This document shows, piece after piece, positions 1-42,240 of a stretch of 42,240 nucleotides of DNA. A model generated the notes under the pieces. That model saw only the letters and a program-made list of their open reading frames with translations. It was not told where the DNA came from and did no database searches. This DNA comes from Akkermansiaceae bacterium. Lineage in GTDB: Bacteria; Verrucomicrobiota; Verrucomicrobiia; Verrucomicrobiales; Akkermansiaceae. The stretch lies in the NCBI GenBank assembly GCA_903930425.1, contig CAIYYV010000148.1:1-42240 (forward strand), in the 5' to 3' direction. Each line of letters starts with the position of its first letter. Position 1 is the first letter of the stretch. A program made the translations under genes and the position numbers.

Positions 1-1
1 G

Positions 2-631
2 ATGATCGAATGGCGTGAAGCCGCACAGCATCTCAATGGCAGCGCCGAACACCTGATCTCCACCATCGAGCAGTCGTTCCCGCCCGCCGGGGACATCGCC
101 AAACGCTTCGCCTTCGAGACCCGCTTGTTCCAAATCGCTGCCCCCGACAGCATCCGGCTTGAAGTCGCGGAAGGTCTGGCCGAAATCGAAGTGGCAGACG
201 ACCGCCGCCGCATCGCCGAGGACGCGTCACGCCGCCTGCAAGCTGACCTCGATGGATTCATCCGGGAAAGCGTTGCCTCCATGCGCGAGGAAACCGCCCG
301 CCTTGCCAGCGAGGTGCTCGCCACCATCGACGGCAGCGAGAACGGAGTTCACCAGCGGACATTGAATCGTCTAACGACATTCATCGACAGCTTCCGTTCA
401 TTGAACTTCGCCGGTGATCAACAACTGGAAGCAACATTGGAGCGCTTCCGCCGTGACCTGCTCACGCGCAGTGCCGAGGACTACCGCCATGACAGCGGTG
501 CCATGGCCAACCTCACCGACGGCCTGACCCGTCTCCGCGAAAACGCCGTGCAGCTTGCCCGCAGTGATGCGCGTGAGGTGCTCAGCCGCTTCGGCCAGAT
601 GGGCACTCGACGGTTGGCGGCGGTCAGCTGA
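2..631 (+). CDS. DUF3150-like coiled-coil protein, probably 5'-truncated by the window edge
   Basis: ORF open from the window edge; helical protein with FRSLNFAGDQQLEATLERFRRDLL segment resembling the C-terminus of DUF3150 proteins. Confidence 0.5.
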   Translation: MIEWREAAQHLNGSAEHLISTIEQSFPPAGDIAKRFAFETRLFQIAAPDSIRLEVAEGLAEIEVADDRRRIAEDASRRLQADLDGFIRESVASMREETARLASEVLATIDGSENGVHQRTLNRLTTFIDSFRSLNFAGDQQLEATLERFRRDLLTRSAEDYRHDSGAMANLTDGLTRLRENAVQLARSDAREVLSRFGQMGTRRLAAVS

Positions 632-703
632 TCTGAATCCAACAACAACAAAAATTCCCGCTGGCGGCTTGTCTTCCGGCGGGAGTTCGCCAACCCTTGC
701 ACC

Positions 704-1267
704 ATGCCACATTTACAGTATGCAGCGCGCAAACTCCGCCGGCACGTCATCACCTTGGGGGATGTTTGCCGCGCCAACAACCAGGTCACCGATGAGATGG
801 ACAACCTCGGGCTATGGAGTGACCGGCTCGAAAAGATCGAAGTCTATTGGGTGCCCGTGTCATGGGACCATTACGGTTGGTACCATCGCCACATCTATAT
901 CCCGGCAATCACCGGGGCGCAGTTGTCAGATTTCTTCCAGGGCAAATACACGCGGCTGACCGACGTGCTGCGTCACGAATGGGCGCACGCCGTGGCCGAC
1001 CGCCACCAGCAGCTGATCGACACCAGTCGCTTTGAGCGCGTGTTCGGTGGCCCGTATGAATCCGATGATGCGGTGCGCGAGTACGACGCTGACCACCACC
1101 TGACACACTACGCCGCCGTCAACCCTTGCGAGGATTTCGCAGAGGTGCTCCATTACTACCTGCGCCACAAGGGCCGCCTGCCAGTCAGGTTGACCGACAA
1201 GCCGCGCATCGTCCGCAAGTGGCAGTTTGTGAAGTGGCTGGCCAAGAGTATATCAGCCGAGGCGTGA
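704..1267 (+). CDS. putative zinc metallopeptidase (HEWAH motif)
   Basis: 187-aa ORF with HExxH (RHEWAHAVADRH) and downstream acidic residues (EDFAEVLHYY). Confidence 0.7.
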   Translation: MPHLQYAARKLRRHVITLGDVCRANNQVTDEMDNLGLWSDRLEKIEVYWVPVSWDHYGWYHRHIYIPAITGAQLSDFFQGKYTRLTDVLRHEWAHAVADRHQQLIDTSRFERVFGGPYESDDAVREYDADHHLTHYAAVNPCEDFAEVLHYYLRHKGRLPVRLTDKPRIVRKWQFVKWLAKSISAEA

Positions 1268-1504
1268 GAGTCGTCGTCGGCGCGAAAGGCTCAACCGAGA
1301 GCACTCTCGCTGTATGAATCACCCAATTTCCGCGAGTCCATGCAGGATGCCCGGTTGGCATTCCCATTCCCGAATCTTTGGCCTTGGAGCTCACTGTCAG
1401 ACAGGTTGTAATTCGGCTGAGTTCGGAGTTTCTCCGCACCTTCCGAAAAGCATGAAATCATTTCAGCGCGGGCCTACCCGCCGTCACCTTGTAATAAGAA
1501 TACC

Positions 1505-1867
1505 ATGAAAATCATTTGGAGAATCGTTGGCATCATCACGATTGTTATCGCCGTGCTTTTTGTCTTTTTCAACAAGTCGCCGTTTCCTCCAAACATCGCG
1601 GTCAATTATCGGCCATCCCTTGTCGGAGCGGGCATGGTGCTCGTCATGCAAAACAAATCGCGAGACCATTACTACAAACTCCGGGTCAGAGTGAATAGCA
1701 ACAAGCACCCCACCACGAGTCTCGTGGTTACCGACGACTTCCGCCCGGGCGAAGTCACAGAGCTTGGGTGGCTTGAGCTCGGCAATCAGGATTTGGAGAC
1801 AGGTGACACGGTGTATATTTCCACTGAATCCAATCCCATTCCCCGCGTCTCAACCGTGCCGCGATGA
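1505..1867 (+). CDS. hypothetical protein with one N-terminal transmembrane segment
   Basis: 120-aa ORF, hydrophobic N-terminus IIWRIVGIITIVIAVLFVFF. Confidence 0.55.
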   Translation: MKIIWRIVGIITIVIAVLFVFFNKSPFPPNIAVNYRPSLVGAGMVLVMQNKSRDHYYKLRVRVNSNKHPTTSLVVTDDFRPGEVTELGWLELGNQDLETGDTVYISTESNPIPRVSTVPR

Positions 1868-1953
1868 AGCGGCGACGTAATGAGGATGTCTACGTCATGT
1901 CGTAGGACACGTCCGATGTATTACTGAATTCCAACGACACCACCCGATTTCCC

Positions 1954-1986
1954 AGCCCGCCCGGCATCCAACCCGGCGGGCTTTTT
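1954..1986 (+). terminator. rho-independent terminator
   Basis: AGCCCGCC ... GGCGGGCT stem followed by TTTTT. Confidence 0.8.
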
Positions 1987-2170
1987 CGTGCCCAGATCAC
2001 GGCACCCACTGCTTCCACTCAACCACGTCATACCATCACCCGACACGCCGACCTCGTCCCCTCACGCTGATTTTTCACCCCCACTCCCACTCCTGCTCCT
2101 TTCACTACTTCTCATCACTCAACTCCCACTACTCCCCCCAATCCCCAATCCTCAATCCTCAATCTCCACC

Positions 2171-2560
2171 ATGTCACACTTCACCTCTATCAAAACTCAG
2201 ATCCGGGATATTGCCGCCCTCGTTGACGCTTGCGTCGAACTGGGCGTCAAGCTCGTCGTCAACACCACCTGCCGGGGCTACGCGGGCGTCACCCGTCAGG
2301 CCCCTCACGTCATTCAACTGAAAGGCCCGTATGATATTGCTGTCGATCCCTCACCGGAAAATGACGGCAGTTATGGACTGACCACCGACTGGTGGGACGG
2401 TCACGTTGCCAAGGAAGTCGGCGTCGGTTACGGTCGTCTGCTCCAATCCTACGGCGTTCACAAAACGATGCGCGAGGCCCGCAGCCGCGGACTGCGCGCC
2501 ACCCGCCGACAGGATGCCGATGGCTCGATCCTGCTAACATTGGAAGGAGGTTCATTATGA
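2171..2560 (+). CDS. DUF1257 (Ycf35-like) protein
   Basis: MSHFTSIKTQIRDIAALVDACVELGVKL N-terminus typical of DUF1257; start trimmed from the longer ORF at 1988. Confidence 0.8.
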   Translation: MSHFTSIKTQIRDIAALVDACVELGVKLVVNTTCRGYAGVTRQAPHVIQLKGPYDIAVDPSPENDGSYGLTTDWWDGHVAKEVGVGYGRLLQSYGVHKTMREARSRGLRATRRQDADGSILLTLEGGSL

Positions 2561-2760
2561 GCCGCCGCATCCTCGTCCGCATCTCGACCACCGGTGACAT
2601 CATCGTTGAGGCCGAAGGTTTCCAAGGCAAAGGCTGCGAAGCCGCAACCAAGGCCATCGAAGAGGCACTCGGCAAAGCCCTGGAGCGCACTCGCAAGCCT
2701 GATTTTTGGCGGCAAGTTCAAGGCCATCAGAACCACCAACAACTCGGTGGCGAATCATGA
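2557..2760 (+). CDS. DUF2997 family small protein
   Basis: ATGA overlap with DUF1257 gene; MSRRILVRISTTGDIIVEAEGFQGKGCEAATKAIEEALG matches the DUF2997 pattern. Confidence 0.75.
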   Translation: MSRRILVRISTTGDIIVEAEGFQGKGCEAATKAIEEALGKALERTRKPDFWRQVQGHQNHQQLGGES

Positions 2761-2999
2761 AAAGCATCCTGCGCTTCCAACCGGACGGTCATATCGACTG
2801 CCTCTACACCGAAGCGATTGATCTCCGTGCGCTCGGGCGACTCTGCGTCGTCCGGGCCACGGACATCCGCTTCAACGACAGCACCCAGCAGTGGGACGTG
2901 CGCCATGCCGATACCGGCGCAGTGCTCTTCTCACACGCATCGCGCGCCGCCTGCCTCGTATGGGAACACACCCACCTTCAGCCGGGAGCCGGAGAGTGA
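2757..2999 (+). CDS. small conserved hypothetical protein
   Basis: 80 aa starting in an ATGA overlap with the preceding gene; MKSILRFQPDGHIDCLYTEAIDLRALG. Confidence 0.65.
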   Translation: MKSILRFQPDGHIDCLYTEAIDLRALGRLCVVRATDIRFNDSTQQWDVRHADTGAVLFSHASRAACLVWEHTHLQPGAGE

Positions 3000-3137
3000 T
3001 GGTGATCAGTTAAAGGTTATTAGGAAAACACATTCCTATAACTTCCATGATTCCCATCACTCCCATGCTCTCATCCAACAACCCGGGTTCTTCACCCATA
3101 ACCTATAACAAATAACTTCTAACCACATTTCATCATC

Positions 3138-4670
3138 ATGCAAAACCAACTCACCACCTATCTGCGCGCCGGTTATCCCGGTCTCGCAGTCATCAGTTCC
3201 GAGGAAGCGCGGGCCGAAGCCGAAATCGCTGCCGCCTGCACCTCACTCAAACGCCGCCTCCACGCCTGGTCCTCCACCGAAGGCCTGATTGATACCAATG
3301 AAGGCCGCATTACCCCCTGCCCGGATCCGCTCGAAGCATTCCAACTTCTTGACCGGCTCTTCGCCACGGACTCCCCGCGTCACGTCGTGTTGATGCGCGA
3401 CTTGCAACTCCACTTGGATCAAACCGATCCGATGTTGGTGCGTCGTATCAAGGACATCCTTCGCGTAGCCAAATCCAACGGGCATTCGCTCATCCTGCTA
3501 GGCTGCCGGCTCAAGCTGCCAGCCGAACTCGAACACGAAATCACGCACGTCGACTTCAGCCTGCCCGGCCCCGACAAACTCGGTGTGGTTTTGGACGGCA
3601 TCATCAAATCCGCCAAACTCAAAACGCTGCGGGATGAGATCCGCGAATCCGCGTTGCAAAGTGCCTTGGGTCTCACCACCACCGAGGCCGAGAATGCGTT
3701 CGCCCTATCGGTTGTTGAAACCAATGGCATCGACCCCCGGATTGTCGCCCGCGAAAAAGCGCGGACGCTCAAGCGCAACGGGTTGGTAGAAGTTGTATCG
3801 GCAACCACTGGCCTCGACGACATCGGTGGGCTCGGGCTGTTGAAAGATTGGCTGCAAGGTCGAGGCGGTGCCTTCAGTGCTTCCGCCAAAGCCTACGGCC
3901 TACCCGCGCCAAAAGGCCTCTTAATCGTCGGCATCCCCGGCACCGGAAAATCCCTAACGGCCAAAGCCACGGCCGGGGCATTCGGTTTGCCATTGCTCAG
4001 GTTAGATATGGGATGCGTGTTTGGCGGCATCGTCGGGCAGTTGGAAGCCAACCTGCGATCCGTCATCCAAACCGCCGAGGCCATCGCGCCTTGTGTGTTG
4101 TGGATCGACGAAATCGAAAAGGGGTTTTCAGGCAGCAAGTCGAGCGGCAACACCGATGGCGGAACCTCGTCCCGCGTGTTCGGCTCGTTCTTGAGTTGGA
4201 TGCAGGAAAAGGAAAAACCCGTGTTCGTCGTGGCAACCGCCAATGATGTGTCCAAACTCCCACCCGAGTTTTTGCGCAAAGGTCGATTCGACGAGATGTT
4301 CTTTGTCGACCTGCCCGATGCCTTGGAGCGCGCACAAATTTGGGAAATCGTAATCAAGCGTCACGGTCGAAAGCCCGCGGATTTTGATACCGTGGTGCTG
4401 TCCCGCGCCTGTGAGCAATTCACCGGTGCCGAGATCGAGGCCGTATTCATCGATGCCCTTCACGAGTCGTATGCCGACGGACGCGAACCCAAAGCCAAAG
4501 ATATATTGGAAGCCATAACCCGCACCGTGCCGTTAGCACAACTCATGGACGGCCAGATCGCAGCATTCCGCCACTGGGCGAAAGGCCGTGCCCGCGAAGC
4601 CGCCAGCCATGCGGCATCAACCCCAACCGCACCCCGCAACACCCGGCGCATCAGCAGCCAGGTGAATTAG
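3138..4670 (+). CDS. Ycf46-like AAA ATPase
   Basis: 510 aa; Walker A GIPGTGKS, Walker [10 protein letters not shown], arginine-finger region [15 protein letters not shown]-terminal half typical of Ycf46-like proteins. Confidence 0.88.
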
Positions 4671-4692
4671 AGCGGCTGACCAACACAACAGA

Positions 4693-4731
4693 CCGCCATG
4701 GAGCATTCCCCAATTGGGCGCTCCATGGCGG
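4693..4731. repeat. intergenic hairpin (CATGGCGG family), likely terminator
   Basis: 12-bp perfect arms CCGCCATGGAGC / GCTCCATGGCGG with inner CCCAATTGGG. Confidence 0.75.
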
Positions 4732-4797
4732 CTATGTCATTTCAATCACACACTCCCCACAACAACTTCAACCCCAAACCAAACTAACAACAATACC

Positions 4798-5220
4798 ATG
4801 GCTAATTATTACGCAACCGCGCGCAGCAACTACTTTGCTGTGAAAGACGAGCAGGCATTCCGCGACTGGGCGAATGGTCTCAGCCTGATCATTCTGGAGC
4901 CCGACCACTCCGACAAGACCGCTGATAGTATACCACGATTCGGGATTACTCCCGGAGACAATGACAGCGGCGGCTGGCCTACCAGTCTATCCGACGAAAC
5001 AGGAGATTATGAAGACATCGATGTGGCCGATCAATTGACAGCGCATTTGGCAGACGACGAAGTGGCAATCCTAATCGAGGCCGGTAGTGAGAAACTCCGC
5101 TACATTGTTGGCTGGGCCGATGCCGTGAACAACAAGGGCGAACATATCATCTTGGCGCTCGAATCCATCTACGAGGCCGCCCGGACGCTGGGCAGCAACA
5201 TCACCCGCGCCGAATACTGA
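4798..5220 (+). CDS. hypothetical protein
   Basis: 140-aa ORF MANYYATARSNYFAVKDEQAFRDWANG...; start trimmed from 4714; no clear family. Confidence 0.65.
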   Translation: MANYYATARSNYFAVKDEQAFRDWANGLSLIILEPDHSDKTADSIPRFGITPGDNDSGGWPTSLSDETGDYEDIDVADQLTAHLADDEVAILIEAGSEKLRYIVGWADAVNNKGEHIILALESIYEAARTLGSNITRAEY

Positions 5221-5270
5221 AGCTGAATCATCCGCAGCAAGCCCAAGCGGATGCCCTGGATGACACTGTA

Positions 5271-5311
5271 CCGCCGTGGAGCATTTTCCCAACAGGAAAT
5301 CTCCATGGCGG
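5271..5311. terminator. bidirectional terminator-like hairpin (CATGGCGG family)
   Basis: CCGCCGTGGAG / CTCCATGGCGG arms plus inner TTTCC/GGAAA, between convergent genes. Confidence 0.65.
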
Positions 5312-5316
5312 TCAAC

Positions 5317-6156
5317 TCATGGAAGTTGGCTGATATAACGGTTCACCTTTTCGAACTGCGCCTGGATGTCGCCGTCGATTCCGCACTCTGCGGCAAGTTT
5401 TTCAAAGACCGGCTTCCAGAAGTCCGGTGGCGGCTCCAACTCCTTCGTCATGGCGTGCGTGTTCCTACGCATGAAGGTGCTGACAAGGTCCTGGCTGAGG
5501 CGCTCTTGATCGAGCGTTCCCGAATCAATAAACAACACCAGATCGATCAGGTCCTTCACCCGGGTGTTAGCCCGGTCACCGCGGAAACTCGTGTATGCGT
5601 GCACCTTCTGGGCGAAATGTTCTTCGCGGCTGATCGTCGGAAACCGTCCTGCGGCAATCCCGGCGAATTCCAGCCAGTCGCGGGGCTCTATCCACTCGCA
5701 GGGTTCCCGCTGCACATCCCCCATCCCCACGTCCAGATGAAACCGGGCGAACAAGCGTCCGTCGAGATTCGCCTCCACCGGGTGCCGGGAACCTCCATAG
5801 GGGGCGCCATCAAGACTCATCGTCGGCTCTCCGATGTGATAGATGAAGAAATCACCCGTCTCCCTTGACGCCGCGTCCTGCAGCGCTGCGAGCAAATCAC
5901 CCGCTGAAAGAGTGAGCGGGGAAAGCCCCAGATCCAGATCACGCGTCGTGCGCGCCACCGCCAGTTTCAATTCGAGTGCGTAGCCGCCCTTCAACCGCCA
6001 CGGCGGACTCCCCCCGCAAAACAAGCGCACCAGCAAGCGGTCGAACGCCACTTGCCGGCGCATGCGCTGGAGATCGATATTTTCAGCCCTTGATGCCGCA
6101 GCTAACCGGTCTTCCAGAGCGCGTCGGAAAGCGAATGCGGTCGTGTAGGATTTCAT
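5317..6156 (-). CDS. abiEii: nucleotidyltransferase toxin, AbiEii/AbiGii family
   Basis: 279 aa; WRLKGGYALELKL ... ARTTRDLDLGL nucleotidyltransferase motif; adjacent to AbiEi-like partner. Confidence 0.85.
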   Translation of the reverse strand: MKSYTTAFAFRRALEDRLAAASRAENIDLQRMRRQVAFDRLLVRLFCGGSPPWRLKGGYALELKLAVARTTRDLDLGLSPLTLSAGDLLAALQDAASRETGDFFIYHIGEPTMSLDGAPYGGSRHPVEANLDGRLFARFHLDVGMGDVQREPCEWIEPRDWLEFAGIAAGRFPTISREEHFAQKVHAYTSFRGDRANTRVKDLIDLVLFIDSGTLDQERLSQDLVSTFMRRNTHAMTKELEPPPDFWKPVFEKLAAECGIDGDIQAQFEKVNRYISQLP

Positions 6157-6159
6157 GGT

Positions 6160-6771
6160 TCAAAGTTTCTGCAGCATCTTCTTCAGCCAGGGAACCAGAT
6201 CCTCGCGGGTGTTGGCTTGTTGGATTTCCCGCCGGGTGATGAGGCCCCGTCGCAGGCCTTCTGCTAGCGCCTGGCGCAGCATGTCCGGATCCGCGTCACC
6301 CGAAGCCGCCGAGTCGATGATCGCGCGCATCGGCAGGGTGAGCGCAAAGCCATGGTCCCGGGTGATCTCGTGCGGCGCAAGTCGCGTCTTGTGCAGAACG
6401 AGCACTGACGGCGTTTGGCTGTTGCGGCGGAATCCCGGCGGCACGGTCATGTGGAGCTTCGAGGGATTGGCGTCCGAAAGATGGCGCAGGGCCAGTGCCG
6501 TGGTGTGCGAATACACCCCCTGTGGTTCGCCACGACGATCCCTTGACCACAACGCCCAGGGAACCAGATGAGCTGTTTCCGTGGCTGGAAATTGCCGCAG
6601 CCGGTAAATACCCCTGTGTTCCCGGACCCAGTTGCCCGCCTTCACATGGTAGCTGTGCGTGCTGCGTGCGAACCCCGCCTCAAGCGCCTGTGCCATGGTG
6701 AAATACCCGTCCTGGCTCTCCGCGATGGCGAAAAGCTGGTTGGAATCAGAATGGGAGCTGGCTGCACACAT
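6160..6771 (-). CDS. abiEi: AbiEi-like antitoxin / transcriptional regulator (type IV TA)
   Basis: N-terminal winged-helix-like region and AbiEi pattern (GYFTMAQALEAGFARSTHSYHVKAGNWVREHRGIYRL, GVYSHTTAL); start may be 6801 or 6771. Confidence 0.8.
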   Translation of the reverse strand: MCAASSHSDSNQLFAIAESQDGYFTMAQALEAGFARSTHSYHVKAGNWVREHRGIYRLRQFPATETAHLVPWALWSRDRRGEPQGVYSHTTALALRHLSDANPSKLHMTVPPGFRRNSQTPSVLVLHKTRLAPHEITRDHGFALTLPMRAIIDSAASGDADPDMLRQALAEGLRRGLITRREIQQANTREDLVPWLKKMLQKL

Positions 6772-6790
6772 GTTCAGTATTCCTGAACAT
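6770..6790. promoter_or_regulatory. palindromic operator candidate for AbiEi autoregulation
   Basis: ATGTTCAG-TATTC-CTGAACAT, perfect 8-bp arms at the abiEi start. Confidence 0.55.
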
Positions 6791-7010
6791 ACATGCACCA
6801 CCCCTGCTTGGCAACTCCTATTTCCAACCCGCCAGACTCCCGCAATCCGCTCCTTTCCGAGTGGCGTTCAGCCATCCCGAACCTCCGTGCCATCCCATAC
6901 CGCCGGCATCAATCGGCAGATTCTTCACTCATGACCCATGAACCCATGACTCGTGACCCTCTCCCCCCAACAACCCACCCAACCCAAAAAAACCAACCCC
7001 TAATCACATC

Positions 7011-7481
7011 ATGATCCAAACCATTCCGACCATCCAATCCGCCTCGCTCCATTATCGCGAGGGCTCATCCGACAAAGTCTATCAGGCCGCCATCGAACCC
7101 AAAGGCGAAGGCTACATCGTGACCTTCGCCTACGGTCGACGCGGCAGCACACTCAGTACCGGCACCAAGACATCGTATCCGGTCAGTTTGGGCGAGGCCT
7201 CCCAGGTCTTTGACAAGCTCATCGCATCGAAGCTCGCCAAGGGCTATCAATACGACTCGGCCTCGGCCGGTGAAACCAAACCCTATCAGAACTATCAGCC
7301 GAACCATGAGGTCCCGGCACCGGGCGAAGTATGTGAATGCAAATACCTCTATGCATTTTTGGACAGCGGATCCATTTATCAACCGGTGTATCTCGGCAAG
7401 CGCTGCGATATTCCGGCCAATGAATGTACCGTGGACCAACTCAAATACAAGAACGAGGCCCACGAAAAATCCGCCGCCTGA
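7011..7481 (+). CDS. WGR-domain protein
   Basis: LHYREGSSDKVYQAAIEPKGEGYIVTFAYGRRGSTLSTGTKT matches the WGR domain pattern. Confidence 0.75.
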   Translation: MIQTIPTIQSASLHYREGSSDKVYQAAIEPKGEGYIVTFAYGRRGSTLSTGTKTSYPVSLGEASQVFDKLIASKLAKGYQYDSASAGETKPYQNYQPNHEVPAPGEVCECKYLYAFLDSGSIYQPVYLGKRCDIPANECTVDQLKYKNEAHEKSAA

Positions 7482-7566
7482 TCCAACGCCTCTACGAAAA
7501 TTCTGGCAAGGACCCACGAGGCATGCCCGGCGCACGACACGCCCTCAGCGCGACCGGAGCAACACC

Positions 7567-7600
7567 GCCGCCATGAAGGATCTACCACCTTCATGGCGGC
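7567..7600. terminator. intergenic hairpin (CATGGCGG family)
   Basis: 13-bp arms GCCGCCATGAAGG / CCTTCATGGCGGC. Confidence 0.7.
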
Positions 7601-7664
7601 AACCGTTTTCATGAATCCGCATCCAGCACTCCAACCAAACACCACAACCCTGCGGTTCCTAACG

Positions 7665-7701
7665 GGCCGTCATGAAGCATCCGCCATGCTTCGTGGCGGC
7701 C
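7665..7701. terminator. intergenic hairpin (CATGGCGG family)
   Basis: 16-bp stem with two G-T pairs: GGCCGTCATGAAGCAT / ATGCTTCGTGGCGGCC, followed by CTTTCT. Confidence 0.7.
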
Positions 7702-7742
7702 TTTCTCATTCCTAACAACCCCAACGACAACAAATCAACCCC

Positions 7743-7922
7743 ATGAAAACCACCATCAAGGACAACGTCCTCCACATCGAAATCCCGCTGCACGCCCCGC
7801 GTCCGTCCGCCACCGGCAAGACGCTCACGGTCGCCAACAGCAACGGCAATAAACCCACCGAAGTCCAGATCAACGGCCTGCCCGTCATCATCGGCGTCAA
7901 TGCGTATATCAAACCGGCCTGA
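7743..7922 (+). CDS. small hypothetical protein (59 aa)
   Basis: MKTTIKDNVLHIEIPLHAPRPSATGKTLTVANSNGNKPTEVQINGLPVIIGVNAYIKPA, preceded by CA-rich leader. Confidence 0.6.
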   Translation: MKTTIKDNVLHIEIPLHAPRPSATGKTLTVANSNGNKPTEVQINGLPVIIGVNAYIKPA

Positions 7923-8246
7923 TGACGGAGCGTCGCTCCTCACCCGATTCTCCCGTCAGTCCCGTTGTGGATTCGCGGGAGGCTAACGAATGAAAAAATA
8001 CAGACGGTCTTTTATATCTATCTTCACTCGGTTAAACCGGAAGGCACGAGGTCGCTTCCATCTATCAGAGATGAGATGATGGATGGTTAGGAGCAGTGGC
8101 GTTGAAAGTGGTTTCAAGGGTCGTGGCGGCAGCAATGATTTGGGAGAACGTCGGAGTTTCACCGAAGAACATAGGGCCTAGCATCGGAAGAGGATTTTTT
8201 CTCCTGCCCAGAATACCCGCATGCCGATCTGAAAGCCGACAATACC

Positions 8247-8729
8247 TCAGTGAGCTTCTTTTACAGACATGAATTGGGTCAGGAGGAATGCCTGCCTGTA
8301 GTTGATGATCGCCAGGGCTTCTTCGTAGGGGAAGATTTTCCAATCCATGACTTCGCCGATGAATTGGGTTTCCTGGGTTTTCGGATTGAAACGTTTCCTG
8401 CCGGTGGAACAGACAAACCGGGATTTCGCGGGAGGAAGCCAGCGGAGCGCCCAGGCATGGATGCTCTTGTACTTGTTGTATGGATGCAGGCCGAGATCCT
8501 CAAATGGGGAATCCGAATCCAATGAGATTCCGGTCTCTTCCTTGAACTCGCAAAGGGCGGTCTCGAACGGGGTTTTGCCTTTCTTCAATCCGCCTTTTGG
8601 GATCCCCCAATTTCCAGGTTCTCCCGTATAACGGGTTTGATAGACCCCGCTTTCGCGCACTAGAAAAACCCTCAGGGGATTCAGGTCGTAAAGCAGGATG
8701 CCACAGGTGGTTTTATTTTCTTCATTCAT
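8247..8729 (-). CDS. Nudix hydrolase with variant Nudix box
   Basis: GGLKKGKTPFETALCEFKEETGI aligns with GX5EX7REUXEEXGU but with E to K and R to C. Confidence 0.78.
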   Translation of the reverse strand: MNEENKTTCGILLYDLNPLRVFLVRESGVYQTRYTGEPGNWGIPKGGLKKGKTPFETALCEFKEETGISLDSDSPFEDLGLHPYNKYKSIHAWALRWLPPAKSRFVCSTGRKRFNPKTQETQFIGEVMDWKIFPYEEALAIINYRQAFLLTQFMSVKEAH

Positions 8730-8829
8730 CTGCTATGATTGTTAGGGGATTCCTTTTTGGGGGTTGGCACGCTTCAGATAGTGGTTCGCGGAGCAGGAGA
8801 AAGCAGGCCGCTCCCATTCTCGCTTGATG

Positions 8830-9591
8830 CTACTTTTTTCCTAGAACAGCATCTACAGATCTACGATACAGGCAGTAATCGCAATCTACTGCTGATTTAG
8901 GCACTTTTGCGCTCATCAAACATTTGTGGGCATCAATGATAGTGGGCTCGACCCAAGAATCATGTCCATCGTACGGAATGATTTTGATATCAAACTCCAA
9001 TTTGCCGTCAAATGCGTCTTTGTCCGCGTCTCCATTGCAATAAACAAAGTAGCCTGTCTTGTTGACTTTGAAACCATTGCGCCTGAAAAGCCACTGATAA
9101 ATCTCCATTTGCCGTTTGTAACCTTCCTGCCAATCCGCATCCAGTGTCACCTCTTCTGTTTTGGAAGTCGCTTTGTAATCGACGATCAACAACTCCTTTT
9201 TCGGATTGACCCAGACATCGTCAATGCCACCAGTAATCAGGATGTTAGTGGGCTGATGCAGGAAAGTGATTCCTCGGCGAAGCGAATCCCGCCATTCTTC
9301 CATTTTTTCATGCTGGAATGGCACTGCATTGATGCCATAAGTTTTCATGAGTGGATGAGGGGTCTTATCGGCCCGATGGATATCAAATTCTTTTTTTAGG
9401 AGTTGATCCACGGCGGAATTGAGGCTGAAGGGATATCCTGGAGGCCGATCCACGCCAAGACGACGATCTATGTAAAAACAACAAGGGCATTCCAGAAAAC
9501 GGGCGAGCCTTGATCTGCTTAACCTAAAGGGATTTTTGTCCTTAGGATCAAAAAGATTTTTACCTCTTTTCCCACGATAATATTTCGACAT
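8830..9591 (-). CDS. PD-(D/E)XK nuclease superfamily protein, Cas4/RecB-like
   Basis: GGIDDVWVNPKKELLIVDYKATS motif; Cys clusters CPCC near N-terminus and CDYC near C-terminus; start MSKYYRGK preceded by GAAAGG. Confidence 0.78.
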   Translation of the reverse strand: MSKYYRGKRGKNLFDPKDKNPFRLSRSRLARFLECPCCFYIDRRLGVDRPPGYPFSLNSAVDQLLKKEFDIHRADKTPHPLMKTYGINAVPFQHEKMEEWRDSLRRGITFLHQPTNILITGGIDDVWVNPKKELLIVDYKATSKTEEVTLDADWQEGYKRQMEIYQWLFRRNGFKVNKTGYFVYCNGDADKDAFDGKLEFDIKIIPYDGHDSWVEPTIIDAHKCLMSAKVPKSAVDCDYCLYRRSVDAVLGKK

Positions 9592-9754
9592 GCTTAAACC
9601 TTTCTTTTGGATGACTGCAGGGGCAGGACAGGATGAAGGCAAGGCACGCATCCGGTTCCTTGAGGAAGGACATCTATTGCATACCGAGGTGAACAATGCA
9701 AACTGAAAACGGGAAAGTGCGCCATGCTGTTGATTGCCTTTCTAGTCTGGTATT

Positions 9755-10318
9755 TCACACCTCTTCCGTCTTCGCATCAGCGTTACACATCGCCCTGATG
9801 GCTGCTTCGGCTTGATCTGCGGCGAATTCCGCCGTCATCCCCCCAGAGAGCACGCTGGTCAGATAGGGGAAAACGTCGTTGGCAGTCATCAGCATGAAGT
9901 TGAGCAGCGCGCGGAAGGTCGATTCTGTCAGCGGACCTGAGATTGTATCGGTGTAGGCAGCCATGCGGATTTCCCCGTCATTGTGGTCGATCTCCCAGAA
10001 TTTCCTAGGTGCTCCGTAGTTGAGGCGGTGGAGGAACTCGCCGGCGGCCGCACGGAATTTCGGCGCGGCGCGGATCGGGAGTTTGACAATGACCGCTGCG
10101 AGGTCATCGGGTGCGCCCCAAGTGATGACTTGGACTTCCAAGCTTTCGAGGTTCAGGCGCGCGGAGATCGTGTCGTCGTCCTCCTGGAACTTGACCTCCA
10201 TTTTCTGATAGACGTTCCGCATCACCTCATGCGGGTGGAGAACATGAGTATCGGACTCTTGAGCTTCTTCAATAGTGGCATCGAGTTGGGGATTGGTTAT
10301 AGGTCGTTTCTTGCTCAT
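9755..10318 (-). CDS. YbjN-like protein (type III secretion chaperone fold)
   Basis: 187 aa with FRAAAGEFLHRLNYGAPRKFWEIDHNDGEIRM pattern. Confidence 0.55.
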   Translation of the reverse strand: MSKKRPITNPQLDATIEEAQESDTHVLHPHEVMRNVYQKMEVKFQEDDDTISARLNLESLEVQVITWGAPDDLAAVIVKLPIRAAPKFRAAAGEFLHRLNYGAPRKFWEIDHNDGEIRMAAYTDTISGPLTESTFRALLNFMLMTANDVFPYLTSVLSGGMTAEFAADQAEAAIRAMCNADAKTEEV

Positions 10319-10374
10319 AGCGTTTTCGGTTGGGTAATGGGGGGGCTTGTCGCGGAATAGGGAGATGCGTCTCC

Positions 10375-11355
10375 CTATTTACTGAGAAAACCTTGGCGCA
10401 CCAACCAGGATTTATCCTTGATAGAACAGTTTTCTCCGAGTTTTTGGATTGACACTCCAAGGAAAATCGCGGCGAAAATGCCGGTGATATTCTTGGACTT
10501 GACGCCCATTTTGAAAATCTCTTCGGGATTCACAATTTTCGGAAATTTTTCTCCGGCGATTTCCTGCGCCATCCTTCGCCTGATGACAGTATTGGAATCA
10601 GACATCCGCAAGATGTCCGCGATTTCCACGAGGCTGCCACTTGCCAAGCCATCCGCGCAGTCGATTCTTAGCCCTGCAGACAGCAGCATTTCCAAGGCCT
10701 TTCCGAGTATTTCCGGATTCTTCAACTCGCCTTCCGCAAGGCTCATGATAAACGGCGCCTCCGACCACCATGCGTTTACATCCGCACCTTCATGGATCAG
10801 GCGCTTCAAACGCTTCAGATCTAACTCAGCGTGTCTTGCGGCAACAAGCAACTCCCTTGTCGCACGAGTGTAAGGCTTCCCTTCATTCTCATATTCCCAC
10901 AGCGACTCGTCCTCAACATCAGCCTCGATCCGATCCTTCTCGTGGATTTTTTCAAGTCCTTTCAATGAACCGCTGCCATAGTCATCGCTAAAGGTTCCCG
11001 TGATTACAAGTCCGGGAAAGCGCCGCAACAGGTCCGCTAATTCGCCATCTTTTCCAGAAATCCATATGCTGGTGCCGCCCTCGTTCGCATAGGCATTCAC
11101 ATTCAAGATATATACAGAATCATCCTTGGTGACTTTGCCGATATTCCACCCATCCGCCCACGTAATAACCTCGCTCCACTTGCCGATTCCAAGGAGTTTG
11201 AGCCTGTCTTGATCCTCCATTTTTTCAGGAAACTGCATCTGCAACACAAATTCCGAAAGCTGTGGCTTTACCGCCGTCACGAAGATACGCAGCGCTTCAA
11301 GAGTTTTCCTGCTCGCGTGCTTGAGTGTCAATTGGTAGCCTGTGTCATTGCTCAT
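10375..11355 (-). CDS. hypothetical protein, possible degenerate ankyrin-like repeats
   Basis: Starts MSNDTGYQLTLKHASRKTLEALRIF; ankyrin-like LIHEGADVNAWWSEAPF segment. Confidence 0.5.
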   Translation of the reverse strand: MSNDTGYQLTLKHASRKTLEALRIFVTAVKPQLSEFVLQMQFPEKMEDQDRLKLLGIGKWSEVITWADGWNIGKVTKDDSVYILNVNAYANEGGTSIWISGKDGELADLLRRFPGLVITGTFSDDYGSGSLKGLEKIHEKDRIEADVEDESLWEYENEGKPYTRATRELLVAARHAELDLKRLKRLIHEGADVNAWWSEAPFIMSLAEGELKNPEILGKALEMLLSAGLRIDCADGLASGSLVEIADILRMSDSNTVIRRRMAQEIAGEKFPKIVNPEEIFKMGVKSKNITGIFAAIFLGVSIQKLGENCSIKDKSWLVRQGFLSK

Positions 11356-11428
11356 TGTTGTAAGAGGTTGGGAAATGGGCGAAGGCGTCTTGTCGCTGCA
11401 CCTCTGTTGCGGACCTGGTTTTTCTGCG

Positions 11429-11773
11429 TTAAGGCTTGGCTTCTGCCTGGCCAAACAGCTCTGTTGGGGGTTCCTCGAAATATTTGAACAACGCGGGACA
11501 CAGCCAACCCTCCATGTCGAACTGGGGACAGTAATACCATTTCCCGCCTGATTCCTCGCGTCTCCATTCCAATTTGATATTGTGTCCGGGGAATGGCGTG
11601 GCAGAAAACAGGAGGCGAAAACCCTGCTCGGCTTTGGGGATGTGAACCACCAGTCGGTCTATCATCTTATCGATGCCGGCGACAAAAGGCTCCCGGGTAA
11701 GGTTGACGGCCGGATCGTCGAAGACCCACATCCCTTCATATTTGTAGGGGGCGATGATTCCTATGCTATTCAT
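11429..11773 (-). CDS. DUF6717-like small protein
   Basis: MNSIGIIAPYKYEGMWVFDDPAVNLTREPFVAGIDKMID. Confidence 0.55.
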   Translation of the reverse strand: MNSIGIIAPYKYEGMWVFDDPAVNLTREPFVAGIDKMIDRLVVHIPKAEQGFRLLFSATPFPGHNIKLEWRREESGGKWYYCPQFDMEGWLCPALFKYFEEPPTELFGQAEAKP

Positions 11774-11889
11774 GGTTTGTTACTTCGTTTGGGTGGTCGG
11801 TTTTAACATGCAGGGACTTGTTGGTGATCCCTTTGCGTGTGTGTGGGGAGAGACATCAGGGGAAAGGATTATTGCACGTCCCCGGCGAT

Positions 11890-12912
11890 TCATCGGTGGC
11901 GGCGGCGCAGCGGCGGCTCGGATGGATGATGACCCTGACCCTGACCAAGGCCGGAGCTGCCGAACAGCGCGAGATGAACGACCGTGTCCCCAACCCGCAA
12001 TGCGGCACCGTGGCCCCAGCGGAAGCGCAGCCGGTGGTCGCTGCCAAGACCGGGCGTGTCATGGACCGATTCCGCGGCCATGGCCGCCTCTGCTAGAAAG
12101 CGCGCGGGAGCCTCCGGGTCCAACGGCTTGCGGGCCACGCCGCGCTTGCGCACCAGGAAATCCATCGCATGACTCTCGACCAGCCGCTGGTGCATTTTCG
12201 CATACGCCTCGGGCCGGGACAGGACATCGGTTCCCTCAACCCGGTCGCCGACCACCGCCAGCAGCCCGCATTGGCCGTCGTGGCACGGGACATCCCGGGA
12301 AAACTCCTCGATCTCGCGCTGACTGCGATCGTAGGCATCCTTCATGGCGCGGGTTTTCGAGCTGTCGTCGCTGTTGGCTGCCATGTGCAGGTGCTCAATT
12401 TCCTGCCAGACCGCGCCTTGATCGGAGCTGTGACAGGCGTTGACGTGCAGCGAATTGGCCACCGCCGCAGCCTTGCCCTTGCGCAGCTCGGCGTAGGCCA
12501 GGCTGCCGCTGGAGCTGAATTCATTCGACTCGTAAGACCAACGCCCCCGTTCGGTGCAGCTCACCGGCACGTCGAGTGCCGATCCGGCGGCCATCAGGAT
12601 CGTGGTGTTGAGGATGCGGTTCTGCTTGGCACCTTTCAGTTCCTCGCCGTCGAAGAGCAGCACGTGCTGCGGCGTTTCGTTGATCACCCGCAGGCTCGGC
12701 ACTGAACCACCCTCGCTGACTTCCGTGATCTTGAATCCGTCCAGAGCCAAGGCCTCGACCAAGGTAATGTAGGACGGCTCGGGATGCATTCTGGCAAACA
12801 CCGGCCATAAACCGATGCCCTTGTGGGTCCGCGACTCTCCAAGTTTGAGAGAGGCAAACAGGTGGGTGAGCGCGGGGTGAACGGAGACCTTTGAGGGATT
12901 CGAGTCGGGCAT
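11890..12912 (-). CDS. ARPP-1 (DUF6569)-like protein
   Basis: 340 aa; GIGLWPVF ... YITLVEAL ... ETPQHVLLFDGEELKGAKQNRILNTTILMAAGS pattern. Confidence 0.7.
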   Translation of the reverse strand: MPDSNPSKVSVHPALTHLFASLKLGESRTHKGIGLWPVFARMHPEPSYITLVEALALDGFKITEVSEGGSVPSLRVINETPQHVLLFDGEELKGAKQNRILNTTILMAAGSALDVPVSCTERGRWSYESNEFSSSGSLAYAELRKGKAAAVANSLHVNACHSSDQGAVWQEIEHLHMAANSDDSSKTRAMKDAYDRSQREIEEFSRDVPCHDGQCGLLAVVGDRVEGTDVLSRPEAYAKMHQRLVESHAMDFLVRKRGVARKPLDPEAPARFLAEAAMAAESVHDTPGLGSDHRLRFRWGHGAALRVGDTVVHLALFGSSGLGQGQGHHPSEPPLRRRHR

Positions 12913-13141
12913 GATTGGCGATCGGATGAGTGCGTTTGTTTTGACAGAATTGATTTAACGCGTCAATCAAAAAAGACGACGCACATGCATTTTGTTTGTT
13001 TAAGGTTTGCGAAGCGCTGCCGGCAGTTCGCTGACCGGAGTGATGCGGTTATGGAGCGCTTTGGCATTATTCCGTGGTATCTGGCAGATGTCCTAGTCAT
13101 CGACTCCACTCTATTCAAACGAACGGCAGGGGGCATTCCCG

Positions 13142-14248
13142 TCAGAGGCGCGGAGAATTCCACGGCAATGTCGGATCGAAGAAATGCGCACCGCGTCCCG
13201 AATCGCGCAGGCTCCGCCATTGACCGCGGGTGACTTCGAGCAGGCTTTGAAAATCAAAGCTGATGTCTGTTGGCGGGCGTCCACCATCGGTAAATGACCA
13301 GGTGACATCCAGAGGGGTTGGGATACCCGGTGCGTATGTGAGACGGACCAAAGCCTCTTTTGCTCCGCGTTCTACGGCCTCGACGCAGGCGCGGCGTGCG
13401 GCATAGGCACCGGCGCGGTCGATGTGCGAAAGGTCCTTGCCGCTGAGCGCGCCACCACCGAGTGGAATACGGGGACCATAGTAGTCCATCACCGGCTTTC
13501 GTCCGGTCTGACCGTTATCACTGTTGGAGCCACCGTCATAAAATGGGCCGTTCGGATTGATGAGCAGACGTGTGGTGCTCCGGTCGAAGCACCAGCGGGA
13601 ATCCGCATCTGCGACGGAACGCAGGGTTTCCAAAACGACGCTCATCGCCGCGCCTTGAAAATCCATGAGTGGAAGACCGGGTTTTTGTTGGAGAGTGACG
13701 AGCACCGTCGGGATTCGCCAGACGGCAGGCTTGTCGCGCAATGGCGGTGTTTCGTCGAGGTGGACGATGAGCTTTCCATCCGGACCGTGACCTTCAAGAT
13801 AGCCCCCAAAGGCACAGGCTGCATCCATCGACTCGCGCAGACGATGCGCAAGAAAATGTTCCGGGCTGAGGAAATGGGTGGCGGCATCGTAACCGGCCCA
13901 ACCGATCACCACCGACTGGTCGTTGATGTGCTGTGTCCATTCGCGCGGGTCGCGCACCTGACGGCAGACGTGGTCATGGACCTGATAGCGGTTGGCATCG
14001 GTTGAATTGCCGGGTGTGTATCCGGTTTCCTGGCCCACCGTGCGCACCACATCGGCAAAGACAGTTTCCAGAGGCTCACGGGTGGCGGTGGATCCCGTGA
14101 GGAAAACCTGGTCGGACCAGACGCCGACTTCGATCTGTCCGTAGGCCTCGGGGTCGCGCTCATAGGCATGATAGAGAATGCGGTCGGCGATCTGGTCGCA
14201 GAACTTGTCGGGATGGCCGCGCAGGACGGCTTCACTGGTACGGATCAT
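13142..14248 (-). CDS. metK: divergent S-adenosylmethionine synthetase
   Basis: GHPDK, NDQSVVIGWA, LLINPNG, GGSNSDNGQTGRK, GGGALSGKDLSHIDRAGAYAAR motifs; ATGA overlap with the upstream vWA gene. Confidence 0.88.
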   Translation of the reverse strand: MIRTSEAVLRGHPDKFCDQIADRILYHAYERDPEAYGQIEVGVWSDQVFLTGSTATREPLETVFADVVRTVGQETGYTPGNSTDANRYQVHDHVCRQVRDPREWTQHINDQSVVIGWAGYDAATHFLSPEHFLAHRLRESMDAACAFGGYLEGHGPDGKLIVHLDETPPLRDKPAVWRIPTVLVTLQQKPGLPLMDFQGAAMSVVLETLRSVADADSRWCFDRSTTRLLINPNGPFYDGGSNSDNGQTGRKPVMDYYGPRIPLGGGALSGKDLSHIDRAGAYAARRACVEAVERGAKEALVRLTYAPGIPTPLDVTWSFTDGGRPPTDISFDFQSLLEVTRGQWRSLRDSGRGAHFFDPTLPWNSPRL

Positions 14249-15645
14249 GGGGTGACGGATGTTTGGATGAGGGGGAGTCGGGTGGAGGGGATGGACTTTT
14301 TTTCGAAGATCTCGCTGCTGCCATTGGCGGAGACGAGCACGTGAATTTCCTCACCGAGGGCATGAAGTTGCCTGAGGAATTTTGGGTCCGGTGGTTCGAT
14401 ATATCCATCGGTGATGATCAGGGATTTGCCGGGGCGATTTTTCACGATGTGTTCCAACACATCGTTGAAGCAGGTGCCGCCCGTGGTGTTAGTTTGCAGT
14501 TTTCCATCGATGATGCGGGCCGGAAAAACGCCATTTGAAAACGCGTTAAAGGGCGAGCGGATCCAACCCCGGAGTTCCCAAAGCAGGCCGGTGAGCAGGT
14601 TGAGTTCCGCTTTCATCGATCCGCTGACGTCGAGGTAAACATTGGCGCGACCACCCGGCTTGAAGCGCTCCGAAAACCACGCGTATTCGGGTAAAATAGG
14701 ATTCCACAGGGCACGCAGGGCGGCGCGGCGGTCGCTGTTAGTGGCCACGGGCAGACCATACGAGAGACGTCCGTCGTGCACCGGTCGGCTGCGCGGATCT
14801 GGCACCAGCAAGCGGCGGAGAATTTCGCGGGTTGCGATGCGCCAGCGGCGGTTAGGGTCGCTGGCAGCCCATTCTGCCGTGGCCGGTGGTGGTCCGAACC
14901 CATGGCCAAAGGGACGTCTGAAGATCCCCTCGCCATCCAGTTCCTTGAGGAGTCGTTCAAGGCGGGCGCGATTGGCAGGATGCATATCATCATCCGAATG
15001 GTGGCCGCCGATGAACAGCGCTTCGCCCGGGAAAACGATGTCGAGCGAGTCGAAGAGATCGAGCACATCGTCCGCCAACACCGTGGCACGGGCCAGTCCA
15101 TTGCGGAGTTGGTGGATAATAAATGCCCTTGACTTGTTGCATCCAAGATTCTGAGAAATAAGGCTGGATAGGGCACAATGTGCAGCCTCGTTATCTTTCG
15201 GCCTGATGTCCCCGGGTGCGTATGGGCGCAGCAACCAGAGCGGGTCCTCGTCGCTAGTCGGTTGATAAAACCTGCGGAAGAATTCGCCTCCGGCCTCTCC
15301 CAGTTCACGCTGGACGATGTGATTGATCACCGCATCCAGAGCCAGGTTGGTGGCGGGGTCGTTTTTCTTGAACAACTTGGTGTGGCCTAACAAAACATGC
15401 AGGAATTCATGCAACAGCATCGAACGAAAATCGTCTTCGGTTTGAACATGCTTCGCGACAAAGTCCGGATTGATCAGCAGCAACGGCGGATCATCGCGCA
15501 GGGTAACGGCCAGCGTTGGCACCTCGCAGGTAAATACAAGTCGCGCCACCGAGAGCAGGCCCTGACAGGCGAGTGGATTTTCCTCAACGAAGTCGGCGAG
15601 GACCGCTTCGAAGTGCTCTCTATCAAAAATGTTGTTATTCATCAT
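14245..15645 (-). CDS. DUF2201-like protein: HExxH metallopeptidase domain plus vWA domain
   Basis: LLHEFLHVLLGHTK and MIDAS-like VYLDVSGSMKAE; start trimmed to MMNNNIFDREHF. Confidence 0.82.
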   Translation of the reverse strand: MMNNNIFDREHFEAVLADFVEENPLACQGLLSVARLVFTCEVPTLAVTLRDDPPLLLINPDFVAKHVQTEDDFRSMLLHEFLHVLLGHTKLFKKNDPATNLALDAVINHIVQRELGEAGGEFFRRFYQPTSDEDPLWLLRPYAPGDIRPKDNEAAHCALSSLISQNLGCNKSRAFIIHQLRNGLARATVLADDVLDLFDSLDIVFPGEALFIGGHHSDDDMHPANRARLERLLKELDGEGIFRRPFGHGFGPPPATAEWAASDPNRRWRIATREILRRLLVPDPRSRPVHDGRLSYGLPVATNSDRRAALRALWNPILPEYAWFSERFKPGGRANVYLDVSGSMKAELNLLTGLLWELRGWIRSPFNAFSNGVFPARIIDGKLQTNTTGGTCFNDVLEHIVKNRPGKSLIITDGYIEPPDPKFLRQLHALGEEIHVLVSANGSSEIFEKKSIPSTRLPLIQTSVTP

Positions 15646-16225
15646 CACTGCGAGTGAAGGTTTCCGCGTCGCATTGCACGAGGCGGACGGAACGGGCGAG
15701 GCGGCGCTCCGACCAGATGACCGGGCGCTCCGGGCTGAACAGGGCACCGCAGCACTTACCGAGCACGAGGGCCGCCTTGCGGTTGTCTGCGGAGGAATCC
15801 GAGATGCTGTCAGGAGGGGCATCGCTTGGTGTGTCGATCACCAGGGCCGGTTGGTCGGGAACTTGGTCACGCATCGAGTCCCACGCCTGATCGGGTGAGT
15901 TAAAGCCAGCCTTGCGCAGCAACAGCATCGCCAAATTGCGAAACCCGCCGGGTTCATGGCGGGGTGACATTTCATAGTGCCCCAGTGGTCGCAAGCCGAG
16001 CGTTTCCGATCCTTGACTGAGCATGCGGCTGACGATCGGTGTGGCGACGACCCGTGAGCGGGGACCTCCTGAATTGGCAATGATTTCCGGACGCTGCCAT
16101 TTACTATGGCCGACCCATGTGGCTCCGGGCCCTGCGATTGCTGGCCTGGCAATCCCTAACAGTGCCCACCGGACCGACATGAATGCGCTTCCAATAGCAT
16201 ATAGATGATATATCAGCCAATTCAT
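15635..16225 (-). CDS. hypothetical protein with hydrophobic N-terminus
   Basis: ATGA overlap with the MoxR gene at 16222-16225 and short overlap with the vWA gene; MNWLIYHLYAIGSAFMSVRWALLG. Confidence 0.65.
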   Translation of the reverse strand: MNWLIYHLYAIGSAFMSVRWALLGIARPAIAGPGATWVGHSKWQRPEIIANSGGPRSRVVATPIVSRMLSQGSETLGLRPLGHYEMSPRHEPGGFRNLAMLLLRKAGFNSPDQAWDSMRDQVPDQPALVIDTPSDAPPDSISDSSADNRKAALVLGKCCGALFSPERPVIWSERRLARSVRLVQCDAETFTRSDDE

Positions 16226-17673
16226 GGTTTTCGGATAAACGGTTGGACAGCGCGGATTGCCCGGTCGAGTTTCTCTTCGAGCACTGCGGGATCTGCAATG
16301 GGCCACTCCCTCACAATGCAGTGATAGAATAACTGGCGGGCACGCTCACGGCGGTGTGGCGGTAGCGACTCCAGTTGCATGGCGCATGCACTCAGCGACG
16401 GGTGCGGATTGCCTTCCGGCTTGAGATCCAACCTCAGCCTCCACTTCGCCTCACCGTCAATTTCAAGAATGGGTGCGGCGAGTTCAATAATTGCGGCCAT
16501 GCCTTCTTCACCAAAGGTATCTGCATGTTTCTGAACCACCGGAAGAAGCGCCATCGCGAGCACGGCGGCCTCCGTCTTCGGAAGTTGGACCAGTGACTGT
16601 CGGATTGCCAGCGTCGCGGTGTCGCGAGACGGAGCGCCTTGAAGCAGCAACTTGCAGCGGTTAGCAATGTCAGTTTCGAGCAGCACACGACTGAGCCAGC
16701 GCACGTGAGGACCTTGGGTGAGCAGGTCCCATGCGGCAGCGTGGGCAGCCCGGATCACAGGATCCGCCACCCGCACTCCCCAGGCGAGTTGCGGCAGGGA
16801 GCACGTGAGACCAACGCGAAAAACATCACGATCGGGCTGGCCACCACTGATAAGTGTCAGCGCAACCAGATTGCGCGACAACATGCGCACACGGCGTGGT
16901 GAAAGCCGGACCCCCGGTTGCAGGAATTGGGTTGCCACCACCGAGGTGTAGGCCAGCGCGGTTTCGTGCAATTCATGTGAGGCATTGGCGAAGCGGCGGC
17001 GTCCCTCCTCAACCGCGCGTGCCAGTCCGACCTGATCCATGGTGAGCACATCCACGCCGCGGGCATCGGCCACACTGCGACGATCGGCTTCATTAAGCCC
17101 CGCCCAATCCGGCACCTCGATCACGAACGCGAAACGATCCGCCAACGCCTGATCGAGTGCCACAGAGCCCTCATAGAAATCGTCGCTGTTTTCCGCCTCA
17201 CACGGGTTCATCGCGGCCCAGCGGTAGCGGAGTCGGGGCAGATCGAGACCTTGAATTCGGCGCTCGTGGACCAGTGAGAACAAGCGGTTTTGATGCTCGG
17301 GTTTGCAGCGGCTCAACTCGTCGATGAGCACCGACTCCGCCTGCCAGATAGTCGCCGGAGTTTCGATATAACGGATCTCCGCGCCATCGTTGAATGGGAA
17401 TGGGAAACCGACGAGGTCATCGAAGGCTATCAGACTGGCGTTGTAGTGACGGTGCTCAAGTCCGAGAGCTTCGCTGAGAGAGTTGAGTAGAAAGGTTTTG
17501 CCGGTGCCGGCCTTGCCGATCAGCAGCAACGGGTCGCCGGTGACCAATGAGGCGAGGACCACGTCCTCCACCGCATCATAACCGTAAACGCCAAGAGTGC
17601 GCAGCCAACCGGCAGGCAATAGGCGGGATGTTTGGGGGAAATGATCGAGTCGGGTGATTGGCGTGGTTTTCAT
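16222..17673 (-). CDS. MoxR-like AAA ATPase
   Basis: GKAGTGKTFLLNSL Walker A, VLIDELSRC Walker B, RWAAMNPCE; start MKTTPITRL in ATGA overlap. Confidence 0.88.
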   Translation of the reverse strand: MKTTPITRLDHFPQTSRLLPAGWLRTLGVYGYDAVEDVVLASLVTGDPLLLIGKAGTGKTFLLNSLSEALGLEHRHYNASLIAFDDLVGFPFPFNDGAEIRYIETPATIWQAESVLIDELSRCKPEHQNRLFSLVHERRIQGLDLPRLRYRWAAMNPCEAENSDDFYEGSVALDQALADRFAFVIEVPDWAGLNEADRRSVADARGVDVLTMDQVGLARAVEEGRRRFANASHELHETALAYTSVVATQFLQPGVRLSPRRVRMLSRNLVALTLISGGQPDRDVFRVGLTCSLPQLAWGVRVADPVIRAAHAAAWDLLTQGPHVRWLSRVLLETDIANRCKLLLQGAPSRDTATLAIRQSLVQLPKTEAAVLAMALLPVVQKHADTFGEEGMAAIIELAAPILEIDGEAKWRLRLDLKPEGNPHPSLSACAMQLESLPPHRRERARQLFYHCIVREWPIADPAVLEEKLDRAIRAVQPFIRKP

Positions 17674-17903
17674 GCGGCGAGCGTGCGGGTGGTTTGCAAA
17701 CAGCGACCGTCCAGGATGGACTCGCGGCGGTGGCGGGCGAGCGCCAGATCGCCGGTCCTGAGGTTCACGCGGACGCGCTCGGCGGTGCTGTCGGCCAGAT
17801 GGAACGTGCCGTGGAACCACCATGTGCCGTGGTTATTCCAGAGGTGATGATTGGGCCCTGCGGTCTTCTGACGGCAGGAAATGACAGGCTGGTCGGTGTT
17901 CAT
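17670..17903 (-). CDS. small protein resembling a stand-alone integrase arm-type DNA-binding domain
   Basis: 77 aa HGTWWFHGTFHLADSTAERVRVNLRTGDLALARHRRESIL; ATGA overlap with the MoxR gene. Confidence 0.55.
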   Translation of the reverse strand: MNTDQPVISCRQKTAGPNHHLWNNHGTWWFHGTFHLADSTAERVRVNLRTGDLALARHRRESILDGRCLQTTRTLAA

Positions 17904-17905
17904 GA

Positions 17906-18118
17906 TGATGTCGTTGTTTGGAATGCACGACATCAAGCCCTGGAAACACAAGACGCCCGTCCTGATGACATCAGAGCGGGCGTCTGAAAATTCCAGTGAG
18001 ACGTTTTTCCGGGCAGGCTGTCGTGTTCCTGCCCAGCGCATCGGGGTATTCCCCAAGCACCGTTAATGTCTCGAATCGGTTGCTGGCCCGCCTTGCGACG
18101 GGACCATCTTGATGTCGT
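17906..18118 (-). promoter_or_regulatory. structured 5' leader, candidate riboswitch/regulatory RNA (SAM-clan-like core)
   Basis: Closing stem ACGACATCAAG/CTTGATGTCGT (18108-18118 with 17927-17937); GCAA-tetraloop hairpin 18085-18105; GGGG-AATA-CCCC 18043-18054; GGGCAGG/CCTGCCC 18011-18034; near-palindrome 17951-17985; alternative stem 17906-17914 with 17927-17935 next to the ATG. Confidence 0.65.
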
Positions 18119-18123
18119 AGGGC

Positions 18124-18154
18124 GTTAGAATGGCAGGTTTCGCCCCGAAGTCAA
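18124..18154 (-). promoter_or_regulatory. possible promoter upstream of the structured leader
   Basis: TTGACT (18149-18154) and weak TCTAAC (18124-18129) with 19-nt spacing. Confidence 0.3.
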
Positions 18155-18235
18155 GACTCCGCCCTCGTGCGGGTTGTCATAAACCGTTGGTGATCGAGAG
18201 GCAGGCCAGCAGTGCTTGATGGAATAGCAACTGTT

Positions 18236-19501
18236 TTAGGATGCGTTTGAGAACCGCGGTCTATCAATCCGGATTACCTCCCCGAACGGAACATCCGGCC
18301 GACTATGGCTGGTCATGATCCAGAGGACGGGATAAGGAGGCGGCTTAGGCGGGAAAGAACCGAAGCCGTCGGTTAGGTAAATCAGGGCATCGAGCTGAAA
18401 CATACCTTGCCGGAATTGGTCACGGATCCAGTCAAAGACGGGTTCAAAGCGGGTGCCGCCCCCGCCTAGGAATTTGAAGCGATCCAAGCGGGTGGAAGAG
18501 TATTCGTCGAATTCCTCGACTTTCTGGATTTTGGCGTCGCACTGGATGAGTGTGAGGCGGCATTCCGTGGCGGATCGGAGCTTGTCGAGTTCCCCGAGGA
18601 TTGTGCCGAGTTCCCTGTCGGACATGGATCCAGAGGTGTCAACAGCAACCACGATGTGGTTTGGCCCGGGAGCGCCCATTGAGGGCAGATAGATGCCGCG
18701 CCAGATGTGTTTCTTATTAGGGGGAATTAACCGGTAGTCGTCGCGTCTGAGGCCGGTGAAGAAGCGTGAAACGAGGTTGCGCCAAGGGATTTGGCTGCCG
18801 CGCGCCTGCTGGATTTCAGACTCGAAAAGACCGGCAGCGGTGCCGCAGAGTTTATCGCTCATAACCCGGGTGATGGCGATGCGCATGCGTTTGCGTTCAT
18901 CTGCGGATGGAAACTCGCGGGCGCGAGCACTCAGGCCTCGCAAGTCATTCGGCGCAATGTGGAGATCCCAGCCCTTGGGGGCGGATGCAGGCACTTCCGC
19001 GCCACCGTCAGGTGTTGAGGATTGTTCGTCGCCGGCCCCGGATGAGGACTGAAATTTTCCCACAACGTCCTTGGAGGTATCCTGTTTCGACTGTTTGGCA
19101 AGCCGCTCGTAAATTTGCTCTGCTGTCATTCCGCGGAAAACCCGGTCGAGAAGCCCGACTTTGGGCATTTTAAGGCCAAGTTCCACCAGCATGAGGTTAG
19201 TGGCATAATCGATGGCCTGATTCCAAAGATCGTGATGGCGCTGACCGCGGCGATCGATGTGACCGAGCACGCAGTGCATCACCTCGTGGGCAAAGACAAA
19301 GGAGATCTCCTCATTGGGGAGGCTGGCGCAATAACCGGGATTCACATAAATGTAGTAGCCGTCTGTCGCCATGGTGTCGCACCAGCCCATTCGAGCGGCG
19401 TTAATCACTGGAAAGCGGGCAATGGCCGAAGCGAGATAAGGCTCGCTAAGCATCAGCTTGACGCGTGCCTGGAGAATCTCGTGTGGCAGGTCTTCCGTCA
19501 C
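18236..19501 (-). CDS. DUF2201-like protein: HExxH metallopeptidase domain plus vWA domain
   Basis: FAHEVMHCVLGHIDRRG and IVVAVDTSGSMSDRELG; ATGA overlap with the upstream MoxR gene. Confidence 0.88.
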   Translation of the reverse strand: MTEDLPHEILQARVKLMLSEPYLASAIARFPVINAARMGWCDTMATDGYYIYVNPGYCASLPNEEISFVFAHEVMHCVLGHIDRRGQRHHDLWNQAIDYATNLMLVELGLKMPKVGLLDRVFRGMTAEQIYERLAKQSKQDTSKDVVGKFQSSSGAGDEQSSTPDGGAEVPASAPKGWDLHIAPNDLRGLSARAREFPSADERKRMRIAITRVMSDKLCGTAAGLFESEIQQARGSQIPWRNLVSRFFTGLRRDDYRLIPPNKKHIWRGIYLPSMGAPGPNHIVVAVDTSGSMSDRELGTILGELDKLRSATECRLTLIQCDAKIQKVEEFDEYSSTRLDRFKFLGGGGTRFEPVFDWIRDQFRQGMFQLDALIYLTDGFGSFPPKPPPYPVLWIMTSHSRPDVPFGEVIRIDRPRFSNAS

Positions 19502-20481
19502 AGGATGATGTCCTTATGCTGCTTGATGAATTCAAGAATCTTCTTATGGGTGGCAAACCTCGGGTGTTTCTGAAAAATGTTGCGCAGCAGGAGGACACCT
19601 AACTCTGGCTTGAACCGGAGCACCAGGCTGGCAGCGGCGTCGAGCATCTTCGGATCCTTCACTGCTACGGTGACGTAGGAAATGAGTGCATATTGGTCGC
19701 CGAGTTTCCCCGGAAGTTTTGCGTTTTCCGGATCATTGAGGATTGCCCTGATGGCGGCTTCGCTAAGCGCGTGGTCGCAGTATCCCATGAACTCGATGGC
19801 GGCCGCTTCGCCCACGGTGCCGATCAGAATATCCTGGGCATCCTTAGCCTTGCCAAGGGCGACGAGAATATCAGAAACCATTTCCCAAGACCTCGGAGTA
19901 GGAAAGCCCCGGTCAGAATGATCCATGTTGAAGAGCAGCTCCTGCCGCGTACTGAGAAAACCGAGCACGAGCGGATGAATTTCCCGGTCGACCGCCCACT
20001 TACGCCAGTCATCAAAGTCGACCTCGTAATCGAGATGAATGAATCGGTTGGAGAGCGCGGCGGACATGCGGAAGGTCAACGATGAATCCTCGGCACGGTT
20101 TCCGGCAGCGAGGATGCGCCACTTGTCGGGAAGGATGTATTCGCCGACACGGCGGTCAAGTGTTAGCTGATAGAGACTGGCCTGCACCAATGGAGGAGCA
20201 GCATTCAATTCATCGAAGAACAAAATCCCCTCGGAGTTGGGATCGGAGGGCAGGAAGCTCGGTGGACACCAGCGGGCCTTGTCATCGCTGACCGTTGGAA
20301 TACCACGCAGGTCGGTGGGGTCGAGCAACGATGCCCTAATATCGAGCAACTGAATTTTTCTGGCTTGCGCGACCTTACGGACGATCGATGATTTCCCAAC
20401 ACCGGGAGGTCCCCATATGAAAGCAGGCCAACGGGTAGACAGGATGTGGTCAATGACTTCTTCGACGCGGGTAGGTTTCAT
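19498..20481 (-). CDS. MoxR-like AAA ATPase
   Basis: IWGPPGVGKSSIVRKVA, ILFFDELNAAPP, RILAAGNRAEDSS; start MKPTRVEE. Confidence 0.88.
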   Translation of the reverse strand: MKPTRVEEVIDHILSTRWPAFIWGPPGVGKSSIVRKVAQARKIQLLDIRASLLDPTDLRGIPTVSDDKARWCPPSFLPSDPNSEGILFFDELNAAPPLVQASLYQLTLDRRVGEYILPDKWRILAAGNRAEDSSLTFRMSAALSNRFIHLDYEVDFDDWRKWAVDREIHPLVLGFLSTRQELLFNMDHSDRGFPTPRSWEMVSDILVALGKAKDAQDILIGTVGEAAAIEFMGYCDHALSEAAIRAILNDPENAKLPGKLGDQYALISYVTVAVKDPKMLDAAASLVLRFKPELGVLLLRNIFQKHPRFATHKKILEFIKQHKDIIL

Positions 20482-21413
20482 TTGAGATGATCGAATACGA
20501 GGTTGATCCAATGCGGATGGGAGCCCAGCCAGTTGAAAATTGCCAACTTGTCCTCATCTTCAAGCGGAATGGGAATGCGGGCCGTGGTAGACATCCAAGC
20601 CGTATACCCTGGGGTGTGCCCAATAACGGATGGAAGAGTCACAGGTTTGTCCTCAGGCATTCTCAGACTAACATAAATTGTGGGGATCTCAGTTGAGCTA
20701 GCATCGCCTTTCAGAATAAGAGTGGTTTCGGCAACCATGTGCGCCATGATCCGGATCATCGATTCTGGGCTGCCAGATAGGATGTGGGCCTTGCCGTCGT
20801 AACACTCGACCCGCAAACCCAACTGGTTGAAGGATTCGCTTACTCCCTGAATTCTGCTCCACTGCTGCAGCTGTCTGGCAAACACGGCGGGACTTGAAGC
20901 GCACTCGGGGAGCGGGATGACGATACGGAAGCCCTGATCTTCAGAGTAAAGCGCGGCCCCTAGTCTAACAGAACTACCCATTGTCCCCGCAGGTATCAAC
21001 GAGGGAATGAACGCCCAACCCGCATAGGTTTGGTTGCGCCGACGTCCATGTGCGTAACGTTCTGAATAGTATGACTTGAGATTATTGGTGAGAACCAGGC
21101 CTCCACTGCAACCTAGAGTTTCGCGTGATACGATCCTGAAGCGGGTTTGTCTGTCCAGACCGGAAAAGGCAACGCGCGCGAGGAATGCCGCGCATTCGAT
21201 GTCCTCTGCGGTGATTGAAAACGGCTCAAGACGAGTTCCCTTCTCAGAGGTGATTAGCCGGCGGACTTCATCTTCTGCGGGCATGTCACTGCTCTGCCCA
21301 ATCCAATCGCCGAACAATCGCCGAAACTTTTTCCTTACCTGTATTTTAGGGTGATAGAAAGCAGCCGTAACAGCCAGTCGAAAAACCTCGGAATCGTAGT
21401 CTGGATCACTCAT
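20478..21413 (-). CDS. hypothetical protein of the retron/MoxR operon
   Basis: 311-aa ORF overlapping both neighbours by ATGA junctions (21410-21413, 20478-20481). Confidence 0.75.
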   Translation of the reverse strand: MSDPDYDSEVFRLAVTAAFYHPKIQVRKKFRRLFGDWIGQSSDMPAEDEVRRLITSEKGTRLEPFSITAEDIECAAFLARVAFSGLDRQTRFRIVSRETLGCSGGLVLTNNLKSYYSERYAHGRRRNQTYAGWAFIPSLIPAGTMGSSVRLGAALYSEDQGFRIVIPLPECASSPAVFARQLQQWSRIQGVSESFNQLGLRVECYDGKAHILSGSPESMIRIMAHMVAETTLILKGDASSTEIPTIYVSLRMPEDKPVTLPSVIGHTPGYTAWMSTTARIPIPLEDEDKLAIFNWLGSHPHWINLVFDHLK

Positions 21414-22207
21414 GATTCCGCCTTTCGTTTATCTTTGATCGACTGACTGACTGAATGATCGGCGATTGTCGCATAACGTTCCTCGATCTCATATCCGACC
21501 GTCCGGCGCCCCATTTCGACGGCCATGGCCAAAGTCGTTCCGGACCCTGAAAAAGGATCAACCACAAGATCTCCCGGCTCGGTGAATAGGGAGATCATGC
21601 GGCGGACCATGGCTTTTGGAGCCTTGTGGGGGTGTTCCCTGCGCGAACTCGCCGGTGCCATCACCCACAAAGGTGATGATATTTTTTTCAGTTCATCCCC
21701 ACGCATCTCTACCAGGCCGTGGGCCCGATTGTCACATTCCTGATCTGAAAAAATCAGTATCTCTTCCACCTCATCGGTCCGGAACGTGCCGACGACCGGA
21801 TGATCCAGAAACCGCCTGATTGAGGAACGTTGATTGAATTTGTGGCAGAAAACCCTGCCGAGGAGGTTGAAACCGGTGGACTCGGCCATCTCACGGTGAA
21901 GTGCCACCAGCGAGATCAGGACTCCGGCGTAATGAATGTCCTTGATCTGGATGATCAGATAGCCTCCAGGCCTTAGTATCCGCCTGACTTCCTCATAAAC
22001 CGGGCGGAGTCCGAGCGCAAACGAAGTGATCTCATGCTTTACGCGCGACAGTTCCACTTGATCCCGAACCGGTTTTTTCACCAGTTCCTCAGTGGCATCA
22101 GAAAAATAAGGAGGACCGGTGAACACGAGGTCGACCTCACCGTTGCGAAGGATCTTCATGTCGGATCCGTCACCGAAGACGAGTTGGTATTGGCCGTCAC
22201 GTTTCAT
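21410..22207 (-). CDS. DNA methyltransferase, beta class (N4-C or N6-A)
   Basis: Motif IV-like DLVFTGPPYF precedes motif I DLVVDPFSGSGTTLAMA. Confidence 0.87.
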   Translation of the reverse strand: MKRDGQYQLVFGDGSDMKILRNGEVDLVFTGPPYFSDATEELVKKPVRDQVELSRVKHEITSFALGLRPVYEEVRRILRPGGYLIIQIKDIHYAGVLISLVALHREMAESTGFNLLGRVFCHKFNQRSSIRRFLDHPVVGTFRTDEVEEILIFSDQECDNRAHGLVEMRGDELKKISSPLWVMAPASSRREHPHKAPKAMVRRMISLFTEPGDLVVDPFSGSGTTLAMAVEMGRRTVGYEIEERYATIADHSVSQSIKDKRKAES

Positions 22208-22218
22208 ATCAGGAATGC

Positions 22219-25068
22219 TTATTTGCTGCCTGTCATTTTGAATTTGAGCGCCAACGCCTCTTGAGGTTGCACTAGGTTGAGGAAAGCAAGGCGTCCCAAT
22301 AGCTCATGCGATGACATCGGTTGGCCCTGCCAGTGCGGGTTCCCATCCTTGGTCATCTGATGGACAGCCGCGCGCAACCGACGACGCATCCCGCGAGGAA
22401 GGTTCGTTTTTTCGTTCACCACCAACCCAGTCACCATCTGCCTCCTGCCGCGGCGGAAAATGTTGGTTTTCTTCTCCTTCAGCTGATAACCTAATTGGGC
22501 AAGAATCCGCTTAGCGAACGGAAGGATCTTGATCGCATTCGTGTCACCCGAGAACGTGAGGTCGTCCGCATAACGGGTGTAGGTGATGCCGTTGTCTGTC
22601 GCGGCCTTGGTAAGCGACGCATCCGCCGGTCGTAACACTAGGTTGGCGATGGCCGGACTGGTCGGGGCACCTGTGGGAAGACCTCCCTTGTAACTGCAAA
22701 TATCCGCCACCACATGGCGGGCGCCTTCGGACAACCGGCCGTCAAGGAGGTGGGAACAGGCTTTCAGAATCAGAGGATAGCGAGTACTGGGAAAGAAGGA
22801 TTCGACGTCGACATTAACAACGCAGGACTTGCCTACATGAGGGGTGGCGTTTGTGAGAATCGAGCAACCACGTTTGAACCCATGGGCGGAGGGGTGAATG
22901 AACACCTCGTCAAATCCATTTCTGAGAATTCTCCGTTGGAGGCGCTTCAACGGAGCGTCGGGAACAGTGACCACACGGCTGCCACCGGATTTTTTCGGCA
23001 GGGGGTGCGTCTGATAATGGTGATCAAATGAGTGGCCGCCACGGTCCTTGTCCGCGAACTTCCATCGCTCGGCGCATAACGAGACAAGGTAGCGGGCATC
23101 GCGAAGCGAAAACGCCAGCGCCAGTTCGAAGGCAATCGCCAAGGTGGGCTTATTACGCCAAGTCTTGTGGGCCCAAGGGACCATTTCCCTCAGCACGGAG
23201 CGGCTTATCCCTAGGGGGGCATAGGGTTTCTTTTCTTCCAGAATACCCTTTAATTTCTTTTGAAACGCGGGGTTGGCCAAACGCGCCAGCGCGTCAAGCT
23301 TTGCGATCCTGGCGAGTAGGTCGGGGCGTTCACGACGAATCAAGGGCCGGATCATTCGTGAGTACTTTGGCTTTTGAAGATACCGTTCCCAACAGGTTAT
23401 GCCACCGGGTTCCGTGAAATCGAAAATCGCACCGATTCGCCTGCGTCCATTCTCCGCCAACACCGAAGTCAAGAGCTGATGGAAATCCTCTTCGGAAATC
23501 TTCCATCCAATGGTTTCTCCGATCAGGTTCGGGCAGGATCGAAGCAAATGGTACCGTAAGCGCTGCAGAAAAATAGGGGTCCGCGAACTGGTGGCGTGCA
23601 AGGCAAGACGGTGCCGCCATTCGCAAATCCACGATTCCTCACTCTCGAAAAGCCGAACCATCAGGTCCTTCGGGGCATGACTCTCGATGGCGGTGAAGCC
23701 TTGAGCGGAGTCACAATATTTCTCGATCACTTCCCGGAATTTGGGGATATCCGAACACTCCGGCTTCCAAAAGGCGAAGGCGCATTCCGATTTGGAGACT
23801 AACCTCAGGAGAGCAGTCGCGTCAGACTCCTCCATGAGATCCTTGATGAAGCACCCGAAACACTGGCGGCTTGTTCTAGGGCCAATCAATTCTCGAAACA
23901 CTTTTTTTCGTAACTGCGGATCGTTCAGGACCAGATTCCGGATGCGTTTCAAAGCAGACTTTGAACCACATTTCTGGATTGCCTCAAACCAGTCCGCTGA
24001 TGAAACGTCGTGCGCGAGTTCCTCGATCTCATTATGATTCATGGAACCAATGACAGAAAGTCGGTCAGTGACTGGTTTCGAAAAGAAAGCCAGTGCGTTC
24101 CCCGTTCGGTTCTCAACCCGTGTTCTTGCTCCATCTGGCAATTTCAAGGCGGTGCCATGTCTCTGCCGTGCGGGATTCTTCTTCCTTTTCCGCAGAGAAG
24201 ATAGGATGAGGTTCGAATGATCTCCGACATCGCTGCGCTGCAATAATTGTGCGACAGCGGGATGTTGAAAATTCCTGTTGCTTAGACATTGGAAAGCAAT
24301 AGGCAATGTTTTGCTTAACCAGACATGGACCGCAATGGCTTCCGGGGACTCTTGAAAAGCCAATGGATTGGATAGAATCTTGATGTGTAAATCGGAAGTC
24401 AGGGCAACTTTCGAAAAATCCACGTCGGCAAGCAGCCATCGTTTGACTTCAGACGAGAGCTTGTTGAAATCGACCTCGTCAAGCGGAGACAACCCCTTTA
24501 AAAAGCCCTCTGCCAGAAAGATCTGCCGTGACGCCTTGCCGGGCCTTATCTTGCTTTTCGCGAAGACTTCCCTGAGCAGTTTGAACGTGTCTCCGTCACG
24601 CCGGGCTTCCGACTTACGAAAGAACTCCCGCTCAAATTCCAGCAGCGGCAGCGGGTGCCCCCCGAAAAACGATGCGAGACTTTTGGTTGCCGGAAGTTTT
24701 CCACCAAGCATAAGCCAACGAAAAAAATCGCTCCTCCATCCGGGAGGCGTCAATGCCTTGATCAACTCTTGATGTGCCGACTCGGGCTTAAAGGGCTTTT
24801 GGTTTTTCCAGTATTCCAACAAGCTACGCAAAAGCAGCAAATTCTCGGCGTGACTTGTGGCCACTAGATTCCTCAAAACAAACAATGGGCTGAGGTTAGC
24901 GTCTTTCGCAAAATTCACAATCTGGCGGCGCAAATCAGCGGCGCATTCCTCAATCTCCTTCCTGAGCCTCTTTATAGATGGCGGATCAGTAACGGCGCGT
25001 TTCTGGATTTTTTTTGTGATGCTGCGGACCGCCAAATGGAGCTCAGTCAGGTTAGCGGTCATAAACAT
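22219..25068 (-). CDS. retron-type reverse transcriptase with long N-terminal extension
   Basis: 949 aa; C-terminal RT motifs LPKKSGGSRVVTVPDAPLKRLQRRIL, TNATPHVGKSCVVNVDVESFFPS (retron NAxxH), GLPTGAPTSPAIANL, YTRYADDLTFSG, QMVTGLVVN (retron VTG motif). Confidence 0.92.
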   Translation of the reverse strand: MFMTANLTELHLAVRSITKKIQKRAVTDPPSIKRLRKEIEECAADLRRQIVNFAKDANLSPLFVLRNLVATSHAENLLLLRSLLEYWKNQKPFKPESAHQELIKALTPPGWRSDFFRWLMLGGKLPATKSLASFFGGHPLPLLEFEREFFRKSEARRDGDTFKLLREVFAKSKIRPGKASRQIFLAEGFLKGLSPLDEVDFNKLSSEVKRWLLADVDFSKVALTSDLHIKILSNPLAFQESPEAIAVHVWLSKTLPIAFQCLSNRNFQHPAVAQLLQRSDVGDHSNLILSSLRKRKKNPARQRHGTALKLPDGARTRVENRTGNALAFFSKPVTDRLSVIGSMNHNEIEELAHDVSSADWFEAIQKCGSKSALKRIRNLVLNDPQLRKKVFRELIGPRTSRQCFGCFIKDLMEESDATALLRLVSKSECAFAFWKPECSDIPKFREVIEKYCDSAQGFTAIESHAPKDLMVRLFESEESWICEWRHRLALHATSSRTPIFLQRLRYHLLRSCPNLIGETIGWKISEEDFHQLLTSVLAENGRRRIGAIFDFTEPGGITCWERYLQKPKYSRMIRPLIRRERPDLLARIAKLDALARLANPAFQKKLKGILEEKKPYAPLGISRSVLREMVPWAHKTWRNKPTLAIAFELALAFSLRDARYLVSLCAERWKFADKDRGGHSFDHHYQTHPLPKKSGGSRVVTVPDAPLKRLQRRILRNGFDEVFIHPSAHGFKRGCSILTNATPHVGKSCVVNVDVESFFPSTRYPLILKACSHLLDGRLSEGARHVVADICSYKGGLPTGAPTSPAIANLVLRPADASLTKAATDNGITYTRYADDLTFSGDTNAIKILPFAKRILAQLGYQLKEKKTNIFRRGRRQMVTGLVVNEKTNLPRGMRRRLRAAVHQMTKDGNPHWQGQPMSSHELLGRLAFLNLVQPQEALALKFKMTGSK

Positions 25069-25069
25069 G

Positions 25070-25294
25070 GAGTGTCGAGAGGGTCTGCGCTTACTTCAGT
25101 CTATTCTCTCATCGCAAGGCGAGAAGGAGCGGTAAAAGTCCCGCTTCTCGCCACTTTTACCAATGGCTTGCCGCAGGTAGTGTGGCGAGAAGCGGGACTT
25201 TAGCAGTTCCGATACCCGCCTGACCCCCGGCCAATTAGCAACTCTGGCTAAACACCAGATAATCCAAAAACGACTGTGACCCATCTCGACACTC
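25070..25294 (-). ncRNA. retron msr-msd noncoding RNA
   Basis: 11-bp a1/a2 pair GAGTGTCGAGA (25284-25294) / TCTCGACACTC (25070-25080); msr stem-loop TCTGG-TGTTTAG-CCAGA (25243-25259); msd hairpin AAAGTCCCGCTTCTCGCCAC / GTGGCGAGAAGCGGGACTTT (25135-25154 with 25182-25201); ends 2 nt before the RT start. Confidence 0.88.
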
Positions 25295-25329
25295 ACATTG
25301 TGGTTAGTAATCATGTGTGCCTTGCGTGG

Positions 25330-25335
25330 AGTCAA
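25330..25335 (-). promoter_or_regulatory. candidate -35 element of the retron ncRNA promoter
   Basis: TTGACT on the minus strand, about 36 nt upstream of a1; -10 not clear. Confidence 0.35.
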
Positions 25336-25539
25336 TAAAAAATCGGAAAAAAATCGGATTTGCCATGCATGGAATTCGATATGAAAGAGATATTGAAACC
25401 CCAAGACTCATCAGAAAATACCGGTCTCGGCACCCGGGACCACGGGGATCCCATTGAATTCTGCCCACGATCGCGGAGTTTCATCTGTAAGCGGAGTCAC
25501 GAGCAGATAAGATGATTGGAGTTGGGTAGTGGGTGACGG

Positions 25540-26322
25540 TTAGATATTCAGAAAGGACGCTTCGTCTGGGGTGAGCAGCCTCAGTGCGGACTCCGATGGC
25601 AATCCGGCGTCGATAATGGCCTGCGCCGCTTCGAGGCGCTGATAGGGTGTTTTTCGGAACTCGACCACTCTTTCGGTGGCATCCCAGAGCACCCAGGCCG
25701 CACGGCGATCCGTCTCATGGCGCGGCTGACCGACCGCCCCGACCATCACGACACAGGCGGTGCCATTGGGGATGCGGAAACGTGTACCGTCCAACCATTC
25801 CACATTTCCCAAAGGATCGGCAAAAACCTCCTGCACATGGGTGTGGCCGAAGAATCCAACCTGGGTCGTTTTCTCGCGCAAAATCTCTAACGTTGCCGAC
25901 GCGCTTTCCGCATCTTTGATGTAATCGAAACTTTCAGGATCTGCCAAATTTGCATGGGCGACGATCGCACCCGGGATATTTTTGGAAAAGGGCAACGAGG
26001 CAAGCCACTCTGCCTGTCCCGCATCCAAACATCTCGCAGAGTGGACAAGTCCTGATAGGTAACCACTCTGTTTCCAATCCGGGTCCAGACAGGAACATCC
26101 GCGCCTGCGCACGGAACGCATGGACGCGTCATGATTTCCCATCACGCAGTCACCATCCAGTTTTCGAACCAAGTTCACGCATTCCGCAGGCGACGCGCCA
26201 TAACCCACAATGTCGCCAAGAAACACGATATGTTCGGCTTCGCTGGTCTTCACATCCAGCAGGACTGCTTTAAACGCCTGAAGATTGGAATGAATGTCTG
26301 AGAGGATGGCGATTTTACTCAT
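25540..26322 (-). CDS. metallophosphoesterase (YfcE/MJ0936-like)
   Basis: ILSDIHSNLQA, FLGDIVGYG, VMGNHDAS, GHTH motifs. Confidence 0.88.
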   Translation of the reverse strand: MSKIAILSDIHSNLQAFKAVLLDVKTSEAEHIVFLGDIVGYGASPAECVNLVRKLDGDCVMGNHDASMRSVRRRGCSCLDPDWKQSGYLSGLVHSARCLDAGQAEWLASLPFSKNIPGAIVAHANLADPESFDYIKDAESASATLEILREKTTQVGFFGHTHVQEVFADPLGNVEWLDGTRFRIPNGTACVVMVGAVGQPRHETDRRAAWVLWDATERVVEFRKTPYQRLEAAQAIIDAGLPSESALRLLTPDEASFLNI

Positions 26323-26556
26323 GGGCGTTTGTTGGCTGATGATGCTCTTTTGGATTCCCAAACCATTGAAGCGCGATGATAGCGATGTTCATCGTGTTTT
26401 CAAGAATAAGTGCGACAATTTGTGTCATAACGGACTCCATCGCTCCGCATTCTAGAGCCGAGGGGTCGCGATGGATAATTGCGGGTATTATGACACTATG
26501 ACACAACTTCCCCACATACCATTTGTGTGCTATTCAATTTTGTCTAGCATAGCGCC

Positions 26557-26745
26557 ATGTCCTCAGCACTCAAAGTTATTTTCAGCCCGATTCTCATCCT
26601 GTGGTGGCTAACTAAACTGATCATCCAGGTTCTATTCGTCCCTATCAGGATCCTTTGGACGATCCTTCGCATGGTTCTTCCCGAGTTGACCCGTCCATTT
26701 GATAGCCTCGCCCATGGGCTTTCACAGATGTTCCGTTTGACCTGA
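26557..26745 (+). CDS. small membrane protein (62 aa)
   Basis: Strongly hydrophobic MSSALKVIFSPILILWWLTKLIIQVLFVPIRILWTILRMVLP. Confidence 0.45.
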   Translation: MSSALKVIFSPILILWWLTKLIIQVLFVPIRILWTILRMVLPELTRPFDSLAHGLSQMFRLT

Positions 26746-26793
26746 ATCACCCAAGACGATCTGTCAGGGATCGCCTGAACCACACTCGTATCC

Positions 26794-27141
26794 ATGCGTG
26801 CTATCCGATACCTTCTCGATCTGCCTTGGTGGGTCGGGCTGATCATTTTCCTCCTCGGGAATCTCATTGTGGACCATTGGTATATCGTGGGCTTGCCGGT
26901 TTGCCTCTTTGGCGCTTGGACCTACTCCAAATTACTGCCGCCGGTGGATGATCCGGTAGTTGAGCGCGCCATTTTCGGATTTCCGTTGTTCTTCTTGGCG
27001 ATGCTGATTCCAGATCAATTTGCATTCGAGCATCAAAGGCTGACGTTCATGAATGGTGCGAGCTCCCAATTCCTCTTTGGTCTTCGAGCCGCCATAAGCA
27101 TCGGGGTTGGATTTATGGCATTTCAGGGGGTCAGGAAATGA
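26794..27141 (+). CDS. integral membrane protein
   Basis: 115 aa with several hydrophobic segments. Confidence 0.55.
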   Translation: MRAIRYLLDLPWWVGLIIFLLGNLIVDHWYIVGLPVCLFGAWTYSKLLPPVDDPVVERAIFGFPLFFLAMLIPDQFAFEHQRLTFMNGASSQFLFGLRAAISIGVGFMAFQGVRK

Positions 27142-27200
27142 TTGCGTCCGCAGAATGGGCAACCCATCCTGTCGTCGTTGTTCTCGCAATCGTTTCTTTG

Positions 27201-27599
27201 TTAGTAAGGAAGCAATTGAACCGTCGAATGATAGTGGCGTGGATTAAGCCTGGAATCAACAGCGAGCCGGTCGGCCTGCAACGATGCATGGGCATTGATC
27301 AGGTGGTAGGGCAGCAAGTGCGGTTCAGGATTCCGGTAGGGCAGGCCTTTGAGGTAGTTGCTATAGGCCGCCCTGGCGGTTTGTGGGCGGATGGGATCAT
27401 AATGGATGTGAAGGGTATTCAGCCGTTCGAGCGCGAGGTTTTCGGAGTCATACCCTAATGAGAACTCGCCGAAGACCACACAGCATACCACCAGAGGCCC
27501 CTCGCTTGCGGCCTTTGTGAGAGCCATTCGCCATTTTTCCCAGCGCGGTTCCTTGCGGGCGATGATGAGCAGGACGGAGGTGTCGATGGCAGTGATCAT
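27201..27599 (-). CDS. PIN-domain (VapC-like) ribonuclease toxin candidate
   Basis: MITAIDTSVLLIIARKEP, FGEFSLGY, NAHASLQADRLAVDSRL. Confidence 0.7.
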   Translation of the reverse strand: MITAIDTSVLLIIARKEPRWEKWRMALTKAASEGPLVVCCVVFGEFSLGYDSENLALERLNTLHIHYDPIRPQTARAAYSNYLKGLPYRNPEPHLLPYHLINAHASLQADRLAVDSRLNPRHYHSTVQLLPY

Positions 27600-28327
27600 G
27601 GTTTTTTCAAAGGTGGGCCGTGACCGCGAAGTGATCGGACGGTGTCATGAAAGTCGAGTTTCGGGAATGGGTCCGCCCAACCGCGACGCAGCCTATTCCA
27701 GTTTGCCTCAGTAAGCACTTTGCCGGTGTTCGTGTCGCCAAGCCGTGCGCGTTGTAGTAACGCGGCGCTTTGCTGTGCGATGATGGGAAGCGATTCGCGT
27801 GAGAACATTTCGGAATGTGAAGAAGGCGGCGGTTGAAAGTCGGAGGAAATGCCTTCGGCTGCCAGCATGGCAGTGATTTTCGACCAATCAAATCCGGACT
27901 TCCAGCGAATGCCCTTGTGGCTTCCTTTGACCAAGCGCCATTTTTTGATCACCCCTTCAATGATTTGGAGTTCCAAAGCCATCTCCCGCACAAGTTCATA
28001 CTGCAACACCCGACTGCGGGTGTCGTCGATCTCTCCGACCGGGATGCTAACAGTTGAAGAAACCCAATCTGCGAAGAGCGGGGAGCTAACCAGGTGGTAT
28101 CCACGGGTGAGAGAAGTAAGATAAAGGCGGCCGTCATCACGAATTTCCCAATCGGCCATATAGCCGCGGTCAAGAGCGGAACATTTTGCCAATCGAATGT
28201 GCGGCCCGTCCGGTTGAAGCTTGGAAAAATCAGTGATTGCCGGATGATCCGGTGGAAGATAACCCAATTCCTCGACCTCGAAACGGTGGCCGCAGAGAAC
28301 AACGGTGTCTGGAATCTGAACAGTCAT
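27596..28327 (-). CDS. hypothetical protein, translationally coupled to the PIN gene
   Basis: 243-aa ORF whose stop overlaps the PIN start (ATGA). Confidence 0.65.
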   Translation of the reverse strand: MTVQIPDTVVLCGHRFEVEELGYLPPDHPAITDFSKLQPDGPHIRLAKCSALDRGYMADWEIRDDGRLYLTSLTRGYHLVSSPLFADWVSSTVSIPVGEIDDTRSRVLQYELVREMALELQIIEGVIKKWRLVKGSHKGIRWKSGFDWSKITAMLAAEGISSDFQPPPSSHSEMFSRESLPIIAQQSAALLQRARLGDTNTGKVLTEANWNRLRRGWADPFPKLDFHDTVRSLRGHGPPLKKP

Positions 28328-28368
28328 TTCGTCGGTTTTTCTACCTGCCTTTATACGGTTAGAAGTCC

Positions 28369-28716
28369 TTATGGCTCTTTTTCTGCGAGCACGAGTTTTT
28401 TGAGGTTTTCCAAACTCATTTCCATGCGGTGTGTTTCATAGCTGTCGGTCGGTTCGCTGGAAACCAAGCAGCTTCCTTTCTCGCCTTCGAATGGCAACCA
28501 CAAGTCAACGTTGTTATTGTAATCAGGATCCTCACTGATATGACTGACGCGTATGGCGATTCCGGGCGTTTGAAATTGTGGCAGGAACAAGAGGGGTGGC
28601 GCCGAGCCGAGCTCATGCATTTCCGTAGAAAACGGCTGCGTTTGTAGCCATTCAATGAATTGGCGGATGATTTCGCGATTGTCGGGAGAGGGCGGTGGAT
28701 TGGATGGTTGGTTCAT
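28369..28716 (-). CDS. hypothetical protein
   Basis: 115-aa ORF in operon orientation. Confidence 0.5.
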   Translation of the reverse strand: MNQPSNPPPSPDNREIIRQFIEWLQTQPFSTEMHELGSAPPLLFLPQFQTPGIAIRVSHISEDPDYNNNVDLWLPFEGEKGSCLVSSEPTDSYETHRMEMSLENLKKLVLAEKEP

Positions 28717-28767
28717 ATGCGGATGCTTGGTGTGGATGGGAGGAAGTCGAAACTGGCATAGCCGGAG

Positions 28768-29085
28768 CTAATGAAGAGGCGGGAGAGGGATGAGATTTGG
28801 AATGTTGGATTTTGGATGATGCATTAGAAGCGGACCAGTTACGGGGAGGGGCGGAGCAATGAAAGGCGAACATTGAACGTCGAACTTCCAACGTCGAACC
28901 GAACAGTTGTCGCGGTCCAATTCCCCATCTGCAAAAATATGTTTGATGTGCTCGCTAATCGTCCCCTTGGCCTTGCCGAAAAGCTCGGTGAACTGCTTCT
29001 GGCTGAGCCACACCATTTGGTCCTCCAGCCGCACGTCCAGCTTGGTGCGCCCGTCTTCGCTTTGGTAGATTAGAAATTCACTCAT
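28768..29085 (-). pseudogene. truncated RhuM-family gene
   Basis: First ~55 codons closely match the RhuM gene at 29672-30652, then unrelated low-complexity sequence. Confidence 0.7.
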
Positions 29086-29675
29086 GGCTTCTTTATCTTG
29101 CGGCCGGGCGGTGGCAATTTCTTCAACTCCTTCACGGCCGCCTCAAAATCTTTCTCCACCTGCGACGGCGCGGCGAGTTCTGCTAGGTGGAATTTCTCAA
29201 ACTCCTGCTCCGCCTTCCGCAGCGCCTGCTCATGGGAAAAATAATTCCCGCCGCCGCGTTGCTTCAGCCGTTCATCGTCCATCGCAAAGCCTTTGACGAT
29301 GTATTCCCGAAGCCGCTGGGTGGCCCAGATGCGGAATTGCGTGCCCCGAAGTGATTTCACCCGGTAGCCCACCGAGATGATGACATCGAGATTGTAGAAC
29401 TCGATTTCCCTCGTGACTTGTTTGTCGCCCTCGATTTGAACTGTTGCAGATTTTGCAACAGTTGCCTCTCGCTTCAGTTCACCGTCACTGAACACGTTGC
29501 CGATATGCCGGGAAATGACCGATTTGTCCCGCTGGAACAGGTCGGCCATTTGGTTCAGGGATAGCCACACGGTCTCGTCCTCCAGCCGCACTTGCAGCCG
29601 GATCCGGCCGTCGTCCGACCCGTAAAACAGGAATTCACCGCCGGGCGGCGGGGGGGATGGGATCAAGTCGTTCAT
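29082..29675 (-). CDS. RhuM-family protein
   Basis: VRLEDETVWLSLNQMADLFQRDKSVISRHIGNVFSDGEL ... FYNLDVIISVGYRVKSLRGTQFRIWATQRLREYIVKGFAMDD. Confidence 0.8.
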   Translation of the reverse strand: MNDLIPSPPPPGGEFLFYGSDDGRIRLQVRLEDETVWLSLNQMADLFQRDKSVISRHIGNVFSDGELKREATVAKSATVQIEGDKQVTREIEFYNLDVIISVGYRVKSLRGTQFRIWATQRLREYIVKGFAMDDERLKQRGGGNYFSHEQALRKAEQEFEKFHLAELAAPSQVEKDFEAAVKELKKLPPPGRKIKKP

Positions 29676-30652
29676 GGCGTTTCGGGAGGTGGTTGGAGTT
29701 GCTGGATAGCCCGATCAAAGTCGGATTCCAGATAATGATCCTCAGTGCGGCGGAACTCTGTAAATTCGTGCTCCGCGTGTTCCTTGGCCAGTTCCGCGGA
29801 GACTCTGCCCGCACTCTGCAGCACCTCGCGGTCATTGAGTGTTAGGAAGCCTTCTAATTTGGTGATCCAGTCCTGCATTGCCATCGGCACGCGGCGCTCC
29901 GCCTGCGACTGGGCAAAAATGAGATATTGCTCCACCAGATTGCCGAGGGCGCGGAGTTCCTGCTCATTCAGGTAGTTCTTGGCGACGGACACGTCGGCTT
30001 TGCGGATGCGCGCCCCTTCCCAGTGGGTGAGGCCCATGTTTGGCTGACACCGGTCGGCGCGAGTGACAATCACCTCGGCGGCGGTCTGGCCGTGAATGGC
30101 GTAGTGGACCTTGTTCTGCACCGTGGCGAAGAAGGTCTGGGTCAGCGGGTGATTGCCGTCGTAGTCGATACTCGTCGCGTAGATATCCGTGATCTTTTGG
30201 TAAAACCGCCGTTCGCTGGTGCGGATGTCCTGAATGCGGCGGCTCAGTTCCTCAAAATAGTCATTCCCCACTTGCGGGTTTTTCAGCCGCGCGTCATCGA
30301 GAACGAATCCCTTGATGATGTATTCCTTCAGCTTATCCGCCGCCCATTGCCGGAAACGCACTGCCATCGGGCTGCGCACGCGGAAACCCAGCGCCAACAC
30401 CATGTCGAGGTTGTAATGGGCAACCTCATACTGCTTGCCGTCAGCGGCAGTTGTTCGGAATAGCCGAACAACTGAATCCTCCGCCAATTCCCCGTCTTCA
30501 AAAATGTGCTTGATGTGCTCGCTGATCGTCCCCTTGGCCTTGCCAAATAGCTCGGTGAGCTGCTTCTGGCTGAGCCACACCGTCTCGTCCTCCAACCGCA
30601 CGTCCAGCTTGGTGCGCCCGTTCTCGCTTTGGTAGATTAGAAATTCACTCAT
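29672..30652 (-). CDS. RhuM-family protein
   Basis: MSEFLIYQSENGRTKLDVRLEDETVWLSQKQLTELFGKAKGTISEHIKHIFEDGEL ... YNLDMVLALGFRVRSPMAVRFRQWA; AAGAGG ribosome site before MSEF. Confidence 0.85.
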   Translation of the reverse strand: MSEFLIYQSENGRTKLDVRLEDETVWLSQKQLTELFGKAKGTISEHIKHIFEDGELAEDSVVRLFRTTAADGKQYEVAHYNLDMVLALGFRVRSPMAVRFRQWAADKLKEYIIKGFVLDDARLKNPQVGNDYFEELSRRIQDIRTSERRFYQKITDIYATSIDYDGNHPLTQTFFATVQNKVHYAIHGQTAAEVIVTRADRCQPNMGLTHWEGARIRKADVSVAKNYLNEQELRALGNLVEQYLIFAQSQAERRVPMAMQDWITKLEGFLTLNDREVLQSAGRVSAELAKEHAEHEFTEFRRTEDHYLESDFDRAIQQLQPPPETP

Positions 30653-30673
30653 GGCCTCTTTTCCGGTTCTTCT

Positions 30674-30694
30674 CTTGCGTCTTGCGTCTTGCGT
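30674..30694. repeat. tandem heptamer CTTGCGT x3
   Basis: Direct reading of three consecutive CTTGCGT units. Confidence 0.85.
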
Positions 30695-30696
30695 CT

Positions 30697-32364
30697 TCAA
30701 GTCTTGTGTCTTATCTCCAGCACCGTCAGTAAATGCCTTGCCCGAGAATACGCGACGTAAAGGTGCTCTTTGCGGAAATTCTGACCGACCGGTGGCACGT
30801 CGGTTAGAACCATTGCGTCCGCTTCCAGGCCTTTGAATTTACGGACGGTGGAAACGAGGATCGCTTTGCCCGCCCGCCATTGCTCCAGATCTTCTGTGAG
30901 CGGCACGCCGGCCAAGTCCGCCTTGCCGTGCAAGCAACCTGCCTCGGGACTATTTGCTGTCACGACGGCGATCTGATTCGGCTTCAAACCTTCATGGAGC
31001 CAAGTCTTCACCTGCTTCTCGGCGGCCTGTGCTTGGGCTGCTCCGCTGTCGATTTTCAGGATCACCGGTTCACGTCCCTCTGGTGATCCGGGGCGCACAG
31101 GAATCACTTTACCGATCACTTCACCGCATTGTTTGGAAATTCGCTCGGTGTTGCGGCAATTGGTCGCCAGCGAAAACGGCTGACCCAGGGCTGGCATCAA
31201 CTGGCTCTCCGCCCAAAAAATCCGTTGCGCCGGGTCGTAGAAAACATACAGCGGCCCCTCGGTCATCCCGGCATTCACCAATTCAAGCCCATCCCACCAG
31301 CTCGTCTCAAAGTCCTGCCCCTCATCCACCACCACCGCATCAAAGCGCTTGGTCAGCCGGTCCAGCGCCTGCTCGAACAAACGCGGCGCTTCCACATTCC
31401 AGAAGCGCGGATCATTGACCACAGTAGGCCACGGAATTTTTGCCTCCTTCACCCACTCCGCGCACAAGCCGTGGTAATGCCGTATCGTGATCCGCTGTCG
31501 GTATTCCTCCGGCAATTCATCCAGCAACCACTCGGCCAGCATTCTGTTGAAGCAGACAAACAGCACGTCCTTGCCCTCATCCGCGAAGCGCCGTGCACGG
31601 ATCATCGCCAGCTTCGTCTTGCCCGATCCGGCCACGCCCTCGACCACCGCACGGTCCCTGTTGCCGAGGAATTCAAGCAACTGCGACTGTTGCTCGGTCA
31701 GCCGGAAAATCTGCCGCTCCTGGTCTTCCACCTCCCGCCACAAGGCCGGAGCCAGGCGGAAGGTCGATGTCAGTGCGTTCATGATGCCGTCGAGCGCGGC
31801 CTTGCTGATGCCATCGGCGGATGGCTTGAAGGCATACGACTGAAACAAGGCCTCTATCTTTTTGCCAATCTTGTCCAAATCGGCCGCCCCTATCAAATTC
31901 TCCCGCACCACCCCCGGTGGCAGTGTTCCTTGAAAATCGCAATCGGGAAACACCACCGCCCGCGTCCGAACAAACGGCAGCTCGGCCCCGGGAAACGAGC
32001 GGTCCTTCACCAGTTTCTCCAGCGTGAACAAATTGCGCGACGCCTGCTCAAACGGATCTTTGACCGCATGCGTCGCGCCTCGTCGGTCCCAACGTCGGGT
32101 CGCGGGATCATACAACATCTGCCCGCCCTTCACCTCCAGCACCACGATCCCGTAGCGCGGGTCCACGATCACAAAATCCGCCTCGCCCTCGCGGATCACC
32201 TCGCCCTGCCACGGCTTGTCCAGATCGCGCTCTTTGCGCATCCACGGGTAGCTGTGAAAGATCCGCACGTCTTTCGGCAGTTGCGTGCACAACACCTCCG
32301 CCACCTTGCGCTCAGGGGCGTTTTCAATGGCAGCGGGATCGTAGTTGGGAATGAGCTTGGCCAT
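30697..32364 (-). CDS. NERD-domain UvrD/Rep-like helicase
   Basis: NERD-like GEADFVIVDPRYGIVVLEVKGG; VEGVAGSGKTKLAMIRA, VVVDEGQDF, KFKGLEADAMVL, VAYSRARHLLTVL helicase motifs. Confidence 0.9.
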   Translation of the reverse strand: MAKLIPNYDPAAIENAPERKVAEVLCTQLPKDVRIFHSYPWMRKERDLDKPWQGEVIREGEADFVIVDPRYGIVVLEVKGGQMLYDPATRRWDRRGATHAVKDPFEQASRNLFTLEKLVKDRSFPGAELPFVRTRAVVFPDCDFQGTLPPGVVRENLIGAADLDKIGKKIEALFQSYAFKPSADGISKAALDGIMNALTSTFRLAPALWREVEDQERQIFRLTEQQSQLLEFLGNRDRAVVEGVAGSGKTKLAMIRARRFADEGKDVLFVCFNRMLAEWLLDELPEEYRQRITIRHYHGLCAEWVKEAKIPWPTVVNDPRFWNVEAPRLFEQALDRLTKRFDAVVVDEGQDFETSWWDGLELVNAGMTEGPLYVFYDPAQRIFWAESQLMPALGQPFSLATNCRNTERISKQCGEVIGKVIPVRPGSPEGREPVILKIDSGAAQAQAAEKQVKTWLHEGLKPNQIAVVTANSPEAGCLHGKADLAGVPLTEDLEQWRAGKAILVSTVRKFKGLEADAMVLTDVPPVGQNFRKEHLYVAYSRARHLLTVLEIRHKT

Positions 32365-32368
32365 GGGG

Positions 32369-35300
32369 TCAGGGGACTTCCGTCCAAATCGTGAGGTTGT
32401 TCATTTGTTGATCTGTTAGCATGATGCCTTCCTCAAGCCCGACGCCATTTAGAAGCCTCAGACGTTTGGCCGGCGCGCCAGCCGTTTGGGTACGTTCTGT
32501 GAGAAACCACTCGCCATAGGCCCATGATCCGCCCGGTGTTTTCACCAGCACCCATTGCCTTGCTTGCGGCAGTGCTTGCATTTTCCCCAAGTCCACGTCG
32601 GCCCCATCGTCCCGTCGGAAGCGGAAACCGTCAGGAACGTTGGCTCCCAATGCATTCCTATCAATGGTTCCCGCAGGCAAAGTTCGTTCTTGCAGTAGTT
32701 CATCTAAAACCTTCGCCGCATCATGGCGATCAAGCAGATTGTGGTCCCGTTGGTTTCGGTGACTCCGGAGACAGCGGTAGCAACTTGCTGCAGGACGCAA
32801 TCCTTGTGCCTCGGCGGTAGCAACCAGTTCTTCTCGTGTCGCCGGCATCGCGTTTACATCTACTTGGCCACCGCATATGCAGGTAAGACACAGATCTTTT
32901 GCCGCTTGAAGGATGGTCCGGATCAATACCGCATTCCGTGCATCGGCGACCTGGTTACCCGGATTACCGTTCAGAACCAGATCGAGCACCGCGCCGCCGC
33001 CGCCCGTGGAGTCGTCGAAGAACACCAAACCGAGTTCACCATTGGCTCCGTCACCTGGCTGCACCAGTCCCTGAATGTCGCGCTCTTCGATATTCTTCAC
33101 GCGCGCCGTAGCACGCAGGATCGCCTGCATCGCAGAGCGTAGGGCAGCATCCAAACGCCTGCGACCATTGCAGTTTTCGGCCGCCCAGCGGTTCATTAGA
33201 CTACCTTGCGCGAAAAGCTCCGGGACGAACATCCATCCCGCAATGTCTGTCCGAACTTCATGACAGAGCGAAAAGCGCGCCCCTCCTTGAGGGAAACCCC
33301 TGTAGCCGGGGCCTTGATTGATGTAGGTGATCGAGCCGGACTCTGATTCCTTGGTGATGAGCCCGGTATTGGGGACGCGGCGCCCCTGAGGAAGGAAGGC
33401 GCGGGTATGCACGTGGATGGGCGTGCCCCGTTCACCGCGAACTTGGAAGGAGGGAGTCGAGACATTTGCTTGGAACGCATCGGGAAAACACAAATTGACC
33501 GGATTGAGTCTATCACCACAGTAGCGACACGGGTGCGGCGCTTGCTGAACATTGGGATCAATTCCCCAGTCGGGCTCGTGGCAGCCGTCGCAAATCCATC
33601 GCCGATCCAGATTATTCACGACATCGGTGAAATTTCCATTGTCCCAAACGACTACCTTGGCCGAGCGATAGCGCCGCTTGTCGGCTACTACAACCTGCTC
33701 GGGCGCATACTCGTAAAGACCAATCTTGAGATCCCGCTCCAGCTTCACATTTCGTCCATACGAATCGCCGACATCCGGCAGGAGCTGGATCACATCGACC
33801 GGGAAGCCGTACTTCGGCAGCACCCGGCAGCGGCTCAGCCATGTGATCGTCTGCTCGCGCAGGAGGTGCTTCTGAAAGCCACTCACGTGATCCTGTCCGT
33901 CCGGCAGGTAGTGGCGGATCTGGGCTTGCACCGAGCACCGGCGAAGATCCCTGCGGTTCTGGTTTGCATCGTTCGCCTCCACGAGGCCATTTGCACCGAC
34001 AGCGGGCCAATTCGGGCCTCCAAGCAGGCGATACTCTCCCTCGTTGCCATCATCGGCAAGCGGGTATGGGCAAATCGCCTGCAAGTCGAGAGGCTGTTGT
34101 TTGATTTGCCATATCAGATCTTTCGCTACTTCGTAAACAAGGCCGTCTTGACCAATCCCATCAATGGCTTTCAGGTAGGTTTGAAGGGACGCTGACCGCT
34201 GGTTCAACCATTCGCCCAACTCTTCAATCAATGGTGCGAAGCGCATCGTGACCGGATACGGACCATTTCCAGAATAACTTGATGCAACGGTCACTCCGAC
34301 AAAAAGATCGCCGACCAACTCCCACCGCCGGTCCTTTGTTTGACCGGGCTGTTCTTGAACCTGTCCGTTGTTCCGTGTCATCTTTATAGCATTGGCAGCA
34401 CTAGCTCGTTGTCCAACGCTTAGCCATTGTAGGAAATCGTGGAATGCCTCCGCACGGCAATGGCGGGCGCGGTAAATCTGATTTTCAAGGTAAATCTTGG
34501 GTTCCTCCAGCAGAGCGAAAAGCAGTTCCTCTGGATGCTCCCAGAAGTAGCGATCATGATCCCTGCGCCCTAGGAATGTCAGCACGTAAGAGGGAGATCC
34601 CGGACGCCGACCGGCGCGACCCGCCCGCTGACGGTAGTTTGCCACCGAGGGCGGCATGCCATTGAGAAACACACAACTCAGATCCCCGAGATCGACCCCC
34701 ATCTCGAAAGTGGTAGAGCAGGAAAGAATGTTGATATTTCCTTCCGCAAAGGCCCGCTGATAGTCGCTGCCCCGCGACTTGGCAAGTTGAGCAGTGTGTT
34801 CTTCGATGCGTAGGGGAATCAACTCAGGCGCGGCACCCGGATCATCAGCAACAGCATGAATCAAAAGGGCGTCTGGATTAAGACGATGCCTGCCGGTGTC
34901 TCCAATGGCTATCAAAACGTTGAATTGGGTGAACTGCGGCCAAAGCACGCCGAGCCATATGGATGCCTTGTCGTTGAAGAACTCGCGGATGCTGCCAGCT
35001 ACATTTGTTTTGCATGCTTGGCTGGCATTTTGCGCGATGTTCGCAGGAAAGGATCCAGCACCTTGCGGATTGTTATTCGCACTGCAGATCGTCTTCACGC
35101 ATTCGGAGAATGTTCCCGAGTTGTAAAGGCGTTGAACCAGCGCTGTGGCCGGAGCTGTTTGTAGATTGTTATGGCCGTCAAGAAAAGTCCTCAGACCACC
35201 ATGCCAAAACGTGGTCTCTTCGGCAATCACAGCACGCAAGTAATTGCTCAGCTTGGTCGGATTATTGCTGACCCAGCGGTGGGTGCCATCGGCTCCGTTT

Positions 35301-38300
35301 TCCGTCACCATCTTCTGATACCTTTGCAGACCTTCTTTTGGGAATGTGTCGGGAATATTGAGTTCGACTTTGTCGATGCACCAGATGAGCAATGCCTCGA
35401 TGACGCGACTGTAGGTATCGAAATTCGCTTGATGCAATCCAAGGGCCACAAGTGTCTGTGGGTCAGGATGCTCCAAAGTCAAACTGGAGATCCTCAGTAT
35501 CCCGCGCCGACGCAAAGAATGGCGACCTTGACGGGCGAGCGCCTGGAGAAGCCTCCACTGAGCGGCCTCGGGAAGACTCAGTTCGCCGATTGGTTTTTCA
35601 TAGCCGTCGTTATCCCTTTGCACGGCTGCGACGCTCAAGAGGCCACCGAGATTGTGCTGCCGGAGAAGATTTTCAAGTATCCTGGCTACGCGTGAATAGG
35701 TTGGGATTTGCGGATGATTCAGTAGCCATTGCTGCCGCTGCTGAGCCATGAACGGAGGAGCTTCTATGTACATTTGCCGATCAGCGGGTTGGATACCGTT
35801 CGCTTCCAACACCTCTTCATTCGTTGGCACATAAGCCTCCGCCGCCTCCTTGGCGGCTAAGATCAAAAGCGGTTCTAGGATCGTTTCCGCATGGTAATCT
35901 TGGAACGCCAAAGCGAGGGAAGCGGAGCCGCTGCGGGAGTCGGAGAAAGCCAGAAGCTTGCGCCCCTCACCGGGCAGGGTGCGAGCAACAGGATCACCGC
36001 TTGCACCGGCTTGCTTGGCCAGTTCCTCCATCGCCACAACTCGGACGCTGTCACCAACAGCCTCAAAGGGAGTGATGATGCCATACCGCGACCCGGCGAA
36101 CGGCTTTTGCGCTTCACCGCAGGTTGGGCACATCGGGATGAACTCTGGATAACTCACATGTGGCTTGGCATGATAAACCACGGGCACCCAATCGTTTTCT
36201 CCGTCCTGCTGCGGAACACCGTGCCTGAAGAGTCCTTTGCGGGTATTCAACCAGAGATCTTGCTGATCGCCGGCCTCGGGTGCCTCCATGTCCGTGGGCA
36301 ATTCCCCACGTTTCCAAATAAAAGCATGGAGGAACCCCCGCCTCGCCCCCCTTTCCGCTGAAAGTGAGTGAAGCTGATGCGCCTCCAAGGAAGGAGTTTC
36401 AGCATAGCCAAGAGCGAATGGCTGGCCACAGTCCCTACACAGACCAAGCGTGAGACCATCTCCTGTTCCCTCCGGCAGGAGGGCTGCATTCACGTGATCG
36501 CCCAGAGGGTCGGCGGCTAGGTGCAGGGCGGGCGCATCAACGCCACGGATCATCTGGTGGTAGCGGATGTCCAAAAGTGGTGTCCGCTTGCCCTTTTCCT
36601 TGGCCATCGTGGCAAGGGCGACGAGAGCATCCAAGGCCTCGGCTCGCTGAGCATGGTTCTCAAAAAGCCGCGCGGCCAGACTCGTGGCCGTGGCGCGGCT
36701 TGCCTGTTGGACAGAATTTGCCTGCGAAAGCTCGTATCGCAAGACGGCAAGAACGGGATCGTTTCGCAGTGCCTCCGCCATGGTTTGCTGGAAATCTCCA
36801 GAGGACACAGTACCAAGCTCATGCGCCCACGTGGTATCTAGTTCACCCGCAAGCTGTTGATCTTGCTGGGCGTCTTCATGCATGCGTTCGGCCAGTTCTT
36901 GCAGTAACCCGGCACAAGCCGCCGACATCCGGACTTGCAATGCCCCGGGATCAATTTCCGAATCTGTGGAAGCAGCAAGTTGCTTGGCGATGCCGAGCAA
37001 CCAGTCCAGTGCCTCCCATGACCAGAGTTGCACATTCTGCTGCCACTCGGCCAACAGGTGAAGACGATTCCCTATTGTTTTCGGAAACCTCTCACCATGT
37101 TGCAGGTAGGTATCGTCCGGGATGGAACTCGGCGATGGATCGGCATGCTCGTGAAGTAGGGAGCGCCACTTGTTCCAGTTATTCAGCGGTCCGACCGCAG
37201 CGACGACCAGATCGCGCAGAGCTATTACGTTTTCCTGTGAAGTCAAATCCAGCAGACCGGGTGCCTGATGCGGAGGCTTCATGAGTGACTTCCACGCAGC
37301 CGAATTCTCAGCCATACAAACCGCCGCAGCATGCGCGAGGGAGGTCACACTGAGGAGATCGCCTAAAGCTGCATCTCCCGCCATATTCTGTCGTAGATGC
37401 TCCACTTGCTTCATCACTCGCTTCATCACTCGCTTCCGCCATACCACACGCCCAAGGCATTCCTCGGATACCTCCATCAGGTTGCTGCCATTGAAAGGAG
37501 CGCTGACCAAGTGGATGTAGCGGGCTGCATCGCATAGATGGCCGCCATCCTGGATGGCTGGTGCCGCCTCCATAGTACCAAATTGGACGGCAAACGAATT
37601 CGCCTGCGCCGGGAAAAGGCGAGCGGCGAAGTTGATCCTGATCCGCTCGGCGCGTTCCTCATCCGTTAGGTTGTCATCACTGATAAGGGTGGCCGAGGTC
37701 GCCAAAAACCGGAGGCTATCACGTGGGGCGCCGTGATGCCTCACGCGCTGCTGCACGCGGCGGATCAGCCAGGCGATCTCCGTGCCGAGTGCGCCGCTGT
37801 AGCAGTGGGCTTCATCAAGAACGATGAACCTCCATGTCGGACCGAAAAGACTGCCATGCTTCGGCTGTAACAAGAGGCGCTCAAGCATCGAATAGTTGGT
37901 CACCAGAATATGGCCAGGCCGCGTATTCCATTCTTGGCGTGTCCTGACCTCGTTATTCAATGCACCTTCATCATCGAAACCCAAGTGCTTGTAATCGTCA
38001 TGAAGCCTTTGCTCCAATCCTTCAAGAGCCGTTCCAAGATTTTCAAGATCATCACCATCGATTGGATCGTCGTCATCGGTCTCGCCCGTGAACTTGCCGA
38101 ATCGGATTTCAGGTGCCCAACGCAGCACATTCCTAAGCCGTCGGATTTGATCGTTCACCAGGGCATTCATAGGATAAAGGATCATCGCCCTCACTCCGTA
38201 GCCCAACTCCCCATCCTCATTTTCTCGAACCAACGAATCAATCAGAGGAATCAGAAACGTCTCCGTCTTGCCGGAGCCAGTGCCCGAACAAACAACAAGG

Positions 38301-38641
38301 TTCTTACCCTGCCCACAGACTTGCCGCACCGCCTCCGCCTGATGCTGGTGGAGGGTCACGTCCGCTGCGTTTGAATTTTTATGTTCGAGGAAATAGCGCG
38401 CAAAAATATTTGCAGTTCGCGGACGGATGACGTATTCATCGACGAGCTGTTGCAAAGTCGCCCCAGGCTGATAGACAGGAACTGCTTCCAGATAGGGATC
38501 CTTGACCAGTGGCTGCTGGTTGGAGAGAAAACACTCAATCTGATCGGAAAATTCCGGAAGCGATTGATGAATGGGCAGCGACTTTCGGATTTGCTCCCGG
38601 ACTCGATTTTTTATGGCCTTTGATACTTGGGATGGTTTCAT
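32369..38641 (-). CDS. large DEAD/DEAH helicase with C-terminal DUF1998 (MrfA/DrmA-DrmB-like)
   Basis: 2090 aa; CSGTGSGKTETFLIP, VLDEAHCY, LATSATL, QRAGRAGRR; C-terminal VFFDDSTGGGG ... CLTCICGG ... CYRCLRSHRNQRDHNLLDR typical of DUF1998. Confidence 0.9.
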   Translation of the reverse strand: MKPSQVSKAIKNRVREQIRKSLPIHQSLPEFSDQIECFLSNQQPLVKDPYLEAVPVYQPGATLQQLVDEYVIRPRTANIFARYFLEHKNSNAADVTLHQHQAEAVRQVCGQGKNLVVCSGTGSGKTETFLIPLIDSLVRENEDGELGYGVRAMILYPMNALVNDQIRRLRNVLRWAPEIRFGKFTGETDDDDPIDGDDLENLGTALEGLEQRLHDDYKHLGFDDEGALNNEVRTRQEWNTRPGHILVTNYSMLERLLLQPKHGSLFGPTWRFIVLDEAHCYSGALGTEIAWLIRRVQQRVRHHGAPRDSLRFLATSATLISDDNLTDEERAERIRINFAARLFPAQANSFAVQFGTMEAAPAIQDGGHLCDAARYIHLVSAPFNGSNLMEVSEECLGRVVWRKRVMKRVMKQVEHLRQNMAGDAALGDLLSVTSLAHAAAVCMAENSAAWKSLMKPPHQAPGLLDLTSQENVIALRDLVVAAVGPLNNWNKWRSLLHEHADPSPSSIPDDTYLQHGERFPKTIGNRLHLLAEWQQNVQLWSWEALDWLLGIAKQLAASTDSEIDPGALQVRMSAACAGLLQELAERMHEDAQQDQQLAGELDTTWAHELGTVSSGDFQQTMAEALRNDPVLAVLRYELSQANSVQQASRATATSLAARLFENHAQRAEALDALVALATMAKEKGKRTPLLDIRYHQMIRGVDAPALHLAADPLGDHVNAALLPEGTGDGLTLGLCRDCGQPFALGYAETPSLEAHQLHSLSAERGARRGFLHAFIWKRGELPTDMEAPEAGDQQDLWLNTRKGLFRHGVPQQDGENDWVPVVYHAKPHVSYPEFIPMCPTCGEAQKPFAGSRYGIITPFEAVGDSVRVVAMEELAKQAGASGDPVARTLPGEGRKLLAFSDSRSGSASLALAFQDYHAETILEPLLILAAKEAAEAYVPTNEEVLEANGIQPADRQMYIEAPPFMAQQRQQWLLNHPQIPTYSRVARILENLLRQHNLGGLLSVAAVQRDNDGYEKPIGELSLPEAAQWRLLQALARQGRHSLRRRGILRISSLTLEHPDPQTLVALGLHQANFDTYSRVIEALLIWCIDKVELNIPDTFPKEGLQRYQKMVTENGADGTHRWVSNNPTKLSNYLRAVIAEETTFWHGGLRTFLDGHNNLQTAPATALVQRLYNSGTFSECVKTICSANNNPQGAGSFPANIAQNASQACKTNVAGSIREFFNDKASIWLGVLWPQFTQFNVLIAIGDTGRHRLNPDALLIHAVADDPGAAPELIPLRIEEHTAQLAKSRGSDYQRAFAEGNINILSCSTTFEMGVDLGDLSCVFLNGMPPSVANYRQRAGRAGRRPGSPSYVLTFLGRRDHDRYFWEHPEELLFALLEEPKIYLENQIYRARHCRAEAFHDFLQWLSVGQRASAANAIKMTRNNGQVQEQPGQTKDRRWELVGDLFVGVTVASSYSGNGPYPVTMRFAPLIEELGEWLNQRSASLQTYLKAIDGIGQDGLVYEVAKDLIWQIKQQPLDLQAICPYPLADDGNEGEYRLLGGPNWPAVGANGLVEANDANQNRRDLRRCSVQAQIRHYLPDGQDHVSGFQKHLLREQTITWLSRCRVLPKYGFPVDVIQLLPDVGDSYGRNVKLERDLKIGLYEYAPEQVVVADKRRYRSAKVVVWDNGNFTDVVNNLDRRWICDGCHEPDWGIDPNVQQAPHPCRYCGDRLNPVNLCFPDAFQANVSTPSFQVRGERGTPIHVHTRAFLPQGRRVPNTGLITKESESGSITYINQGPGYRGFPQGGARFSLCHEVRTDIAGWMFVPELFAQGSLMNRWAAENCNGRRRLDAALRSAMQAILRATARVKNIEERDIQGLVQPGDGANGELGLVFFDDSTGGGGAVLDLVLNGNPGNQVADARNAVLIRTILQAAKDLCLTCICGGQVDVNAMPATREELVATAEAQGLRPAASCYRCLRSHRNQRDHNLLDRHDAAKVLDELLQERTLPAGTIDRNALGANVPDGFRFRRDDGADVDLGKMQALPQARQWVLVKTPGGSWAYGEWFLTERTQTAGAPAKRLRLLNGVGLEEGIMLTDQQMNNLTIWTEVP

Positions 38642-38657
38642 GTTAGGTTTTGAACAT

Positions 38658-41600
38658 TTATGATTTTTTGTGAAGCCATGCGAGAGACCACTCCACGGTG
38701 GCTAAGTCACAGATGAACGCTTCGCGATTCGCGTCATTGTTCCATATTGACTGAATGATCGAATAAAATTTAGTCATCCCGTCTTGCGGAAGAAAAACCT
38801 CTGCCTGCTCGGGATCGAGCCATGCTCGGAGTCTCGACAAAACAGCCATGCGGAAAATCCCCGACCTGCCTAAGTTCTCATTACATGTAGAATCAAACCA
38901 GGAGGAAAGGCACAGAAAGATATAAGCAACGTCATTTTTCTGGTGACATGTTCCAATAAGCGTGTGACACGCATCCAATGCATCTCCAAACCACCTTGAA
39001 ATGAGTGCATCAACATCAGGGGCCCATTGTTTGGCGGTCTTTATAGTGACAGCCGTTATATTCGCGAAGTCCATCCTTGGAACCTGCGGGTTGTTCTTAA
39101 AACACCAATGGAGCGGGACTAGGAAGTCTTCGACGTTTCTAATTCTGGTCTGCTGTCCATAGTGGAATTCGACATCGGCGTGCCGGGTTTGCAAGGTGTC
39201 GTTTGCACCAATCTTAAACCAAGAACGCGGAATCCACATTCGCTTTCCGAAACGCCCACAAGCAATTTCGGCAAACTCTGTGAGAAGTGGACACACGGTT
39301 GTGGCCTCCTCCCATTTGCTACCGTAGGGTCCCAAGATTGCTGCGATCTCAGCCAGGCGGTGGATAAGCGCAGGGCTATCCTGAATCAATCGCCCACCCC
39401 AGGCCGGATCTGCAAACCAGACGCTACCAGCTAAGGTGATAGACTCATTAAGATAATCGCCTATTCTGCACATCTGCTCATTGGACAAATGAGGATTTAG
39501 TCCTTGATGATTTATGGCTTGGTCGACTCCAGATATGTCCTCGCGAAACCAGGCGATCAGCCATTCAATTGTAGCAAGATCGGCGGTCAGAGCAAACTTC
39601 ACTCTTCCATTCATCCATCCTTCGCGTAGCATGCTACTCACAATTTCCTTCTCACGTCCGCTTGGAGGAAGACCTGGAAGCCAAGCTCGAATCCGGCAGA
39701 CTGCCGCTATTTGAAAAATCATCCTGCGTCCTATGCCGGCATCGGCGGAAATTTGGTTGCTCATGTCTCTAAGAACAAAAGACAAGTGACATTGCTCACA
39801 AGGGCCGATCAATTGTTGTGCATCTTCTATAATTGCATCGAATAAGCCTGAGATAACGCACCCAACTTCCAGCCAAGACTCAGGAATGCAAGTATCTTCT
39901 GCATGAGATAAATCGATTTCATCCGAATCATAAACCCATTCGAACATGGAATGGTGAAACCTATCAATGTCAAGGACTTCAATCTTTTTTCCATAGTCAA
40001 ACCGAATTTTGTATGTATGGATGATAGATCCATCGAGTCTAGTAATCGTTTCATATTGTCCATCGTATGATCGGAATTTGAATGTGGAGCATGGTAGCCA
40101 GCACATATCGGGGTGCATTCCATTCACAACGGCAGCAAGTTCACCAAGGATGGCGCAATCATACGATATTTCTTCAATGGCGGATCCGAACATTGGAGCG
40201 GGATTTAGAGAATCGACGACCTCATGTATACGTCTCGCCAAACCACCCTGGTGCCCTCCCCATCTTGGATCCGCAAACCAGATTACCCCCGACAGGATCA
40301 TCTGGTTAAGGTGGTAACCCGCGCTCTCCGGAGTGAAAAACTGTGCCAGAAAGGCTTGATCCGAGAGAGGATTATCCGGCGGATTAAACTCGGCTCTTGC
40401 AACCCATCCGGTATGGAGCCAGGCAGGTATTTGGAATTCCCTATCAATGTTATTTCCAATCTCTGCACCGAACGAGGCTCTCGCGCGGAAGGGATTTTGG
40501 CGCTGTAGATGAAATGGTTCGTAAAGCCATTGTGGCCGAGCAATCAGTTCTAGAAGATTTTCAGCAAGGCCTTTCCCCTTCCACAAGAGAAGCATGACTC
40601 CTTGATCCGGGTGGAAGCTTGGATGCTGTAATTTGATGACCTGAAGTTGCTCTTGCGGAGTACATTCCATTTGGTCACATGATTTATCCATAAGGATCCG
40701 CCCCCCAACCATTGCCTCGGTGATAATCGCGACGCGGTGACCTGCAGGATCGAAGCCGGTGGGCAGCAAAAGCTCCCACCCATTTTCAGATTGCCGAATC
40801 TGAGGATGGGCACGACAAATGAAAAGCGAGGTCGAATTCTCAAGAGCATCTCTAATTTCGAAATTGCGTTGGCATGGGCTTGCATCTTCGATTCCTTGAG
40901 CAATCTCGCGGAATGGAAATTCCCAATACCCTGGCCCCTCGCACTCACACTGGATATGATCACCCCAAAACAGTTGGTGTATTCCACTTGGGACATACAA
41001 AACAGTCCGTAAGTATTTCATTTGATTTATCGAATCAAAGGCGCTGAGATGATCATTGGTGCCTATGAGAGAGACCCCCGCAAAATTCCAGAAATGAACT
41101 CTTCTGGATGGCACAGAAAGGAACAACCTTTGGTTCCCCACGACGAGTGTCCCGGGGCAGAGACCGGTGTTCTCGACGCGGTTGCGGATATTTTCACCGT
41201 CAGTATCTGGCTCCCACGAAATCTCGTGACCCTCTGCTGTCTCTTCGTTGATCATTGCTTCCCTAAATTCTTCCGGCAGAAACAGAATCGACACGGAAAT
41301 GGCATAAGAGCGTCCGGGGATTTCGACGCGCACAGTTTTCTTCCTGCCAAATTCGCCAGCATCACAGCGGAGGTAAGCCGTCATTCCTTGCGCTTCAACA
41401 GTGTTAGGCCATGCGATCTGATTCTCATCCCCAGAAAAACCCTGAAGGCTGATTGAGACCTGGTCACCAAAGATAATCCATGTATCGCGGTCGCCGTGCA
41501 ACTCGAACGAATCCTCTGTATCAACGGGGCGCAGCAGTGGTGCCGCGCCAACTCGGATAAGCGCGGTTCCTCCATGATTGTGGAGTGTAAGGGGGCAACT

Positions 41601-42197
41601 GCGGTCAATCTGGAAAAAATCTAGAAATGCGAGCTTCTGGTTCGGGCAGTTGCGCAGAGGCATGCATGTAGTCGGGACAGGAATTCCCCCGAGTGTGAAG
41701 GATTCCCGCGTATCCAATGGCATCACGGCATAGAGGCGGGCGGCTTGAATTTCCAGATTAACATCGTCTTCCTCCGAAGGTTCAATGAACGAATGGAATC
41801 CACGTTTTCTGGAAAAGCGTGCCAAGCGGATGTTTTCGAGATCGGGCAAGCTCGTGGTGCCGCACGGAGTGGCGATGTCCACTCCGCATGCGAAGCCCTC
41901 CTGGATAAAGTCATTGAGGGGCACGATTAACTCGCCTTGTACTCGCCTCGTCATGCAAGCTTGATTTTGTGTGAAGGTGATTTCGTTACGGGATGTCCGA
42001 ACCATCAACGCGATGTTTGCTACGGGGCCATTAACGTAAACACCCCACTGAGGACGAGCGAATTGATCGCGGAGCGGATGGTTCGCGATTGTTGCGAGCC
42101 AGTCATGGCCTTGCCCGGTCAATAACGCCCGGAGCATGTCAGAAAATACTGTGGGATATTTGCGCAGCGAGTTGGTCTGAGCGCTGGCGAAACGCAT
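38658..42197 (-). CDS. large hypothetical protein with internal C-terminal tandem duplication
   Basis: 1179-aa ORF 16 nt upstream of the helicase gene; repeated modules SGVIWFADPRWGG / AGSVWFADPAWGG and LATIEWLIAWF / LATVEWSLAWL. Confidence 0.8.
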   Translation of the reverse strand: MRFASAQTNSLRKYPTVFSDMLRALLTGQGHDWLATIANHPLRDQFARPQWGVYVNGPVANIALMVRTSRNEITFTQNQACMTRRVQGELIVPLNDFIQEGFACGVDIATPCGTTSLPDLENIRLARFSRKRGFHSFIEPSEEDDVNLEIQAARLYAVMPLDTRESFTLGGIPVPTTCMPLRNCPNQKLAFLDFFQIDRSCPLTLHNHGGTALIRVGAAPLLRPVDTEDSFELHGDRDTWIIFGDQVSISLQGFSGDENQIAWPNTVEAQGMTAYLRCDAGEFGRKKTVRVEIPGRSYAISVSILFLPEEFREAMINEETAEGHEISWEPDTDGENIRNRVENTGLCPGTLVVGNQRLFLSVPSRRVHFWNFAGVSLIGTNDHLSAFDSINQMKYLRTVLYVPSGIHQLFWGDHIQCECEGPGYWEFPFREIAQGIEDASPCQRNFEIRDALENSTSLFICRAHPQIRQSENGWELLLPTGFDPAGHRVAIITEAMVGGRILMDKSCDQMECTPQEQLQVIKLQHPSFHPDQGVMLLLWKGKGLAENLLELIARPQWLYEPFHLQRQNPFRARASFGAEIGNNIDREFQIPAWLHTGWVARAEFNPPDNPLSDQAFLAQFFTPESAGYHLNQMILSGVIWFADPRWGGHQGGLARRIHEVVDSLNPAPMFGSAIEEISYDCAILGELAAVVNGMHPDMCWLPCSTFKFRSYDGQYETITRLDGSIIHTYKIRFDYGKKIEVLDIDRFHHSMFEWVYDSDEIDLSHAEDTCIPESWLEVGCVISGLFDAIIEDAQQLIGPCEQCHLSFVLRDMSNQISADAGIGRRMIFQIAAVCRIRAWLPGLPPSGREKEIVSSMLREGWMNGRVKFALTADLATIEWLIAWFREDISGVDQAINHQGLNPHLSNEQMCRIGDYLNESITLAGSVWFADPAWGGRLIQDSPALIHRLAEIAAILGPYGSKWEEATTVCPLLTEFAEIACGRFGKRMWIPRSWFKIGANDTLQTRHADVEFHYGQQTRIRNVEDFLVPLHWCFKNNPQVPRMDFANITAVTIKTAKQWAPDVDALISRWFGDALDACHTLIGTCHQKNDVAYIFLCLSSWFDSTCNENLGRSGIFRMAVLSRLRAWLDPEQAEVFLPQDGMTKFYSIIQSIWNNDANREAFICDLATVEWSLAWLHKKS

Positions 42198-42240
42198 ATT
42201 CTGCGGTTGGTTTGCCTCTTCTTGTCTTTGCCGCTGAATC

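Follow-up and report, generated by a model that had tools for sequence, protein, structure and literature searches.

The minus strand of positions 25070-25294 in a 42,240-nucleotide stretch of Akkermansiaceae DNA (hereafter the window) almost certainly encodes a genuine retron msr-msd RNA. The evidence for this assignment is comparative and strong, short of experimental proof. The retron reverse transcriptase (RT) and its ncRNA probably belong to one system with the MoxR-type AAA+ ATPase and the vWA protein of the same operon. Tentatively, we propose a new retron type, in which msDNA on a helical-armed RT would gate an AAA+ MoxR-vWA-metallopeptidase with ATP-driven protein remodelling as its output. 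The N-terminal arm of the RT and the operon genes beyond it, which are the more novel side of the locus, did not figure in the first-pass annotation. The features of the locus are collected in Table 1.

Table 1. Elements of the retron locus, with positions in the window.
Feature	Position	Strand	Basis or remark
a1 arm, 5' end of msr, GAGTGTCGAGA	25284-25294	-	Perfect complement of a2
GGGTC, extending the a1 side inwards past a single bulged U (25283)	25278-25282	-	Predicted fold
msr stem-loop TCTGG-TGTTTAG-CCAGA, UUU in the loop	25243-25259	-	Conserved in L076/L084 and L086
msd hairpin, presumed msDNA template	25135-25201	-	Fold; compensatory changes in relatives
a2 arm of the retron ncRNA, TCTCGACACTC	25070-25080	-	0/200 shuffles, as for a1
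RT, 949 aa	22219-25068	-	RVT_1; PADLOC RT_XIII/RT_X best; PDB retron Ec86
N6/N4-type DNA methyltransferase, 265 aa	21410-22207	-	Pfam N6_N4_Mtase, E = 8e-32
U311, function unknown; 4-bp overlap with the methyltransferase gene	20478-21413	-	L076 homologue, E = 2e-7
MoxR-type AAA+ ATPase	19498-20511	-	AAA_5
Metallopeptidase (HEVMH)-vWA protein, DUF2201_N and DUF2201	18236-19501	-	Domain matches
Hairpin followed by TGTGTTT, AGACGCCCG..CGGGCGTCT, probable operon terminator	17951-17985	-	Sequence

The ncRNA sits in a 471-bp gap between the stop of a phosphoesterase gene at 25540 and the start of the RT gene. Its two ends, a1 and a2, had been described as perfectly complementary on the minus strand, and a recheck of coordinates and letters bore this out. 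The placement of a2 directly before the RT also held, but the spacing of 2 nt given in the first-pass annotation did not, since a single base (25069) separates a2 from the RT ATG. None of 200 dinucleotide shuffles contained a perfect long-range inverted repeat of 11 bp, the best reaching 9. The stem exceeds its first description: GGGTC pairs with GACCC (25081-25085), adding five pairs past the bulged U, and the equivalent stem in the homologous locus L076 (see below) is GCCTGCC/GGCAGGC. The candidate for the branching G is 25282 if a1 comprises 11 nt, or 25274 if a1 comprises the whole 16-bp stem; no position is common beyond doubt to the window and the homologous loci L076 and L086. The predicted fold of the 232-nt ncRNA region has an energy of -107.4 kcal/mol (z = -7.3), and 0 of 200 shuffles were equally stable.

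Between the two arms, rechecking recovered both the UUU-loop msr stem-loop and the msd hairpin, whose stem of 20 perfect pairs (arms at 25182-25201 and 25135-25154) encloses a loop of 27 nt (25155-25181). This hairpin is the only perfect short-loop inverted repeat of at least 16 bp in the 42-kb window, the five counts returned by the inverted-repeat scan being five registers of it. A search of the ncRNA against Rfam gave no family at gathering score; the weak microRNA-type matches that appeared were due to the perfect hairpin.

The RT domain occupies approximately residues 680-945, in the last third of the open reading frame (RVT_1), and in comparisons with PDB it matched retron Ec86 with E = 6e-36 and a group II intron RT with about 1e-8. 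An NAxxH/VTG-motif RT behind the ncRNA had been named as a hallmark of retrons; retron RTs were by far the best matches, and the motifs as defined for retron RTs (PMC6868368) were present, with NATPH at residues 740-744 (NAxxH, region X), YADD at 833-836 and VTG at 879-881. Of the PADLOC RT models, RT_XIII scored highest, at 248 bits split over two separate pieces, followed by RT_X at 239 bits. Type XIII RTs in related genomes reach up to 608 bits in matches over the length of the model, so the window RT is a divergent relative. A search for type XIII partner proteins gave no match of any PADLOC retron partner model to the operon proteins at E <= 0.01.

Residues 1-640 of the window RT form an N-terminal extension, which measures approximately 730 and 1000 aa in relatives. 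It gave no significant Pfam or PADLOC match, nor a match to any PADLOC retron partner model at E <= 5, and the extensions of clade members could not be aligned to each other by phmmer. In a low-confidence model of the full-length RT (pLDDT 48), used for helix content only, the extension was helical throughout, suggesting an alpha-solenoid-like scaffold. The PDB fold matches listed for this model were all reverse transcriptases.

Relatives of the RT were sought with the type XIII model in 289 genomes of the window's order, and one closer relative was obtained, locus L076 of genome G403, from another Verrucomicrobiota family, whose 1046-aa RT is 49% identical to the window RT over the RT domain. 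A GTDB-wide scan queried with both RTs returned this locus again (as L084) together with L085, from Burkholderiales, on a contig that begins inside the RT, and L086, from Planctomycetota, with an RT of 1327 aa. In a tree computed without five very long-branched rows, a branch with an SH-aLRT support of 90 separated the four RTs from 127 others, which is supportive and not decisive. On these sequences the RT is a member of a small, deep branch, and the system is rare: within the window's genus just one of 73 genomes carried an RT of clade level, and 390 planctomycete genomes contained no clade RT besides that of L086. The retron-like RTs of viral contigs included none of the clade, and a single-protein pattern search of GTDB contigs gave no matches. 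The msr pattern by itself was too short to be specific in viral contigs.

The ncRNA layout of the window, with a1/a2, a UUU msr hairpin and a long msd hairpin, recurs upstream of the RT in L076 and L086, where a1 and a2 form perfect pairings of 11 and 17 bp, respectively, each beyond 200 shuffles. Because an alignment of the ncRNAs by MAFFT put the stems in wrong places, the helices of the window, L076 and L086 were placed by hand before the pairs were counted. Nine of the 11 a1/a2 pairs were changed on both sides with pairing kept, and 14 of 16 pairs of the outer msd stem carried compensatory changes on both sides, counts that are illustrative, given only three sequences and a choice of helices by eye. 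Outside the msr hairpin the sequences are so divergent that the strong pairing at each locus is good evidence by itself. The first-pass annotation had named homologous loci devoid of a1/a2 covariation as evidence against a retron; L076 and L086 keep the pairing by compensatory changes.

The msr hairpin itself is nearly invariant across the three loci, with one compensatory pair. Its sequence CTGGTGTTTNGCCAG is kept exactly in the window, L076/L084 and L086, and occurred nowhere else among 206 loci, which include more than 100 other retron loci, many with only 1.5-kb flanks. These comparisons point to a conserved hairpin, CTGGTGTTTnGCCAG, that is specific to the RT clade and absent from the 100 or more other retron loci, and it is probably the hairpin recognized by the RT.

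The operon extends over 18236-25068 on the minus strand, in the order RT, DNA methyltransferase, U311, MoxR-type AAA+ ATPase and metallopeptidase-vWA protein; a gap of 11 bp separates the RT and methyltransferase genes, and the later genes overlap by 4 bp or more. Orthologues of the methyltransferase adjoin the RT in L076 and L085, and the gene is absent beside the planctomycete RT of L086. No Pfam family matched U311 at E values up to 5, and a structure model (pLDDT 36) was discarded as unusable. Its homology is statistically supported for two pairs only, window-L076 and L085-L415 (a locus described below), the counterparts in L085 and L086 having been placed by position and weak alignment. 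The window MoxR is approximately 50% identical to its counterparts in L085, L086, L415 and L416. The window, L085, L415 and L416 all retain the HExxH motif of the metallopeptidase. In L086 the gene at 5319-6656 (plus strand) has HNIIH at this motif, and this copy is therefore probably catalytically dead. The hairpin at the end of the operon was not listed by the pattern scan.

Other genes of interest flank the operon. After it, on the same strand, positions 11890-17823 contain another MoxR-like AAA gene, a protein weakly matching DUF2201, and S-adenosylmethionine synthetase-like and ARPP-1 genes, possibly another conflict module; the second MoxR-like set (14245-17823) was considered as a part of the operon and rejected, approximately 560 bp and the terminator-like hairpin intervening. 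Upstream of the retron lies a defence island (29082-42197, minus strand) with a DruE-like 2090-aa helicase, a NERD-UvrD helicase of the kind listed by PADLOC as DRT-associated, two RhuM genes (the one scanned matches PDC-S05) and a 1179-aa protein that gave no Pfam or PADLOC match.

The linkage of MoxR and vWA to this RT recurs in the clade. Gene order in L085 is RT-methyltransferase-U-MoxR-vWA, as in the window; L076 shows RT-methyltransferase-U311 and then the contig ends; and in L086 the order is MoxR-vWA-ncRNA-RT-U, with MoxR-vWA upstream of the ncRNA. Among 80 GTDB retron loci with flanks of up to 10 kb, both MoxR and vWA were present in L085 and L086 only. The pair was also found at two burkholderial loci devoid of an RT nearby, L415 (7142-10473), with U-MoxR-vWA, and L416 (8896-11286), with MoxR-vWA and an assembly gap just upstream, the genes at both loci being of the same subfamily. 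The MoxR-vWA module is therefore not strictly tied to the retron: as these loci indicate, it can stand alone and is joined to the retron of this clade. On five IMG/VR contigs (L334, L383, L394, L400 and L402), a retron-like RT is preceded on its own strand by MoxR and vWA genes, at a distance of no more than about 8 kb. These were considered as relatives and rejected, the four upstream regions checked having repeats of only 7-8 bp, and they were left uncounted because a long a1/a2 was lacking and several of the RTs have no VTG.

Free-standing U-MoxR-vWA modules speak for the reading that an ordinary retron merely happens to precede an unrelated MoxR-vWA module of housekeeping or conflict function, and that its effector is the N-terminal extension of the RT. 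MoxR-vWA pairs are, moreover, common in bacteria and phages, and RT-effector fusions are known, as in the RT-Toprim of retron Eco2 (PMC12405507). Against this stand the same neighbours in three phyla despite the swapped order in L086, the overlap of the genes, and the finding that, within that genome set, no retron locus beyond the clade has such a pair. We consider this reading rather unlikely, though worth keeping in view.

Two further readings concern the retron itself. That the locus is a decayed, non-functional relic could be suspected from the methyltransferase, whose motif IV is GPPY in the window versus SPPY in relatives, and from the presence of the RT in a single genome of the genus; but the five frames are open, the catalytic residues of the RT are intact, the RNA stems are perfect and the terminator-like hairpin is in place, which makes decay highly improbable. 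It is hardly credible that the RT is another ncRNA-using enzyme, DRT-like or derived from a group II intron, with an upstream RNA that only resembles msr-msd. The missing Rfam family and the type-specific NCBIfam retron cut-offs, which the window RT did not reach, would fit such an enzyme, yet NAxxH, VTG, the a1/a2 covariation and the UUU msr hairpin are all present, and the scores of retron models far exceed those of DRT and intron models.

Among known systems, the Ec86 RT has approximately 320 aa and no large N-terminal extension, and we know of no MoxR-vWA pair in its operon. Ec86 (Retron-Eco1), the best PDB match of the RT domain, shares with the window a1/a2, a UUU-loop msr hairpin, an msd hairpin and NAxxH/YADD/VTG (PMC6868368). 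PADLOC types XIII and X supply the top-scoring RT models, but no retron partner model fits the other proteins of the window. The MoxR-vWA ternary (VMAP) systems (PMC7159879) likewise couple a MoxR AAA+ with a vWA protein in a conflict context, but the RTs discussed there belong to diversity-generating retroelements, not retrons; in the window, by contrast, the vWA protein is a metallopeptidase of the DUF2201 type, and U311 takes the place of the third gene, no VMAP or beta-propeller third component having been found. The same two families as in the window form a phage tandem of MoxR and metallopeptidase-vWA (phrog_1297, phrog_1314), for which a role in virion assembly has been proposed (PMC7824862). 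Unlike the window, the phage contigs carrying a MoxR-vWA pair had no long a1/a2 near their RTs in the four upstream regions checked. A full-text literature search, in which subscription titles are sparse and whose comparison lay outside the accessory-gene list of the 13 retron types, found no paper pairing a retron with MoxR; the word retron appears in the MoxR paper only as a passing mention in the section on diversity-generating retroelements, and a jumbo phage genome paper matched by words.

Retrons comprise 13 types, classed by effector and operon structure (PMC12548924), and in most of them the control of the effector by msDNA is unexplained. RT-msDNA complexes keep effectors switched off until the msDNA is disturbed by a phage (PMC12548924; PMC13405049), and a phage methyltransferase is a known trigger (PMC12548924). 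For the proposed MoxR-vWA retron, we infer msDNA synthesis, a role in defence, the identity of the effector and its trigger. The ncRNA would close through a1/a2 pairing, region Y at the C-terminus of the RT would bind the UUU hairpin of the msr, and the RT would start synthesis at the 2'-OH of a G that closely follows a1; the msDNA copied from the long hairpin would remain linked to the RNA. The complex of RT and msDNA would then act as the sensor, and, by analogy, the helical N-terminal arm is probably a scaffold holding U311 and/or the MoxR and vWA-metallopeptidase proteins. The output would lie with MoxR/vWA-metallopeptidase, as ATP-driven remodelling or proteolysis released once a phage disturbs the msDNA. 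Given HNIIH in L086, remodelling by MoxR and vWA is likelier than proteolysis to be the common output. The methyltransferase would be an accessory that may mark msDNA or host DNA.

If the proposal is correct, this output would be unlike the nuclease, NADase, membrane or nucleotide-modifying toxins of retrons; it would constitute a new class of retron output and connect two conflict systems that have been studied apart. As to how retron effectors are held, the large N-terminal arm is a concrete candidate, and the divergent RT and ncRNA pair, with its clade-specific msr hairpin, widens the set available for the production of single-stranded DNA in cells.
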